Source: Christiangramia sabulilitoris
GTDB taxonomy: Bacteria; Bacteroidota; Bacteroidia; Flavobacteriales; Flavobacteriaceae
Length of the DNA: 64,000 bases
Assembly: GCF_007050985.1 (NCBI RefSeq)
Contig: NZ_VHSF01000004.1
Span: 1-64,000 of the forward strand
Direction: 5' to 3'
In this document: positions 1-64,000 of the stretch, piece by piece
Layout of the letters: each line of letters opens with the position of its first letter
Numbering within the stretch: the first letter of the stretch is position 1
Program-made: the position numbers and the translations under genes
Notes under the pieces: generated by a model
Told to the model about the DNA's origin: nothing
The model's input: the letters and a program-made list of their open reading frames with translations, nothing else
Databases searched by the model: none

Positions 1-1
1 G

Positions 2-667
2 GATTATTATTCAAGAGTTCCGGGTACTGTAATAGAAAATAATGTCATAGAAAACTCAGGATACCGAGGTGTTCATTTGCAGTATCAATCAGGTTTTATT
101 TTTAATAATAATTCTGTTTCTATTCAGCCCCACTATAATGGTACTTCATTATGGGTAAGTGATTCAGAAGGAGGAGGAGAGATAATTAATAATAGGTTGA
201 TAGGAGGTGGTCCTGGTTATCATGGAGTTTATTTGGGATCTTGTCAATCTCCTGTTGAAAATCCTGGACTGATTGCTAATAATGTGATAGCTAATTCTTC
301 TGAGCAATCAATTCAATTTGGCGGTAATACCAACTATCGGGTATATCATAATAGTGTCAACAATCAGGGAGGGGGGCGTGCTTTTCGAATGGGCTCTGGT
401 TCAGGGAATGAGTTAAGGAATAACATTTTCAGATCTAATAGTGGTTATGCAATAGAGGTATATAATTCTTCAGGAATAAGTTCTTCGGATTACAATGATT
501 TCTTCACCTCGGGTGGTTATCTGGGTCGTTGGGGTAATACTAATATTCCTGATCTTCCTACTTGGCAGGCAACTTCCAACAGTTTGTCTCAGATACAGAT
601 CTGCACGCCCAGGCAGAACAACTTCAGGATGCAGGAACACCTCTTCCAGAAGTGGCAACAGATATAG
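2..667 (+). CDS. Right-handed beta-helix domain, 5' part of a frameshifted secreted protein (partial)
   Basis: The frame is open from the window edge, so the true start lies upstream. The residues are rich in N, G and S with repeated hydrophobic-N-N steps (ENNVIENSG, IANNVIANSS, LRNNIFRSNSG), typical of a right-handed parallel beta-helix (pectate-lyase-like) surface protein. After WQATSNSLS this frame runs into residues unlike the family and stops at 665-667. The expected continuation of such domains (VSDTDLHAQ, then DAGTPLPEVATDIDG, then IGADEY) is found one frame back from about 580. So this and the next entry are most likely one gene, broken by a -1 shift (one base missing) between 553 and about 590. 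It could be a true mutation, phase variation or a sequencing error. A substrate for the beta-helix cannot be told. Confidence 0.75.
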   Translation, partial: DYYSRVPGTVIENNVIENSGYRGVHLQYQSGFIFNNNSVSIQPHYNGTSLWVSDSEGGGEIINNRLIGGGPGYHGVYLGSCQSPVENPGLIANNVIANSSEQSIQFGGNTNYRVYHNSVNNQGGGRAFRMGSGSGNELRNNIFRSNSGYAIEVYNSSGISSSDYNDFFTSGGYLGRWGNTNIPDLPTWQATSNSLSQIQICTPRQNNFRMQEHLFQKWQQI

Positions 668-3600
668 ATGGGGAAACAAGGGATGAGACACCGAGTATAG
701 GGGCTGATGAGTACAGCCTTATAAATAGATATACGATTACTTATACCTATAACGGCCAGGGCACAGTAGGACAATTACCTGATGCCGAAAGTTATGATGA
801 AGGAGTTCAGGTGGAATTATCGGCAATACCAGCTGATGGCTGGGTGTTTATAGGTTGGGGAGGAGATGTAGATCCGACTCTAATTGAGCAGAACCCCGTA
901 CTTATTACAATGGATATGGATAAAGAAATTACAGCCACGTTTGTAGAAGAACTTATTCTTTCCGCCATAGCCACTCCTGCCACCTGCTCTAATCTTGAAA
1001 ATGGAAGTATAGATTTAACTGTTTCTGGAGGATCAGGTGTTTACACTTACGATTGGGATAATGATCTCATAGGTTTATATGATGAAACACCTGATACAGA
1101 AGACTTATCAAACTTACTTCCAGACATTTATACTGTAATCGTAGAAGATGAAAATGGACTTAGCAAAAGCCTTTCAATTGAAGTAACTGCCGAGCAACAG
1201 GCAGTGGCATGGTATTTAGACAGTGATGGTGATAATTACGCTATTTCTACAGTAACGACTTGTGATTCCCCTGGAGAAGGTTACACTACTAATGTTTTAC
1301 CGCTGACTGATTGTGACGATTCTAATGCGACCGTAAATCCTGGCGCTACAGAAGTTATCGATGGAGTGGACAATAACTGTGATGGAACCATAGATGAAGG
1401 TTTTACCGATGCAGATGGCGACGGTTATGCCGCCGAAGTAGATGATTGTAACGATACTGATGTAGCTATCAATCCGGGGGCTACAGAGATCTTCGATGGA
1501 GTAGATAATAACTGTGATGGAACCATAGATGAAGGCTTTACCGATGCAGATGGCGACGGTTATGCCGCTGAATTGGATGATTGTAACGATGCTGATGTGG
1601 CTATCAATCCGGGGGCTACAGAGATCTTCGATGGAGTAGACAATAACTGTGATGGAACTATAGATGAAGGATTTACTGATTTAGATAACGATGGTTATGC
1701 CGCTGAAGTGGATGATTGTGACGATACTGATGTAGCTATCAATCCAGGTGCAACAGAGATCTTCGATGGAGTGGACAATAACTGTGACGGAACAATGGAT
1801 GAAGGCTTTACCGATGCAGATGGTGATGGCTATGCCGCTGAAGTGGATGATTGTAACGATGCTGATGTAGCTATCAATCCGGGAACCACAGAGATCTTCG
1901 ATGGAGTTGACAATGACTGTGATGGATTAATAGATGAAGGATTTACTGATTTAGATAACGATGGTTATGCCGCTGAAGTGGATGATTGTAACGATGCTGA
2001 TGTAGCTATCAATCCGGGAACCACAGAGATCTTAGATGGAGTAGATAATAACTGTGATGGAACCATAGATGAAGGATTTACTGATTTAGATAACGATGGT
2101 TATGCCGCTGAAGTGGATGATTGTAACGATGCTGATGTAGCTATCAATCCGGGAACCACAGAGATCTTCGATGGAGTAGATAATAACTGTGATGGAACAA
2201 TAGATGAAGGCTTTACCGATGCAGATGGCGACGGTTATGCCGCTGAAGTAGATGATTGTAACGATGCTGATGTAGCTATCAATCCGGGAACCACAGAGAT
2301 CTTCGATGGAGTAGATAATAACTGTGATGGAACAATAGATGAAGGCTTTACCGATGCAGATGGCGACGGTTATGCCGCTGAAGTGGATGATTGTAACGAT
2401 GCTGATGTAGCTATCAATCCGGGAACCACAGAGATCTTCGATGGAGTGGACAATAACTGTGATGGAACCATAGATGAAGGCTTTACCGATGCAGATGGCG
2501 ACGGTTATGCCGCTGAAGTGGATGATTGTGATGATTCCGATGCCTTTTTCAATCCTGAAACGATTTGGTACCTGGATACCGACAATGATCAGTATGCGGT
2601 CTCTACTACAACAGGTTGTGAATCACCGGGCTTGGGCTATACCATAACGGTATTACCAATAACGGATTGTGATGATACCGACGCAAATATATATCCGGAC
2701 GAAAATGGTATATGTTCAGAAAATCCCTGTTTAAATAATTCATCTCCTGAAATTATAAGTATTACTGCACCTTCAGATCCTTTTGAAATTGGAATAGAGA
2801 TCAACGTTGAAGCTACTTATACTGATGCAGAGGAGAATATTAAAAGCGTTACATGGCTGTGGGGCGATGGTTATGATTCTGATGGTACCTTTACAACTTC
2901 TGAAGTTTTTGGAAGCCATAGATATATAGCTCCTGGAGTATATACTGTAACATGTATAATTGAAGATGAATGTGGCGCATATACCATTTCCGATTATCAA
3001 TATCTGGTTGCTTATGACCCATCCGGTGGCTTTGTAACCGGGGCAGGTTGGATTTATTCTCCTGAAGGTTCCTATAGTCCTAACCCATTAGCATCTGGTG
3101 ACGCAAAGTTTGGTTTTGTTTCCAAATACAAGAAGGGAAGAAATATTCCTGAAGGAAGAACACAATTTGAATTCCTAAGCGAAGACTTTAGTTTTGTAAG
3201 TTCAGAATATGAGTGGCTTATTGTGGCTGGAGAGAAAGCAATGTTTAAAGGAGTAGGAAATATAAACGGCGTTCCGGGCTATAAATTTATGATTTCCGTG
3301 ATTGATAATGACGAATCGGGAGATAAATTCCGAATTAAGATTTGGGAAGAGCTTGGTTCAGAAGAATGGGTGATTTATGATAATCACATGGGGGCATCAG
3401 AGGACTCAGATCCAGAATCTGGACTTATTAGAGGATCAATAAAAATTCATAATCCAAAGGGGAAATCTAAAACTGATTCCTATTCCAGTATATCTTCAGC
3501 TGATTTATATACTCTTGCTGTGTACCCTAACCCCCTTGAAGCTGAAGGAGTATATCTACAATTCTCTGAAAGGGGAACAGATGAAACCTTCGTGGTTAGA

Positions 3601-3765
3601 GTCTATGACCTGTATGGAAGGCAACTGGCAGAAACTAATTTTTCGGTTAGCCAGTATGGCGGTGAATACTTCTGGCCGTTAGACCACAGCGGTTGGGAGC
3701 AGGGTATTTATCTCCTCAGAGCCAAAAGCAATACCCAGGAATTCCAGATTAAACTGGTCAAATAA
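562..3765 (+). CDS. Secreted protein, 3' part: beta-helix end, MopE-type repeats, PKD domain, T9SS sorting domain
   Basis: Continuation of the preceding frame; the apparent TTG start at 562 is only the first start-like codon after the stop at 550 and is probably not used. In order: the end of the beta-helix (to IGADEY, about residue 50); a bacterial-repeat-like segment (TYTYNGQGTV...GWGGDVD); an SprB-like segment (ATCSNLENGSIDLTVSGGSG); a WYLDSDGDNYA module; eight full plus one partial 45-residue repeats with paired Cys and many Asp, resembling the MopE putative metal-binding motif; a second WYLDTDNDQYA module; a PKD domain (WLWGDG...GVYTVTCIIED); and a C-terminal type IX secretion sorting domain (YPNPL, then VYDLYGRQL, then GIYLLRA...IKLVK). 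Known for the family: T9SS substrates are exported and attached to, or released from, the cell surface. The Asp-rich repeats suggest Ca2+ (or Cu) binding; this is inference. A terminator follows. Confidence 0.85.
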   Translation: MAGNFQQFVSDTDLHAQAEQLQDAGTPLPEVATDIDGETRDETPSIGADEYSLINRYTITYTYNGQGTVGQLPDAESYDEGVQVELSAIPADGWVFIGWGGDVDPTLIEQNPVLITMDMDKEITATFVEELILSAIATPATCSNLENGSIDLTVSGGSGVYTYDWDNDLIGLYDETPDTEDLSNLLPDIYTVIVEDENGLSKSLSIEVTAEQQAVAWYLDSDGDNYAISTVTTCDSPGEGYTTNVLPLTDCDDSNATVNPGATEVIDGVDNNCDGTIDEGFTDADGDGYAAEVDDCNDTDVAINPGATEIFDGVDNNCDGTIDEGFTDADGDGYAAELDDCNDADVAINPGATEIFDGVDNNCDGTIDEGFTDLDNDGYAAEVDDCDDTDVAINPGATEIFDGVDNNCDGTMDEGFTDADGDGYAAEVDDCNDADVAINPGTTEIFDGVDNDCDGLIDEGFTDLDNDGYAAEVDDCNDADVAINPGTTEILDGVDNNCDGTIDEGFTDLDNDGYAAEVDDCNDADVAINPGTTEIFDGVDNNCDGTIDEGFTDADGDGYAAEVDDCNDADVAINPGTTEIFDGVDNNCDGTIDEGFTDADGDGYAAEVDDCNDADVAINPGTTEIFDGVDNNCDGTIDEGFTDADGDGYAAEVDDCDDSDAFFNPETIWYLDTDNDQYAVSTTTGCESPGLGYTITVLPITDCDDTDANIYPDENGICSENPCLNNSSPEIISITAPSDPFEIGIEINVEATYTDAEENIKSVTWLWGDGYDSDGTFTTSEVFGSHRYIAPGVYTVTCIIEDECGAYTISDYQYLVAYDPSGGFVTGAGWIYSPEGSYSPNPLASGDAKFGFVSKYKKGRNIPEGRTQFEFLSEDFSFVSSEYEWLIVAGEKAMFKGVGNINGVPGYKFMISVIDNDESGDKFRIKIWEELGSEEWVIYDNHMGASEDSDPESGLIRGSIKIHNPKGKSKTDSYSSISSADLYTLAVYPNPLEAEGVYLQFSERGTDETFVVRVYDLYGRQLAETNFSVSQYGGEYFWPLDHSGWEQGIYLLRAKSNTQEFQIKLVK
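1399..2560 (+). repeat. Tandem 135-bp coding repeats (8 full units plus one partial)
   Basis: Units begin at 1399, 1534, 1669, 1804, 1939, 2074, 2209 and 2344; a ninth, starting at 2479, breaks off near 2560. Each encodes 45 residues starting GFTDADGDGYAAE and ending NNCDGTIDE. Two sub-types alternate: DADGDGY (units 1, 2, 4, 7, 8, 9) and DLDNDGY (3, 5, 6). Units 7 and 8 encode identical peptides, which points to recent duplication or gene conversion. A diverged half unit (from about 1306) precedes the array. Confidence 0.95.
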
Positions 3766-3787
3766 TTAATATTTAAATTCTTATTTT

Positions 3788-3821
3788 AAAATTCCCGGTT
3801 GTAAAAACAGCCGGGAATTTT
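3788..3821 (+). terminator. Intrinsic terminator hairpin after the T9SS protein
   Basis: Perfect 11-bp arms, AAAATTCCCGG (3788-3798) and CCGGGAATTTT (3811-3821). The stem can extend inward through TGT/ACA with a G-U pair. It starts 22 bases after the stop codon. Confidence 0.8.
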
Positions 3822-3897
3822 GTTATTAAATATGGGAAGCTGCTTCCAAATATTTTTGATTTATACAGAATATAAGAACCAATAAGAGTTACTTTCC

Positions 3898-3905
3898 TAA
3901 ATTTG
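3898..3905 (+). promoter_or_regulatory. Candidate -7 promoter box for the TonB receptor
   Basis: TAAATTTG matches the Bacteroidota -7 consensus TAnnTTTG and lies 31 bases before the first ATG at 3937. No clear -33 TTG is seen at the usual spacing. Confidence 0.4.
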
Positions 3906-3936
3906 TCATTCTATAAATCCAGGAATACCATTATCC

Positions 3937-6135
3937 ATGTTTTCCTTTTCAAATAAGCATATGAACCCTAAATTTTTATGGCTGGGAATTTTATTTATCA
4001 CGTTCCAGAGCTTCTCTCAAAACAATTTCATAGCCCGTATTCTGGATGGTGAAACAAATACACCACTGCAGGGAGCCAATGCCGTGATTAAAGGAACCGC
4101 AAATGGCGATACCGCCAATGAAGAAGGTTTAATTGAGATCAGGAATATTGCTCATGGAATCCAGACGATCGTTTTTAGTTATGTAGGCTTTGAAACTTCT
4201 GAAACGACCTATCAGTTTCCCCTTGCCGAAGACGGAATTAAAACCATCTATTTAAATCCGGCAGGTGAACATATGGAAGTGGTAATAATCAATTCAACCC
4301 GTTCCCGCAGAACGATTGCCGATCTTCCTACCAGGGTGGAAGTGATTTCGGGAGAAGAACTCGGGGAAAAAGGAAATATGAAACCCGGGGATATCAGGAT
4401 GTTGCTAAATGAAACTACCGGCATACAAACTCAGCAAACTTCAGCTACTTCGTATAATTCCAGCATCAGGATACAGGGACTGGATGGTAGGTATACCCAG
4501 CTGCTAAAAGACGGGTATCCGCTATATGCCGGTTTCTCCGGTGGCCTTAGTCTTTTACAGATCGTTCCCCTGGATCTGCAGCAGGTAGAAGTAATTAAAG
4601 GAGCTTCCTCAACCCTCTATGGTGGTGGAGCGATCGCGGGACTGGTTAACCTGGTTTCCAAAACTCCGGGTGAAGAAGAGGAGCTTAACTTGTTGCTTAA
4701 CGGAACTTCGGCCCTGGGCCTGGATGCCAGTGCTTTCTACTCCAACAGGTCCGGAAAGCTGGGAACGACCATCTTTGGTTCATACAATCTTGGAAGTCCG
4801 TATGACCCCGCCGATATTGGTCTTACCGCGATTCCCGAATTCGACAGGTACACCATAAATCCGCGATTCTTTTATTATCCTAATGATGCTGCCACTCTGG
4901 ATATCGGGGTGAATGTTGTCCTTGAAGAACGTACGGGAGGAAATATCGATTTTATAGAGGATAACAGGGAAGTAGAGAATCCTTATTTTGAGCAAAACGA
5001 TACTCAAAGGATTACTACCCGTGCGGGTTACGAACAGAATTTCGAGAACGGTTCCAGCCTGAACATTAAGAATAGTTTCAGCTTTTTTGAGAGAAAGATA
5101 CAGATCCCAGATTTTGTTTTTTCAGGAGACCAGTTCGCTTCTTTCAATGAGGTTTCTTACCGGTTTGGCAGAAATGATTCAGAATGGATCGCCGGACTTA
5201 ATTTATGGGCAGACAGTTTTACGGAAGATGATAATGTGGATTCCAGGGGTGTAGATTATGATCACCTTACCTATGGAGCATTCTTACAAAATAACTGGTG
5301 GGTTTCAGATTTTTTGAGCCTGGAATCGGGGTTAAGGCTGGATCACCAGAATGAATACGGCACATTTTTTCTGCCCAGGTTATCAGCATTATTCAGCTTA
5401 AGTGATGATCTTTCGGCAAGACTTGGAGGAGGATTAGGTTATAAAACCCCGACCATTTTCACTGAAGATGCTGAAAGGATACAGTTCGAGAATGTACTGC
5501 CCATTGATGTTTCAGAGACTGAAGCTGAGAGATCTTACGGAGCGAATTTCGACGTGAATTACCGCACAGAACTTTTTGAAACTATAGATCTAAGCCTGAA
5601 TACCTTGTTCTTTTATACCAGGGTGGATGATCCTTTAATTCTGACCAATACTTCCGCAGATATCTTTGAATATCAGCAGCCGAACGGGTACCTTGATACT
5701 AAAGGAATTGAAACCAACCTGAGGTTATCTTACCAGAATTTCAAATTATTTGTGGGGCATACCCTGGCAGACGTTAACCAGCATTATAGCGGTGAAACTT
5801 CAGAATTACCATTGGTGGCCCAGAACAGGTTAAACAATGTATTGGTGTACGAAATCGAAGAAAAACTGGTAATAGGACTGGAAGGCTATTATTTCGATCC
5901 GCAAAAACTGGGGGATGGAACTACCGGAGAAAATTACTGGATCTTTGGATTGATGACCGAATATAAATGGGAGAAATTTTCGCTCTTCCTGAATTTTGAA
6001 AATTTTACCGATACCCGTCAAACCCGTTTTGATTCTATATTTACCGGTTCAATTTCAGATCCACAATTCAGGGATATTTATGCTCCCGTAGACGGATTTG
6101 TGGTGAACGGTGGTATCAAGATCCAGGTACTGTAG
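3937..6135 (+). CDS. TonB-dependent outer-membrane receptor
   Basis: 732 residues. The signal peptide is clearest from the second Met (3961: MNPKFLWLGILFITFQSFSQ), so the true start may be 3961 rather than 3937. Next comes a carboxypeptidase-regulatory-like domain (about 30-110: ARILDGETNTPLQGANAVIKG ... YVGFETSE), a plug domain (about 120-245: TRVEVISGEEL ... QVEVIKGASSTLYGGGAIAGLVNLVSK), and a 22-strand-type barrel to the C-terminus. The layout is that of the FepA/CirA siderophore or B12 receptor class and not of a SusC glycan receptor: it is shorter than SusC (about 1000) and no SusD follows. It would take up a scarce ligand (iron chelate, haem or cobalamin) using TonB energy. The ligand cannot be assigned from sequence alone. 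The next gene is convergent, 12 bases away. Confidence 0.9.
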   Translation: MFSFSNKHMNPKFLWLGILFITFQSFSQNNFIARILDGETNTPLQGANAVIKGTANGDTANEEGLIEIRNIAHGIQTIVFSYVGFETSETTYQFPLAEDGIKTIYLNPAGEHMEVVIINSTRSRRTIADLPTRVEVISGEELGEKGNMKPGDIRMLLNETTGIQTQQTSATSYNSSIRIQGLDGRYTQLLKDGYPLYAGFSGGLSLLQIVPLDLQQVEVIKGASSTLYGGGAIAGLVNLVSKTPGEEEELNLLLNGTSALGLDASAFYSNRSGKLGTTIFGSYNLGSPYDPADIGLTAIPEFDRYTINPRFFYYPNDAATLDIGVNVVLEERTGGNIDFIEDNREVENPYFEQNDTQRITTRAGYEQNFENGSSLNIKNSFSFFERKIQIPDFVFSGDQFASFNEVSYRFGRNDSEWIAGLNLWADSFTEDDNVDSRGVDYDHLTYGAFLQNNWWVSDFLSLESGLRLDHQNEYGTFFLPRLSALFSLSDDLSARLGGGLGYKTPTIFTEDAERIQFENVLPIDVSETEAERSYGANFDVNYRTELFETIDLSLNTLFFYTRVDDPLILTNTSADIFEYQQPNGYLDTKGIETNLRLSYQNFKLFVGHTLADVNQHYSGETSELPLVAQNRLNNVLVYEIEEKLVIGLEGYYFDPQKLGDGTTGENYWIFGLMTEYKWEKFSLFLNFENFTDTRQTRFDSIFTGSISDPQFRDIYAPVDGFVVNGGIKIQVL

Positions 6136-6147
6136 ATTCCTTTAGAA

Positions 6148-8703
6148 TTAACTTAATTCTTTCCGAAGCACTACCAGCGGCGGACTTTTTATAACCCCAA
6201 GGCTATTGCTCAAACCAATCGTCATCACCAACAATACGATACCGGGTAACAGAACCAGGAACGGGATCCAGGAAGGAATAAACGTGGTTTCAAATACAAA
6301 ATAGCCCAGCAGTAGACTGCTTAGCAGCGATAAAAGTATACCAGACAGGGCGCCCAGTAGTCCAAGGTAAAAATATTCCAGGGCCAGTATCTTCAATATC
6401 TGCCTGCTTTTTGCTCCCAGGGTTCGCAATAGGACACTTTCCCTTATTCTCTGGTATTTGCTGGTTCTCACGGCTCCTATTAAAACGATGATACCTGTGA
6501 GTATACTGAAGAAAGCCATAAAATTGATAAGCCAGGAGATCCTGGTTAGTATCTTTTCAATGAGACTAAGCACCTGCCTGAGATCCAGAATAGTCACATT
6601 CGGGTAATTTTTTACAAGTTTCTGCTGTAGTTGTGCCGAGCTGTTTTCATCGGGAACTTTAGTGGTGAGAACCCTGAATTGAGGAGCCTCTTCCAGGACA
6701 CCCGTGGGGAATACTATGGAAAAATTGAGTTGCATTCTGCTCCAGTCTACACTTCGAATGCTTGCCACCACAGTATTTATTAATACGCCCTGGACATTAA
6801 AATCTATTTCATCGCCAACCCCAACCAGGGCATCTTCTGCAAAATTATTGCTTACCGAAATAGGAATATTCTCATTTTGAGGATTAGTACCAACCCATTC
6901 GCCTTCTTCCAGAATTTCAGAAGAGATCAAAGAATCCCGGTAAGTAGTCCTGAATTCGTGATCCAGGATCCATCGGTTCACTTTAGAGGTAGTATCTTCC
7001 CTAATCTCATTCACCGGAGTACCTTTGATGCTTTCCACCTTCATGCTTACGATAGGAATATTTTCCAGAACGGGCAGATCTTCAGAAAATATGGTGTTCG
7101 CTACATTTTCCTGCTGTTCCTGTTGTACATCCAGCAGGATCATATTGGGGCTGTTTACCTGTTCATCCAGGGTAGCCTGGGCTAATAGCAGATCCCTGGT
7201 AAAATATAAAGTGCTAATTAAAAAAGTTCCAATTCCTATTGCCAGGACCAGGATAAGCGTTTGATTTTGGGGCCGGTAAAGGTTAAGCAGGCTCTGCCTG
7301 GCAATAAAACCCCAGCCGGTGGGAAAAAATTTCCTGATCGCCTTTATAAATAAATTGGCTACCCCTGCCAGAATGGAAAAGGTCACTATAATTCCCAGGG
7401 TAAAAAATATGGAATACTTCCAGTTTTCCAGCAACCAGAATGCGAAGAGGAAAATAAATAAAAAGACTCCGGTAAGAACCAGGAACCCGGCCTTTGCCGA
7501 TTTCTTTAAGGCAGGATTCTGTACCCTTAAAGTTTGCAGGGGCGAAACGTATAGTGTCCCGATGAGAGGGTACAAAGCGAATAGGATAGACATTAGAAAT
7601 CCAAGGATAATTCCCATAAAGATCACTTTTGAATCTAGTGCGAGGTCCACATTAACCGGTAATATGTCCTGCAGAAGTAGGGGAAATAATTGCTGTAGCA
7701 TAAGTCCTGTTACAGTACCTGCAATTCCGCCAATTAAGCCGATGATTCCTATTTGAATAAGGTAGATTAGGAAGGTTTGTCTTTTGGTAGCTCCAAGACA
7801 TTTCAAAACCGCAATTGAGCGTAGTTTTTCCTTGATATAGATATGTATCGCACTGGCTATACCAATACAGCCTAGCAACAGGGCGATAAAGGCCACCAGG
7901 TTAAGGAATTTACCGAAGTTCTCATAGCGCCTTCCCAGTCTTTCGCTGGTTGCGGTATGGGTATCTAGGTCGGCATCATTAGCGTCCAGGATAGGATCTA
8001 TCTTCTCGTCAAATTTTTCCAGGTCCAACTTTGGATCGGCCAGGAAATAATATTTATACCCTATCCTGCTGCCTACCTGAACCAGCCCGGTTTGCTCGAT
8101 AAATCGATAAGGGATGATCACCGGTGGAGCAATAGAGCTGAAAAGAGATGCACTGCCGGGAACAGATTTTAAAGCTCCCGAAACCGGCAATGTCGTGTTG
8201 CCTATTTTTATACTGTCCCCCGTCTTTATATTCAATTGTAACATTAAGGTAGCATCTACTAATGCACTTCCTTCTTTTTGAAATATAGCAGCTGCAGCAG
8301 CAGGAATGGTTTCCAGCTCTCCATAAAACGGAAATCCACCTGAAATTCCACGTACGCGGACCAGTTTAGTTCCCTCATTACCCGGAAACGCCGCCATGGA
8401 AGCAAAACTTATTTCCCTGGCTTCTGGACCGCCCAGGGAATCCATAATAAACTGCACCCTTTCATTAGGCGCTTTATCGCTGTCTATAATATAATCTGCG
8501 CCCATGAGGGATTTTGATTGAAGCGCAATGGTGTTTTTCAGGTTATTGCTAAAGGATTGGATAGATACTACTGCCGCAATTCCCAAAACTATAGAGGCCA
8601 TAAAAAGCAATAGTTTCCTGCGGCTGGCTTTACCATCGCGGTAAGCCATTTTTACCAGCCATCTAAACCTTGCTTTCCTTGAGATCCCTTCTGCTGCAGG
8701 CAT
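6148..8703 (-). CDS. ybbP: ABC transporter permease, YbbP/FtsX family
   Basis: 851 residues with the MacB/FtsX permease plan duplicated. A first TM helix (about 28-50: LLLFMASIVLGIAAVVSIQSF) precedes a MacB-like periplasmic domain. Then come three TM helices of a first FtsX domain (about 255-390), further TM helices (about 405-500), a second periplasmic domain and a second FtsX domain (about 715-845: ILTGIIVLIGAVRTSKYQRIRESVLLRTLGA). The motif LRSIAVLKCLGATKRQ (first copy) and its counterpart IRESVLLRTLGAKSRQ (second copy) are the coupling-helix regions. It is encoded two bases after its ATPase and is divergent from a TesA-like gene, as in the E. coli tesA-ybbA-ybbP arrangement. YbbAP-like exporters are thought to act on lipids or on hydrophobic compounds made soluble by TesA; the substrate here is unknown. 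Confidence 0.88.
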   Translation of the reverse strand: MPAAEGISRKARFRWLVKMAYRDGKASRRKLLLFMASIVLGIAAVVSIQSFSNNLKNTIALQSKSLMGADYIIDSDKAPNERVQFIMDSLGGPEAREISFASMAAFPGNEGTKLVRVRGISGGFPFYGELETIPAAAAAIFQKEGSALVDATLMLQLNIKTGDSIKIGNTTLPVSGALKSVPGSASLFSSIAPPVIIPYRFIEQTGLVQVGSRIGYKYYFLADPKLDLEKFDEKIDPILDANDADLDTHTATSERLGRRYENFGKFLNLVAFIALLLGCIGIASAIHIYIKEKLRSIAVLKCLGATKRQTFLIYLIQIGIIGLIGGIAGTVTGLMLQQLFPLLLQDILPVNVDLALDSKVIFMGIILGFLMSILFALYPLIGTLYVSPLQTLRVQNPALKKSAKAGFLVLTGVFLFIFLFAFWLLENWKYSIFFTLGIIVTFSILAGVANLFIKAIRKFFPTGWGFIARQSLLNLYRPQNQTLILVLAIGIGTFLISTLYFTRDLLLAQATLDEQVNSPNMILLDVQQEQQENVANTIFSEDLPVLENIPIVSMKVESIKGTPVNEIREDTTSKVNRWILDHEFRTTYRDSLISSEILEEGEWVGTNPQNENIPISVSNNFAEDALVGVGDEIDFNVQGVLINTVVASIRSVDWSRMQLNFSIVFPTGVLEEAPQFRVLTTKVPDENSSAQLQQKLVKNYPNVTILDLRQVLSLIEKILTRISWLINFMAFFSILTGIIVLIGAVRTSKYQRIRESVLLRTLGAKSRQILKILALEYFYLGLLGALSGILLSLLSSLLLGYFVFETTFIPSWIPFLVLLPGIVLLVMTIGLSNSLGVIKSPPLVVLRKELS

Positions 8704-8705
8704 AT

Positions 8706-9386
8706 TTAAACATTTACGGTTTCAAGGATTCTACCGCCTTTAAGTCGCAGGATCTTCTGAGTTTTCCTTGCCAGCTCCATATCATGGGTGACGATAACCA
8801 GCGTGGTTCCCGATTCTTTATTCAATTCAATGAGTAATTCCACCACTTTTTTTCCGGTTTCCTCATCCAGGTTACCGGTAGGTTCATCGGCAAATAGGAT
8901 ATCTGGTTTGGTGCTAAAAGCCCTGGCCAGGGCAACCCGTTGCTGTTCTCCACCTGAAAGTTGCGAGGGATAATGATCAAAACGATCGCCCAGCCCTACT
9001 TTTTCTAACAATTCTTTACCGGCAGCAGATGCTGTTTTATCTCCCCTGAGTTCTAATGGCACCGCTACATTTTCCAGTGCAGTAAGGGTAGGGATCAATT
9101 GGAAATCCTGAAATACAAACCCCACTTTTCGATTTCTCAAAAGAGCCCTTTGATCCTCATTCAGGTCGTTCATGATGGTTTCACAAAGTTCAATTTTTCC
9201 TGAATCGGGCTGATCCAGGCCGGCGCAAAGGCCCAGCAGGGTGGTCTTACCACTTCCGGAAGGACCAACGATAGCAAAAGTTTCCTTTTCTTCAATTTCA
9301 AAGCTGATATCTTCCAGAACAGTGAGCTGTTTGGAGCCACTTTGATAGCTTTTCTTGAGATTTTGAACGCTTAAAATTTTTGCCAT
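8706..9386 (-). CDS. ybbA: ABC transporter ATP-binding protein, YbbA/LolD family
   Basis: 226 residues, normal length. Walker A GPSGSGKTT (residues 41-49, Lys47), Q-loop FQDF, signature LSGGEQQRVALARA (about 143-156), Walker B ILFADEP (Asp167, Glu168) and H-loop VTHDMELAR are all intact, so an active ATPase is expected. The class (MacB/LolD/YbbA) energises mechanotransmission permeases with FtsX domains. The permease gene begins two bases downstream, and the divergent tesA-like gene shares the 45-base intergenic region. Confidence 0.93.
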   Translation of the reverse strand: MAKILSVQNLKKSYQSGSKQLTVLEDISFEIEEKETFAIVGPSGSGKTTLLGLCAGLDQPDSGKIELCETIMNDLNEDQRALLRNRKVGFVFQDFQLIPTLTALENVAVPLELRGDKTASAAGKELLEKVGLGDRFDHYPSQLSGGEQQRVALARAFSTKPDILFADEPTGNLDEETGKKVVELLIELNKESGTTLVIVTHDMELARKTQKILRLKGGRILETVNV

Positions 9387-9431
9387 CTTCTTTCTTTTAG
9401 GTTTCTTTAGCTAAGCAAACAAAATAAAGAA

Positions 9432-10133
9432 ATGATTTTAATTAATACTCCTAGATTAACAAGAAGCTATGTTTTGTTCCTGGCTTTTGGTCTTTTCATT
9501 TTTATGGGCTGTAAGAATAAGACGGATGCAGATAAAGCGGAGCAGGAAAATACCAGTGCCTCAGAAGAAGTGGGTGTAGAGAATTCTAAGGTAATTCTTT
9601 TTTTTGGGGATAGTTTAACTGCCGGTTACGGACTGGAGCAGGGGGAAGCATTCCCTGAAATTATCCAGGAAAAAATTGATTCCTTAAACCTTAATTATAA
9701 AGTAGTAAATGCCGGCCTTAGTGGAGAAACCACCTCTGGAGGTAAGAACAGGATCGACTGGGTGCTTAAACAAAATGTGGATATTTTTGTTCTGGAATTA
9801 GGCGCCAATGATGGGCTGCGAGGTATTCCATTAACAGAAACCAGGAATAATCTACAGGAGATCATTGATTTTGTTAAGAAAAAAAATCCTGATATAAAGA
9901 TCATTCTTGCCGGAATGCAGATCCCGCCCAACATGGGACAGGATTATACCACGGGATTTAAAAATATCTTCCCCGAAGTTGCTGAAAAAAATGATCTGGA
10001 ACTTATACCTTTCTTACTGGAAGATGTTGCTGGTAATCCAGATCTTAATCAACAGGATGGTATACATCCCACCGCTGAGGGGCAGGAGATCCTTGCTGAA
10101 AACGTCTGGGAGATTCTTGAAAATATGTTATAG
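9432..10133 (+). CDS. tesA: TesA-like GDSL/SGNH arylesterase-lysophospholipase, lipoprotein
   Basis: 233 residues. The N-terminus has a hydrophobic stretch ending FIFMGC (lipobox, Cys27), so it is probably lipid-anchored, unlike the soluble periplasmic E. coli TesA. The SGNH blocks are present: GDSLTAGYG (Ser61), NAGLSGETTSGG (Gly95), GAND (Asn126) and DGIHP (Asp209 and His212). The family hydrolyses acyl esters and thioesters such as lysophospholipids. Its divergent position beside ybbA-ybbP is the same as in enterobacteria, supporting a shared role in lipid handling at the envelope. Confidence 0.9.
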   Translation: MILINTPRLTRSYVLFLAFGLFIFMGCKNKTDADKAEQENTSASEEVGVENSKVILFFGDSLTAGYGLEQGEAFPEIIQEKIDSLNLNYKVVNAGLSGETTSGGKNRIDWVLKQNVDIFVLELGANDGLRGIPLTETRNNLQEIIDFVKKKNPDIKIILAGMQIPPNMGQDYTTGFKNIFPEVAEKNDLELIPFLLEDVAGNPDLNQQDGIHPTAEGQEILAENVWEILENML

Positions 10134-10146
10134 TTTCCGGGAAAGC

Positions 10147-11472
10147 CTATCTGTAGAATGGAATCTTGAGAGCCAGGTATATATCTGTACTTCTCGCCCT
10201 GTCTGAAAATAAATTTGTGAGAACAGATCCTGAACCGAGGGTAAGTGGACCAAATCTAAAACCAGCTCCGGCACTAAGGACTTCATATTGTCTAACACTT
10301 AGGGGTAAATAAAAACTGAAAAGTTTACTTTCGAATCTAGGAGTAGCCGTTACGGTATTTATGATTCTGTTGGCATATTTTTTTGAGTCAGATAGTAAGG
10401 AAAAACTTCCATTAATGCTTACAAATAATTTTTCCTGAATGTAATAATCTATAAATCCATGAATTGCGGTTGGTAGATTGATTTCACTGGTAAAAGTTTT
10501 TCTTTCCTTTTCTCTGTAGTTTTCTTCCAGAATTTCTTCAATACTAGTACCTGTCAGATTATTAGTATTCAGTTCGTTTATCATGTTGTATTCAATCTCT
10601 TCTGAATTGTTATAATGAATAGTACCAATATCGGTGACTGATATGCCAACTTTAAGCTTATAAGTATTTTGAGACAGAGATATACCATTGAAATCCTCAT
10701 TTTTTAAAAGCCTGTATACGATTCCTGCATCCCCAGCGACACCAGAAGAAGAACGTTTAACATTTATATAATCACTGTCAATTCCCGGTGTACTGCCGTA
10801 TCGAAGGGATCCGGTAGTAGTTAGTATTTCATTAAACATATTATACCTGCCCTGGAAATCTGTTGTATTACTATAAAGTGCACCGCCTCCCAGGAGATAT
10901 TTTAAGCTTATTCCGCCGGTAATTCTATGTCCCTCAAATTCCAGTAAAGATCTACCGTAGGTGAGTCCTATTTCTCCCCATATATGAGCGGTTCCATTAA
11001 ATTTATTCATGTTGAAATCATAGTTTTCTTTTGAGTCGAAGTCTTCTATAAAATCTTCAATCAACTGCCCGCTTATTCCATTTAAATTTAAAAATGACCT
11101 GAGTCGGGTAGTGATCCCAATACTGTGTTTTGGAGATAACTGGTACATTGCCGAGGGGCCCAAAACTTCTAGATTACCATAAATGTTATTATCACTTCGG
11201 GAAAATTTTTCGATAGAATCATTTATAAAAAATTCACCATTTATTTCCAGCAATATCTTTTTGTCAAGTGATATGTAATCACTACCTGCAAACGCACTAG
11301 TGGAAATTAAATTAATATCTAATTTCAATCCAGATCCATGAATCGAAGCAGGATTATTTAATACACCATGAATCCCGCTATAATTATCAATAGAATTACC
11401 GATATAAGATTGTCCTGAAGTATTAGCTCTGCAAAATAAAATCACAAGGAAGAGAAGGAGAATTTTTTTCAT
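10147..11472 (-). CDS. DUF5723-type predicted outer-membrane beta-barrel protein
   Basis: 441 residues with a signal peptide (MKKILLLFLVILFCRANTSG, cut near SGQ). The mature start (YIGNSIDNYSGIHGVLNNPASI) followed by alternating strands resembles the PorP/FadL-like or DUF5723 barrels common in Bacteroidota. It ends LALKIPFYR, with an aromatic next to the last residue as in many barrel proteins. No ligand or catalytic motif was seen. It is convergent with tesA (13 bases apart) and stands alone. Function unknown; an outer-membrane place is an inference from signal peptide and strand pattern. Confidence 0.7.
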   Translation of the reverse strand: MKKILLLFLVILFCRANTSGQSYIGNSIDNYSGIHGVLNNPASIHGSGLKLDINLISTSAFAGSDYISLDKKILLEINGEFFINDSIEKFSRSDNNIYGNLEVLGPSAMYQLSPKHSIGITTRLRSFLNLNGISGQLIEDFIEDFDSKENYDFNMNKFNGTAHIWGEIGLTYGRSLLEFEGHRITGGISLKYLLGGGALYSNTTDFQGRYNMFNEILTTTGSLRYGSTPGIDSDYINVKRSSSGVAGDAGIVYRLLKNEDFNGISLSQNTYKLKVGISVTDIGTIHYNNSEEIEYNMINELNTNNLTGTSIEEILEENYREKERKTFTSEINLPTAIHGFIDYYIQEKLFVSINGSFSLLSDSKKYANRIINTVTATPRFESKLFSFYLPLSVRQYEVLSAGAGFRFGPLTLGSGSVLTNLFSDRARSTDIYLALKIPFYR

Positions 11473-11650
11473 GTTAGTTTAGGTTGGCTAGTTAATTTCG
11501 CAGATAGCTTATTTTATTGAAGGTATATCGTAACCTTAAAAAATACCTGATTAAATATTTCTAACTGTTTCGAATAAAAATAGGTAAAAAAAACGAGGTG
11601 TCGTCTAAACTAACTCATTCTTAGTGTTTTAAAATTTTAAAACTATTGTT

Positions 11651-12046
11651 TTAGGAGGACTGAATTTTAATAATAAGCCACTGCAGAAAAAAAACTGAGC
11701 CTAAGGCTATCGCTGCTGAAGTACCCAGGCTCCCTCCATAGCCTTCAAAAAATGAACCCGAAAATAAGTAAATCACCGGGAAAAGTAATCCGGAAAGTGC
11801 GATGACCCATGAACTCGTAATCATCTTATAAGTTGCCATTCCTATAAATGAAGCTCCCATAACTACTGAGGGAATATGGGTGGTTAGATAGTTTCCTGCA
11901 AATTTTGGAAAGAGGATAAAGAAACCCGCAGCCACCACAGAAATTGCCGAAGATGCCATTACTCCTCCCAGTCTCATCTTATTATTTAGGCAATAAGTCA
12001 AGATTGCACTAAAGGATCCCGCAAATAGTAGAACTGCTATATACAT
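11651..12046 (-). CDS. Small multi-pass membrane protein, paralogue of the upstream gene
   Basis: 131 residues, almost wholly hydrophobic, with about five TM helices. The segment GASFIGMATYKM ... LFSGSFFEGYGGSLGTSAAIALG matches the C-terminal half of the gene just upstream (GAFAGMTAEFL ... KETLNGFGGKLGTIAFGG), so the two are diverged copies. The shared core is a GMT/GMA turn and a GxGGxLGT turn. Family not recognised with certainty. One base separates the two genes, so they are surely co-transcribed and may form a hetero-oligomer. Confidence 0.6.
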   Translation of the reverse strand: MYIAVLLFAGSFSAILTYCLNNKMRLGGVMASSAISVVAAGFFILFPKFAGNYLTTHIPSVVMGASFIGMATYKMITSSWVIALSGLLFPVIYLFSGSFFEGYGGSLGTSAAIALGSVFFLQWLIIKIQSS

Positions 12047-12047
12047 T

Positions 12048-12602
12048 TTAAGAGATCAGGAATAATATGAAAGTCATTGCAGCGACACCGCCAAAAGCAA
12101 TAGTCCCTAGTTTTCCTCCAAATCCATTTAGCGTTTCCTTGGAAAATATCAAAAGTAAACCACTAAAAGTCCCGGCCAGAATAATAAAAGCAAATCCTTC
12201 TGCCAAAAATTCTGCGGTCATGCCGGCAAAAGCTCCACAGTAAATGGCCGCAGGTAAATTTTTAAAGCTTTGTGACCTTTGGTTCAAAAATGGCAAAAAT
12301 GAGCCAAATAATCCCGTAACTCCCGCTGCGAGCACGGCCCCGGTATTTAATTCTGTATTTAATAAATAGGTGATAAAAGCCCCGGCAACAGACCCAATAA
12401 TCATTAAAATATCTCTTTTCACCAGGGATGGAAGTCCAGACTTTACTTTAATCATATAAAATCCACTTAATAAAAATACCAGCGAACAAAGGAGAATACT
12501 AAGTACAGGGCTAGCTTTGTTCTCCCAGATAGCAGCGCATACAAATGCCACATGTATAATGAGAAAAACTAAACCGGGTAATCTTTGAAGGAATTGATGC
12601 AA
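12048..12602 (-). CDS. Multi-pass membrane protein, paralogue of the downstream gene
   Basis: 184 residues, about seven TM helices. Two extra N-terminal helices (LVFLIIHVAFVCAAIW, VLSILLCSLVFLLSGFYM) precede a core like that of the 131-residue neighbour: ITYLLNTELNTGAVLAAGV against LTYCLNNKMRLGGVMASSA, then GAFAGMTAEF and FGGKLGT. No known transporter signature was found. First gene of a two-gene unit. Confidence 0.6.
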   Translation of the reverse strand: MHQFLQRLPGLVFLIIHVAFVCAAIWENKASPVLSILLCSLVFLLSGFYMIKVKSGLPSLVKRDILMIIGSVAGAFITYLLNTELNTGAVLAAGVTGLFGSFLPFLNQRSQSFKNLPAAIYCGAFAGMTAEFLAEGFAFIILAGTFSGLLLIFSKETLNGFGGKLGTIAFGGVAAMTFILFLIS

Positions 12603-12719
12603 AGGTCGCTGGACTAAGAAATTTAAATTTCAGGTACAAAAATGATAAAAATGGATGTATTTATCATAATAATCGCAGCGTTAAATTTCTTATAATTGTT
12701 TACTTTTTTAGAATAAAAA

Positions 12720-12737
12720 TTAAACAAAAAGTTTAAC
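12720..12737. promoter_or_regulatory. Inverted repeat ahead of a small ORF
   Basis: TTAAAC-AAAAA-GTTTAA: perfect 6-base arms with a 5-base spacer, 14 bases before the ATG at 12751. It could be a regulator site or simply AT-rich promoter DNA. Confidence 0.25.
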
Positions 12738-12750
12738 TTTAAAATAAAAA

Positions 12751-12897
12751 ATGGAAAAACAGGGAAAAAGAATAATTAGCAATGTGGTCCTGGCAGATAT
12801 GCACTGTAACGGGGTTTATTTTGATAAGGATATTTTGAGCGCGCACAAGCAGGAAAGTATTTTAATAGCCTCTAATCAGCATGATAAAATCAATTGA
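12751..12897 (+). CDS. Small protein of 48 residues, unknown
   Basis: ATG follows an A-rich leader, and the frame encodes MEKQGKRIISNVVLADMHCNG and ends ASNQHDKIN. It is isolated between two minus-strand genes and is followed by a hairpin at 12943-12971, as expected for a short transcript. No domain recognised and no signal peptide. Evidence for coding is only the start context, the length and the terminator; it could also be a small RNA gene. Confidence 0.4.
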   Translation: MEKQGKRIISNVVLADMHCNGVYFDKDILSAHKQESILIASNQHDKIN

Positions 12898-12942
12898 TCA
12901 TTCCTGCTTCTATGGAAGATCTATATTTTGAATCATTTAAAT

Positions 12943-12971
12943 AAAAACGGTCGCTCTAAGCAGCCGTTTTT
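12943..12971. terminator. Two-way terminator
   Basis: AAAAACGG (12943-12950) pairs with CCGTTTTT (12964-12971), giving a T-run on both strands. It serves the small ORF on the left and the M49-like gene (stop at 12974) on the right. Confidence 0.7.
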
Positions 12972-12973
12972 GG

Positions 12974-14638
12974 TTATAGTCCCAGGACATCTATTCCCTG
13001 TTTAAAAATAATATCTACAGGTATATTTTTTTCGCTAAGTTTATTTAAAGATGCCGCTAAAGAACTATCTATTTTTCCATTCTCTTCGAATAATTTACCG
13101 GTTCCCTGGTAGTCGCCATCTCCCTGCAAAACCAGAATATCATTGGTTAAAGCATCAATTGCCATTCTAAATTTTAGTTCATCTACCTCATAATATCCTT
13201 CATCATTCTGAGTAAAGGCTCCCAGGTTTTTAAAATAGTTGAATCTTACCATATTTGCTTTCCCATGAGCGCTTGAGGCACCAAATCTTACAGATCTGAA
13301 AATACCCGCCAGGAAAGTTACATAATAGTCCATTAGATCTGTCTCATTCAATTCACCCATTTCGTGAAGTTTCGTGATCATATAAACTCCAAGCACATCG
13401 GCTTTTCCTTCTTCCAGTGCACCGGCGTAATCCTTCAGCGCTTCACGCACCGTACCGGTATTATTTATCGTGTTCTTTATTCCAAGCCCATGGGCTACCT
13501 CATGAAACATAGTATTAGCAAAAAAAGCGTCGAAGGTGATGTTTTTTTGTTGTTCCGGGGCAATCAGCTGTTTGGAAATGGGAACCAGGATCTGATCATA
13601 TTTAGCTTTCATGGCATTTTTTAGCTGTGATCTTCTGCTGCCATAATTCTCCTGTACTTTTTCATCATTTGGAAGATTAATGGCAATAGTCTTGCTGCCT
13701 GCATTACAATCCCCGGCGTAATAAACTACATCATACGCATTAAGGTCTGAATCTGTGCCCGGATTATCCTTTTTGTATTCAGGATCAACAGGTAATTCGC
13801 GTTGCAGCATAGGCAGGAAGGAAACATACTTTTCAAGTCTTTTACTCCATTCGTCATCCTTAATGAGAATATATGATTCAAAAGCTGCTTTATAGCCAAA
13901 TAGTCTATCTTCATAAGTTTCGATGGGGCCGGTCACCATATCTATGGTATTGTTTTTCATTTTCATCCAGGCAACATCGCTTTCATAATAATCATCGGTT
14001 ATAAAAGCTTTAGCTCTTAAATTCAAATAATTCTTCAAACCATCATCTTCTGCCAGCTCAGCAGCTTGTTTTAATAGCTCTGAGGCTTTATTTAATTTCT
14101 CCGGGAACATTTCATGGTACCATATAGCTTTTAAATTTCCCTCCTCGTCCCGTCTTATAAAGGTGTACAGACTTTGCTTGTTGGGAAGATTGGCATTTTC
14201 AAATTCTTCCTTGGCCATATCTACTGGATAGAAGTTAGCCCCAGCAGGCTTTTCCCCATAATTCTTTATGAAAGGTTTCATGTTATTCAACCTGTCCCAG
14301 GGGCCATAATTTATGCGGACATACTCAGCCGTACGGTCATCCACATTAGCAAGCAAACTATCCTGACCGCCAAAAGCCTGATACCAGAATAATTCATCAG
14401 TGATTTTTGCTACTTCAATAAGAAGTGGGATCATTTTCCTTTGCTTTTCAGAAAGCTTTGAAATATCTGCGGAAAGCTCAACTTCATCATACTGGTCTAA
14501 GAGCTCTTGTATATTGTCACCGTTATCCACGATTGATTTTTCTTTAAATTCTTCTGAATTATTTTCTTTCTTTTCGGTTTTACAACCGACGGATAACGAG
14601 ATAACTGCAAACATGAAAATTAAAACAAATCTGTTCAT
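12974..14638 (-). CDS. M49-like (dipeptidyl-peptidase III family) zinc peptidase, lipoprotein
   Basis: 554 residues. The signal ends SLSVGC, a lipobox, so the protein is likely lipid-anchored. HEVAH (His379, Glu380, His383) followed by EEGKAD (Glu409-Asp414) is the two-part zinc site of M49 peptidases. Classical DPP III has a six-residue HELLGH; here the motif is the five-residue HExxH, as in the short bacterial M49-like branch often named only Zn-dependent hydrolase. The length is less than that of eukaryotic DPP III (about 730). It probably trims dipeptides from peptides in the periplasm or at the surface. No operon partner; expressed alone. Confidence 0.78.
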   Translation of the reverse strand: MNRFVLIFMFAVISLSVGCKTEKKENNSEEFKEKSIVDNGDNIQELLDQYDEVELSADISKLSEKQRKMIPLLIEVAKITDELFWYQAFGGQDSLLANVDDRTAEYVRINYGPWDRLNNMKPFIKNYGEKPAGANFYPVDMAKEEFENANLPNKQSLYTFIRRDEEGNLKAIWYHEMFPEKLNKASELLKQAAELAEDDGLKNYLNLRAKAFITDDYYESDVAWMKMKNNTIDMVTGPIETYEDRLFGYKAAFESYILIKDDEWSKRLEKYVSFLPMLQRELPVDPEYKKDNPGTDSDLNAYDVVYYAGDCNAGSKTIAINLPNDEKVQENYGSRRSQLKNAMKAKYDQILVPISKQLIAPEQQKNITFDAFFANTMFHEVAHGLGIKNTINNTGTVREALKDYAGALEEGKADVLGVYMITKLHEMGELNETDLMDYYVTFLAGIFRSVRFGASSAHGKANMVRFNYFKNLGAFTQNDEGYYEVDELKFRMAIDALTNDILVLQGDGDYQGTGKLFEENGKIDSSLAASLNKLSEKNIPVDIIFKQGIDVLGL

Positions 14639-14808
14639 AAGCCTGGTATAGAATTAAACGTACCCTAAATTAACATAATATATTAACATCTGATTGTCAG
14701 GTAATTATATGTTTGACTGATTTTTTGGGTAGATTACCTTTATTTCCCTATAATCAGCCGGTTAAAGGATTCAGCGTGTCAAATTCCAGGGTTGCAAGAG
14801 AAAAAGTT

Positions 14809-14816
14809 TATATTTG
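14809..14816 (+). promoter_or_regulatory. Candidate -7 promoter box for the CheB-CheR-kinase
   Basis: TATATTTG fits TAnnTTTG and lies 30 bases before the TTG start at 14846. A TTG at 14792-14794 is too close (14 bases) to be a standard -33. Confidence 0.4.
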
Positions 14817-14845
14817 AGATTCAATAATTAACCAAAACCATTACT

Positions 14846-17800
14846 TTGTCTTCAAGCAATGACCATATAGTTGTGGCAATGGGAGCCAGCGCCGGTGGAC
14901 TTCAGGCCCTTTCAGACTTTTTTGCTACCGTACCACAGGATTGTGATTACTCATTCATAATTGTCCAACACCTTTCGCCTAATTATGAAAGTTTTACCGA
15001 TGAACTTTTAGGCAAGAAAACCAGCGTACAAATAGATACCGTAAAGGATGGTGTTGTGCTTGAGAAGAACAGGATTTATGTCATTCCCTCGAATAAAAAC
15101 CTTATTCTCAAAGGGGCTAAAATGATCCTGCAGGATAAACCTAAGGGCAGGATCTTAAATCTGCCCATTGATATATTATTTGAGTCACTGGCAGAAAACT
15201 TTGAGCAAAATGCTGTGGCTGTAGTCTTGAGCGGTACAGGTAGTGATGGTTCCAAAGGCATACAATCTATAAAAGCGCATGGCGGGATGATCATGGTACA
15301 GCAACCTGACCAGGCAAAATTTCCAGCCATGCCAGAGAATGCCATAAATACCAATATGGTTGATTATATTCTTCCGGTAGAGGAGATGATGACCGAGATG
15401 CAGATCTTTTTTCAGTCGCCAGATATCGTTGAGCTTTCTAATAAAATTCTGAATTATGATGAACTCTCTATGAATAAGATCCTGAATCTTATTCAGGAGG
15501 AGACAGATCTGGACTTTAATCAATATAAAAAACCAACTCTTTTAAGAAGAATGAGCCGAAGGATTAAAATTCTTCAGCTTGATTCATTTTCGGCTTACCA
15601 TGAATATTTGCGGGAAAATCCGCAGGAAGTAATCAAACTCTACAAGGACTTCTTAATTGGCGTTACACATTTTTTCAGGGATTCTGCAGCCTGGGACGTA
15701 TTGCGAAAACATGTAATACCTGAACTGGTAAAATTCAAGGGAGATGAAGGTGAATTGAAGATCTGGGATGTGGGGTGCAATACCGGGGAAGAAGCTTATA
15801 CCCTGGGTATGTTATTCCTTGAAGAATGTAAAAAGCAGGAAAAGAAGATAAAATTAAAGATTTTTGCCACCGATATTTCTAAAGAAAATCTCGATGTGGC
15901 CAGTAAAGGGGTTTTTAAGCTAAATACAGTTGCCAATATTGATCATAAATATCTCTCATCCTATTTCACCAAGCAACATGACGATAATTATAAGGTTGTA
16001 GATAAGCTTAGGCGGGCGGTACTTTTTACAGAGCATAATATTTTACAGGATCCGCCATTTAGTAATGTTGATCTGTGCGTTTGCCGTAATTTATTGATCT
16101 ATCTTCAAAATCCCGTCCAAAAAAGTGTCCTCAAAGTGCTGCATTATAGTCTGAAGGTGGATTCTTTCCTAATGCTGGGGCCAAGTGAAAACCTGGGTAG
16201 TGAGGAAGCCTACTATGAAGACATTAGTAGAAAGTGGAAAATTTACCGAAACATTAAAACTACTAAGCGCAGCAGAAACCGGTCTTTAAGTGCCTCCACT
16301 AGCTTTTCGAATTATAAGGAACCCAAAAAAACCAGTAAAAATGTAGAATTGCAGGGGGTAAGATTTAAAGAGCGAAGAAGGATCGATGAAACGGTAAGTT
16401 CTGCTATCCTAAGGCAGTTCAACGCTACTACCATCCAGGTGGACACTGAATTCAGGATAATTGAAGCGAGGGGAAATTTGAAAAGTTTTGTAAACCTTCC
16501 TGAAGAGGGATTCAGCTATAATCTTCTGGAGATCTTACCGGAGAAGCTAAATATACCCATCAAAACTTCTGTAAAGAAAGCCAAGAATGCCAATTCCCAG
16601 GTGATCTATGAAAAGGTACTGGTAGATAAGAATGGTGATTCTATGCTGGTAGACATTATGGTGCTTCCGGCGTTGATAGATAATGACGATCACGGGGAGA
16701 CTTATATGGTAACGCTGCTTTCCCGAGATAAGACAGAGATTACCAATTCAATTAGAGAATCTTCCTCAATGAGTGCCACCGCTGCTCTAAGGATACGGGA
16801 TCTGGAAGAAGAACTGGATATCACTAAAGAAGAGTTGAGCAAAGCTTTACAGGATACTGAAGCGAGCAACGAAGAATTACAGGCATCCAACGAAGAATTA
16901 CTGGCTTCTAATGAAGAATTGCAAAGTACCAACGAGGAATTACAAAGTGTAAATGAGGAGCTGCATACGGTAAATAACGAACATCTTCAGAAAATGGAAG
17001 AGTTGGCCAATCTTAATGCTGATATGGACAACCTGCTTAAAAGTACCAAGATCGGGGTGATCTATCTTGATAAGGATTTCAGGATTAGAAAATTTACCAG
17101 CGCCATTAAAGAACATTTCAATCTGCTAAGACAGGATATAGGCAGGCATATTGACAACTTTATGGTGAATATCAAGAAGACATCCAGAGACGACCTGGTT
17201 TCACTGGCAAAAGAGGTCATGGAAACGGGAGTTTCAATAGATCGAAATGTAATTAGCAAGCAGCAAAGACATTTTTTGATGCGTATTACTCCTTTTACGG
17301 GCAGAAGTTCTGAGATCGAAGGTGTCGTGATTGCATTTACAGATGTGGAGGTTATTCACGAATCCCGGGTACTTTTACAAAAGAGTGAAAAGAAATTCAA
17401 GGATTTTTATGAATCAGATCCAATTATGCATGCCAGTATTAATCCTAATACCGGGATTCTTGTAGAATGCAATACTAAATTTCACAAAGCCCTGGGATAT
17501 GCCAAGAAATCATCGGTAATAGGGAAACCTGTTTTTGATTTTTATTCCGAGGAATCCAGGATCAAGGCTAGTAAACTCTTAGAAACCCTGTCCAAAAACA
17601 AAGAGATAAGTAACCAGGAAATGGTGCTTATCACTAAAGGCGGGAAAGAATTACCAGTATTATTGAATTCTAATATTAAGCAGGATGAAGAGGGTAATTA
17701 CTATACCCGGTCCACGTTAATGGATCTTACCGAGATCAAAAAAATCCGGCATGAACTTGAAATTCAGAAAAAAGAACTGGAAAATGCCAATATTGAATTA

Positions 17801-18457
17801 GAGCAATTTGTTTCTATCTGCTCACATGACCTTCAGGAACCTTTGAGTACCATTAAATTTGGAAGCGAGATCCTGAAAAAGAAATACAGTGAACAATTTA
17901 GCGGTAAGGCCAGTGAATACCTGGAATATATTAACCAGTCTTCCACCAGGCTAAGCGAGCAGATCAAAGCCTTGCTGGAACACAGTAAACTGGGACAGAC
18001 AGATGATTTTGAAAATGTAGATATTGGTGAGGTTTTAAAACTGGTAAAAGAAGATCTTGCTTCCAGGATAGAATCTACCAACACCAAAATAACCACCTCC
18101 AAATTACCCGAGGTCTTTGGTTATAAAACAGAATTACGCCTGCTTTTTCAAAACCTTATTGGAAATGCTATCAAGTATAAACATAAAGACCGGTCTCCTG
18201 AAATTAGGATCTCTGCCTTTAAGGATGACCATTATTATCATTTCTCGGTTAGTGATAACGGAATTGGTATTAAAGAAGAAGATCTGGAGAATATCTTTAA
18301 AATATTCTCGAGGGTCGAAAAAGATAACACCGGAACAGGAGTGGGTCTGGCTCACGCCAAGAAGATCGTAAAACTACACAATGGTAAGATCTGGGTGGAT
18401 TCTGAATATGGTAAAGGAAGTACCTTTCATTTTAAACTGATGCAAAGGCAGGATTAA
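14846..18457 (+). CDS. CheB-CheR-PAS-histidine kinase fusion protein
   Basis: 1203 residues. CheB methylesterase (about 1-185): GASAGG (Ser15), QHLSP (His42), SGTGSDGSKG. CheR methyltransferase (about 195-465): DCGxG-like VGCNTGEEAY for SAM and FRNLL-type CRNLLIYL. PAS (about 525-635); a long coiled coil with repeated SNEELQ/STNEELQ units (about 655-730); two more PAS domains; a HisKA (SHDLQEPL, phosphorylated His) and a HATPase_c (NAIKYKH, DNGIGI, GTGVGL). The start is TTG: a stop at 14825 closes the frame and the first in-frame ATG (14879) would remove the first CheB strand. No chemoreceptor genes are nearby, so the methyl-modification domains probably sense or act on something other than classical chemotaxis. 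Such fusions are widespread; targets are unknown. Confidence 0.9.
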   Translation: MSSSNDHIVVAMGASAGGLQALSDFFATVPQDCDYSFIIVQHLSPNYESFTDELLGKKTSVQIDTVKDGVVLEKNRIYVIPSNKNLILKGAKMILQDKPKGRILNLPIDILFESLAENFEQNAVAVVLSGTGSDGSKGIQSIKAHGGMIMVQQPDQAKFPAMPENAINTNMVDYILPVEEMMTEMQIFFQSPDIVELSNKILNYDELSMNKILNLIQEETDLDFNQYKKPTLLRRMSRRIKILQLDSFSAYHEYLRENPQEVIKLYKDFLIGVTHFFRDSAAWDVLRKHVIPELVKFKGDEGELKIWDVGCNTGEEAYTLGMLFLEECKKQEKKIKLKIFATDISKENLDVASKGVFKLNTVANIDHKYLSSYFTKQHDDNYKVVDKLRRAVLFTEHNILQDPPFSNVDLCVCRNLLIYLQNPVQKSVLKVLHYSLKVDSFLMLGPSENLGSEEAYYEDISRKWKIYRNIKTTKRSRNRSLSASTSFSNYKEPKKTSKNVELQGVRFKERRRIDETVSSAILRQFNATTIQVDTEFRIIEARGNLKSFVNLPEEGFSYNLLEILPEKLNIPIKTSVKKAKNANSQVIYEKVLVDKNGDSMLVDIMVLPALIDNDDHGETYMVTLLSRDKTEITNSIRESSSMSATAALRIRDLEEELDITKEELSKALQDTEASNEELQASNEELLASNEELQSTNEELQSVNEELHTVNNEHLQKMEELANLNADMDNLLKSTKIGVIYLDKDFRIRKFTSAIKEHFNLLRQDIGRHIDNFMVNIKKTSRDDLVSLAKEVMETGVSIDRNVISKQQRHFLMRITPFTGRSSEIEGVVIAFTDVEVIHESRVLLQKSEKKFKDFYESDPIMHASINPNTGILVECNTKFHKALGYAKKSSVIGKPVFDFYSEESRIKASKLLETLSKNKEISNQEMVLITKGGKELPVLLNSNIKQDEEGNYYTRSTLMDLTEIKKIRHELEIQKKELENANIELEQFVSICSHDLQEPLSTIKFGSEILKKKYSEQFSGKASEYLEYINQSSTRLSEQIKALLEHSKLGQTDDFENVDIGEVLKLVKEDLASRIESTNTKITTSKLPEVFGYKTELRLLFQNLIGNAIKYKHKDRSPEIRISAFKDDHYYHFSVSDNGIGIKEEDLENIFKIFSRVEKDNTGTGVGLAHAKKIVKLHNGKIWVDSEYGKGSTFHFKLMQRQD

Positions 18458-18470
18458 ACTTAAAATTGAT

Positions 18471-19949
18471 TTAAGGCCTGTCTTTTAAAAACTGTTTGCT
18501 GAAACCAAAGGGATCGAAATCCCAGATAATAGGAAGCATAAGGTAAACCATGGCAGTGAGGAAAAGTATGGATATGATGTTCATCCAAATTCCGGTCCTA
18601 ACCATATCTGGGATTCTAAGGTAACCAGACCCAAAAACCACTGCGTTGGGAGGAGTGGCCACCGGCAACATAAAAGCACATGAAGCCGCTACCGTAGTGG
18701 CGACTAAAAGCATATAAGGATTAAGATCCAGTTGCAGGGCTATAGGCGCCAGGATGGGTAAAAGCATGGCGGTAGTTGCCAGGTTAGAAGTTAGCTCGGT
18801 AATGAAATTTACACAAAAGATAATGAACAGGATCAGTAATAATAATGGCAGAGCTTGCAATAAGGTCATTTGTGAACCCAACCATTGAGCCAGGCCTGAA
18901 ACTTCGAATCCCGAGGCAAGGGCCATACCTCCACCAAACAGCAATATAATTCCCCAGGGAATTTTAACTGCTTCCTGCCAGTTGATTAGTCTTCCTTTTT
19001 CCTTTCCGGTATTAATCATAAATAAAATTATCGCTGCTACAATAGCAATAATTGTATCGTCTATTCCCGGGAAAATAGGTTCTAAAATATAAGATCTGCT
19101 AATCCAGGAAAGGGCAGTAAGGATAAATACGATCATTACTATCTTTTCCTCTTTCTTCATTGGTCCCAGTTCTGAAATTAATCTCCGGATCTCCTGTTTA
19201 CCTCCGGGGAATGCCTTTTGCTTAAAATTGAAGGCAACCTGAGTAAGATAGAACCAGCAAACAATCAATAGAGTTACAGAGATGGGAAGGCCAAATTTTA
19301 ACCACTGGTAAAAGCTAATTTCAATATTGTAAATTTCCTGTATATATCCTGCAAACACCAGGTTTGGAGGGGTTCCTATTAAAGTAGCGATACCACCAAT
19401 AGAAGCACTATAGGCGATACCAAGCATTAAAGCACGACCAAAAATTAAATTTTCATCGTTCCTGGTGGCTGGATTATTTTTTAACTGGGAAATTATAGAC
19501 ATCCCAATGGGTAACATCATGACTGAAGTAGCAGTATTGGATATCCACATGGAAAGAAAAGCAGTTGCGATCATGAAGCCCAGAATGATATTTTTTACAT
19601 CTGTACCTATAAGCCTTATAATATGCAGGGCAATCCGCTTATGCAGGTTCCATTTCTCAATAGCAACTGCCAGGATAAAACCACCCACGTAAAGAAAAAT
19701 ATACTTATGCCCGTAAGAGGCAGTAGTAGAGGATAGGTCCATGGCCCCGGTGAGTGGGAATAGAACGATAGGGAGCAAGGCGGTAACCGCGATGGGAACG
19801 GCCTCGGTAATCCACCATAAAGCTATCCAGATCGTTGCGCTTAGTATATCCCAGGCATGTTCCGGCATCCCGGCAGGGGTAGTGATACCTTGCAGAATAA
19901 TAAAGATCAAAGGACCCAGAATCAGGAAAATATTCTTGTTGACCTTCAT
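18471..19949 (-). CDS. DASS/SLC13 family sodium-coupled anion transporter
   Basis: 492 residues, about 11-12 TM helices. The paired SNT-type motifs are visible: WISNTATSVMMLP (first) and ELTSNLATTAMLLP (second). They are joined by GGIATLIGTPPNLVFAGY and VATPPNAVVFGSGYL, typical of DASS hairpins that bind Na+ and a dicarboxylate or sulfate. Whether the substrate is a C4-dicarboxylate, citrate or sulfate cannot be told. Monocistronic, convergent with the CheB-CheR gene (13 bases). Confidence 0.88.
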   Translation of the reverse strand: MKVNKNIFLILGPLIFIILQGITTPAGMPEHAWDILSATIWIALWWITEAVPIAVTALLPIVLFPLTGAMDLSSTTASYGHKYIFLYVGGFILAVAIEKWNLHKRIALHIIRLIGTDVKNIILGFMIATAFLSMWISNTATSVMMLPIGMSIISQLKNNPATRNDENLIFGRALMLGIAYSASIGGIATLIGTPPNLVFAGYIQEIYNIEISFYQWLKFGLPISVTLLIVCWFYLTQVAFNFKQKAFPGGKQEIRRLISELGPMKKEEKIVMIVFILTALSWISRSYILEPIFPGIDDTIIAIVAAIILFMINTGKEKGRLINWQEAVKIPWGIILLFGGGMALASGFEVSGLAQWLGSQMTLLQALPLLLLILFIIFCVNFITELTSNLATTAMLLPILAPIALQLDLNPYMLLVATTVAASCAFMLPVATPPNAVVFGSGYLRIPDMVRTGIWMNIISILFLTAMVYLMLPIIWDFDPFGFSKQFLKDRP

Positions 19950-20197
19950 CGGTAAAAATTCGAATGCATATTGTTTGGCATATTTGCGAAATAGACTGCG
20001 GTATTCAAATGTAATTTATTCCAAAAAACTAAACAGATGAAAATTTTGAGCACAGTTTTAGCTCAATTTGAAATTCCGGGATCAAAAAATCAAACTGATT
20101 TATTTTTTGTGCATTTTTCACTGCTTTATATTCATATTTAAATTATACTTACCGGCTTAAAAGGATAAATAAAATTAATCTAGAAAATAGAATTATT

Positions 20198-20422
20198 ATG
20201 TCTAAAACCAAACTAACTGTCCTAAGCAATGGATCTTTGAAGGTACAGGGCGATTTCGAGATCGTGGATAAAGTAGGTAATACTTATGACCTTGGAGGTA
20301 GAGACCAGGTATCTCTTTGCAGATGTGGCCTATCTAAAAATAAACCTTTTTGTGACGGAGCTCACAGAAACCATTTTGAACATAAAGCCGAAGCTTTCGA
20401 TCTTCCACCCAAGAAGATATAG
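20198..20422 (+). CDS. CDGSH iron-sulfur domain protein (mitoNEET type)
   Basis: 74 residues. CRCGLSKNKPFCDGAH gives the 3Cys-1His ligand set Cys41, Cys43, Cys52 and His56 of a [2Fe-2S] CDGSH centre. There is one motif only, so it should work as a dimer like mitoNEET. No signal peptide: cytoplasmic. Known family roles are electron or cluster transfer and redox sensing; the partner here is unknown. Own terminator downstream. Confidence 0.92.
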   Translation: MSKTKLTVLSNGSLKVQGDFEIVDKVGNTYDLGGRDQVSLCRCGLSKNKPFCDGAHRNHFEHKAEAFDLPPKKI

Positions 20423-20438
20423 ATCAATTTTAAAAAAC

Positions 20439-20463
20439 AAAAGCACCATTTACTGGTGCTTTT
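20439..20463. terminator. Terminator between the CDGSH and VOC genes
   Basis: AAAAGCACCA (20439-20448) pairs with TGGTGCTTTT (20454-20463). T-runs on both strands suit the two convergent genes. Confidence 0.85.
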
Positions 20464-20494
20464 ATTTTTAGGCCATCTCTAAAAATCTTTAAAA

Positions 20495-21004
20495 TTATTC
20501 TGAATATGCCCCGGAAGAGTAGGTGAGTTCATAACTATGCGTATAGATCTCAAATACTATTCCGAAAGGATCTTCTACATAACACATTTTATAGGGCTTT
20601 TCATTGGGATAATATTCCCTGATGGGCATTCTTTGTTTCCCTCCATAAGCTACGATCTTATCTATTAATGCCTCAATGTCCGGCTCCTGAACACAAAAAT
20701 GGAAAAGACCGGTATTAAATGGTTTGAATTCCGGGCCTTCTTTTTTTCCATGGGGAAATGAAAACAATTCAATGCCAATTCCATCTGAGGTTGACATATG
20801 AGCAATCTCGAACTGCTCCCAGTCTTCACCAAAAACGTCGATACACATTTGCCCAATGGCCGTATCCCTTTCCTTTTTTACGGTAGAGGGTTTCATGATT
20901 ATATACCAACCCATAACGTCGGCGTAAAATTTCACAGCTTTTTGTATATCGGGTACAGTAAGTCCAATATGAGAGAATGATCTGGGATAACTTGATTTGT
21001 GCAT
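20495..21004 (-). CDS. VOC family (glyoxalase-like) protein
   Basis: 169 residues with two beta-alpha-beta-beta-beta modules. The first starts FSHIGLTVPDIQKAVKFYADVMGW, the second FHFCVQEPDIEALIDKIVAYGGK ... CYVEDPFGIVFEIYTHSYE. Likely metal ligands are His12 in the first strand, His in LFHFCVQ and Glu in FEIYTH. The fold is shared by glyoxalase I, dioxygenases and resistance proteins, so no reaction is claimed. Monocistronic. Confidence 0.82.
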   Translation of the reverse strand: MHKSSYPRSFSHIGLTVPDIQKAVKFYADVMGWYIIMKPSTVKKERDTAIGQMCIDVFGEDWEQFEIAHMSTSDGIGIELFSFPHGKKEGPEFKPFNTGLFHFCVQEPDIEALIDKIVAYGGKQRMPIREYYPNEKPYKMCYVEDPFGIVFEIYTHSYELTYSSGAYSE

Positions 21005-21200
21005 AATACTATCATTTTAGATAAGAGAGAATATCAAAACCTTAATATTACTTCTCTATTATTTATCCATTAAATTAACCCAAAAAATCTGGCTCCAATC
21101 TAAGCGAAAGATTTTAGCATTTAAATAACAAATTAATCAGCATGCTCAAGAATCTTTGCCTGAAGGGGACGTCACTATTGGAGTGGGTTCAGTTCTATTT

Positions 21201-23018
21201 TCATAAGGTATAGATCTGTGCACCATATGCCGGGATATTTAATTCTCCGGTCCATGCTTTATCATCGGTGACCTTCTCTGCCGTGTTCATCCCATCAACC
21301 TCCATTTCAGAGAAATCCTCATCATAACCTTTCCAGGTACTATTGAACCTTAGCTTCCAATCTGTGCCTTCCTCGATCCCTATCCCGTAGTTTTCATAGT
21401 CACGGTGACTGAAGTTAATAACAACCAGCACAGGTTCCACATGATCCCCGCTATTCAATCTTTTATAAGCCAGAATTTTAGTCTCCTGGTTGAGGTGAAG
21501 AATCTCTGTCTCCTGTCCTCTCAATCCATTTGTCCCACCATGAAGACCGGTTCTAAGCCCTATTAGATCTGAGGCAAGCCTGCCAATTCCTTTTAATTTT
21601 TCATACTTCTCCCAATCCAAACCTTCATCGTCTTTAAAATATTCATCTTCCATAAATTCCTGTCCCTGGAAGATCATGGGAATGCCAGGAGCCGTAAGAA
21701 CCAGGACCAGACCAAGAATCGCTCTTTTTTTGGCAAAAGCACTTTCTGCGTCACCGGGTTGTATCTCTTCCGGTACCCGTGCTTTTCCATTGGCAACTTC
21801 GTCGTGGGATTCAGTATAAATAACCCTGGAAAAAACATCATTACCATATCGATAGGTCAAGGCTTCAGCAATAACTTCAAGGTTTCTCCCATCATCATCA
21901 GGATGGATAAGGGCTTCCCGTATTGGATGAACAAAATTCATATCCCACTGGGTTCCGTAACCAATACCTCCATGGGCAATATCGTTCGTGATAATGTCCT
22001 GTCCTTTGAGATCTTCTGCTATGGTGAGAACATTCGGGAATTTGCTTTTAATTTCAGAATTAATGTCCCGCATTAAAATTATACCTTCCAGGATCTCTGT
22101 ATCAAAGCCTAATCCGCCTCCTTCATATCTTATATATGAGGTGGCGTCCATTCTGAGGCCATCACAATGATATTTTTCTATCCACATAAGGGCATTATCC
22201 CTGAAGTATTGTCTTACTTCCGGCCTTCCGTAGTCTGGCCTGGTATCTCCCCACGGAGTTTCACTGCGCTGGTCGTTATAAAAGTAGATACCACCCTTAT
22301 CATTTTCACTCCAGCCATCAAACTGCCATAAGTCAACATCAGAAGGTCCCAGATGGTTGTATACCACATCCATGATTATCCCGATGCCCATTTTATGTGC
22401 TTCCTTAACTAACCTGAATAACCCGTCTGGTCCTCCATAATCCTGTTCTATAGCAAAAGGATGCGCGGGGTTATAGCCCCAGGAAATACCACCTGCAAAT
22501 TCCGCTACCGGCAGTAGCTCAATACAATTGATACCCAGTTCTTTCAAATAGGCCAATTTCTCGATTACATCATCAAAAGTTCCAACCTGGTCGGGTTGTT
22601 TGCGGTTAAAAGTACCAACGTGTAATTCGTAAATCACCAGTGTATTCCAGGAAGGTAATTGATAATCATCTCCTTCCCAGTCAAAATTGAGGGTTCTAAC
22701 TATAGAATTACCGTTGGAATTTGTGACCTCCAGGGCATAGGGATCGTTTCTCAGAAGCTTTTGTCCTGAATTCCAGATCACATATTTATATTGGTCTCCT
22801 TCCTTAGCCAGATCTGTAGTTCCAGCCCAGTAACCATTTTCTTCTTTTTCCAGTTCCAGATCATCTTCTGTCCAGGAGTTAAAGTCACCTGAGACAAAAA
22901 CCATCTCAGCATGTGGAGCCCATACCCTAAAGGTAGTGTATCCAATTTCTACAATCGCCCCCATTCCTTCAGACGCGACTATAGGTTGCAAAACATTCAT
23001 TTCCTCTTTCATTTTCAT
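21201..23018 (-). CDS. GH13 alpha-amylase-family enzyme with CBM48 (branching enzyme or trehalohydrolase-like)
   Basis: 605 residues. N-terminal CBM48-like beta-sandwich (about 15-105: TTFRVWAPHAEMVFVSGDFNSW), then the GH13 barrel. Conserved regions: I DVVYNH, II GLRMDAT (nucleophile Asp), III TIAEDL (acid/base Glu) and IV ESHDE (transition-state Asp). The order CBM48-barrel fits glycogen branching enzyme or malto-oligosyltrehalose trehalohydrolase; E. coli GlgB is longer (about 730). No signal peptide, so cytoplasmic. No glycogen or trehalose genes are nearby to decide. Starts at 23018, 23012 or 23000 are all possible. Confidence 0.85.
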   Translation of the reverse strand: MKMKEEMNVLQPIVASEGMGAIVEIGYTTFRVWAPHAEMVFVSGDFNSWTEDDLELEKEENGYWAGTTDLAKEGDQYKYVIWNSGQKLLRNDPYALEVTNSNGNSIVRTLNFDWEGDDYQLPSWNTLVIYELHVGTFNRKQPDQVGTFDDVIEKLAYLKELGINCIELLPVAEFAGGISWGYNPAHPFAIEQDYGGPDGLFRLVKEAHKMGIGIIMDVVYNHLGPSDVDLWQFDGWSENDKGGIYFYNDQRSETPWGDTRPDYGRPEVRQYFRDNALMWIEKYHCDGLRMDATSYIRYEGGGLGFDTEILEGIILMRDINSEIKSKFPNVLTIAEDLKGQDIITNDIAHGGIGYGTQWDMNFVHPIREALIHPDDDGRNLEVIAEALTYRYGNDVFSRVIYTESHDEVANGKARVPEEIQPGDAESAFAKKRAILGLVLVLTAPGIPMIFQGQEFMEDEYFKDDEGLDWEKYEKLKGIGRLASDLIGLRTGLHGGTNGLRGQETEILHLNQETKILAYKRLNSGDHVEPVLVVINFSHRDYENYGIGIEEGTDWKLRFNSTWKGYDEDFSEMEVDGMNTAEKVTDDKAWTGELNIPAYGAQIYTL

Positions 23019-23203
23019 CGATTTGGTAAAAACCAGATAAAATTACATCACGAAAAGAAGCTAATATTTTATTTGTGAGGAAATTAACTAGGGTTTCAAT
23101 CTGGTTAGGCAGAATGGTTTTTTCAAAAGTTTTTAAAACTTAATCAAAATTTCTGATGTTGAATTAAGACCAAACATTTTTACTCTAACAGGTATTTTTT
23201 AGA

Positions 23204-23211
23204 TACTTTTG
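23204..23211 (+). promoter_or_regulatory. Candidate -7 promoter box, far upstream of the GT2 synthase
   Basis: TACTTTTG fits TAnnTTTG. It leaves a leader of about 265 bases before the GT2 start at 23483, room for the small frame at 23265-23480 or a regulatory RNA. Confidence 0.4.
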
Positions 23212-23264
23212 CCGGCCAATTCAGAGAGGCGAAAGAATTTACTGACATAATCTGTAAAAGCTTA

Positions 23265-23480
23265 TTGAAATATGATTTAAAGTGCCTTCAGAATTATAGT
23301 TCAGCTATTAATAGGGTATTTGGGAAATTATACTGTGGTATTCCGCCACAAGAAGGGATTTTAGGTCAGCTTCAACCATTTGAAAATCAGTCGTTTGTGA
23401 AGTGGCATGTGATTTGGTATGACCGCTATGCCGGAGAGTTAAAACCGGTATTACCAACACCATTTAAAAGTAAAGTTTAA
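23265..23480 (+). CDS. Possible small leader ORF (71 residues) before the GT2 synthase
   Basis: Opens at TTG and ends two bases before the GT2 ATG. It has no recognised domain, but the residue mix is protein-like (NQSFVKWHVIWYDRYAGEL) and the stop-start spacing would allow translational coupling. The TTG start and lack of family keep it doubtful; the stretch could instead be an untranslated leader or a decayed gene end. Confidence 0.25.
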   Translation: MKYDLKCLQNYSSAINRVFGKLYCGIPPQEGILGQLQPFENQSFVKWHVIWYDRYAGELKPVLPTPFKSKV

Positions 23481-23482
23481 AT

Positions 23483-24928
23483 ATGAGATCGAATAAAATA
23501 TATAGAGAACAAAAAGAAGATCAAAAAGTGATTAGTGAAAAAAATGCAGAAGAGAGATTTAATTCTTTCGATCTGGACAATGAGACTGTTAAGCCAAGAA
23601 ACCTTAAGGGCATCATGGTTAGAGCGGCTAGTTTTTTACTCTTGCTTGGAGCTGCTTACCTGGCATTTACTTTACAAAGTGATTTCAGCCAGTATAGACT
23701 GGAGCGATTCAATTCATCCTGGGGCTTTGGATTTTTTATAGTTGCCACCGCTTTATTCGTTTTTAAAGCAGGTTTCTTTTTTTATAACCTCTTTTTGTAC
23801 TTAAGATATAAACCGGTGCAGGGAGTTGAGGATGCAAAACTACCAACCACTACGGTGATTGTTCCGGCGTATAATGAAGGGAAACAGGTTTGGTCTACCT
23901 TAATGAGTCTTGCGGAGAGTGACTATCCCGCAGAAAAACTGCAGTTACTTGCTATTGATGACGGAAGTAAAGATGATACCTGGTCCTGGATGCTGGAAGC
24001 CAAAAAGGTTTTGGGCGACAGATTAGCGATCTACCAGCAGCCGGAGAATAAAGGTAAACGTCATGCTCTATACCGTGGATTTAACCTGGGAACAGGAGAA
24101 ATTTTTGTAACCGTGGATAGTGATTCTGTAGTTGCAAAAGACACTCTGCGCAACCTGGTAAGTCCATTTGTAGTAAATGAAAAATGTGGAGCTGTTGCCG
24201 GTAACATAAGGGTTCTAAACAATGAGAAGAAAGCCTTGTTGCCAAAGATGCTGGATGTGAGTTTTGTACTTAGTTTTGAATTTGTACGCTCAGCAGAAAG
24301 TAGCCTGGAATCTGTGCTATGTACCCCGGGAGCCCTGGCAGCTTATAGAAGTGAAGCTGTATTTGCCTGTCTTCCCGAGTGGATCAACCAGACATTTATG
24401 GGGAATCCCTCAGATATTGGGGAAGACAGAGCTATGACCAATATGATCCTGAAGCAGGGATATCATGTATTGTTCCAGAGAAATGCTTATGCCTATACCA
24501 ATGTTCCTGAAAAATATACCGGTTTATATAAGATGTTCATTAGATGGGGAAGAAGTAACGTACGTGAAAACCTGGCTATGGCAAAATATGTTTTCACAGA
24601 TTTTAGAGAAGGAAGAAAACTTGGGATCAGAATATTGTTCGTAAACCAGATCCTTAAATTGATCATGAGCTACCCGGTGATCTTATTGATGTTCTTCTTT
24701 GTTTTTACGCATCCAATTCTTTTCCTGAGCTCGACGCTTTTAAGTATACTTATCTGGTCCAGTTTCCCGGTATTGTTCTATGCCAAGAGGTATAAATTAT
24801 CTGAATCCCTTTGGGCTTATTCTTATAGTCTGCTTTATACTTTCGGGTTATTCTGGATCACTCCTTATGCGATCGCCACTGCGAGCAGAAGGGGATGGTT
24901 AACCAGGGAGCTAAGTGTTAAAAAATAA
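23483..24928 (+). CDS. Processive family-2 glycosyltransferase (hyaluronan/chitin/cellulose synthase class)
   Basis: 481 residues. Two N-terminal TM helices (about 45-65 and 75-97) precede the GT-A domain. Donor-site motifs are VIVPAYNE, AIDDGSKDD and VDSDS (DxD); catalytic base in IGEDRAMT; and IRWGRSN is the QxxRW-like acceptor-site motif with RW kept. Three C-terminal TM helices would form the channel (about 385-470). This is the plan of membrane synthases that polymerise a sugar and pass it through the inner membrane. The sugar cannot be read. It begins a region of polysaccharide genes (flippase, GT4, TPR-barrel exporter, hydrolase), and ends with its own terminator. Confidence 0.88.
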   Translation: MRSNKIYREQKEDQKVISEKNAEERFNSFDLDNETVKPRNLKGIMVRAASFLLLLGAAYLAFTLQSDFSQYRLERFNSSWGFGFFIVATALFVFKAGFFFYNLFLYLRYKPVQGVEDAKLPTTTVIVPAYNEGKQVWSTLMSLAESDYPAEKLQLLAIDDGSKDDTWSWMLEAKKVLGDRLAIYQQPENKGKRHALYRGFNLGTGEIFVTVDSDSVVAKDTLRNLVSPFVVNEKCGAVAGNIRVLNNEKKALLPKMLDVSFVLSFEFVRSAESSLESVLCTPGALAAYRSEAVFACLPEWINQTFMGNPSDIGEDRAMTNMILKQGYHVLFQRNAYAYTNVPEKYTGLYKMFIRWGRSNVRENLAMAKYVFTDFREGRKLGIRILFVNQILKLIMSYPVILLMFFFVFTHPILFLSSTLLSILIWSSFPVLFYAKRYKLSESLWAYSYSLLYTFGLFWITPYAIATASRRGWLTRELSVKK

Positions 24929-24946
24929 CTCAGGTTTATATAAATT

Positions 24947-24982
24947 AAAAAAGGGGGATCTTAAAACGGTTCCCTTTTTTTT
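24947..24982 (+). terminator. Terminator after the GT2 synthase
   Basis: AAAAAAGGG (24947-24955) pairs with CCCTTTTTT (24972-24980), followed by more T. Confidence 0.75.
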
Positions 24983-25095
24983 GAGCATACTTTAATTTGA
25001 AATAAATCTTACGTGTAAGTACTTCAGCTTCCGAAGAATGTAATAAATGTTGATTTCTATGGTTGGTTTTAGTTCCAAACGCCTGATTAAAAATA

Positions 25096-25103
25096 TATAT
25101 TTG
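25096..25103 (+). promoter_or_regulatory. Candidate -7 promoter box for the DUF4494 gene
   Basis: TATATTTG fits TAnnTTTG, 19 bases before the ATG at 25123. Confidence 0.4.
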
Positions 25104-25122
25104 GCGTCCTAAAATATATGAT

Positions 25123-25647
25123 ATGAGCGTAATTTGGTATGAATGTAAGGTGAAATACAGAAAAACACACGAGACAGGAGAACAGAAGGTAACTACAGAT
25201 ACCTATTTACTCGACGCGGTATCTTATACTGAAGCCGAAGCCAGGATTACTGAAGAAATGAAGGCATACACTAGTGAGGACTTCAGAATAATGAATATAA
25301 AAGTGGCTAATTTTTCAGAGGTTCATCCTTTTGAAAATTCAGACAGGTGGTTTAAATCCAAGGTTTCTTTGGTTGCCCTCGATGAGGAAAGCGGTAAAGA
25401 GAGAAAGACAAATAGGTACCTGTTGGTTCAGGCGAATGATGTAAAGGAAGCTTTTGAAAATACCACCACGGCCATGGAGGATACTATGGGCGATTATACG
25501 ATCCCTTCAATTACTGAATCGCCCATTTTAGATGTTTTCCCATATTTCACCGGGGAAGAAGAACAGTTAGAAAAATTCAACGTGCTTGAAGATGAGGATA
25601 ATCAGGAGGAAATTATTTCTGAGATAACTGAAGTCGAGGCGGGTTAA
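25123..25647 (+). CDS. DUF4494 domain protein
   Basis: 174 residues. The N-terminal 145 match the DUF4494 pattern as I know it: WYECKVKYRK, then YLLDAVSYTEAEARI, then RWFKSKVSLVALDEESGKE and LLVQANDVKEAFE. Two similar halves (residues 5-70 and 73-140) suggest an internal repeat. The acidic tail (about 145-174) is low-complexity. No signal peptide. Function unknown; the family is conserved in Bacteroidota. Its 3' end is duplicated at 44777-44893, beside decayed DNA. Confidence 0.85.
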   Translation: MSVIWYECKVKYRKTHETGEQKVTTDTYLLDAVSYTEAEARITEEMKAYTSEDFRIMNIKVANFSEVHPFENSDRWFKSKVSLVALDEESGKERKTNRYLLVQANDVKEAFENTTTAMEDTMGDYTIPSITESPILDVFPYFTGEEEQLEKFNVLEDEDNQEEIISEITEVEAG

Positions 25648-25671
25648 GTCGCAGAAAAGGTTATAGAAATA

Positions 25672-25700
25672 CAAAAAGCATCTTGTTCAGATGCTTTTTG
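25672..25700. terminator. Two-way terminator between DUF4494 and the receiver-GT2 gene
   Basis: CAAAAAGCATCT (25672-25683) pairs with AGATGCTTTTTG (25689-25700), loop of 5. Confidence 0.88.
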
Positions 25701-25735
25701 TATTATGGGTTATGATAACATTTACTTGATAGCAT

Positions 25736-26923
25736 TTAAACCGTAACCTTATTATATGCTTTATTCTTCGCTACATATAAAGACCTTTTAAAGGTATATT
25801 TTAAATAGATCTCTATTAACTGTATGCCGATTTTCATAGAATCTTTCATGGATAATTTTGAACCATCTTCATGGATCCATCTTTTTAAGGGTTGTTCACA
25901 GATGAATTTCTGCACATTCTGTTTTCCATAATAGATTTTCATGCGCATAAATACTTCTACATCAAACAGCCACTTAGTATAAAAAGGTCGGTTAAATGCT
26001 ACGCTAATAAGTTCTTTACGCATTATTTTGGCGCCGCACTGTGTATCTCTAAAAGGCATTCCCAGGATCTTGCAGATGATAAGGTTTATGGTCATGCTAA
26101 TTAGTTTCCTGGCGCTTTCCTTTGTTATATTGGCTCCCATTCTGGAGATTCTCGAACCATTTACGATCTTGAAATCACTTGTTTCCAGGGTATTTACCAG
26201 GTCATCAAAATCCTGAAGATCTGTAGAGAGGTCAGCATCGAGGAAGCCTACATAGTCAAGGTCTGGCATATTAGCCATATATTTTAAACCTTGTCTAACG
26301 GCCTCTGCTTTACCCCCATTTTTAACGCAATTAAAAATGCTTATAGAATTCTCTCTACCTACTCTTAAATTATTAAGTACCTCTAAAGTATTATCTGTGC
26401 TACCATCGTTAACGAAACACAAATGATACCCGGCATTCTTGTCTATAAATTCAAGAAATGAAGCCGATTTTAAACGCTTTTCTTCATTATAACAGGGTAT
26501 TACCACTCCAACGCACCTGCTCTGTAAGGTGGTATTCTTAATATCCTTAGTTGTTCCCCTGGTCTCTGATCCAAGAATACTTTTAACTCTGATGCAAACT
26601 TCATCCAGGCTTAAAGGTTTTTTCATGAAATCACTAATACCCAATTCAAATGCTTCGATCAAGGAATCTTGATTACGATCTCCACTTAAAACCACGATTG
26701 GAGTTTTATCAAGTAGGCCCTTTCGAATATATCTTATAACGTCCAGGCCAGAAGTTTGCGGCATATTGATATCAAGTATTAAAAGATCTGGTTTGAATTT
26801 CATAAAAAACTGGATACCTTCTTCAACATCGGTGGTGGTCACTACTTCATAACCCTGTTCTTTAAGCCTCTTTTCAAGTGGCATAAGAACTAATTGCTGG
26901 TCGTCTATGGCTAAAATTTTCAT
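25736..26923 (-). CDS. Response-regulator receiver domain fused to a GT2 glycosyltransferase
   Basis: 395 residues. Residues 1-120 are a full receiver: acidic pair DD (7-8), phospho-acceptor Asp51 in LLILDINMP, switch Ser in VVLSGD and Lys in MKKPLS. Residues about 135-370 are a GT2 of the dolichyl-phosphate-glucose/mannose synthase type: VVIPCYNEEKRL, FVNDGSTDNT, FLDADLSTD, then NGSRIS, then FRDTQCGAKIMRK and PFYTKWLFDVEVFMR. There are no C-terminal TM helices. Known: receivers usually drive DNA-binding, cyclic-di-GMP or kinase domains. A glycosyltransferase output is rare; the inference is that phosphorylation gates sugar transfer to a lipid carrier. It lies alone on the minus strand between polysaccharide genes. 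The kinase could be in the operon at 39.7-44.1 kb. Confidence 0.9.
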   Translation of the reverse strand: MKILAIDDQQLVLMPLEKRLKEQGYEVVTTTDVEEGIQFFMKFKPDLLILDINMPQTSGLDVIRYIRKGLLDKTPIVVLSGDRNQDSLIEAFELGISDFMKKPLSLDEVCIRVKSILGSETRGTTKDIKNTTLQSRCVGVVIPCYNEEKRLKSASFLEFIDKNAGYHLCFVNDGSTDNTLEVLNNLRVGRENSISIFNCVKNGGKAEAVRQGLKYMANMPDLDYVGFLDADLSTDLQDFDDLVNTLETSDFKIVNGSRISRMGANITKESARKLISMTINLIICKILGMPFRDTQCGAKIMRKELISVAFNRPFYTKWLFDVEVFMRMKIYYGKQNVQKFICEQPLKRWIHEDGSKLSMKDSMKIGIQLIEIYLKYTFKRSLYVAKNKAYNKVTV

Positions 26924-26954
26924 AACTGGTTAGTGTTAGGTTATTTTAATACTT

Positions 26955-26962
26955 CAAAAGTA
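26955..26962 (-). promoter_or_regulatory. Candidate -7 promoter box for the receiver-GT2 gene
   Basis: On the minus strand TACTTTTG fits TAnnTTTG, 32 bases upstream of the ATG at 26923. Confidence 0.4.
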
Positions 26963-27105
26963 GAGTCAGAACAGGCGATTTTATAGGATATTAGACAAAA
27001 CCGTTTATTATTGTCGGTGAATGGAAAGTTCCTGTCGTTCAATGAGTTTGCTAAAGTCTAAAGTCGTGGTACTTTTATAAATGAATTATTTACTATTATA
27101 GTAAA

Positions 27106-30100
27106 ATGCAAGAACAGACTAATAAGTACCTCTTAGTAGCCCTAATAATCGGGATTGTTTTCCACAGCTCGGGTATTTTCTTTACCCTGGAGAATACCTA
27201 TGATGCCCTTATCCATTTGTTCTTTGCAGAACATTATGCCAACAACTGGTTTGAACCCTGGAATTATAAGTGGTACACCGGTTTTACCGTAATGGGATAT
27301 CCGCCGCTAGTTCATCAGGCAATAGCTTTACTATCGTTCATAGGTGGACTTAAGTTCGGGATGTTCCTGGTGGCAATAATTGCAGTGATCTTGTTTATCA
27401 CCGGCGTGTACCGATTTTCCCTTTTGATCACGGCAAATAGAAAGGTAGCTGGATATGCTGCCATTCTTGCGGTTTTTTCCAGTTCGTTCGTTGAGACATT
27501 GCATATATTTGGGCAATTGCCAAGTATCATTGGTATTTCCCTACTATTACACACTCTGCCGGAAATCTATCTTTATATAAGAACAGGGAAGTGGCAGTTT
27601 TTCTTGCGCGCTGTTTCTTTAATAGCTGTAACGGTTACTTCGCATCATGTAACCCCAATATTCGGAATGATCTTTTTTATATTTCCTCTACTTGGAATGG
27701 TAGTAATGGACGTCGCTACCGAGCGTTCAGGAAATATCAGAAATGTGAAATTAAGTTCATTCTTAAAAAGTTTTACAAGTCTTTTAAAACGAATCCTGAT
27801 CTTTGGTTTCTCATCACTGGCGATCATTATCGTTTGTATTTTACCCTACTGGATCAATACCAAGAAAAATCCAATTACCCAGGTGCCCATACCGCATGGC
27901 AGCCGCGATAATTTTATAGAGGTAACCTCTTCCGGGCTTATATTTTTTATCATTCCATGGGGTATATTATTCTTTCTATTACCTTATATATTTTATCGGT
28001 TTTTTTCTAAGAGATTTTTATTTTTTGGTTTATCCTTCTCACTGTTGTTTATACTGGGAACCGGTGGAACCACTCCAATTCCAAGAGCAATCCTGGGTGA
28101 AACCGCCTTTAATATACTTACGCTGGACAGGTTTACGCTGTGGGCGTCTATTATGGCTTTGCCCATTTTTGGAGAGTTTGCCTACAGGTTCGCCGAGGGT
28201 GACCTCAAAAAACTTTTTCAGGAACGATTTGGATCTGTATACCATCGTCTTAGCGGCGCTTTACTGGCAGGAATCTTTCTATTTCTTACAGTATTTACCC
28301 TTACTATTGGTTCCTTTCGTCCCATGCAGCCGCAAAGTATTAAAATGTTGCCTATAGTGAATTTTCTGAACCAGGATCAACATGATCAATGGAGATTTCT
28401 TACGCTTGGGTTCGGGGATCAGATGGCCTGGCTTTCTGCACAAACCAGGGCACTAACCGTAGACGGAAATTATCATTCGGCCCGGCGTTTGCCTGAATTG
28501 ACCACACGTGCAGTGGAAAGGCTGGAAAACTCTAAATTCAGGGGATTTGAAGGAATAGGTTCATTACAGCAATTTTTATCTATACCCGAAAAATATAATC
28601 TTAAGTACATTTTCTCGAATGATAAGTTCTATGATCCTCTGCTATATTTCAGCGGCTGGCAACGCCTGCAACAACTTGAAAATGGAATTATGGTCTGGGA
28701 GAAATTAAATGTTCCACCGCTGTCCAAAGTTATAGCCATTCAGGATGTTCCGCTATTCCTAAAGATCATGTGGGGAATAATTCCCATACTAACCGTTATC
28801 ATCGCTTTTATCCTGAATATTCAGTTATTATGGATAAATACCCTGAAATCCAGGGTGCCTCTAAAGCCGGTATTCCTGATCTATAAAAATTCTTATTTCG
28901 GATTTAACAGGGGAATGTTGAACATAAATCATTTCTGGGCTTACCTTTTACTGGCCATTATTGCGGTTTCTTTGTATATGATTTATATTCAGAATAAATC
29001 TCAGGTAAGTCCCGAGAATGTCATAACGGCCTATTATGATGCGGTAGATTTTAAGGAATATGAAAGAGCTCATTCATACCTTGACCCTAAGAGCGGGAAA
29101 AGCATCTCTCAATTTATGCTTGAAGTGTCGGTAAATGATGGGATACTCAGCTCATACGCTAAATTAGACAGTATTTATGTTGAATCTAAAAATCTCAATG
29201 ATACTGTTGCTCATGCAGTAGTTCATACCTCATGGGTAACGCCGCTGGAGGTGATTTACCAAACTTATGATCATGATCTCATAAGGCGGGGTAATTCATG
29301 GTATATCAAAGCATCGCAAGGAAATCCAGATCTTCCCCCAGATCAATTATTTTCAGGTAATGAAACCCGGTTTTATAATCATGGACGCAGAATGGTGACA
29401 ACCCAGCAAACACATCACGAGGACGTTCTACGGCAACCCGTACTTGAGGTCCTTACGGCAAAACTGGTTAAATTCAAGGGTAGATATAGCATTGTAGGTG
29501 AAATACAGAATGTAGATTATGTCCCGGCAGATGTTGTAATAAAGGGAACCTTGTACGATGATAAGAACAGAGAGCTTGCAACTTACAATGCCGGCCAGGT
29601 AATGAAACATAAACTATTACCAAAAGAAGTAACCGCTTTTAGGGTAGATTTTGAGGGAATTGCCTGGCTGGGAGAGGGCGAAAAAATTCCTGAAACCTTT
29701 GATCCAAATATATTCACCCCGGTAGATCTCTCCTCTAAACCGGCAAGTTTTAACCTTCAATGCGCCGGGAATGTCGCAACAACAGACCTCTATAAGAATA
29801 TTAATTTACATGATCTGGAATTTGATGGTGATTCTATTAATGGGAGTCTTTTTAATTTTGGTGTGCAGGAGGTGACCATCCCGCAGGTTATTTATTCCTA
29901 TTATGATAAAAATTATGACATATTATGGGTAGACCATCAATACGTCAATGATGGCATCAGGGTACAACGAAAACGCTCCTTTAACCGGGAGCCCGAGAAC
30001 CTCAGTAAACTATCAGTAATAAACAGCTCCATGAACAATATTTTCGTGAACGGTTTGCCTAATGCACAGATCGCCGGCAAAAGTGTACCGGTAAGAAGAA

Positions 30101-30195
30101 AGGACCTTTTACCTGCGACCATTCAGGAAATATCAGGCCTGGGTTATGAATACTTAAAAATAGATCTTAACAGTTATATAGGGAATCCTAAATGA
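27106..30195 (+). CDS. Giant GT-C-like polytopic membrane protein with NTF2-like and C-terminal soluble domains
   Basis: 1029 residues. The first 600 hold about 11-13 TM helices. The first loop YDALIHLFFAEHYANNW and the YKWYTGFTVMGYPPL segment are like GT-C or PTPS_related (6-pyruvoyl-tetrahydropterin synthase related) membrane proteins, where an early acidic/His loop is catalytic. Another TM helix (about 607-627) leads to an NTF2-like module (about 635-735: ENVITAYYDAVDFKEYERAHSYL). The last 270 residues are two beta-rich domains (ILEVLTAKLVKFKGRYSIVGEIQNV; FNLQCAGNVATTDLY). It overlaps the next gene by 4 bases (ATGA). It probably adds or handles a sugar at the periplasmic side for the nearby polymer; no donor is known. 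Confidence 0.7.
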   Translation: MQEQTNKYLLVALIIGIVFHSSGIFFTLENTYDALIHLFFAEHYANNWFEPWNYKWYTGFTVMGYPPLVHQAIALLSFIGGLKFGMFLVAIIAVILFITGVYRFSLLITANRKVAGYAAILAVFSSSFVETLHIFGQLPSIIGISLLLHTLPEIYLYIRTGKWQFFLRAVSLIAVTVTSHHVTPIFGMIFFIFPLLGMVVMDVATERSGNIRNVKLSSFLKSFTSLLKRILIFGFSSLAIIIVCILPYWINTKKNPITQVPIPHGSRDNFIEVTSSGLIFFIIPWGILFFLLPYIFYRFFSKRFLFFGLSFSLLFILGTGGTTPIPRAILGETAFNILTLDRFTLWASIMALPIFGEFAYRFAEGDLKKLFQERFGSVYHRLSGALLAGIFLFLTVFTLTIGSFRPMQPQSIKMLPIVNFLNQDQHDQWRFLTLGFGDQMAWLSAQTRALTVDGNYHSARRLPELTTRAVERLENSKFRGFEGIGSLQQFLSIPEKYNLKYIFSNDKFYDPLLYFSGWQRLQQLENGIMVWEKLNVPPLSKVIAIQDVPLFLKIMWGIIPILTVIIAFILNIQLLWINTLKSRVPLKPVFLIYKNSYFGFNRGMLNINHFWAYLLLAIIAVSLYMIYIQNKSQVSPENVITAYYDAVDFKEYERAHSYLDPKSGKSISQFMLEVSVNDGILSSYAKLDSIYVESKNLNDTVAHAVVHTSWVTPLEVIYQTYDHDLIRRGNSWYIKASQGNPDLPPDQLFSGNETRFYNHGRRMVTTQQTHHEDVLRQPVLEVLTAKLVKFKGRYSIVGEIQNVDYVPADVVIKGTLYDDKNRELATYNAGQVMKHKLLPKEVTAFRVDFEGIAWLGEGEKIPETFDPNIFTPVDLSSKPASFNLQCAGNVATTDLYKNINLHDLEFDGDSINGSLFNFGVQEVTIPQVIYSYYDKNYDILWVDHQYVNDGIRVQRKRSFNREPENLSKLSVINSSMNNIFVNGLPNAQIAGKSVPVRRKDLLPATIQEISGLGYEYLKIDLNSYIGNPK

Positions 30196-31370
30196 TATAT
30201 CAGCACATTAAAATCGCAGTACTCTTTATTAGCCTGCTCTTTATATCCTCAACAAAACAATTAAATGTCGGGGCGAACGAACTACCTGTCACATCAAGAG
30301 CCGGGGAGGAGATCATTCTACAATTTAATGATATAAGTCCAAAAGCCCGTCTGTTTTTGATCTCCCCTTATGGCAAGACCCTGCTTAAACCGCAAAAGTG
30401 TGAGGATAAAACCTGTTATAAGATACCTGAATTCATTGCAAATAAATCTGGGGTAATCTCCTGGAAAGTAGAGGGAAGGCAAGGAGAGATCCTGATCCTG
30501 CCTGATGAAGGACCAGAGAAAATAGAAACTTATTTTGGGCCTCGAAGTATCCAGGCCGGAGACGGTGATTTTTCTATGCTGGTAGCTATTCCACTGGATA
30601 AATATGACAATCCACTGGAAGATGGAACCAGCGTGCAAACTCAGGAATATTATGCTGAGGTGATTCAAAAAGATAGTTTAAGCATGAAGAATATGATCGC
30701 ATGGAAGAATTTCCCGACTAGAGAAAAGGCGGGGAAAATTCTGTTATCTGCTAGCAGTAGACATGTTTTTAGTAAAGAACTTAGCAGCAGGATTTATCCT
30801 TCAGTACCGGCGAATTTTCAAATTTCTTTGAATAGGATACATGATTATGCAGATGGTAACCAGGTGGCCACACTTTCAACTTCAATCTTGAAGGATCGAT
30901 TTGGTAATATAGTGAGTGATGGTACTCTGGTAGACTTTCTAATTTCTACAGAAACGGGGAAAAAATTAAAGACCACGGCGTCAACGATCAATGGTGTGGC
31001 TACTGCAGGGGTGCTGCATCCGGAGAAACCAAATACCTGGAAGATCAGGGCGGTAGTGAACGGTATAGCAGATAGCGATCTAATCGAAATAAAATTCAAA
31101 CCGGTTCTCAATGACTTTGAAGTGATCATAGAACCCGAATCAAAAAGCGTCAAAGTAGGCCCCCTGCAAAGTTTTCTGGATCAACAAATCCCTGAAGGTA
31201 CCACTGTAACTTTAACCATTCTGAGAAAGAATAAAATAAATTTCAAAATGCAGGAAGCTACAAAGAAGGCTTATGCCATCTTTAACCTTCCCGAGGAACA
31301 GGAATTTTTAGAAAATGATATCTTTAAGGTCGAAACCCTTGGCATTACCAAATCTCTCAAAATACCTTAA
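30192..31370 (+). CDS. Secreted Ig-like (Big_1/invasin-like) domain protein
   Basis: 392 residues. Signal peptide (IAVLFISLLFISSTKQL), then beta-sandwich domains: one at about 25-110 with a possible disulfide (QKCEDKTCYKI), one at about 120-210 (FGPRSIQAGDGDFSMLVAIPLDKYDNPLEDGT), a clear Big_1-like one at about 215-305 (QVATLSTSILKDRFGNIVSDGTLVDFLIS) and a last one. The phrase D-K/R-x-G/D-N-x-x-x-D-G-T is the Big_1 hallmark and occurs twice. It overlaps genes on both sides (ATGA upstream, TAATG downstream), so the three proteins are made together. A scaffold or binding role in the periplasm is likely; no enzyme motif was seen. Confidence 0.7.
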   Translation: MIYQHIKIAVLFISLLFISSTKQLNVGANELPVTSRAGEEIILQFNDISPKARLFLISPYGKTLLKPQKCEDKTCYKIPEFIANKSGVISWKVEGRQGEILILPDEGPEKIETYFGPRSIQAGDGDFSMLVAIPLDKYDNPLEDGTSVQTQEYYAEVIQKDSLSMKNMIAWKNFPTREKAGKILLSASSRHVFSKELSSRIYPSVPANFQISLNRIHDYADGNQVATLSTSILKDRFGNIVSDGTLVDFLISTETGKKLKTTASTINGVATAGVLHPEKPNTWKIRAVVNGIADSDLIEIKFKPVLNDFEVIIEPESKSVKVGPLQSFLDQQIPEGTTVTLTILRKNKINFKMQEATKKAYAIFNLPEEQEFLENDIFKVETLGITKSLKIP

Positions 31371-32920
31371 TGACCCAAAAATTAAGCAGAAATCTTTATC
31401 GTGCTGGTATTGTACTTAGTTTTTTAATTGTAAATGCCGCGGTTTTATACGGAATTGGCTCGATCTGGTCTTATCTAAATACCGGGGCAGACAGGTCTTC
31501 TATGTTAAAAACCGGGGTCAAAGCAGAAAAATTATATGTACCATCCATAGATTGGGATACTACCTCTTATGAAGGCCGAATTATGGAACCACAAAGTCTT
31601 AAGGAAATAGAACGGGATTACCTGAATGCGTGGTATGTGAAAAACCTGGCCTATAAGAATAATGAAGTACTTAGAATTGATGATTATTATACAGACAGTG
31701 CCCGGGTAAATATCTACAGGAACATTGCCTTTAATAAAGAAGCTGATCTGAATTTCGAGTCTACCAGTCTTGAACATCATCCCAAACTGAATTTCTACAG
31801 TGCAGATGGACAGATGGTAGTTTTTAAGGACCGTAATGTCCTGGAGTACACTCACAATTTTGAGCAGGATACATTTACTGGTACCAGCGTAGATACGGCA
31901 TCCTACCAGGTAATGATGTTGCTGGAAGATGGATTCTGGAGAATAAGGCATTTAAAACGCCTGCAACCGGAATTAACCGGGATTGACACAACCCTGAATC
32001 CTGAATGGCAGGTAAAGGGTAGATCAGTTTATTTAAGAGACAGCCTTTATTCTATCAAAGGAATAAATTATTATCCCAAGGAAACACCCTGGGATATGTA
32101 TGGAGATGAGTTTGATATACAAGTAATCGAGAGAGATTTTGAACTTATTCGTTCTGCAAATTTAAATACAGTACGCATTTTTATACCCTACGAAGGATTT
32201 GGGAAAAATAAGCTTGTCGAAAATAAATTAGAAAAACTGGAGAAGGTTTTAAATGTTGCTGAAGCCCAGCAACTCAAAGTAATACTTACTTTTTTTGATT
32301 TTTACGGGGATTATTCGGTCCTGGGATGGACCCAGACCCATTCTCACGCCAGGAAACTATTAAAGAGATTTAAAGATCATCCTGCTATCATGGCTTTCGA
32401 TATAAAAAATGAACCAGATCTTGATTTTGATAATAGGGGGAAGGACCTGGTGACCAATTGGCTTAGATATACCATAGATCAGTTTAGGCGCTTGGCACCG
32501 GGAAAATTGGTCACAATAGGCTGGGCCAAACCTGAAAATGCTCATTTGCTAAAAGAAGAGGTAGATATGATCTCATTTCACTATTATGGCGATCCATCAG
32601 ATTTTGAGAATATCTATACCAGGCTCTCTTCAAAAATTTCCAAGCCTTTGATCCTGGAAGAATTTGGAATATCTTCTTATGACGGTATCTGGAAACCATT
32701 TTCCGGAGATGAGGAGGAGCAGGCATTATATCATCAAAAAATGCAAGCGTTTCTTGCTAAAGAAAAGCTCGCATTTTTATCCTGGACCTTATATGATTTT
32801 AAGGAAATTCCCGGCAGGGTGGTAGGGCCTTTACCCTGGCGCCGGGCTTTCCAGAAAGAATTTGGTTTTTTTGATTATTCCGGCAATCCAAAGCCGGCCT
32901 TTAAGTATATCTCAAATTGA
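31370..32920 (+). CDS. Membrane-anchored TIM-barrel glycoside hydrolase (GH5/GH2/GH39-like)
   Basis: 516 residues. One N-terminal TM helix (AGIVLSFLIVNAAVLYGIGSIW) with the rest outside the cytoplasm. Residues about 70-195 look NTF2-like (ERDYLNAWYVKNLAYKN ... MMLLEDGFWRIRHLKR), like the module in the 27106 gene product. Residues about 220-510 are a (beta/alpha)8 clan GH-A enzyme: GINYYPKETPW, TVRIFIPYEG, AFDIKNEPD (acid/base Glu) and LILEEFGIS (nucleophile Glu). Periplasmic hydrolases encoded in exopolysaccharide operons (BcsZ, PslG, PelA, AlgL) trim the polymer, and the same is likely here. The 3' end overlaps the convergent GT4 gene by 20 bases. Confidence 0.85.
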   Translation: MTQKLSRNLYRAGIVLSFLIVNAAVLYGIGSIWSYLNTGADRSSMLKTGVKAEKLYVPSIDWDTTSYEGRIMEPQSLKEIERDYLNAWYVKNLAYKNNEVLRIDDYYTDSARVNIYRNIAFNKEADLNFESTSLEHHPKLNFYSADGQMVVFKDRNVLEYTHNFEQDTFTGTSVDTASYQVMMLLEDGFWRIRHLKRLQPELTGIDTTLNPEWQVKGRSVYLRDSLYSIKGINYYPKETPWDMYGDEFDIQVIERDFELIRSANLNTVRIFIPYEGFGKNKLVENKLEKLEKVLNVAEAQQLKVILTFFDFYGDYSVLGWTQTHSHARKLLKRFKDHPAIMAFDIKNEPDLDFDNRGKDLVTNWLRYTIDQFRRLAPGKLVTIGWAKPENAHLLKEEVDMISFHYYGDPSDFENIYTRLSSKISKPLILEEFGISSYDGIWKPFSGDEEEQALYHQKMQAFLAKEKLAFLSWTLYDFKEIPGRVVGPLPWRRAFQKEFGFFDYSGNPKPAFKYISN

Positions 32921-34097
32921 GCTTAGAATTCGTGATGTTCTTAAATTCCTCAAGATATAGCTGGGTTACCTTTTCCATTGGTAAACTGCAGGCGGCTTTA
33001 TAATTAACCTCTCCTATTCTTCTGCGGTAGAGGTCATCTTTAATGATTTTTCCCAGAGAATGAGCGAGCGAATCTACATTTCCGGGTTTAAAAAATTCTC
33101 CAGTATAACCTTCTTCTTCCACTAAAAGTGCCAGGTCACCAAGACTGGGCATTACCACGGCTTTACCATAGCTGCCGGCCTGATGCAGTACTCCGGAACT
33201 ACCTGTGGTAGAAGTGTAAGGAAATACTACCACTGTACTTTCACCAAATATCTTTGGAACATCCTCTTCCTGCACATATCCGGTGAAATGCAGACCTTTC
33301 ACATTTTTATATTTCTCCCTCATTTCAGCAAGGTATCCCGGGGTATTGGGGCTATCTGTACCGGCAATTACAATTTCTACCTCTTCGCTGGTTGTTTTCC
33401 GCAACTTTATAACGGCCTCGATAAGTATCTCTACTCTCTTATAGGTTCCAAATTTGCCAAAGGTCATAATCTTCTTCGGCCCTGCAGGCAGATTAAAATC
33501 GGGCTCTGCAGGAGTTTCGAAGGAGCCGTGAGGGATTTGAATTATATTGGATGCACTATATTTTTCCTGTATGATCTCTACATATTTTCCAATAGTGAGG
33601 GCTACCGTATCTGCCTTTAAAATAACCCTGGTTAACAGGGTGCCAATGCTGTTGAAAATACGCTTCAGGAATTTGTTATCAGTAAAACCGGCATTTCCCA
33701 GATCTACCTGTTCCAAAATATTGTGTAAAAGAACGATATTAGGAATACCCTTAAGTCTTAAAAGTAAAGGAAGAAAAAGCCCCAGGGCTGCAGGTATTTT
33801 TTTATCACCAAATTTCATAAACTGTAAGTTGAATAATACTGCATCTGCTTGTGACTCTCTAATTGATCTATAAATGCTATATATGTTTTTATAGCTATTG
33901 AATTTCCAGCATTCCTTTACAGTAATCTTTGTATTACCTGAATCGAAATCCAGTTGTTTTTCTTCTACGGTCTCATCAGTAATTAATATTAGTTCTTCAA
34001 TTTCTTCTTTCCGGGCAAAGTTTTTGGCCAGGTGATATCCATATTCATTCAGGGTTACTTTACTGGGCGGAAAGGCGGTTACTAAGGCAAGTTTCAT
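32901..34097 (-). CDS. Family-4 glycosyltransferase
   Basis: 398 residues, GT-B fold. N-domain starts MKLALVTAFPPSK; the C-domain has ILEAVIKLR-like FGKFGTYKRVEILIEAVIKL, HFTGYVQEEDVPKIF and the donor-site stretch VVVFPYTSTTGSSGVLHQAGSYGKAVVMPSLGDLALLV (here Gly-Ser-Ser replaces the common E-x7-E start). No TM helix: cytoplasmic, retaining transferase. It follows a flippase gene by 87 bases and so resembles the GT4-flippase pair PelF-PelG of Pel polysaccharide loci, though sequence alone does not show orthology. Confidence 0.85.
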   Translation of the reverse strand: MKLALVTAFPPSKVTLNEYGYHLAKNFARKEEIEELILITDETVEEKQLDFDSGNTKITVKECWKFNSYKNIYSIYRSIRESQADAVLFNLQFMKFGDKKIPAALGLFLPLLLRLKGIPNIVLLHNILEQVDLGNAGFTDNKFLKRIFNSIGTLLTRVILKADTVALTIGKYVEIIQEKYSASNIIQIPHGSFETPAEPDFNLPAGPKKIMTFGKFGTYKRVEILIEAVIKLRKTTSEEVEIVIAGTDSPNTPGYLAEMREKYKNVKGLHFTGYVQEEDVPKIFGESTVVVFPYTSTTGSSGVLHQAGSYGKAVVMPSLGDLALLVEEEGYTGEFFKPGNVDSLAHSLGKIIKDDLYRRRIGEVNYKAACSLPMEKVTQLYLEEFKNITNSKLNLRYT

Positions 34098-34184
34098 AAT
34101 TTCTATATTTCGGTTAGATTTTATTTCTATGGTAAATATCAGCTGTAAATCCCTGACACAAAGATTTCTTCGATTAGAGGCAGG

Positions 34185-35435
34185 TTAGCTTCGGTGAGAG
34201 GTTTTTTTGATATGGTAAAAGAAATAACCAATTTGAATGGCTAGTAAGGTTGTCATTACCAATATCTGAATCTCCACGATCTTTTCCAGACTGGAGTGCT
34301 CCAGATAAATCATCGCTAACTGAAGTATTCCAAAAATACCAGATATCAATACAGGCAGATATTTATCCAGACTTAAAAAATAATAGACGAAGACATTTGC
34401 CAGTGCAAATAGCGAACTGGCCATGGCATACTTCCAGAGCAGACCAGAGACTTCAAGATATGCATTCCCAAAGAGCATACTTATGATCAATTCAGGAACC
34501 AGCAGGTTAGTTAATATAACCAGGATACTTAAAGTGGCGACCATACCCAGGTATTTGAAGAATAACCTTGTAGTATCTTTATTTTCCTTGTGTCGTTGTA
34601 CCACTTTGGGTAGCAACAACATGACAAACATCCAGGCTACAAAGTAGACGCCACGGCCTATCAAAGCCAGTGAAGCATATAATCCTGCTGAATGAGTGTC
34701 AAAAAAATGCTTCACCAATAAAATATCACCATTATTGATCAGGATCTGGGTGAGTTCATAAAAGGCCGTTACCAGGATAAACTTTTTTAAATGAGAGATA
34801 TCGGTAGAACTAATGGCCGGTAATATTTTAGTTTTGATCCTTTTAAAAGGAAATATCCCGGGGAATAAAGAAATAAAAATCCCCAGCGCAACGAGTTCAG
34901 AACTTTGAAAGGGAAGCATCAAAATAAAAGCCAGGGTTAAGAATAGTCGGCTCAGCATTTCTGCCTGGTAGGTTATAGAAAGGTTTATAAACTGCTGTTC
35001 TCCCTGAAAGTAGCCCCTGTTGACACTCATTAAGAAATAAACCGGGATCCCCATTCCAAAAATCCTGAACATTCCGGAGGATTCGGTATTAAACCACAGT
35101 TGCAATTTTCCGGCCATAAGGATTACCAGTAGGCCTGCGATGCACCCCAGGTACAGACTGAATTTCCTGGAATATTTTAAAAAGGCCTCTTTTTTATCTG
35201 TATCGAAACTTCCGGTAAATTTTGCCACACTCAATTGCAGAGTCATAGCGATAAAAGAAAGAATCAAAAGAAAGGTGACCAGGATAGCAGCATCTGCAAA
35301 TGCCTGAGGTCCCAGTAACCTTCCCAGGGCAAGATTGTATAAGTAGTTACCCACGTTCACGACCATTGCACTGATCATGAAGACCTGTGAGGCTTCAATT
35401 TTTAGGTTATATCTGGCAATTCTTAAGGTGGACAT
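34185..35435 (-). CDS. Polysaccharide flippase (MOP superfamily, Wzx/PelG-like)
   Basis: 416 residues, about 12 TM helices. The N-terminus (VFMISAMVVNVGNYLYNLALGRLLGPQAFADAAILVTF) is the usual opening of Wzx-type oligosaccharide flippases, with G-R-L-L-G-P. It ends in short basic residues. It would move lipid-linked sugar units across the inner membrane. Second gene of a minus-strand unit STAS-flippase-GT4, 14 bases after the STAS gene. Confidence 0.85.
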   Translation of the reverse strand: MSTLRIARYNLKIEASQVFMISAMVVNVGNYLYNLALGRLLGPQAFADAAILVTFLLILSFIAMTLQLSVAKFTGSFDTDKKEAFLKYSRKFSLYLGCIAGLLVILMAGKLQLWFNTESSGMFRIFGMGIPVYFLMSVNRGYFQGEQQFINLSITYQAEMLSRLFLTLAFILMLPFQSSELVALGIFISLFPGIFPFKRIKTKILPAISSTDISHLKKFILVTAFYELTQILINNGDILLVKHFFDTHSAGLYASLALIGRGVYFVAWMFVMLLLPKVVQRHKENKDTTRLFFKYLGMVATLSILVILTNLLVPELIISMLFGNAYLEVSGLLWKYAMASSLFALANVFVYYFLSLDKYLPVLISGIFGILQLAMIYLEHSSLEKIVEIQILVMTTLLAIQIGYFFYHIKKTSHRS

Positions 35436-35449
35436 AGGTTTTCGGTTTA

Positions 35450-35761
35450 TCAGGAGGTTACCTTCATTGTGTTATAAGACATCAAATCTACTCCTGCGCC
35501 CAGAAAGGCTCCGCGTATTCTTCTGTTCTCATCACCAACAAAATTTACTACTCGTCCTCTGCGTGCAGCATACATGATTAAAGCTCTGAATTCGAATACG
35601 CTGCCTATATCCATCCCGTCAAGTTGCTCCAGGCTAATTCTCACATAATGTTTCATTTTGAGAATGACTTCAAAATATTTTCTAACTTGAAAAGAATTAG
35701 AGGAAGAAAGTCTTCCGCTGATTTCAAAAATCCCGTTGTTTTCTTTGATCTTTAATGCCAT
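35450..35761 (-). CDS. STAS-domain protein (anti-anti-sigma-like)
   Basis: 103 residues, single domain: FEISGRLSSSNSFQVRKYFEVIL, ISLEQLDGMDIGSVFEFRALIMYAARRGRVVNFVG. The usual phospho-acceptor stretch D-S-S-G reads DIGS (51-54): the usual phospho-Ser place is Gly53, though Ser54 follows. So it may not be switched by phosphorylation in the usual manner. First gene of the flippase/GT4 unit. A precedent is SypA of Vibrio fischeri, a STAS protein in a polysaccharide locus that controls biofilm. Confidence 0.8.
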   Translation of the reverse strand: MALKIKENNGIFEISGRLSSSNSFQVRKYFEVILKMKHYVRISLEQLDGMDIGSVFEFRALIMYAARRGRVVNFVGDENRRIRGAFLGAGVDLMSYNTMKVTS

Positions 35762-35908
35762 GATTTCTGGTTTTTAAATTAATTACTAATGCTAATATCT
35801 TATGTATTTCAACCAACCTGCGATCTCTTTCGACGGATGGCAGCTTTCTGTAGATGAATTATCGCTAAAGTGTTTTTAACTTGCCTTAACTAAACTAAAC
35901 CTACCTGA

Positions 35909-37969
35909 ATGATAAATTTTAAAATGCGTTTGCTGTGTGTTCTCTTTACTATTACAGGATTTTTCATGCAGGGGCAGGAAATGCAGAAAGGCTTTGAGCA
36001 TCTAGAAGCCGGGGAATTTTCCCAGGCAGAGATATTCTTCAGCAAGATCCTTAAGGAGCATCCCGAAAATAAAACGGCAAGACTTTGCTATGGCAGGGCA
36101 GTAGGCCTAAGTAGTGATCCAAACAAGGCGGTGAAAATCTTTGAAGATCTATTGATAGATTTTCCAGATGATCTTGAAGTAAAGCTTAATTACGCCGAAT
36201 CACTCTTATGGAGTAGGCAGTACCCTGAGGCAGAAGTCTATTATTCTGTTTTGCTGGAAGAGAATCCTGAAAACTTTTCGGTTCTGCTGGGATATGCGAA
36301 TACCCTTAGCAACCTTAAAAAATATAAATCGGCTACCAAGTGGGTAGAAAAAGCATTGAATTTATCGCCCGGGAATCCTAACGCGTTAAATTCCTTGAAA
36401 TATATCAGGTTAGGTTACGCCAATCGGTTGCTACAGGAACGTCAATATGATCTGGCAATAGGTTTGCTGGATGATAACCTTAGGGAATTCGAAAATGATC
36501 GGGAAAGCCTTTTAAACAAAGCCAATATTTATCTTATTCTTAAAAATTCTGATGCAGCCATAGATGTTTATAAACAGCTTGCCTTGGATTCCCGGGATAG
36601 TATTCAGGCGCTTACTGGTATTTCCCTGGCATATCATATAGCTAAACGCGAAAAGGATGCTTTAAAATATGCGACGTTGGCCCGGCAAATGGCTAAAGAT
36701 AGTAACGACAGTATCTCAAGGCTGATGGCAGCCGAACGATATATACAGGCCCTGATCTGGAATCATAAGTATTCCAGGGCTGAAGATCAGATCGAACACC
36801 AGCTGGAACTGTATCCGGAAAAACCCTGGGTCCTGGCCTTAGCAGCCAGCCTGGGTATGTATACGGGAGATTTCAAAAAAAGTATTAATAATTATAATCA
36901 GATTCTGGAAATAGATTCTGCCTCCTTTGACGGTAATCTAGGGATAGCGAATGCGTATTTTGCCCGAGGCGAAATCAAAGAAGCCATGGATTATGCAGAA
37001 CAAACTTTAAGTTTTTATAAAAATCAACAGGATGCAGAACAACTGCTGCAAAAAATAGAATTCGGTTACAGGCCTATGCTGGAAGAAAACCTAAGTTTCT
37101 CTTTCGATAATGGAGATAACCAGGCTTTCGCCGCCGCAACCACCGTCCGCCTTCCACTTTCCACCAAACTGGAAGTACTGGGGGGATATACTTATCGCAA
37201 GACGAGGAATACAAGATCTGGCCTCGAGGCGAATTCAGATTACTTTAATCTATCAGCCTCTTACAAGATTATTCCTTCCGTGAAATTCAGGGTTAACACA
37301 GGGCTTATAAATGCCAGATCTGTGGAAACCGATTATACTAATCTTACGGGGGAGGTTGCTGCTCAGATCAAACCCTTCATGCGGGATGATCTTGAAATTG
37401 GTTATCGCAGGGATTTACAGGATTTTAATGCTGAACTCTTAAATCGTAAAATAGCGGGTAACCATCTTTTCCTAACTAATAATTATACAACAAGGTATGG
37501 TCTTGGCTGGTATTTGCAATATATGCACACCGAGCAAAGTGATGATAATAGCCGGAAGCTATTGTTTACATCTTTATACTATAGTATATTAAAAAAGCCG
37601 CTTTTAAAAGGCGGAATTAATTATCAATATATAAGCTTTGAAAAGCGTATGCCTGAATTATATTTTAGCCCTGAAAAATTTCAGGCTGCAGAGATCTTTA
37701 TGAACCTTATTAGTGATGATGAGGACAAAGCTTTTAATTATGATCTTACTGCGGCGGCCGGATATCAATTTATCGAAGATGGTGACGGCCAGCCCACCTA
37801 CCGTTTACAGGCCAGGGCGGGGTATAATATAAGCCAGCGGTTTATCGGTGGGGTATATGCTACCCATAGTAATATCGCATCGGCAACGGTAGCAGGTTTT
37901 ACCTTTACGGAATTTGGTATCAACCTAAAATGGTTCTTTAAAGCGAAACCTCTGTTCAATTTGAAATAG
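35909..37969 (+). CDS. TPR protein with C-terminal YaiO-like outer-membrane beta-barrel
   Basis: 686 residues. Signal peptide (LLCVLFTITGFFMQGQ). Residues about 25-385 are at least nine TPR-like helix pairs (AEIFFSKILKEHPENKTARLCYGRAVGL; NPENFSVLLGYANTLSNLKKYKSATKWVEKAL; DGNLGIANAYFARGEIKEAMDYAEQTL). Residues about 390-686 are a strand-rich barrel (LEVLGGYTYRKTRNTRS ... FTFTEFGINLKWFFKAK). The TPR-then-barrel order is that of export porins BcsC, PgaA and the AlgK/AlgE and PelB systems; the barrel here is of the YaiO class. Likely role: scaffold and outer-membrane exit for the polymer made by nearby genes. Divergent from the STAS gene, with 147 bases shared. Confidence 0.85.
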   Translation: MINFKMRLLCVLFTITGFFMQGQEMQKGFEHLEAGEFSQAEIFFSKILKEHPENKTARLCYGRAVGLSSDPNKAVKIFEDLLIDFPDDLEVKLNYAESLLWSRQYPEAEVYYSVLLEENPENFSVLLGYANTLSNLKKYKSATKWVEKALNLSPGNPNALNSLKYIRLGYANRLLQERQYDLAIGLLDDNLREFENDRESLLNKANIYLILKNSDAAIDVYKQLALDSRDSIQALTGISLAYHIAKREKDALKYATLARQMAKDSNDSISRLMAAERYIQALIWNHKYSRAEDQIEHQLELYPEKPWVLALAASLGMYTGDFKKSINNYNQILEIDSASFDGNLGIANAYFARGEIKEAMDYAEQTLSFYKNQQDAEQLLQKIEFGYRPMLEENLSFSFDNGDNQAFAAATTVRLPLSTKLEVLGGYTYRKTRNTRSGLEANSDYFNLSASYKIIPSVKFRVNTGLINARSVETDYTNLTGEVAAQIKPFMRDDLEIGYRRDLQDFNAELLNRKIAGNHLFLTNNYTTRYGLGWYLQYMHTEQSDDNSRKLLFTSLYYSILKKPLLKGGINYQYISFEKRMPELYFSPEKFQAAEIFMNLISDDEDKAFNYDLTAAAGYQFIEDGDGQPTYRLQARAGYNISQRFIGGVYATHSNIASATVAGFTFTEFGINLKWFFKAKPLFNLK

Positions 37970-38176
37970 ATTTTTTTAAAATCCCTGTAGGGGCAGGTCG
38001 GCTTAGCAGGTTGAATTCTTCAATTGAACCCTCCGGTATGTGACTCTTTAAGATTAGTTAAGCACGACCGTTCTTTGTAACCATGGGTAATATTCAATTT
38101 ATAAAATATTCTAGAGAACTAAGCTGAAACAATATGGATGCGGTTTAATCGTGGTTCCTTTAAAGGATATAATAAG

Positions 38177-38204
38177 AAAAGCCGGAGATATTTCTCCGGC
38201 TTTT
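38177..38204. terminator. Strong two-way terminator
   Basis: AAAAGCCGGAGA (38177-38188) and TCTCCGGCTTTT (38193-38204), 12-base perfect arms, loop TATT. It lies about 210 bases after the TPR-barrel gene. Confidence 0.85.
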
Positions 38205-38288
38205 CGCCTAACCACTTAAGTAATCTGGATCTAACCACGACCAGATTATACTGTAATAGCGTCGTTATTTTACTAAATATCGATAAGT

Positions 38289-38337
38289 TTTACCGGCTGT
38301 CTTCAACAACGAAGACAGTAGGGTACCTGCCGGTAAA
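38289..38337. repeat. Nested inverted repeat, possible structured RNA or protein site
   Basis: Outer arms TTTACCGG (38289-38296) and CCGGTAAA (38330-38337); inner arms CTGTCTTC (38297-38304) and GAAGACAG (38311-38318), directly stacked on the left side. An 11-base bulge (38319-38329) contains the palindrome GGTACC. The 16 paired bases are perfect, and no T-run follows. Confidence 0.6.
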
Positions 38338-38502
38338 CTCATCTGAAATATCTGCAATAACATGTAGGTTAATCATGAGGCAAAAAAAGTTATTCTTATT
38401 TCTTATAGGTTAAAATTACAGGAGTATTTTCTGCAATTCCGGTTTTTTCGTTTATAGCTCTTTCTTACAGGTTGAATGGCAGAAATCTTTCGATAAGCAG
38501 TC

Positions 38503-39582
38503 TTAACCGAAGCTTGCACCAAATTTTTCCAGTACAGTTTGCCGAATCACTTTTATCTCCTGTTCTTTTTGTTTAGGGACTATTACCAGCACATTATCTT
38601 CTTCCAGGATCATATAATCCTTGAGACCGTCTATATAAACGACCTTGCCGGCCTGGGTTCTAATGATATTACCGGAGGCGTGTTCCGGAATAAACCTGGA
38701 ATTAACAACTGTATTGGATGCGGCATCCTGGGGGAGTTCCCCCTGAATGCTACACCAGGTACCTAGATCATTCCAGGAAAAAGTAGCAGGTATTACCTTT
38801 ACGGTACTTGCTTTTTCTATAATACCAAAGTCAATAGAGATATCCTGGGCCTTGTGGAAATTTTCCTCCAGGAATGAGAACTCTTCACAGGTGTTCAGGA
38901 AACTGAATCCATTTAAGAATAGTTGATACATTTCAGGCAAAAACTGCTGGAAGCTTTGCAGGATCGTATCTGTTCTCCAGGCAAATATTCCAGAGTTCCA
39001 TAGATAATCACCCTCCTGGAGAAATCTTTTAGCATTTTCCAGGTTGGGCTTTTCGGTGAATCTTTTTACGTGAAAAATATTGCTGTGCGCCGAATCATCA
39101 TATTGGATATAACCATATCCGGTATTAGGAGAGGTGGGAGGTATGCCGAAGGTGACCAGATCATCGCTCTGTTCAATTTCATTAAAAGCCAGTTCAATAT
39201 CATGTATGAATTTATCTTCCTGGGGGATCCAGTGATCACTTGGAGCGACCAGCATTTTTGCCTCAGCATCTTTTTTCCAGATCTTTAAAGCCGCCAGAAG
39301 TATACATGGCGCAGTATTGCGCATGGCCGGTTCGCAAACAATATTAGCCGGCGTTACTACCGGCAGTTGCTCAAGAACAGTAGCTTCATATATCTTATTG
39401 GTAAGTATAAAAATATGTTCCTTAGGAACTACTTTTTGCAGGCGGGTAAAGGTGGCCTGGATAAGAGTTTGGCCACAACCAAGAATATCCTGAAATTGTT
39501 TCGGGTTCTCTGCGGTACTAACCGGCCAGAACCGACTTCCCACTCCTCCTGCCATGATTACGGCATAATTGTGATTTTTCAT
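38503..39582 (-). CDS. manC: Mannose-1-phosphate guanylyltransferase
   Basis: 359 residues, normal for the single-domain form (no phosphomannose isomerase domain). Nucleotide site MAGGVGSRFWPVS and ENPKQFQDI; LVAPSDHWI; FTEKPNLENA with WNSGIFAW (sugar site); C-terminal part with a short left-handed beta-helix-like tail (VVNSRFIPEHASGNII). It makes GDP-mannose, the donor for mannose and fucose polymers, and so fits the supply side of the neighbouring polysaccharide genes. Monocistronic, minus strand. Confidence 0.93.
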   Translation of the reverse strand: MKNHNYAVIMAGGVGSRFWPVSTAENPKQFQDILGCGQTLIQATFTRLQKVVPKEHIFILTNKIYEATVLEQLPVVTPANIVCEPAMRNTAPCILLAALKIWKKDAEAKMLVAPSDHWIPQEDKFIHDIELAFNEIEQSDDLVTFGIPPTSPNTGYGYIQYDDSAHSNIFHVKRFTEKPNLENAKRFLQEGDYLWNSGIFAWRTDTILQSFQQFLPEMYQLFLNGFSFLNTCEEFSFLEENFHKAQDISIDFGIIEKASTVKVIPATFSWNDLGTWCSIQGELPQDAASNTVVNSRFIPEHASGNIIRTQAGKVVYIDGLKDYMILEEDNVLVIVPKQKEQEIKVIRQTVLEKFGASFG

Positions 39583-39706
39583 TGCTTAAGGTTTTACCAT
39601 GCGGTGATTAGAATGATAAAGATATAAGCTTGCTAGTCTGAAGATTTTAAATATCGTCAGGCTGCGATTTTCTTAAGATGAATGTTGAATTACTATGGTT
39701 AACCGA

Positions 39707-40414
39707 TCAAAGAAGGTTCAGTCTTTTCATTAGTTCAGGACGATTACTTCGGCTAACCGGAATCACATCTTTCTCGATAAGAACTGAATTATCTTCGATA
39801 TCAATGATCTTCTTGGTATTGATGATAAAAGAACGATGGATCTTTAGAAATATATCCTGGGGTAATTTTTCTTCTATTTTCTTTAAGGTAGAGTGCACCG
39901 TGTAATTTTTTCCGAAGGTTTTAATAGTGATATAATCACCCTTTGCTTCGATCAGGTAAATACTGGAGATATCAATTTTTATCAGCCTTCGGTCTATATT
40001 TACATATAGGTCATTATCTGTCTTATTCAGGTCAGACTCTACCTCTGGTTTGGACGAGGAAGCTTTCGAGCTCAGCGCCTTTTGCACGGCTTTATCAAAC
40101 CTTTCCTGTGTAATGGGCTTCACCAGGTAATCTACGATACAATCATATTCAAACGCTTCTATGGCAAAACTTTTATCTGAAGTGGTAAGTATGACATTAG
40201 GAGGATTTTTCAAAGTCTGGATAAAATCAAAACCTGTAAAATCTGGCATATGAATGTCTAGAAAAATAAGGTCTGCAGAGTTCTGGTTCAGGAATTTTAT
40301 AGCCTGCATGGCATTGGGGAATTCCTGTTCCATTTCTACATGCTTATTGTTTTCAATAAGTTGTTGAATGATCAATCTGGCGGTAGCCTCATCATCAATT
40401 ATAAGACATTTCAT
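39707..40414 (-). CDS. LytTR-type response regulator
   Basis: 235 residues. Receiver (1-115) with phospho-acceptor Asp in LIFLDIHMPDF, switch Thr in ILTTSDKS and Lys in LVKPIT; then a LytTR DNA-binding domain (about 135-233: IDISSIYLIEAKGDYITIKTFGKNYTVHSTLKKIEEKLP, FLKIHRSFIINTKKI). Last gene of the five-gene H-NOX operon, 11 bases after the Hpt gene. Expected to bind DNA after receiving phosphate from the relay. Targets unknown; the polysaccharide genes next door are candidates. Confidence 0.9.
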   Translation of the reverse strand: MKCLIIDDEATARLIIQQLIENNKHVEMEQEFPNAMQAIKFLNQNSADLIFLDIHMPDFTGFDFIQTLKNPPNVILTTSDKSFAIEAFEYDCIVDYLVKPITQERFDKAVQKALSSKASSSKPEVESDLNKTDNDLYVNIDRRLIKIDISSIYLIEAKGDYITIKTFGKNYTVHSTLKKIEEKLPQDIFLKIHRSFIINTKKIIDIEDNSVLIEKDVIPVSRSNRPELMKRLNLL

Positions 40415-40425
40415 GAAGTTAGATT

Positions 40426-40746
40426 TTAGGTACGCTTAACAAAAGAAAGCATAAGCTGCAGGAGTTTTTCAAATTCTTCCTGCCTAATATTGAACCCTTC
40501 CCGCAGTTCATCTTCATAGGTTTCTGCGAAACGGTAGCTTTCTTCCAGCCCTAAAATACTAATTTTGTGTTTAAGTTTATGTACACTGGATGCGGCATCA
40601 TCCAAATTACCACTACTTATATTATCACGCCAGGTTTGAGACTCCTCTGGTAATTCCCTTTTTACTACTTCCATAAGCCTGGCTTCAAATGCTTTATCGC
40701 CTCCTGAGAGTTGATGTATGTAAGATAAATTAGGTTGCTCGTCCAT
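40426..40746 (-). CDS. Hpt (histidine phosphotransfer) protein
   Basis: 106 residues, four-helix type. AASSVHKLKHKISILGLEES carries the Hpt motif with the phospho-His in VHKLKH; the usual Gly after HxxK (HKLKG) is His here. Stand-alone Hpt proteins pass phosphate between two receivers. Located between the kinase and the LytTR regulator, with gaps of 23 and 11 bases, it closes the relay: kinase, CheY-like receiver, Hpt, LytTR regulator. Confidence 0.85.
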   Translation of the reverse strand: MDEQPNLSYIHQLSGGDKAFEARLMEVVKRELPEESQTWRDNISSGNLDDAASSVHKLKHKISILGLEESYRFAETYEDELREGFNIRQEEFEKLLQLMLSFVKRT

Positions 40747-40769
40747 AATCGATATTTTTATATCCTGAC

Positions 40770-43136
40770 TTATTTTTTCAGGCTGAAGTAAAAAGTGGTG
40801 CCTTTTCCCGGTTCACTTTCCAGCCAGATCCTGCCGTCATAAAGATCAATGATCTTCTTTACGATACTAAGACCAATGCCTGTTGAATTTTTATCGTTAG
40901 TGACAGAACTAAATATTTTAAAGATCTTTTCATGATATTCTTTTGGAATCCCGCAGCCATTATCTTTAATACAAAAAACATAATGGGTTTTTTCATCCCG
41001 AACCCCAATTTCCACTAAACCTTTTTCCTTATCGATATAATTAACCGCATTGCTAATCAAATTCTGGAATAGTTGCTGCATTCTCGTGGTATCGGCATAG
41101 ATTACCGGTAATTTATCCTTGATCTTTACTTCTATATGATCTGGAATATAGATCATGGAAATTATATCTTCCACCAGTTGATGAGAATCTAATTCATGAT
41201 TTGTCAGCTGGCTGCCATCTATGCTGGAATACTTTAGAATATTTTCAATTAGGTGGTCCATCTTTTCGACCTTACTTTCCATCAGGTCGAGATTTGTTAA
41301 ACTATCCGGGCCCAGTTTCTCTTTAAAATCCTCTTTTGTCCAGGTAAGTAGAGCTGAAATATTGCGCAGTGGTGATTTGAGATCGTGAGAAACGATATGG
41401 GCATAATCGTTTAACTGCTCGTTACGCTTTTCAAGATCCAGCAATAACTCCTTCTGTTTTTCTTCCAGTTTTTTCTGTTCAGTGATATCTAGATGAATAC
41501 CAATAGACCCAACTACCTTACCATTCACATCGTAATTGGGAGCACCACTTATGAGCCAGTTTCTAATTTCGCCTTTTTTGGTCTTTATTTTAACTTCATA
41601 AGAATCTGAAACACCTTTTTCCCTGTTCCTGTTCTTATCGTCCAGCACCGGCCTGTATTCATCCAGAAGCAGAAGTTCAGCCGCTTTTTTTCCTTTTAGT
41701 TCTTCTTCAGAATATCCGCTAATTTCACAAAAACTTTGATTTGCCAGTAGAATATGATCATCATTGTCTACTTCCACCAGCCCAAGGTTCATATTGGCAA
41801 TTATATTTCCGTATTTTTCTTTTTGTGCCTGTAAGCTCTCCTTGTAGCGGCGTCTTATAGTAACGTCGTCGTAACTCCAGAGGTGTCCTTTATAAATCCC
41901 GTTGTTATAAATAGGGATATAACTTCGCTCATAGATTCTCCCATTTGTCAGTTTAAGTTCCTCTGCCAGAACTGGCTTTTTTTCCTTTAAAAGAATATTT
42001 ATACGCTCCACGAATTTATCCTGATCCTCGAAGTGATGTTTAGATTCCTCAGCGGCATTACTACAATCTGCACCAACTAATGCCTCCGGAGGCGCCGGGA
42101 TACCAAACATATTACAGAACTGCTGATTGGTTAACTGGATCTTCCTGTTCTCATCTTCCAGGAGAATTCCGGTTTGCAGGTTCATGATAAGAGTAGACAT
42201 CCGGTTTTCAGACTCTTTTAATTTTTCATTAGAAATTTTCTGCTCGGTAATATCTTCTACCGTAGCAACCTGGTATTCTATAGCTCCATTATCATCTCTT
42301 ACTGCGGTTACAGACGTTTTGGCCCAGACTATATTATTATTTTTAGTGATATAACGCTTTTCTGTAATAAAACTGTCGAGTTCACCGGTTTTCAGTTTTA
42401 ATTGCATGACCCTGGACTCTTCCCGGTCTTCCGGATGCGTTAGATCCTTTACGTCTAATGGTTTTAGCTCTGCTTCTTCATACTCGAACATCTGGCACAT
42501 GGCCTCGTTCACAACCAGGAATCCCGGTACTTTGGGGTCTAGCAGGCATACTCCAATAGGGGAGTTTTTAAAGATGATATCCAACTGCTGTTTCTGCAGT
42601 TCCATGATCTTTTTCATACGGGTGTCCCGGGTGATATCCCTGGCAATTCCCTGTGCAGCTATAGGTTTGTGATTTTTGTCATAGATGATACTCGCATTTA
42701 TCTGGACCATCTTTTCTTCGCCATTCCTGGTGCGTATTACCGCTTTATAATTATTAAACCGGCCTTTTTGATATAGCTCTTTAAAAGACGCCACCGTGTA
42801 TTCATAATACTCTTCTTTAACCAGCTGCATTAGATTTACAGGCTCTTTCTCAATATCATACCCAATTAGGTCTATGGCTGCATCATTCATCTTAACCACT
42901 TCACCATCCAGTTTCATAACCACATAAGAGTCAATGATGTTCTCAAAAACGCCTTCTAGTTCAGAGGTTTTACGATTTAGAAGTTCCTCGAGCTTGGCAT
43001 TAGATTGTTTTAATTTTTCTGAAAGTTGATAGAGTTCTGAAGATTTTTGCTCTAAAATAGCCTCGGCAGCTTTTCTGGCTGCTTTTTCACGTTTGAGGGC
43101 TCTTTCATAAACTTCGATCTTATTGGTTAAATGCAT
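40770..43136 (-). CDS. Multi-PAS sensor histidine kinase
   Basis: 788 residues. N-terminal coiled coil (about 1-65), then four PAS/PAC modules (about 65-175, 180-300, 310-430, 440-555), a short coiled coil, HisKA (YAHIVSHDLKSPLRNI) and HATPase_c (NLISNAVNYIDKEK, IKDNGCGIP, STGIGLSIVKKII). No TM helix and no receiver, so it is soluble and non-hybrid. Its start overlaps the end of the H-NOX gene by 17 bases, the usual arrangement for an H-NOX and the kinase it controls. Known: NO-bound H-NOX proteins inhibit or modulate their partner kinase (HnoK, HahK). The PAS set may add further signals. Confidence 0.92.
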   Translation of the reverse strand: MHLTNKIEVYERALKREKAARKAAEAILEQKSSELYQLSEKLKQSNAKLEELLNRKTSELEGVFENIIDSYVVMKLDGEVVKMNDAAIDLIGYDIEKEPVNLMQLVKEEYYEYTVASFKELYQKGRFNNYKAVIRTRNGEEKMVQINASIIYDKNHKPIAAQGIARDITRDTRMKKIMELQKQQLDIIFKNSPIGVCLLDPKVPGFLVVNEAMCQMFEYEEAELKPLDVKDLTHPEDREESRVMQLKLKTGELDSFITEKRYITKNNNIVWAKTSVTAVRDDNGAIEYQVATVEDITEQKISNEKLKESENRMSTLIMNLQTGILLEDENRKIQLTNQQFCNMFGIPAPPEALVGADCSNAAEESKHHFEDQDKFVERINILLKEKKPVLAEELKLTNGRIYERSYIPIYNNGIYKGHLWSYDDVTIRRRYKESLQAQKEKYGNIIANMNLGLVEVDNDDHILLANQSFCEISGYSEEELKGKKAAELLLLDEYRPVLDDKNRNREKGVSDSYEVKIKTKKGEIRNWLISGAPNYDVNGKVVGSIGIHLDITEQKKLEEKQKELLLDLEKRNEQLNDYAHIVSHDLKSPLRNISALLTWTKEDFKEKLGPDSLTNLDLMESKVEKMDHLIENILKYSSIDGSQLTNHELDSHQLVEDIISMIYIPDHIEVKIKDKLPVIYADTTRMQQLFQNLISNAVNYIDKEKGLVEIGVRDEKTHYVFCIKDNGCGIPKEYHEKIFKIFSSVTNDKNSTGIGLSIVKKIIDLYDGRIWLESEPGKGTTFYFSLKK

Positions 43137-43677
43137 AAGGTTGTCTATTGATACTGAATTTCACCTGGCTTCCATCTTCTTTTATTAACTCAAGATCTAT
43201 ATTATAGCTGGAATCGTAATGTTCAAATGTCTTTTCCATTAATGCCCTGGCGAACATGAACATAGAACGCTCTGAATAATACATCATTTCGAGATAATTG
43301 TCATCTTTTTTGATGATTTTAAAAGTTGGGAGCTCCGCTCCCGGATAGATCTTGCGCACTTCCACATGAATATGATTTTCTATTGAAGCGAGCATCGAAA
43401 TAGGGTCGGAATAAAGACTGAATATATTGGGGTGGTGTCTTAGAAGAACACTGAAGAAATACCGGCCGTAGGCGTAAATAAGATCATTCACCTCTATCCC
43501 GGTTTCTTTACTCAGGTTCACGATGAGCTGCTGCATTTCAAAGAAATCATAAGTACCTACAGAAGTATAGACGCCCTCTGACGATAATTTAGATTTCATT
43601 ATAATACTGTCTACTACTTCCAGGCCAAATTCCTCTTCGACCATTTCCAGAAATTCTGTAAATACGATTCCTTTCAT
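43120..43677 (-). CDS. hnoX: H-NOX haem nitric-oxide/oxygen sensor
   Basis: 185 residues, full family length. Opens MKGIVFTEFLEMVEEEFG, as in most H-NOX. Proximal haem ligand His104 (in NHIHVEVRKIYPGAELP, aligned with His105 of soluble guanylate cyclase beta1 by the following IYPG). YxSxR haem-propionate motif Y133-S135-R137 (MMYYSERS). The oxygen-binding distal Tyr of thermophile types is not evident, and the likely distal pocket residues are hydrophobic, so a NO-selective sensor is inferred. Start codon overlaps the stop of the upstream receiver gene (TAATG), and the gene's end overlaps the kinase. Confidence 0.95.
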   Translation of the reverse strand: MKGIVFTEFLEMVEEEFGLEVVDSIIMKSKLSSEGVYTSVGTYDFFEMQQLIVNLSKETGIEVNDLIYAYGRYFFSVLLRHHPNIFSLYSDPISMLASIENHIHVEVRKIYPGAELPTFKIIKKDDNYLEMMYYSERSMFMFARALMEKTFEHYDSSYNIDLELIKEDGSQVKFSINRQPYAFNQ

Positions 43678-44090
43678 TAAGCTTTTATAAGTTCGTTCAT
43701 ACTCCAGTATTCCAGCAGGGATTTAAGTTTGGTGACATAATCATCATACTTAAGAGGTTTGATCATATACCCGGCAATACCAATTTTATAACACTCCAAA
43801 ACATCCTTTCGGTTATTGGAGGTGGTTAGAATTATTGTTGGAATATACTTTAAAACTTCATCATTCTTAAGGATTTTCAGAAAATCTATCCCGTTCATCC
43901 TGGGCATATTCAAATCCAGAAGGATTAAATCTGGTAAATTATGGGGGTCATCCAATTGTGTTAAAGCCTCTTTACCGTCACAGGCTTCGGTGATCGTATG
44001 TTTAAAATCCAGCGTATTCAGGGTACGATGCAATTTCATTACTTCAATCTCATCATCTTCGATGAATAATATATTCAATTTATTTCTCAT
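43677..44090 (-). CDS. CheY-like single-domain response regulator
   Basis: 137 residues. Acidic pair EDDEIE, phospho-acceptor Asp in LILLDLNMPRMNG, switch Thr in ILTTSNN and Lys in MIKPLK: a full receiver with no output domain. First gene of the H-NOX operon; its stop overlaps the H-NOX start by one base. It is suited to be the intermediate receiver of the phosphorelay or a diffusible regulator acting on a protein. Confidence 0.9.
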   Translation of the reverse strand: MRNKLNILFIEDDEIEVMKLHRTLNTLDFKHTITEACDGKEALTQLDDPHNLPDLILLDLNMPRMNGIDFLKILKNDEVLKYIPTIILTTSNNRKDVLECYKIGIAGYMIKPLKYDDYVTKLKSLLEYWSMNELIKA

Positions 44091-44333
44091 AAGTGGTTCG
44101 TAAGGCTTTAATCCTTTAAAGGTGCGATAATATAGTAGTGATTTGTAAAAGCTTCGATTAAATCAATTCAAGTGTCGGCAGAATGCAGGTAAGTTTCGAT
44201 GAATGGATCTCGAGAAGTCTTTGCCGCCCTGTATTTTATTTGAATCTAATTACCACGAAATTTTAAACTATTTAAATCATTCCTTACATTTTTATTTTCC
44301 CCGTGCTTCAACCTAAACCATAGCTTAGTATTT

Positions 44334-44760
44334 ATGACAAACCATTCCATTTCATCTATTCTTCTATTATTATCTGGTGATCTGATAGCCCAGTTAGAAA
44401 CCAGTTATGTTTATATCCAAGTGGATTCTGTCTAAAACAGCAAAGAAAATTCCTTAACTAAGGAACAGGTAATTCATATCAAGGGTGATAAAATAACACG
44501 TGTTGAAAGAAATATGCAAATTCCCCAGGATGCAGAGATCATAGACCTTAGCGATTACCTTGTACTCCCTGGCCTTATCGATGCTCACTCACATGTTCTG
44601 TTCGATCAGGAGATAAAAGATGATTTTTCTGAACACAGTATTACGACACTAGTCCTGGAAAGTGATGCCTTACGGGCATTGAGAGGCGTGTAGGCGGCAA
44701 GATCGTAACGGGATGTAGAGATTAGGTTTATCAAAGATCCGGGGGAATTTCGAACCAATT
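44334..44760 (+). pseudogene. Amidohydrolase (imidazolonepropionase-like) N-terminal remnant
   Basis: From ATG 44334 one frame encodes a signal-like start (ISSILLLLSGDLIAQ), then VIHIKGDKITRVERN and DAEIIDLSDYLVLPGLIDAHSHV, the typical first metal-site region of secreted amidohydrolases (HxH). The frame is broken by TAA at 44433, TAG at 44691 and TAA at 44706, and the catalytic barrel is absent. About one fifth of a normal gene (about 430 residues) is left. Confidence 0.8.
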
Positions 44761-44776
44761 CTTAAAAGTATTTCTG

Positions 44777-44893
44777 TATTTCACCGGGGAAGAAGAACAG
44801 TTAGAAAAATTCAGTGTGCTTGAAAATTCAGATTCAACCGATAAGGTTGAGAATTCAGAAGCAGAAGAAGTAAAGGAAGTAGAGCCGGTTTAA
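44777..44893 (+). pseudogene. DUF4494 gene 3'-end fragment (duplicate)
   Basis: 38 codons beginning YFTGEEEQLEKF. The first 37 bases (44777-44813) are identical to the end of the intact DUF4494 gene (from about 25541); the tail then diverges but stays acidic and ends at TAA 44891. The rest of the gene is missing and the amidohydrolase remnant abuts it. Confidence 0.8.
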
Positions 44894-44916
44894 ATAAGGA
44901 AGCTTAACCTTTTTTT

Positions 44917-44944
44917 AAAAAGCATCTCTTAGGGGTGCTTTTTT
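44917..44944 (+). terminator. Terminator after the DUF4494 fragment
   Basis: AAAAAGCA (44917-44924) pairs with TGCTTTTT, extended inward by TCTC/GGGG with G-U pairs. It seems to have come along with the gene end. Confidence 0.7.
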
Positions 44945-45157
44945 AATTTTTTAGATGAAGTTACGGTGCAGTGTAATTATCAGTTTTTTAAACTGAACAA
45001 ACAAAGGAAATATTATTTACCTGAAAATGAAGGACTCCTGGAATTCCAGTTTTTTGAACTGTAAAAAATATATATAATTTATTCTTAAACTTTATTCCGA
45101 TCGCGACCTCTTCAGTATATTTAATCATACAGATCCTTGCAATCTTAAGACGACTTC

Positions 45158-45538
45158 ATGCAGTATGATAAAATATTCCTGATAGATGATGAGCCTCTCA
45201 TCAACGCGATACAATCTTTAATGATACAGAAGCATTTTCCTGAAACAGAACTGCTGCGGTTTAATTCTGCCCGGGAAGCTTTGAAAAACTTGCTGGACCT
45301 GGACCTTGCCAGTACAAAACTTTTAATCTTCCTGGATCTTAATATGCCGGTTTTTGATGCGATTGATTTCTTAAAAGAACTGGATTCCCAGGATCTTAAA
45401 ATCAATCCCGATATTTATATACTTACCTTTTCAAAAAACCCCAGGGAGATCGATTTTGTAGAAAACCATAAGCTGGTAAAGGATGTATTTTCAAAACCAC
45501 TGGACGCAGAAAGGATTACTTCAATCCTGCAATCCTGA
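45158..45538 (+). CDS. Single-domain response regulator (orphan)
   Basis: 126 residues. DDEP acidic pair, phospho-acceptor Asp in LIFLDLNMPVFDAIDF, switch Thr in YILTFSKN, Lys in VFSKPL. No output domain and no kinase beside it. Similar in type to the receiver heading the H-NOX operon, so cross-talk is possible. Confidence 0.88.
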   Translation: MQYDKIFLIDDEPLINAIQSLMIQKHFPETELLRFNSAREALKNLLDLDLASTKLLIFLDLNMPVFDAIDFLKELDSQDLKINPDIYILTFSKNPREIDFVENHKLVKDVFSKPLDAERITSILQS

Positions 45539-45857
45539 ATTTGTTCTGAAAAAATCCAAAGCCACAACACGAAAGTTCTGTAAGGAATCTATATACTGAA
45601 TCATAGGAACAAGAACGGATTTACCTTCAGGAATCAAATTAAATGTAAGGTATTATCTGCCGTCATTTCTATATATGGCTTTACATTACTCTGTAGCTGC
45701 TTTTTCAGGATCAGCATTTAATATGGTCTAAGAATACTCCGTAACCTATTTCATTTTTGATACATGGCAGCTAAGCAGGCCTTCATAAAGGCCAGGGGAA
45801 TCAAACTCCAGAATCTTTCTATCTTTATTTATTCAAAACGAAATATAAAATCCCTGC
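45539..45857. other. Gene-free stretch
   Basis: 319 bases between two plus-strand genes. The only structure noticed is a 6-base inverted repeat GGCCTT-CATA-AAGGCC at 45778-45793, about 65 bases before the UvrA-like start. No TAnnTTTG box found. Confidence 0.5.
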
Positions 45858-48800
45858 ATGCGCATCATCAATGCCCACCAGAACAACCTTAAAAATATAG
45901 ATCTTGATATCCCCGTAAACCAGTTGATCGTGATCACCGGTTTGTCTGGTTCAGGGAAATCATCTTTGGCTATGGATGTGATCGCAAACGAAGGATATCG
46001 CTATTTCCTGGAAAGTCTCTCTGCCTATAATCAGCAAAATGCACGGGCCATACCTACTGCTGAGGTGGATGCTATTGAATCTTTACCACCGGTCATCAGG
46101 GTTGAGCAGTCTAAACGATTTCAGACGTTAAACGCCACCTTTGGAACTTTATCTGAAATTGCCGCAATTTTCAGAATCATTTTTGCCCGATATTCTGCAG
46201 AAGAAGCTTTGAGTAAATCCCTGTTCTCTTTCAATCATCCAAAGGGAGCTTGTGAGCGCTGTCACGGGATTGGACAGGCAGAATATATAGATATTGACAA
46301 ACTGGTTGGAGATAAAAGTAAAACCTTAAGAGATGGTGCTATTAATACCACCTTACCCAATGGGTATATTGTTTATTCACAGATTACCGTGGAGGAACTT
46401 AATAAGGTTTGTCAAGCTCACGGTTTTAATGTAGACATTCCCTGGAAAGACCTGTCTGTAGAACAACAGGAGGTAATTTTAAATGGTAGTGACCGTATCA
46501 AGGTCTTTTTTGGAAAACATAGTATTGAATCAAGGCTCAGGTGGAAAGGCCTTAAAGCTAAACCACGGGAAGAAGGATTTTATAAAGGTATTCTGCCAAT
46601 TATGAATGATATTCTTAAACGAGACCGTAACCCCAATATCCTAAAATTCGTAAGCTCGAAATTATGTCCCGAATGTAAGGGAGCTCGTATAAAACCGGAA
46701 CATTTAAAGTTTGAATGGAAAGGTTTGAATTTTCAGGATTGGATGGATCTCACTCTCACCGATCTATATACCAGGTTGCAAAGCCAGGATTACACTGCGG
46801 GAGAAAAACTGCTGGTTGATAAAATTAATACAGCCCTGATTGATCTTATTAATCTGGGGATGGGAGAATATTGCTTAAGTACACCGAGTTCCGAAATTTC
46901 TTCAGGAGATGGACAGCGCATAAAATTGATCAGGCAGGTAAATAGCAATTTACAGGGAATTCTTTATGTTTTTGACGAGCCTTCTATAGGTCTGCCAGAG
47001 AATTATCAGCGATTTCTGCTTTATATATTTAAAAGATTGATAAGCCGGGGTAATACGGTAATGGTGGTAGAACATGACCTTAATTTCATACGCTCGGCAG
47101 ACTGGATCGTGGAATTAGGTCCAGGAGCCGGGATACATGGGGGAGAAGTTATTTTTAATGGTGCTGTGAGTAAATTTTTAAAGGCAGAAAATATTTCAAG
47201 TCCAACCCTGGAAGAAATAGCAAAACTGGATAATCGACCTGTAAGGCCTCAGGTTTTCGTCGATGAAGCAGCTTTTCAACTGCAAAAAGGCTCCCTGAAC
47301 GTGGTAAGCAGAAAGAGCTTTGCTATTCTGGATAAACTAAATGATCATGCTGAAAAAAATGACCTTAATCTTCTTATGGTAACAGACCAACCGATAGGAA
47401 AAACACCAAGAAGCAATCCTGCAACCTATACCGGGTTGGCAGATGGGGTTCGCGACCTGTTCGCTAAAACAACCCAGGCCAAAAATTTGCAGCTGTCAAA
47501 AGGAGCCTTTTCGTTCAATAATAAAGCGGGAAGATGTGAAAATTGTGAAGGAGCGGGGGTTATAACACTTTCCATGAGCCTAATGGGATCTATAAACCAG
47601 GTGTGTCCAACCTGTAATGGAAAGCGATTTAAACCCGAGGTATTAAAAGTAAACTGGAACGGTAAAAATATATCAGAGGTTTATGATCTTGGTATTTCTG
47701 AAGCGTATAAATTCTTTACTGGCGAATCAAAGATCAGCAGGATTTTATCATTGATGATCGAATTGGGACTGGGTTATATTAAACTTGGTCAACCTTCCAA
47801 CACGCTTTCCGGAGGTGAAGCGCAGCGAATTAAACTTACAAAACACTTTGCCAGACAATCAAAGCGAACACTTTTAGTAATGGAAGAGCCCGGGATAGGG
47901 TTGCATCAGCAGAATGTAAGACAAATGCTGCAGGCTTTGCACAGGCTAAAAAAAGAAACTGCCGGGATTATTTGTTTTGAAAACAATGAACTATTTCAAA
48001 ATTCTGCAGATGTGTGGTTAGATAATTCTCTAAAGGCTGAACCTACATATGTAAATGAAATTCATGATCTACAAAAGGATGAAATCAGTCTTCGGGGAGC
48101 CAGAACACATCATCTTAAAGACCTTAATGTTAGTTTTCCAAAGAATCAGTTAACGGTAATTACCGGAATCTCGGGGTCCGGAAAATCCTCTTTAGCCATA
48201 GATACCCTGCATGGCTATGGACTTCAGGAAATGACCAAACAATTTTCTGCGTATCAGCAATCAAGAACCGGAGTGAATTTTCAACTTGATGTTGATCATA
48301 TTGAAGGCTTAAGTCCCACTATTTGTATTAGTAGAAAGGAAAAGAGCTTTACAGAGAGATCAGATATCGCTAAACAAACAGGTATCGAAAAAATACTTCG
48401 GTTTGCATTTTCCAGGAAGGCACAATATCTGGGAAAGGAATTATCTGCAAGTCATTTCTCCAATAATCATGATCTGGGAAAATGTCCTGTTTGCGACGGA
48501 ATAGGGGAAGAGCTTCTTCCGGATATCAATAAAATTGTACGCGACAGTGATAAAAGCATTTCTGAAGGTTTATTTGAACATAATAAGGCATTGGCCTATT
48601 ACGGCCAGGCAGACAGTCAATTTATGGCTATTGTTAATGAAATAGGTAGTAATTATGATTTCAATCTGGAAACTCCATTTAAGGACCTAACCAGGCAGCA
48701 AATTAAAATACTATTTCATGGAACCGGAGAGACTGAATGGACCACCCAATGGAATTTTAAGACCAGGACCAGGAAAGGAATACAGGAAGTGAAAATGCCC

Positions 48801-50345
48801 TGGAAAGGCTTATTTAATTATTTAAAGGAAGAGTACTATAAGACGAGGAAGAACAAAAATATAGAAAAGCTGAAGGATCTTTTCGAGCCTTCTACGTGTA
48901 GTAAATGCTCAGGAAGTGGATTAAAACCCGGGAGGCTTGAATTTAAGATCGTAGGAAGCTCTTTTCATGAAATCAAATCTCTCGACTTTAAAGGACTTCA
49001 AAAATGGCTGTCTTTGAAAACAGATGAAGAAATTGATCAAAAACTAATCGCCGGGATCAGGCCTATGGTTGAAAACACCATTAAAAGAGCCACACAATTA
49101 CATATAGACCACCTTCAACTAAACAGAAAATCTATTACGCTTTCAGGAGGGGAAAATCAACGGGTAGCTATAATTACCCAGCTTAATTCTCCACTTACAG
49201 GCATTACCTATCTCCTGGATGAACCTTCTGCAGGTCTTTCAAGAGACAATATTCCTGATCTTATTCATATTCTGAAAGAGATCATATCCAGGGGAAATAC
49301 GGTAATTGCAATTGAACATAACAAGGAAATAATATTTGCGGGAGATCATTTGATCCAGCTGGGGCCCCAGGCCGGTAAACTCGGAGGTTATATAACTTTT
49401 GAAGGCACCCCGGGCAAATTTTTGAATACCCGGGAATGTCACCCTTTTCTTCAAAGGCAAACAAAGCCATTCCTGCCCGAAAAGGGAAAAGAATCGATCA
49501 AAATTAAAAATTTATCCAGGTATACTTTAAAGAAAGATTATCTGGAAATTCCGGTAGGTTCCATTACAGCCATAAGCGGAAAGTCCGGGATAGGAAAAAC
49601 TACCCTGGTCAAAGAAATTCTGATACCATCAATTGAAAGAAATACTGCTGTAAATTGCGGAAATTTCCAATCTCCGAAGAGATATAACGGAGCGAAGTAT
49701 TTTGAAACCAGGAAGCTAAGATCTCATGCCACAACCCTGCTCGTTACCTACCTGGATCTACTGAAGGAAATAAGTAAAATCTTTGCCGGTCATACCGGGC
49801 TTAAGGCCAGGGATTTCTCCTATAAAAATAAAGCAAGTCAGTGTCCAAACTGTAAAGGGAAAGGTTTTATAGAGACCAGCCTGGATGTTGCCGCCAACAT
49901 CATTGAAAAATGTGAAGTGTGTAAAGGCCTGCGTTACCAGGAGCATGTGTTAGCCCACAGGGTAGATGCTCAAAATATAGCTCAGGTGCTGGCTCTTAAT
50001 TTAGAGGAGTTAAGAAACTGGCTTGGAGATAAAGCAATTTCTGACAAGATCCTAAGACAACTGGATTTGCTAAAGGATATTGGGTTGGGGCACCTGGGAT
50101 CAGATCAACCTGTACAGTCTTTATCTTCTGGAGAGAAACAGCGGCTACTACTTCTAAACTGGTTGCAGTCACAGGAGAACGGGATGTTGTATGTTCTGGA
50201 TGAGCCCAGTACCGGTCTGCATTTTGAAGATCTAGATCTGTTATTCGATATTCTGAAAAAACTTGGTAAGCAAAATGATATTCTTATAATTGACCATCAC
50301 CCATATTTACTGGAGAAAATTGGGATAGGAATGACGCTGAATTGA
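45858..50345 (+). CDS. Double-length UvrA-like ABC protein with four NBD halves
   Basis: 1495 residues against about 940 for UvrA. Walker A motifs: GLSGSGKSS (Lys34), GISGSGKSS (Lys776) and GKSGIGKTT (Lys1247); the second half-site has none. Signature motifs: SSGDGQ (about 350, degenerate), LSGGEAQ (about 649), LSGGENQ (about 1095), LSSGEKQ (about 1421). Walker [17 protein letters not shown] (Asp to Glu), [16 protein letters not shown]. Four zinc-module pairs CxxCxG occur (CERCHG/CPECKG, CENCEG/CPTCNG, CPVCDG/CSKCSG, CPNCKG/CEVCKG). UvrA has two NBDs, so this is two UvrA-like units in one chain. [11 protein letters not shown], a UvrA hallmark, is kept in the first unit only. It probably binds DNA; whether it works in excision repair, drug self-protection or defence is open. 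Tandem UvrA is known from Chlamydia. Confidence 0.9.
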
Positions 50346-50364
50346 AGTATTTTATCTTAATGAA

Positions 50365-50395
50365 AAAAGTGCTGAAATCAACTTCCAGCACTTTT
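50365..50395. terminator. Two-way terminator after the UvrA-like gene
   Basis: AAAAGTGCTG (50365-50374) pairs with CAGCACTTTT (50386-50395), between convergent genes. Confidence 0.85.
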
Positions 50396-50428
50396 GTAGC
50401 ATGTTAGAATCCGGTTAGTACAATCTCT

Positions 50429-51058
50429 TTATGATCTGACCGCATTCTTAATTTCTGTGTCTCCGGAAAGGATTTCGAAAGTTTCATTTTGTCGCTTGTC
50501 ATCATCCAGAACCTCTACCAGCGTCCTGGCCACATCGGCACGTGGAATTTCTCCAAAATCTTCAAATTTCCTCTCAAGTTTTATTTTTCCTGAACCATCG
50601 TTATTATTCAGTGATCCCGGTCTTACGATACTATAGTTGATGCCGCTGGATTTTAAATATTCATCGGCATTCTGCTTTGCTTTCAGGTAATCTTCCAGGT
50701 CGTCACTGATCGAAGGATTGTCTGCTCCCATAGAACTTAACATTACAAATTTAGAGGCACCGGAATTTTTGGCAGCATCTGTTAGTTTTTTAGCTCCTTC
50801 CTGGTCTACTCCAATGACATTTTTACCTCCAGATCCTGCGGCAAAAATTACTTTTTGCATATTATCGGTGGTATGGCTCACGTCTTCTTCAAGATCAGCC
50901 AGTATTGCCGTTACATTATTTTTCTCGAAATCTTCTTTTTGTTCCTTTTTCCGAACCATTGCTACCGGCTTATATTTTTCTGAACTCTTTAAAAGATCGA
51001 TAATGATTTTTCCCGTGGTACCATTGGCACCTGCTACTAATACATTTTCCTTTTTCAT
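50429..51058 (-). CDS. NAD(P)-binding atypical SDR (NmrA/SDR5-like)
   Basis: 209 residues. Rossmann start VLVAGANGTTGKIIIDLL (GxxGxxG), then VMLSSMGAD and a DEYLKSSGINYSIVRPGSL segment, typical of the YwnB/YtfG-like group that lacks the YxxxK active site. Probably a nucleotide-sensing or quinone-reducing protein. Third gene of the DoxX/MarR-ADH operon, 29 bases after the fusion gene; the set looks like an electrophile or quinone stress unit. Confidence 0.85.
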   Translation of the reverse strand: MKKENVLVAGANGTTGKIIIDLLKSSEKYKPVAMVRKKEQKEDFEKNNVTAILADLEEDVSHTTDNMQKVIFAAGSGGKNVIGVDQEGAKKLTDAAKNSGASKFVMLSSMGADNPSISDDLEDYLKAKQNADEYLKSSGINYSIVRPGSLNNNDGSGKIKLERKFEDFGEIPRADVARTLVEVLDDDKRQNETFEILSGDTEIKNAVRS

Positions 51059-51087
51059 ATTTCTCTTTTTTGGTATTAATTAAATTT

Positions 51088-52569
51088 TTATTGATTTTCG
51101 AAAGTCTCTGCAAGACTTACAATCACCTTTCCCTGGGCCCTTCCCGTGGCCAAATATTCAAATGCTTTAACCGCATCGCCAAAAGGGTAGACCAGGTCTA
51201 TAATTGGTCTGATGGTTCTATCTTCCACCATCGCCTTTATCTCTTTAAGTTGAGCAGCATTCGGCTGCATCCAGGTAAACTTATATTCTGCTGAATTTTC
51301 TTCTTTTAGTTTGCTGAGTTTTTCCGGTAACTGGTAATCTTCCATACCCATCTGTTTCGCAGTTTCAACATCAGGCGGTCCCACAATACTGGTAACCCGA
51401 CCTCCTTCCTTGATGATTCCGAAGGCTTCAAAAGTATATTCCTCTCCTAGGGTATCGAATACTATATCCAGATCGCTGGCTATTTCTTTATAATTTTCAT
51501 TTTTATAATCGATCACGCGATCTGCCCCTAAGGCTTTAACCCACTCCACATTTGTACTACTGGTGGTGGTATATACAATCGCACCTTTAGCCTTGGCATA
51601 CTGTATAGCAAAACTTCCCACACCGCCGGAACCAGCATGGATAAGAACGCGGTCATTTTCCTTAATACCCGCTTTTTCAAGTGCCTGGATAGTCGTAAGA
51701 CCTGCAAGAGGCAGTGAGCAGGCTTTTTCAAAGCTGATGTTTTGTGGTTTACGTGCAATCACCCGGCTGTCTACGGCAACAAATTCTGCCACGGTACCCA
51801 TATAATCCTGTGGAACCCTGCCATAAACCTCATCTCGAATTTCGAAATCCTGTACAGCAGATCCTTTTTCGATCACCTCACCGCTAAAATCATATCCAAT
51901 ACCGGTGGGCAGGTCCAGGTCAAGAACTTCTTTTAAATGGCCCTGGGCCAGCTTATAATCTATAGGGTTTAGTGCTGCAGCTTTTACCGCGATAAGGATC
52001 TCATTTTCGGAAATTTCAGGTTTATCTATTTCAGAAAATTGCAGGCTGTTTTGGAGATCTCCGTATTTTGTAATTTGTAATGCTTTCATAATTCTATATT
52101 TTTTTATTTCCGTAGAGCTTTCAGTATCCTTAGCCAGGATATCGATCCAGGAGTCCAGGGTTTTCTTTAACAGAATAACATCTGAAAGTTCTACATCATC
52201 ATTAATTAAAATTTCTAACAGATCCTGTGGTATTGAGGAGGCAAGGTTTTTTAACGCCCGGCCTTTTTCTGTGAGACTTACCAATACCGTACGCTCATCA
52301 TTCCTGGAACGCGTTCTGGTAAGCAAATTATTTTTCTCCATTCTTTTTATAAGTGGAGAAAGCGTATTAGTATTTAGTAATAGTTTTTTACCGATCTTAT
52401 TTACAGAGAGCTCGTTATCTTCCCATAATACCAGTAAGACCAAGTATTGCGGATAAGTTAGATCTAGTTTATCCAAATAAGGTTTGTAGGCCCTGGTAAT
52501 AAGTCTGGACACCGAATAGATGGGAAAACAGATCTGATTTTCAAGCTTTTGTTGGTTCTCTTTATGCAT
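51088..52569 (-). CDS. MarR regulator fused to zinc-less alcohol dehydrogenase/quinone oxidoreductase
   Basis: 493 residues from ATG 52569. The frame is open further upstream, but that part overlaps DoxX and is not family-like. Residues 1-about 150 are an OhrR/MarR regulator (ENQICFPIYSVSRLITRAYKPYL, winged helix KKLLLNTNTLSPLIKRMEKNNLLTRTRSRNDERTVLVSLT). Residues 161-493 are an MDR-family reductase (MKALQITKYGDLQ, GYDFSGEV, NADPH loop IHAGSGGVGSFAIQYAKAKGA). The ADH part begins at an ATG (52089) preceded by a leader-like AT stretch, as though two genes were joined by loss of the MarR stop. Either a true regulator-enzyme fusion or a local sequence error. The reading frame is intact throughout. 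Confidence 0.82.
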   Translation of the reverse strand: MHKENQQKLENQICFPIYSVSRLITRAYKPYLDKLDLTYPQYLVLLVLWEDNELSVNKIGKKLLLNTNTLSPLIKRMEKNNLLTRTRSRNDERTVLVSLTEKGRALKNLASSIPQDLLEILINDDVELSDVILLKKTLDSWIDILAKDTESSTEIKKYRIMKALQITKYGDLQNSLQFSEIDKPEISENEILIAVKAAALNPIDYKLAQGHLKEVLDLDLPTGIGYDFSGEVIEKGSAVQDFEIRDEVYGRVPQDYMGTVAEFVAVDSRVIARKPQNISFEKACSLPLAGLTTIQALEKAGIKENDRVLIHAGSGGVGSFAIQYAKAKGAIVYTTTSSTNVEWVKALGADRVIDYKNENYKEIASDLDIVFDTLGEEYTFEAFGIIKEGGRVTSIVGPPDVETAKQMGMEDYQLPEKLSKLKEENSAEYKFTWMQPNAAQLKEIKAMVEDRTIRPIIDLVYPFGDAVKAFEYLATGRAQGKVIVSLAETFENQ

Positions 52570-52999
52570 TTTCTGTTTCTTTTGAAATTCGCCAGGCCTT
52601 CCAGGCTCCGGTGGACCAAACTGCCCAGGCGATAAGCACGGGCTGAAAAAATAGCCTGATGAGTCTTGCCCGGTCAGAATCCAGCACACTAAAAGCGTCC
52701 CTGCCTTCAACATATTGCGCTACATTCCCCGGAAAAACTATAACGAAGAATAGTGCGAGTAACCAGCCTGTATTTACACGCTGTCTTTTCCAGAAAAGCA
52801 GAGCTAGACCAATAATCATTTCTACTATTCCCGATAAAATTACTACAAGATCCTTGCTAAAAGGCATCCAGTCTGGTACCTGGCTTTGAAATTCAATCCG
52901 GTTAAATGTTAGGTGGCTAAAGCCGGCATAGAGCATGAAAATTGCCAGAAGTATTCTGAACATTTTCTGGATCTTACTGGTTTCAATATGATTCTTCAC
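52562..52999 (-). CDS. DoxX-like membrane protein
   Basis: 145 residues, four TM helices (FRILLAIFMLYAGFSHL; VVILSGIVEMIIGLALLF; GWLLALFFVIVFPGNVAQYV; LFFQPVLIAWAVWS). G-F-x-H-L and PGN(V)A motifs fit the DoxX/DUF417-like group, which often accompanies redox stress genes. Its last 8 bases overlap the start of the MarR-ADH gene. First gene of the operon. Confidence 0.82.
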   Translation of the reverse strand: MKNHIETSKIQKMFRILLAIFMLYAGFSHLTFNRIEFQSQVPDWMPFSKDLVVILSGIVEMIIGLALLFWKRQRVNTGWLLALFFVIVFPGNVAQYVEGRDAFSVLDSDRARLIRLFFQPVLIAWAVWSTGAWKAWRISKETENA

Positions 53000-53013
53000 A
53001 TCATTAAGTTTGA

Positions 53014-53026
53014 ACGATTAAATCGT
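53014..53026. promoter_or_regulatory. Candidate MarR operator
   Basis: ACGAT-TAA-ATCGT is a perfect inverted repeat 15 bases upstream of the doxX start. It lies just downstream of a minus-strand -7 box (53035-53042), where a bound repressor would block transcription. The regulator would be the MarR part of the fusion in the same operon. Confidence 0.5.
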
Positions 53027-53034
53027 GTGCGATG

Positions 53035-53042
53035 CAAATGTA
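53035..53042 (-). promoter_or_regulatory. Candidate -7 promoter box for the doxX operon
   Basis: TACATTTG on the minus strand fits TAnnTTTG, 36 bases before the start at 52999. Confidence 0.45.
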
Positions 53043-53299
53043 AAGGGTTAGGTTTAGTTTAGAAGTGTGTTTAATTAAGATTTAACTTTTGGGAGATTGA
53101 ATATCAGGGCAAGTTGATCGTTTGGAAAAATTCAACAGCAATTTCCGTAAACTTCCGATCTTCAGGTTATCTATAAAAATTTCTAATTCAATTATTTAGT
53201 ATATTCATAAATTGAGCTCAGCCTGTAGTGAACTAGCTGTAAAATAATTAGTACTGAGCAAAATTTAATTGCTCAGTTGCATATTTAATTTTAAATGTC

Positions 53300-54145
53300 A
53301 TGAAAAACATATCCTTAGTTTTCATATTCCTAATCTCGTTAAATTCCGAGGTAAATGCGCAGGAAAGTATCTTTCCAAAAGGGACAAAAGCCCCGAATGT
53401 CCATCATACCGGAGAAATATGGTTAAATCTTCTCTTCGATGCTGATGAAACCTTCGATTTCAATATCGCCCAGGCCGTTTCGGCACCTGGTTCAAAATTG
53501 AACTGGCATTTGCATCCCAAGGGTCAATTATTATTAATAACTCACGGAGTTGGTTTTTATCAGGAAAAAGGAAAAGAAGTTCAGGTGGTACGTGCAGGAG
53601 ATATTATTAAATGCCTTCCAAATACAGAACACTGGCATGCAGCTTCACCAGATTCCCCGGTAACCTATGTAGCTATTAGTGGAAACGCACCTACTAAATG
53701 GACAGATACTCTTACCGCTGAGACTTATAATAGTTTTAAAGTTCCTGAACAAGCAGGGCAAGATACAGAACAGGAGATCATTGAACTTTCTAAAAAGAAA
53801 TGGCAATGGATGGCCGATAAAAATACCGATAGCCTTGCCAATTTATTTCATGATAGGTCCAGGTATGTTCACATGAGCGGATCCTGGAAAAAGGACAGAG
53901 AATTGGAAATAATTAAAACAGGAAGTATCTGGTATAAAAATGCAGATGTTCACGATGTAGCTGTTGAAGTTTTTGATGATACGGCAATTCTTTGGAACCG
54001 TATTACCCTCCTGGCACATGTACGAGGGAATGATGTGACAAATGAGTTTACTGTAACCGAAATTTATAAAAAGGAAGAGGGTGACTGGAAATTACTGGAC
54101 CTAACATTTAGCAGTGTAAGGGATACTCATGAAATTGAACATTAA
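53300..54145 (+). CDS. Secreted cupin plus DUF4440 (NTF2-like) protein
   Basis: 281 residues. Signal peptide (ISLVFIFLISLNSEVNAQ). Cupin barrel (about 30-140) with metal-site residues in LNWHLHPKGQLL and the second-motif His in CLPNTEHWHAA. Then a DUF4440/SnoaL-like module (about 155-275: IIELSKKKWQWMADKNTDSLANLFHDRSRYVHMSG ... VTEIYKKEEGDWKLLDLTFS). The substrate is unknown. Monocistronic; 300 bases of AT-rich DNA upstream hold the divergent doxX promoter. Confidence 0.82.
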   Translation: MKNISLVFIFLISLNSEVNAQESIFPKGTKAPNVHHTGEIWLNLLFDADETFDFNIAQAVSAPGSKLNWHLHPKGQLLLITHGVGFYQEKGKEVQVVRAGDIIKCLPNTEHWHAASPDSPVTYVAISGNAPTKWTDTLTAETYNSFKVPEQAGQDTEQEIIELSKKKWQWMADKNTDSLANLFHDRSRYVHMSGSWKKDRELEIIKTGSIWYKNADVHDVAVEVFDDTAILWNRITLLAHVRGNDVTNEFTVTEIYKKEEGDWKLLDLTFSSVRDTHEIEH

Positions 54146-54458
54146 TAGAATTTAAATCTGGTTGAATAAAATAGGTTTTCAAATTGCAAAGAGGTAATTC
54201 CATACACCTATTACAATTTATGGTTTTTCTATAAAGCTTTCATATGTGAAAATTACGGCCAGTACGTCCTGAAATGGCGAAAGATTTAAAATTTCATTTC
54301 AATGTAAATCAGTCGAGTACAACCACCATGAAATGAATCCAGGAAGAATTAAGAACTTTTAGGGCAGGCTGAGGAAATACAGGAAAATTTCAACTTTAAA
54401 GCATAAGGACGTAGCATATTAGCAAAGAAATTATTAATTTTTAAGAAAATTTAATATC
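54146..54458. other. Gene-free stretch before the molybdenum hydroxylase operon
   Basis: 313 bases. A 20-codon frame at 54274 is too short to believe. No TAnnTTTG box and no clear ModE palindrome were found. Confidence 0.4.
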
Positions 54459-54923
54459 ATGGCAGAATTTAATTTAACCATTAATGGTAAGAACCTTTCG
54501 GTTGACGTCGATCCCAAAACTCCTTTGCTTTGGGTTTTAAGAGACCATCTCAAAATGGTTGGAACAAAATATGGCTGCGGAATTGCTCAATGCGGAGCCT
54601 GTACAGTGCATTTTAATGGTTCTGCTGTGAGATCATGCCAGTTGCCCATTTCATCGGCTGCCGGTAACGAGATAACGACTATCGAGGGACTTTCTGAAAA
54701 CGGGGATCATCCCGTGCAAAAGGCCTGGCTGGAACATGATGTTCCCCAGTGTGGTTATTGCCAGGCGGGACAGATCATGTCGGCTTCAGCTTTGCTTAAA
54801 AAGAATCCGAGTCCTAGTGATGAAGAAATCGAAAATGCCATGAATGGTAACATTTGCCGCTGCGGAACCTATACCAGAATTAAGGCTGCTATCAAAACAG
54901 CTTCAGATTCCCAAATAGCCTAA
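54459..54923 (+). CDS. iorA: Molybdenum hydroxylase [2Fe-2S] subunit (IorA/CoxS-like)
   Basis: 154 residues. Plant-type cluster: Cys40, Cys45, Cys48, Cys60 (CGIAQCGAC). Second helical-domain cluster: Cys98, Cys101, Cys133, Cys135 (CGYCQAG, CRCGT). Both [2Fe-2S] sites are whole. It passes electrons from the molybdenum site of the next gene product to an outside acceptor. No FAD subunit gene is present, as in isoquinoline 1-oxidoreductase-type two-subunit enzymes. 26 bases upstream of the large subunit. Confidence 0.9.
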
Positions 54924-54949
54924 TCTTAGTTGAATTTAAATCGAGAAAA

Positions 54950-57226
54950 ATGAGTAAAGTAAAAACAGGAATAGGCAGAAGATCTTTTATAAAAAGCGTT
55001 GGAGTTGCCAGTGGCGGATTGATCATCGGTTTCAACTGGCTGGCGTGTAAAAGAGCTACAGAAGAAGGTGGAGAAGAAATGGCCATGCAAATGCCAGATG
55101 AGTGGTTCGAGCTTAACGGTTATCTGAAAATAGGCGATAATGGAATTGTTACCATCTATTCTCCAAATCCTGAAATTGGTCAGAACGTAAAGACCTCCAT
55201 GCCCATGATCGTGGCAGAAGAACTTGACGTGGATTGGAATAATGTCATCGTAGAACAAGCACCCCTAAATACTGATATTTTCACCAGGCAGCTTGCCGGT
55301 GGTAGTCAGTCTATCCGTCAGGGTTGGGAATCTTTGAGAACCGCTGGAGCGACAGCCAGACAGATGCTTCTTACCGCTGCTGCTAAACAATGGGAAGTTC
55401 CGGTTTCTGAACTAACTGTTGAAGAAGGAGTGATAAAACATAAGGGAAGTGATAAGACCATGGGATACGGCGAGATCGCGAAAGCCGCCGCCCAGGTTGA
55501 AGTTCCGGAAGAAGTAGAATTAAAGGATAATGACAATTTCAAAATAATAGGTACTTCCCGAAAGAATGTAGACGCGAAGAAAATTGTGACCGGGCAGCCT
55601 CTTTATGGCCTGGATACTTATAAAGACGGAATGCTCATCGCGATGCTGGTACAACCACCTGCATTCGGGATGGAGTTCAAATCCATGGATTCCGATAAGG
55701 TAAAAGAAATGCCCGGTATCGTTGACGTTTTTACCATAGATACCTATCCGGAGGATATGGAAAAAGAATGGAGCGATGTGGCAGCCTTTTCAAAACTTGT
55801 GGTGGTTGTAGGTGAGTCTACCTGGCAGGTGATGCAGGCTAAGAAAGAATTAAAGGTAGAATGGGACCTGAACCCAAAATTGACCGAACAGATACAGATT
55901 CTGGAAAAATCTGCTGGAATGGCTGGAGCAACCGGACTCGAAAGCAGTGATATCCATAATACGCTGATGGCTGAGGTAGGGGAGAAAAAATCTGAAGTGG
56001 TAAGAAAGGATGGCGAACCGGAAAAAGCATTTAAAAATGCCGCCAGGGTTATCGAGCGTTCTTATACCTGCCCGTTCCTTGCGCATAATTGCATGGAACC
56101 TATGAACTTTTTCGCCGATGTTACCAGTGATAAGGCCTTGTTATTAGGACCTATTCAAACACCTGAATATGCCGAAAAGAGTGTAAATAAACGCCTTGGC
56201 TTCGACCTTGAAGATATAGATATACAGATGACAAGAATGGGAGGTGGTTTTGGCCGTAGACTTTATGGTCACTTCCTGGTGGAAGCTGCCGTCATTTCTC
56301 AGAAAATGGGGAAACCTATCAAACTTGTCTATTCCCGTGAAGATGATATGACCAATGGTGTATATCGCCCGGCTTATCATGTAAAATACCGAGCTGCGCT
56401 GGATGCGAACAATAAGTTAACTGCTTTTCATGTGAATGCAGGAGGAATTCCGGAAAGTCCGCTTTTCGCCAATCGTTTCCCTGCAGGAGCTATCGACAAT
56501 TATCTTGCAGAAAGCTGGAGTCTTGAATCAAATATTTCAACAGGAGCTTTCAGAGCTCCACGTTCAAATTTCATTGCGGGGGCAGAGCAGTCATTTTTAG
56601 ATGAACTGGCAGAGGAAATGGGGCAGGACCCAATTCAGTTCAGGCTGGATATGCTAAAACGGGCAGAATCTGATCCTGTTGGTGAAGAGAATGATTATGA
56701 TGCTAAAAGATATGCCGGTGTACTGAAGGTCGCCAGGGATAGATCTGGATGGAATAATGGAAGTTCTTCTCAAAGTCGTGGAGTTTCGGCATATTACTGC
56801 CATAATTCTTACGTGGCACAGATCCTTGACATGACGATAAAAAATAATGAACCTTTGATAGATAAGGTCACCTGTGTGGTAGATTGTGGAATCGTGGTGA
56901 ATCCAGATGCCGCTAAAAATATGGTGGAAGGTGGGACCATCGATGGAATTGGCCACGCTCTTTATAGCGAAATAACCTTTAAAGATGGAGCGCCTCAGAA
57001 AAGCAATTTCGACACTTATAATCTAATTCGTCACAAACAGGCACCGAAAAAGATCGATGTGCATTTTATAGATAATGGTGTAGATCCTACCGGTCTGGGA
57101 GAGCCGCCATTTCCTCCTGTTCAGGGAGCTTTGGCTAATGCTCTTTATAAAGCGACCGGAAAAAGATTCTATAAACAACCTTTTGTCAATGAATTGAAAA
57201 ATGCGGGTAGCGATTTGAAAACCTAA
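54950..57226 (+). CDS. iorB: Molybdenum hydroxylase large subunit (IorB/xanthine dehydrogenase family), Tat signal
   Basis: 758 residues. Twin-arginine start GIGRRSFIKS (Arg10-Arg11) with a hydrophobic stretch ending WLAC, so it is folded with cofactor and exported, possibly lipid-anchored. Aldehyde-oxidase a/b hammerhead region (about 205-290: VTGQPLYGLDTYKDGMLIAML) and molybdopterin-binding stretches (RMGGGFGRRL, GAFRAPRSNF, CVVDCGIVVNPDAAKNMVEGG, GLGEPPFPPV with the likely catalytic Glu). It hydroxylates a small aldehyde or N-heterocycle using water; the exact substrate is unknown. The small subunit has no signal and would ride along with it. Confidence 0.9.
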   Translation: MSKVKTGIGRRSFIKSVGVASGGLIIGFNWLACKRATEEGGEEMAMQMPDEWFELNGYLKIGDNGIVTIYSPNPEIGQNVKTSMPMIVAEELDVDWNNVIVEQAPLNTDIFTRQLAGGSQSIRQGWESLRTAGATARQMLLTAAAKQWEVPVSELTVEEGVIKHKGSDKTMGYGEIAKAAAQVEVPEEVELKDNDNFKIIGTSRKNVDAKKIVTGQPLYGLDTYKDGMLIAMLVQPPAFGMEFKSMDSDKVKEMPGIVDVFTIDTYPEDMEKEWSDVAAFSKLVVVVGESTWQVMQAKKELKVEWDLNPKLTEQIQILEKSAGMAGATGLESSDIHNTLMAEVGEKKSEVVRKDGEPEKAFKNAARVIERSYTCPFLAHNCMEPMNFFADVTSDKALLLGPIQTPEYAEKSVNKRLGFDLEDIDIQMTRMGGGFGRRLYGHFLVEAAVISQKMGKPIKLVYSREDDMTNGVYRPAYHVKYRAALDANNKLTAFHVNAGGIPESPLFANRFPAGAIDNYLAESWSLESNISTGAFRAPRSNFIAGAEQSFLDELAEEMGQDPIQFRLDMLKRAESDPVGEENDYDAKRYAGVLKVARDRSGWNNGSSSQSRGVSAYYCHNSYVAQILDMTIKNNEPLIDKVTCVVDCGIVVNPDAAKNMVEGGTIDGIGHALYSEITFKDGAPQKSNFDTYNLIRHKQAPKKIDVHFIDNGVDPTGLGEPPFPPVQGALANALYKATGKRFYKQPFVNELKNAGSDLKT

Positions 57227-57241
57227 CAGATCCTTTCAATT

Positions 57242-57580
57242 ATGAAAAAGATCAAAGTTAAATGTTGGGTTGAAGATGAAGGAGAGAAGTTTTATGGTCC
57301 CGGGCCTAACGAACTTTTGAAAAGAATACAGGAAGAAGGATCTCTTTCCAGGGCGGCTAGTAAGATGGAAATGTCCTATAAAAAAGCCTGGGAATTGGTG
57401 CAAAGGTTGAATCAGCATGCTGAAGAACCTTTGGTTATTCTGAAAAAAGGAGGCCAGCACGGTGGAGGAGCAGAAGTCACTCCACAGGGTTTGGAAATAA
57501 TGCGAGAGTTCGAGAATTTACAGAGAAAGATCGCTGAACTGGTAGAACAGCAAACCGATCTGATCAAAGTTTTAAAATAA
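57242..57580 (+). CDS. modE: ModE-like winged-helix regulator (DNA-binding domain only)
   Basis: 112 residues. LysR-type HTH as in ModE: LLKRIQEEGSLSRAASKMEMSYKKAWELVQRLNQ, then GGQHGGGAEVTPQGLEIM. The C-terminal molybdate-binding (MOP/TOBE) domains of E. coli ModE are missing, so the metal must be sensed otherwise or not at all. It lies 15 bases after iorB and likely controls this operon. Confidence 0.85.
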   Translation: MKKIKVKCWVEDEGEKFYGPGPNELLKRIQEEGSLSRAASKMEMSYKKAWELVQRLNQHAEEPLVILKKGGQHGGGAEVTPQGLEIMREFENLQRKIAELVEQQTDLIKVLK

Positions 57581-57582
57581 AA

Positions 57583-57615
57583 ATTTAAGGCTTCGGATAG
57601 TCCTGAGCCTTAAAT
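57583..57615 (+). terminator. Hairpin between modE and the cysteine desulfurase
   Basis: ATTTAAGGCT (57583-57592) pairs with AGCCTTAAAT (57606-57615). There is no T-run, so it may attenuate or protect RNA rather than stop transcription fully. Confidence 0.5.
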
Positions 57616-57653
57616 GTTAAATGGCGATATATACGTTTATACATAACGCTTAA

Positions 57654-58808
57654 ATGGCAGTAAAAAAGAAAATATATCTGGATTATAATGCAACCACACC
57701 AGCTGATCAACGGGTGGTTGAAGCGATGTTACCTTATTTTACCGAGAAATTCGGGAATGCCAGTAGTGATCATGTTTTTGGGTGGGATGCCAATGAAGCT
57801 GTTGAAAATTCCAGGGAACAGGTCGCCAGATTGATAAACTGTAAGCCAACCGGAATTACTTTTACTTCAGGCGCTACCGAAGCAGCAAATCTGGCACTTT
57901 TCGGTTTTTGTAAAAGGAACAGGTCAGAAGGAAATCATATTATAACCTGTAAAACCGAGCATAAAGCCATTCTGGATACTTTAAAAGCTCTGGAAAATGA
58001 AGGTTTTGAAGTTACTTATCTAGATGTAGATTTTCAAGGGAATATTGATCTTAGCGAACTGGAAAGATCTATTACTTCAGAAACGATTCTGGTTTGCCTG
58101 ATGCTGGCAAATAATGAAACCGGGCTGATTCATCCTATGCATGACATCGAAAAAATTGTTCATTCAAAAGGAGTTAAGCTAATGAGTGATATTACCCAGG
58201 CTGTGGGTAAAATACCTGTTGATCTCAAAGCACTAAATATAGATATGGCGATCTTCTCTTCTCATAAGATCTATGGACCAAAAGGCGTTGGTGCTCTATA
58301 TATCAACAAGAAAAATAAGATCGAAATTGAACCTCAGGTTTTTGGAGGGGGACAGGAAAAAGGATTGCGCCCGGGAACCCTGAATGTTCCGGGTATCATA
58401 GGATTTGGAAAGGCTGCCGAAATTGCTTTTTCTGAAATGGAAGAAGAGTCAGTAAGAATCTCGAAACTCAGAGATAAACTGGAAGGACTTTTAATGGAAT
58501 CAGGTTCTTGTAGAATTAATTCCAGGACTGCTGAACGGTTGCCAAACACGACCAATATCTCCTTTGAGAATATTGACGGTAACCAACTTCTCAGGAAATT
58601 GAATAGCCTGGCGATTTCACGTGGGTCGGCCTGTACGTCCAATACTATTGAACCTTCCCATGTTTTAAAAGCCATGGGCTTAAACGATGAACAGGCATTA
58701 TCTTCTCTACGTATCAGTTTAGGAAGAAATACCAGCCTTTCAGACATCGAATTTGCAGCCGAAGAAATAAAGAATACTGTGAACAAGTTAAAAAGAGCAG
58801 TGGTATGA
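57654..58808 (+). CDS. Cysteine desulfurase (NifS/IscS family)
   Basis: 384 residues. YLDYNATTP start, PLP Lys in SSHKIYGPKG, and catalytic Cys in SRGSACTSN. It frees sulfur from cysteine as a protein persulfide. No IscU or other Fe-S scaffold is nearby. Its place between modE and xdhC suggests it supplies the terminal sulfur of the hydroxylase cofactor (as NifS4 with XdhC in Rhodobacter) or loads MoaD through MoeB. Stop overlaps the xdhC start by 4 bases (ATGA). Confidence 0.92.
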   Translation: MAVKKKIYLDYNATTPADQRVVEAMLPYFTEKFGNASSDHVFGWDANEAVENSREQVARLINCKPTGITFTSGATEAANLALFGFCKRNRSEGNHIITCKTEHKAILDTLKALENEGFEVTYLDVDFQGNIDLSELERSITSETILVCLMLANNETGLIHPMHDIEKIVHSKGVKLMSDITQAVGKIPVDLKALNIDMAIFSSHKIYGPKGVGALYINKKNKIEIEPQVFGGGQEKGLRPGTLNVPGIIGFGKAAEIAFSEMEEESVRISKLRDKLEGLLMESGSCRINSRTAERLPNTTNISFENIDGNQLLRKLNSLAISRGSACTSNTIEPSHVLKAMGLNDEQALSSLRISLGRNTSLSDIEFAAEEIKNTVNKLKRAVV

Positions 58809-59959
58809 AAGAACTGGATGCAATTATAAATCAATATGAACTTCTGAAAAATGAAGGGACGCAAAGCGTTCTGGCTACCGTGGTTCATGTGGAGGGATCA
58901 TCCTACCGTAGAGCCGGTTCCCGCATGCTTGTAGATGAATTCGGGAATATAACAGGTGCCATAAGTGGCGGGTGTCTGGAAGGAGACGCTTTGCGAAAGG
59001 CACTGCATGCCTTGCACCAGCAAAAAAATAAACTCATCACTTATGATACCAGTGATGAAGATGACGCGATAATTGGAGCCCAGTTGGGTTGTAACGGGAT
59101 CATCCAGGTGCTTTTTGAACCTTTAGATTATCAGGATCAAATGAATCCCTGCGAATTGCTGAAAAAGGTGATCGCTCAAAAGGATCCTTTGGCAATCGTA
59201 GTACAGTTTAATCTTGATAAAACAAAAGAGCAGTATGGAACTTCCCTGATGATTGATGAAAAATCAACTTTTTGGGGTAAGAAACCGGAACAAGAATTAC
59301 TGGAACAAATTCTGGAACAATCTCAATTGGTTTTGAAGGAAAACCACTCAGTTTTTGCGGAGCTATCATTACAAAAAGAGACTTGTCATATTTTTATTCA
59401 GAATTATCAGCCTCCGGTAAAGCTCATTATTGTTGGAGCCGGCAATGATGCCCAGATACTTGCACAACAAGCCGATCTGCTTGGCTGGGATGTGATCGTG
59501 ACCGATGGCAGGCCCACTCACGCTAATAAAGAACGTTTTACCAGTTCCTGCCAGGTGATAGTCTCAAAGCCTGGGGAAACACTGCAAAATATAGAAATAG
59601 ATCAGCGTAGTTGTTTTGTACTGATGAGTCATAATTATAATTATGATCTCGCAGTTTTAAAACTATTGCTTGAAGAACAGAAGATCCCTTATATCGGGAT
59701 CCTTGGTCCTTTGAAGAAGTACCAGAGAATGCAGGATGATCTCAAGGAGGAAGGATTTGAATTAAAAGATGAGATTCTGAAAAAGATCCATGCTCCGGTA
59801 GGTCTGGAAATTGGGGCAGAAACGCCGGCAGAGATCGGATTATCAATCTTATCTGAAATCCAATCGGTGCTAACAGGAAAAAGTGCCAGACCACTTAAGG
59901 AGAAGTCAACGCCAATTCATGAAAAAAATAATTCTCAGTTTAAGGAAATAAAGATTTGA
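58805..59959 (+). CDS. xdhC: XdhC/CoxI family molybdenum cofactor insertion protein
   Basis: 384 residues. N-terminal XdhC_CoxI domain (YRRAGSRMLVDEFGNITGAISGGCLEGD, with the conserved Cys) and C-terminal Rossmann domain (LIIVGAGNDAQILAQQADLLGWDVIVTDGR). XdhC binds cofactor, keeps it during sulfuration and gives it to the apo-enzyme. Overlaps neighbours on both sides by 4 bases. Confidence 0.92.
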   Translation: MKELDAIINQYELLKNEGTQSVLATVVHVEGSSYRRAGSRMLVDEFGNITGAISGGCLEGDALRKALHALHQQKNKLITYDTSDEDDAIIGAQLGCNGIIQVLFEPLDYQDQMNPCELLKKVIAQKDPLAIVVQFNLDKTKEQYGTSLMIDEKSTFWGKKPEQELLEQILEQSQLVLKENHSVFAELSLQKETCHIFIQNYQPPVKLIIVGAGNDAQILAQQADLLGWDVIVTDGRPTHANKERFTSSCQVIVSKPGETLQNIEIDQRSCFVLMSHNYNYDLAVLKLLLEEQKIPYIGILGPLKKYQRMQDDLKEEGFELKDEILKKIHAPVGLEIGAETPAEIGLSILSEIQSVLTGKSARPLKEKSTPIHEKNNSQFKEIKI

Positions 59960-60564
59960 GAAATAATGTGAAAATAGGAGTTGTGATTCTTGCTGCCGGT
60001 TCTTCGAGTCGGCTAGGGTATCCTAAGCAATTGGTGGATTTCAAAGGAAAACCAATGCTGCAACATATTATAGATGTGGCAGATTCTTTTGAATTTGGAA
60101 CCGAAGTGCTGGTCCTTGGTGCCGCTGCGAAAGAAATAAAAGATAAGATCGAACCGAAAAAGTTTGAAATCCTTTTTAATCAAAACTGGCAGGAGGGAAT
60201 GGCTTCAAGTATCAGGGCAGGTCTGGAGAAGTCTTTGGAAAAGGAGAAAGACCTGGAACATTTACTTATTCTGCTTTCAGATCAGCCGTTTGTAAGTAAG
60301 CAAAGAATTGATGCTCTGATAAAGGAACAATTAGCCAGTAACAGTGAGGCTACTTTTTCAGAATATGATGAGGATGTTGGTGTTCCTGCGATTTTTTCAA
60401 GTTCGGTTTTCCCGTATTTGAAAGAACTGAAAGGAGATCATGGAGCTAAAAAATTGGTCTATGATAAGAAAATTCAGTTCCGGACGGTAAAATTTGAGAA
60501 AGGAAATTTTGATGTGGATACTAAAGAAGATGTGGAATTATTAAAGAAGCTAGAGAAAGAATGA
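59956..60564 (+). CDS. mocA: MocA-like molybdenum cofactor nucleotidyltransferase
   Basis: 202 residues. ILAAGSSSRLGYPKQLVDFKGKPML is the NTP-transferase P-loop; the partner stretch is LLSDQPFVS. It would attach CMP (MocA) or GMP (MobA) to the cofactor; neighbouring xdhC and a hydroxylase point to MocA and the cytosine form. The likely start is TTG at 59956, overlapping the xdhC stop (TTGA); GTG at 59968 is an alternative. Confidence 0.87.
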   Translation: MRNNVKIGVVILAAGSSSRLGYPKQLVDFKGKPMLQHIIDVADSFEFGTEVLVLGAAAKEIKDKIEPKKFEILFNQNWQEGMASSIRAGLEKSLEKEKDLEHLLILLSDQPFVSKQRIDALIKEQLASNSEATFSEYDEDVGVPAIFSSSVFPYLKELKGDHGAKKLVYDKKIQFRTVKFEKGNFDVDTKEDVELLKKLEKE

Positions 60565-60797
60565 AAGTGACGGTAAAATATTTTGGAATGATCGCTGAAT
60601 CTGCGGGTAGAACCGAAGAGGTTCTGGATGTTGTTTCAGGAACATCGGCTATAGAGCTGAAAGATCAGCAGGTTCAGAAATACCAGATCCAGGATCCTGA
60701 ATCTATACAGCTTGCGGTGAACCAGAATTTAGATAACAAAGTAGAATTAAATGAAGGCGATGAGGTGGCATTTTTACCACCATTCGCAGGTGGATAA
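60561..60797 (+). CDS. moaD: Molybdopterin synthase small subunit MoaD
   Basis: 78 residues, ubiquitin-like, ending PPFAGG. The C-terminal Gly-Gly is adenylated by MoeB and then carries a thiocarboxylate. Overlaps mocA by 4 bases and moeB by 1. Confidence 0.93.
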   Translation: MKVTVKYFGMIAESAGRTEEVLDVVSGTSAIELKDQQVQKYQIQDPESIQLAVNQNLDNKVELNEGDEVAFLPPFAGG

Positions 60798-61807
60798 TGA
60801 GATACGACCGACAAATAAAATTAGATGAAGTTGGAGTTTCTGGTCAGGAAAAACTCCGCAATGCCAGTGTACTTATTGTTGGCGTTGGCGGATTGGGTTG
60901 TCCTGCCGCGCAATATCTCGTTGGCGCAGGAATTGGCAGGCTCGGGCTTATAGATCACGACCGGGTTTCACTTTCAAATCTTCATCGGCAGTTATTGTTT
61001 ACCGAGAAGGATCTGGGAAAATCAAAAGCTGTGGTGGCGAAATCAAGACTTCAGCAGATCAATTCAGAAGTTGAAATTGATGTTTTTGAAGAACCTTTAA
61101 GTATAGATAATGCGGAAAACCTATTTCAGCTTTATGATATCATCCTTGATGGCACAGATAATTTTGAAACAAAATACCTGATCAACGATGCCTGTATTTT
61201 AATCGAAAAACCATGGGTCTATGCTTCGATCTATAAAAATGAAGGCCAGCTTTCGGTATTCAATTTTCAGGATGGACCTTCTTACCGATGTCTTTTTCCG
61301 AAGACCACCAGGCAGAATATAAGTTGTGAAGCAACCGGAGTACTTGGCGTTACCCCGGGGATCCTGGGAACCATGCAGGCCGCTGAAGTTTTAAAAATGA
61401 TACTTGGTGCCGGAAATGTACTTTCAGGAAAATTAAAACTGGTTAATGTCTTATCTGGGCAGGATCAACTTTTAACTATTTCAAAGCGAGTAGAAGAGAT
61501 AGAAAAGATCAAAAATGAAGGAATTATTCCCGTTAGAATAGAATGCAAAATTTCTGATGAGTCAAAGCTCTACCTGGATATCCGGGAAATATTCGAACAA
61601 CCTAGGGTCAATTCTGGAAAAGTTCTTCAAATTCCGCTTAGCGAGCTGGAAGACCGTTTAGAAGAAATTCCGAAGCAGGAAGAGGTACTGGTTTTTTGCC
61701 AGTCGGGAAAAAGAAGCAAGAAAGTAGTGGATTTATTAAAAGCACAATTCGAATTCAATAATCTTATAAATGTTGAAGGAGGAGTTGAAACGATAATCGA
61801 TGGATAA
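60797..61807 (+). CDS. moeB: MoeB/ThiF adenylyltransferase with C-terminal rhodanese domain
   Basis: 336 residues. ThiF fold: RYDRQIKLDEVG start, GVGGLGCPAAQYL nucleotide loop, Arg in SLSNLHRQLLF, and DGTDNFETKYLINDAC. Rhodanese (about 245-335) with active Cys in VFCQSGKRSKKV. The zinc Cys pair of E. coli MoeB is only partly kept (YRCLFP has one Cys), so structural zinc may be absent. It activates MoaD and may also carry the sulfur passed on by the desulfurase. Confidence 0.9.
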   Translation: MRYDRQIKLDEVGVSGQEKLRNASVLIVGVGGLGCPAAQYLVGAGIGRLGLIDHDRVSLSNLHRQLLFTEKDLGKSKAVVAKSRLQQINSEVEIDVFEEPLSIDNAENLFQLYDIILDGTDNFETKYLINDACILIEKPWVYASIYKNEGQLSVFNFQDGPSYRCLFPKTTRQNISCEATGVLGVTPGILGTMQAAEVLKMILGAGNVLSGKLKLVNVLSGQDQLLTISKRVEEIEKIKNEGIIPVRIECKISDESKLYLDIREIFEQPRVNSGKVLQIPLSELEDRLEEIPKQEEVLVFCQSGKRSKKVVDLLKAQFEFNNLINVEGGVETIIDG

Positions 61808-61813
61808 GAGGAG

Positions 61814-61849
61814 ACCCTGAGACAATCCCGATAGCTATCGGGACAGGGT
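61814..61849. repeat. Palindromic extragenic element between moeB and moaE
   Basis: Core CCCGATAGCTATCGGG (61827-61842) is a perfect palindrome, flanked by ACCCTG (61814-61819) and CAGGGT (61844-61849), giving a two-step hairpin inside the operon. The look is that of a dispersed REP-like element of Bacteroidota. Confidence 0.7.
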
Positions 61850-61868
61850 GACGATAAAATAGAATTTA

Positions 61869-62312
61869 ATGGATAAGAAGAAACCAAAAAAAGTATTCGT
61901 TCAGGGCGCCATTCCGCCGGAAAAGATCGCTAACTCCATTGCGAATCATCAGTCCAAAACCAATATTGGAGCACATAGTATTTTTCTGGGCCAGATCCGG
62001 GCAGATGAAATTGATGGGAAAACAGTGAGCGCCATTGATTATTCGGCTTATGAGGAAATGGCTGAAAATGTTTTTCATGAGATCAGGGAAGCGGCATTTT
62101 CGAAATTCGACATAACCTGTGCGCATATTTATCATAGCCTAGGTGAGGTTAAAACCGGAGAGATTTGTCTTTTCGTATTCACTTCTTCGGCGCATAGAAA
62201 TATCGCCATTGAGGCCTGCATCTATTTTGTAGAAGAAATTAAGGCCAATGTGCCCATTTTCGGAAAAGAGATTTTCGAAGATGAAACTCATCAATGGAAA
62301 GTGAATAAATAG
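61869..62312 (+). CDS. moaE: Molybdopterin synthase large subunit MoaE
   Basis: 147 residues. GAHSIFLGQIRADEIDGKTVSAIDYSAYEEMAE, HSLGEVKTGEICLFVFTSSAHR and KANVPIFGKEIFEDETHQWKVNK are MoaE motifs, including the catalytic Lys region (PIFGKE). It joins MoaD to turn precursor Z (cPMP) into molybdopterin. Stop is directly followed by moaC. Confidence 0.93.
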   Translation: MDKKKPKKVFVQGAIPPEKIANSIANHQSKTNIGAHSIFLGQIRADEIDGKTVSAIDYSAYEEMAENVFHEIREAAFSKFDITCAHIYHSLGEVKTGEICLFVFTSSAHRNIAIEACIYFVEEIKANVPIFGKEIFEDETHQWKVNK

Positions 62313-63209
62313 ATGGTTGATATAACGCATAAGATAACAACCCTTCGGGAAGCCACTGCCATTGCTGTGGTACGGACTTCAAGCGAGGAGACGATTAAAG
62401 CGATCAGGGAAAATAAGGTTCCGAAAGGGAATGTTTTTGAAATGGCGAAAGCCGCGGGATTACTGGGTGTAAAGAAAACACCTGAGTTGCTTCCGGACTG
62501 TCATCCGTTACCTATAGAATATACCGGAATTGAATACGAAATTAACGGACTTGAGATACAGATCTCGGTTAGGGTTAAAACGATCTACAAGACCGGAGTT
62601 GAGGTGGAGGCGATGCATGGCGCCAGTATTGTAGCGCTTACGATGTATGATATGCTGAAACCCATCGATAAAAATGTGGAGATCGGGTGCATCCGGCTTC
62701 AGAATAAAAAAGGAGGAAAATCATCTTTTAAAGTCAATTCTGAAGGCTTAAATGCAAAAATCGTGGTGTGTTCAGATACCATTTCAAAAGGTCAGGGAGA
62801 AGATAAAGCTGGAAAGGCGATCGCTTCAAAACTGAGAGAACAGGGAATTGAATCTGAAATTAGCATTATTCCCGATGAAGCCGAAGAAATAAGATCGGCG
62901 TTGAAAAATGCAAAAACGAATATGGTCATTTTCACAGGAGGAACAGGTGTAGGTCCTCGTGATGTAACTCCTGAAACCATAGAACCCTTGCTGGATCTTA
63001 AGTTAAAAGGGGTAGAGGAACAAATGAGAAATTATGGTCAGCAGCGGATGCCATATGCGATGTTATCAAGGTCTGTAGCCGGGATAATGGACGGAAAAGT
63101 GGTGCTGGCATTGCCAGGATCAACTAAAGGCGCAGCAGAATGCATGGATGCGATATTTCCGCATGTATTGCACGTTTTTAAAGTGATAGAAGGAAAAAGA
63201 CATGATTGA
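62313..63209 (+). CDS. moaCB: Bifunctional MoaC-MogA/MoaB fusion
   Basis: 298 residues. Residues 1-about 140: MoaC (cPMP synthase), with CHPLPI, VEVEAMHGASIVALTMYDMLKPID. Residues about 148-298: MogA/MoaB-type adenylyltransferase domain (VVCSDTISKGQGEDKAG, IFTGGTGVGPRDVTPE, LPGSTKGAAECMDAIFPH). One chain thus covers an early and a late step of cofactor synthesis. MoaC lacks the usual N-terminal extension. Overlaps moaA by 8 bases. Confidence 0.92.
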   Translation: MVDITHKITTLREATAIAVVRTSSEETIKAIRENKVPKGNVFEMAKAAGLLGVKKTPELLPDCHPLPIEYTGIEYEINGLEIQISVRVKTIYKTGVEVEAMHGASIVALTMYDMLKPIDKNVEIGCIRLQNKKGGKSSFKVNSEGLNAKIVVCSDTISKGQGEDKAGKAIASKLREQGIESEISIIPDEAEEIRSALKNAKTNMVIFTGGTGVGPRDVTPETIEPLLDLKLKGVEEQMRNYGQQRMPYAMLSRSVAGIMDGKVVLALPGSTKGAAECMDAIFPHVLHVFKVIEGKRHD

Positions 63210-64000
63210 AGAAAAGAAGAAAATAGTAGATAATTTTGGACGACCGCATACCTATCTCAGGATTTCCCTGACCGACAGGTGCAATCTTCGTTGCTTTTAC
63301 TGCATGCCGGAAGAAGGGATCGAACTCATGGAGAAATCTAATATCATGACTCTGGAAGAGATCATTGATCTGGCGAGGACATTCCGTGACCTTGGGGTGG
63401 ATACTATCCGTCTCACCGGCGGGGAGCCTTTGGTGCGAAAGAATTTTGGCTACCTGGTAGAAGAACTGGCAAAACTGGGCGTCACTTTAAAGATCACCAC
63501 CAACGGGATCATGCTTGATAGATACCTGGATCTTTTTCAGAAAATAGGCTTAAAAAAGATCAATCTCAGCCTGGATACTCTGGATAAAGCAAAGTCGGTT
63601 TTTATAACCAAGCGGGATTATTTTGACCGGATCTGGAAAAATATTCAGCAGGCTTTAGAGATGGATATGGAGGTCAAGCTGAATATTGTGCTTATCAAAG
63701 GAGTTAATGACAACGAGATCAATGATTTTATAGAGCTTACCAAAAACAAGAAGCTTACGGTCAAATTCATCGAGTTTATGCCTTTTAAGGGCAATAAATG
63801 GGACTGGAGCAAAGGAGTTTCGGAAAAGGAAATTCTTGATATAGTTTCAGAAAAATTTGGAAAAATTGAGGAATTGAAAAACCCAAAGCATAGTACATCC
63901 AATAATTTTAAGGTGAAAGGGCATACAGGAAGTTTCTCGATCGTGAGCACCATTACCAATCCGTTCTGTTCTGAGTGCAATAGAATTCGGGTAACGGCCG
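63202..64000 (+). CDS. moaA: GTP 3',8-cyclase MoaA (partial, cut by window end)
   Basis: 266 codons are present and the frame is open at 64000. Radical-SAM cluster CNLRCFYC near residue 27, SAM-binding TGGEPLVRKNF, TTNG and LSLDTLD. The start of the second [4Fe-4S] site, CSECNRIRV, lies at the end. It makes the first intermediate from GTP, which MoaC completes. About 60 residues and any following genes (moeA, mod transport) lie outside. Confidence 0.95.
   Translation, partial: MIEEKKKIVDNFGRPHTYLRISLTDRCNLRCFYCMPEEGIELMEKSNIMTLEEIIDLARTFRDLGVDTIRLTGGEPLVRKNFGYLVEELAKLGVTLKITTNGIMLDRYLDLFQKIGLKKINLSLDTLDKAKSVFITKRDYFDRIWKNIQQALEMDMEVKLNIVLIKGVNDNEINDFIELTKNKKLTVKFIEFMPFKGNKWDWSKGVSEKEILDIVSEKFGKIEELKNPKHSTSNNFKVKGHTGSFSIVSTITNPFCSECNRIRVTA

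Follow-up and report, generated by a model that had tools for sequence, protein, structure and literature searches.

The Fusion Gene and Its Locus

The window, by which we mean the whole 64,000-nucleotide stretch of Christiangramia sabulilitoris DNA that was analyzed, contains on its minus strand, at 25736–26923, a gene that encodes a protein of 395 residues in a single ATG-to-stop frame. Residues 3–113 match the Pfam family Response_reg (86.6 bits, cut-off 30.2) and residues 140–305 match Glycos_transf_2 (69.2 bits, cut-off 23.3), and the protein is thus a real fusion of a response-regulator receiver and a family 2 glycosyltransferase (GT2), as originally predicted. The receiver domain (residues 1–117; 26573–26923, minus strand) has the full phosphorylation site that had been claimed for it, comprising D7, D8, D51, S80, and K102, with the codon for Asp51 at 26771–26773 (minus strand). 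It is joined by a variable linker (residues 118–137; 26513–26572, minus strand), in which residues 118–136 have a mean identity of ∼19% among relatives, to the GT2 domain (residues 138–375; 25799–26512, minus strand). This domain resembles GtrB, ArnC, and dolichol-phosphate mannose synthase (DPMS) and keeps the expected DXD motif as Asp229-Ala-Asp231 (codons 26231–26239, minus strand). The AlphaFold2 model comprises two folded domains connected by linker residues 120–135 at pLDDT values below 50; with a mean pLDDT of 79.6 and a pTM of 0.58, the relative placement of the domains is not to be read from it.

Searched against the sequences of solved structures, the GT half matches sll0501 (GtrB; 6.3e-8), ArnC (1.7e-6), and DPMS (9.8e-6), all GT2 enzymes and its best matches, and a Foldseek search with the model of the fusion places ArnC at rank 1 and GtrB at rank 7. 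The fold matches further include glucosyl-3-phosphoglycerate synthase, at rank 46; the cellulose-synthase-like family PF13641 scores 20.5 bits, under its cut-off of 27. GtrB, ArnC, and DPMS have membrane segments and no receiver; in contrast to GtrB and ArnC, the GT of the fusion has no evident transmembrane helix, and the model has one long C-terminal helix (359–393). The sequence and fold matches indicate that the GT is probably a GtrB/DPMS-like polyprenyl-phosphate-sugar synthase with presumptive sugar and lipid substrates.

The fusion gene is separated by a shared divergent promoter gap (26924–27105) from a gene for a 1029-residue membrane protein (27106–30195, plus strand), a probable GT-C transferase and the conserved partner of the GT slot. 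Beyond it are the locus-conserved genes for an Invasin_D3-like protein, below the Pfam cut-off (30192–31370, plus), a glycoside hydrolase with a GH5 (Cellulase) match (31370–32920, plus), a GT4-type glycosyltransferase (Glycos_transf_1; 32901–34097, minus), and a Wzx-like polysaccharide flippase (Polysacc_synt_3; 34185–35435, minus). A STAS-like protein, below the Pfam cut-off (35450–35761, minus), is encoded between the flippase and the likewise locus-conserved gene for a TPR protein with a weak PgaA-like match (35909–37969, plus), and an NTP_transferase gene of the sugar nucleotidyltransferase type follows (38503–39582, minus). The five-gene phosphorelay that had been noted near the fusion occupies 39707–44090, all on the minus strand: a LytTR response regulator (39707–40414), an Hpt phosphotransfer protein with H56 as its likely site (40426–40746), a PAS histidine kinase that lacks a receiver and has H584 as its likely site (40770–43136), an H-NOX sensor with H102 and the sequence YYSER at 133–137 (YxSxR; 43120–43677), and a single-domain receiver (43677–44090).

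Sixty stretches were compared, 48 around fusions (from 46 genomes) and 12 around GT-only genes. The gene for the 1029-residue protein is on 41 of the 48 fusion stretches and 11 of the 12 GT-only stretches, and it adjoins the GT gene divergently in 37 of these 41 and in all 11. The Invasin_D3-like, GH5, GT4, and Wzx genes are on 41, 41, 42, and 41 of the 48 fusion stretches, respectively, and the TPR gene is on 28, many stretches ending short of its position. The description of the surroundings as a polysaccharide locus is supported. In the 199 sampled genomes of the family (Flavobacteriaceae), the gene for the 1029-residue protein occurs in 54, each of which also has the fusion (43 genomes) or a GT-only homologue (11 genomes). 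One fusion genome, G077, lacks it; the two genes are on separate contigs in G196 and G164, and also in G048, where the fusion is at the end of a contig. A NodC/PgaC-like GT2 (23483–24928) and a DUF4494 gene (25123–25647) were considered as parts of the system, but this is not supported, since a search of the 60 stretches around relatives at E 1e-8 detected neither. With a permissive threshold, 34 of 80 loci show a relative of the STAS-like gene, and its product is a possible further regulatory layer.

The 1029-residue protein has no Pfam match. Its best Foldseek matches are the oligosaccharyltransferase-complex chains 8b6l_I (6.3e-4) and 8agb_A (7.2e-4), which we take to be the STT3 subunit, obtained with a low-confidence model of mean pLDDT 60.8 and at TM-scores of 0.22–0.34. 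These matches suggest a GT-C enzyme that uses a lipid-linked sugar. The likeness of this protein to oligosaccharyltransferase chains, together with that of the GT half to makers of lipid-linked sugars, is the basis of the pathway proposed below.

Distribution, Receiver Conservation, and Receiver-less Equivalents

Matches to the fusion at E ≤ 1e-40 are present in 76 of the 199 family genomes, the genome of the window included. Classified by hand, 44 of the 199 (again with that of the window) encode full-length fusions, the best copies being 56–66% identical to the protein of the window and those of G062 and G106 being cut by contig ends. Beyond these 44, G113 and G117 have two further full-length matches of 41% identity, and in the other 30 of the 76 genomes the match spans the GT part only. 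In a sample of the phylum, 12 of 395 genomes pass 1e-55, of which 11 (that of the window included) belong to the family and one lies outside it. A scan of genome contigs gave 551 confirmed relatives, and the best 80 of them come from Christiangramia, Salegentibacter, Zunongwangia, Robertkochia, Winogradskyella, Maribacter, Zobellia, Polaribacter, and other genera. Outside the family, Portibacter lacus has a fusion of 63% identity with the locus present (the sequences of L139 and L093 are the same). Its fusion nests among Flavobacteriaceae rows, so horizontal transfer or contamination is the likely explanation. Because the fusion is conserved among relatives, full length in 44 of the 199 family genomes and with intact sites across many genera, a frame error joining two genes, which the original prediction had raised against itself, is excluded, and an artefact of this kind or an accidental join without function is left with a vanishingly small probability.

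Receiver conservation was assessed in 56 fusion ORFs that score more than 60 bits to the receiver and more than 80 bits to the GT, taken from the 60 stretches and the window. D7, D51, K102, and P103 are each present in 56 of 56, D8 in 53, and S80 in 54, with Thr in one more. In five of the 56, many catalytic residues of the GT are gone whereas D51 and K102 are retained; the numbers of changed residues among 18 inspected GT sites are 11 in L091 (9439–10575), 8 in L092 (9448–10590), 13 in L073 (3426–4376), which has also lost D8 and S80, 12 in L096 (6912–8003), and 7 in L099 (4556–5626). Among 63 active rows, a few of which represent the same genome twice, identity in the GT equals or exceeds that in the receiver in 98% of pairs, with means of 0.717 and 0.598, respectively. 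This order is reversed when L091, L092, and L096 are compared with their nearest active rows (receiver 0.65, 0.63, and 0.56 versus GT 0.38, 0.40, and 0.36); in L073 and L099 the reversal is not clear. In three paralogues, therefore, the receiver has been conserved while the enzyme drifted, a pattern of substitution that points to a constraint on the receiver of its own.

Two kinds of small gene occur in some of the loci. (i) Sixteen genes of 115–180 codons encode only the first half of a GT2 fold. Fourteen are near a fusion (L056, L057, L064, L066, L068, L071, L072, L076, L078, L082, L091, L133, L148, and L191) and two are in the GT slot beside the gene for the 1029-residue protein (L083, 19138–19554, and L209, 9062–9604). 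By eye, 15 of the 16 products lack a DXD motif and that of L091 has DVD; no half-GT gene was found in the window. (ii) A separate receiver of 123 residues is encoded directly beside an intact fusion in L068 (4279–4650), L133, L153, L154, and L184, which represent four genomes since L068 and L184 count as the same one; a survey of 80 loci showed it in 4. The protein of L068 is 54% identical over 116 residues to the fused receiver of the window. This small receiver accompanies the fusion and does not replace the fused domain.

Relatives with the two domains in separate genes had been envisaged as a finding that would count against the fusion; what occurs in 11 genomes is a homologous GT2 without a receiver in the slot of the fusion, and the receiver is therefore an add-on. 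No similar separate receiver was found in the 17–20-kb stretches of these 11 loci, and a search at E 1e-5 for one standing in for the fused domain (L101–L111) gave none except two 249-residue proteins at 24.2 and 23.3 bits. In a GT tree of 101 rows, built by a quick method with no bootstrap, the 69 fusion rows are split from all others by a branch of support 99, the placement of the long branches of the decayed rows being unsure; the fusion may thus have a single origin. A quick-method tree of the 1029-residue protein, with 66 rows, requires five changes to account for the 11 receiver-less loci, four of them forced by well supported branches, which argues that the occupant of the slot has changed between the two enzymes several times. 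Judged from this tree, enzymes with and without a receiver seem to have been exchanged repeatedly in the same slot, and the switches may reflect either exchange or the loss of different members of a tandem pair, of which G077 has an example. Since the slot has switched in this way, receiver control is not essential to the pathway as such, and the receiver-less loci, with the same locus and step and no switch, are the best available natural control.

Promoter Repeats and the H-NOX Relay

When the gaps between the fusion and the gene for the 1029-residue protein from 25 relatives and the window were aligned, a direct repeat of CATTCGTCTACA-like half-sites with a period of 21 was apparent, the only one of 20 offsets clearly above shuffled sequences (8.7 s.d., the next being 1.7). 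In the window it is at 27012–27044 (minus strand) and is a candidate LytTR-type operator. A scoring matrix built from the 25 relatives, with the window left out, ranks this site second in the 64 kb (24.8 bits), after a second copy at 35828–35860 (minus strand; 26.2 bits) in the divergent gap between the STAS and TPR genes; the best score in ten 3-mer-shuffled windows was 20.6 bits. A possible third copy, 90 bp upstream of the nucleotidyltransferase gene (39673–39705, minus strand), is tentative, its 16.8 bits being within the shuffled range, and a weak copy of 6.2 bits is 83 bp upstream of the relay operon (44173–44205, minus strand). A looser first pattern gave five matches in the window, a number reached in 16 of 100 shuffles and so not above the chance level, and its only exact match was 27012–27044. 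Genome-wide, a pattern drawn to admit both window sites had nine matches with up to two mismatches in 3.2 Mb versus five for a reversed control, and its only exact matches were those two sites. Several weak matches to the matrix are also present in a repetitive stretch of a large ORF (1416–2528). A simple scan of 25600–27150 for sigma-70 promoters and terminators performed no better than on shuffled sequence.

On 27 of the 48 fusion stretches a repeat of at least 15 bits is present within 160 bp upstream of a fusion; the 21 that lack one in this position comprise 13 with such a repeat only elsewhere and 8 with none. In the 11 GT-only loci the repeat is upstream of the GT gene in eight, elsewhere in one, and absent in two. 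Some of the scanned genomes also contributed rows to the matrix, so these counts are not independent. In 20 of 59 stretches a reversed matrix gave 1 hit versus 30 at 15 bits and 0 versus 18 at 20 bits. More independent evidence comes from the promoter of the relay, which was examined in 2.6-kb stretches upstream of H-NOX from 20 chosen genomes, ten with the gene for the 1029-residue protein and ten without it. The top hit was 70–97 bp before the first relay gene in 19 (the three weakest scoring 8.8, 11.4, and 12.5), G071 being the exception. Two fusions away from the gene for the 1029-residue protein, that of L053 and the decayed one of L092, also have a relay-type repeat upstream.

LytTR binding sites have been described as two direct repeats of 9–11 nucleotides with 11–13 nucleotides between them, or as 9-bp repeats spaced by 10–13 bp (PMC4847170, PMC11347149). 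The repeat of the window, paired direct repeats of period 21, or about two helical turns, in a promoter gap, has this operator layout, and LytTR binding is predicted at its CATTCGTCTACA-like half-site. This layout, together with the recurrence of the repeat at the relay promoter, makes the LytTR protein of the relay the likely binder and the fusion gene probably a member of its regulon, as are probably the fusions of L053 and L092. The prediction that phosphorylation controls a sugar transferase rather than transcription therefore requires amendment; with repeats at the fusion promoter, such control would probably act in addition to transcription.

H-NOX is encoded in 49 of the 54 genomes with the gene for the 1029-residue protein versus 28 of the 145 without it (Fisher 8e-21, kinship ignored), and of these 49, 40 have it no more than 40 kb from that gene, one far away, and eight on another contig. 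Of the 44 fusion genomes 40 encode H-NOX, as do 10 of the 11 GT-only genomes; in G077 and G113 the relay is near a fusion that has no GT-C gene with it. The proximity of relay and fusion that had been pointed out is thus real, but receiver-less loci are linked to the relay equally, so proximity was rejected as proof of the target and linkage alone does not establish the fused receiver in that role. Nor does the repeat do so, given that eight of the 11 GT-only loci have it upstream of the GT gene. The kinase at 40770–43136, originally proposed as the phosphate source, contains no receiver domain, and its gene neighbors those for a single receiver and an Hpt protein; on the usual layout of such a relay, the direct donor would be Hpt rather than the kinase.

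Proposed Mechanism, Alternatives, and Known Systems

The account that we favor, with a confidence only somewhat better than even, is that the fusion is a lipid-sugar synthase carrying a receiver and working with a GT-C partner, in a locus that the H-NOX relay controls through LytTR and probably through Asp51. The GT2 would load a sugar onto a lipid carrier. This lipid-sugar would then serve the GT-C-like membrane protein, whose gene lies on the other side of the shared promoter gap, in making a surface polysaccharide. The signal is envisaged to pass from H-NOX to the kinase, the single receiver, Hpt, and finally LytTR, acting at the repeats, and Hpt would probably also phosphorylate Asp51 of the fusion. 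The fused receiver resembles the OmpR/PhoB type and conserves D98, E108, and R112, presumably the phosphorylation-dependent pairing face of that group, and GtrB was solved as a tetramer, according to the title of its structure entry. Pairing of receivers could therefore favor assembly of the GT domains, much as PorX is paired by phosphorylation (PMC11320123), and phosphorylation would by this route bring them together and raise, rather than inhibit, their activity.

A somewhat unlikely alternative is that the phosphate on the fused receiver comes from a kinase whose gene is elsewhere in the genome, with the H-NOX relay acting on the locus through transcription alone. The equal linkage of the relay to loci with and without the receiver fits this account, as does the likeness of the fused receiver to OmpR/PhoB-type receivers. 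So do its conserved D98, E108, and R112, since their equivalents are G, D, and K in the single receiver and D, R, and A in LytTR, so that neither relay receiver has all three. It is less easily reconciled with L053 and L092, where fusions away from the GT-C gene still have a relay-type repeat, and with G077 and G113, where the fusion is near the relay in the absence of that gene. We are more doubtful that the receiver serves mainly for assembly or docking, whether phosphorylated or not, and joins the GT to membrane or pseudo-GT partners. Retention of the receiver in paralogues with a decayed GT, the half-GT genes that 16 of the examined loci have near a fusion or within the GT slot, and the 123-residue receivers at five loci of four genomes all speak for docking, but the phosphorylation residues are kept, and not the fold alone, which pure docking would not need. 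A further possibility, to which we likewise assign a low probability, is that active and decayed receiver-GT2 proteins assemble with half-GTs and free receivers; phosphorylation from the NO relay would govern the lipid-sugar output of such mixed complexes, on top of LytTR control of the same genes. It is also improbable that the GT2 is not a polyprenyl-phosphate synthase at all and that a growing chain, or some other small acceptor, receives its sugar directly. The want of evident transmembrane helices and the fold match to glucosyl-3-phosphoglycerate synthase are in its favor, but lipid-phosphate-sugar synthases rank first for the GT half in both sequence and fold, and the GT slot faces a probable GT-C enzyme.

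Control of polysaccharide enzymes is commonly ascribed to gene expression or to cyclic-di-GMP. The favored account would place a phosphate switch within a probable lipid-sugar-loading step in many genera of one family. Because the fusion recurs in that family, direct control of a sugar enzyme by a signal can be tested, and the operator repeats together with the receiver define a testable two-level circuit with gene and enzyme under one relay.

A search of the literature for the Flavobacteriaceae locus returned no paper, and among listings on receiver-glycosyltransferases only the archaeal case was found and none with this GT2 type, although an earlier bacterial mention is possible. Fusions of the archaeal kind (MTH_548 type, Methanobacteriaceae) are published for three genera and, like the fusion of the window, combine a receiver and a glycosyltransferase in one chain, as REC-BcsA-like proteins (PMC5847659). 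Their GT is cellulose-synthase-like (PF13641; PMC5847659), whereas that of the window belongs to PF00535, is lipid-phosphate-sugar-synthase-like, and is found in Flavobacteriaceae. PorX, also a Foldseek match, comes from the same phylum as the fusion, being a Bacteroidota protein with a receiver and an enzymatic output, and phosphorylation pairs its receivers (PMC11320123); its output is a phosphodiesterase of the alkaline phosphatase superfamily tied to type IX secretion (PMC11320123), in place of the GT2 of the fusion. In proteobacterial H-NOX kinase pathways, as in the relay of the window, an NO sensor is encoded beside a kinase, and these pathways influence biofilm or exopolysaccharide (PMC8738867). 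Outputs described for them include enzymes of cyclic-di-GMP metabolism, quorum sensing, and the syp regulon, and no fused glycosyltransferase is among these (PMC8738867). Receivers with enzymatic outputs are already known; for a receiver on a GtrB/DPMS-like GT2, no report was found in the literature searched.
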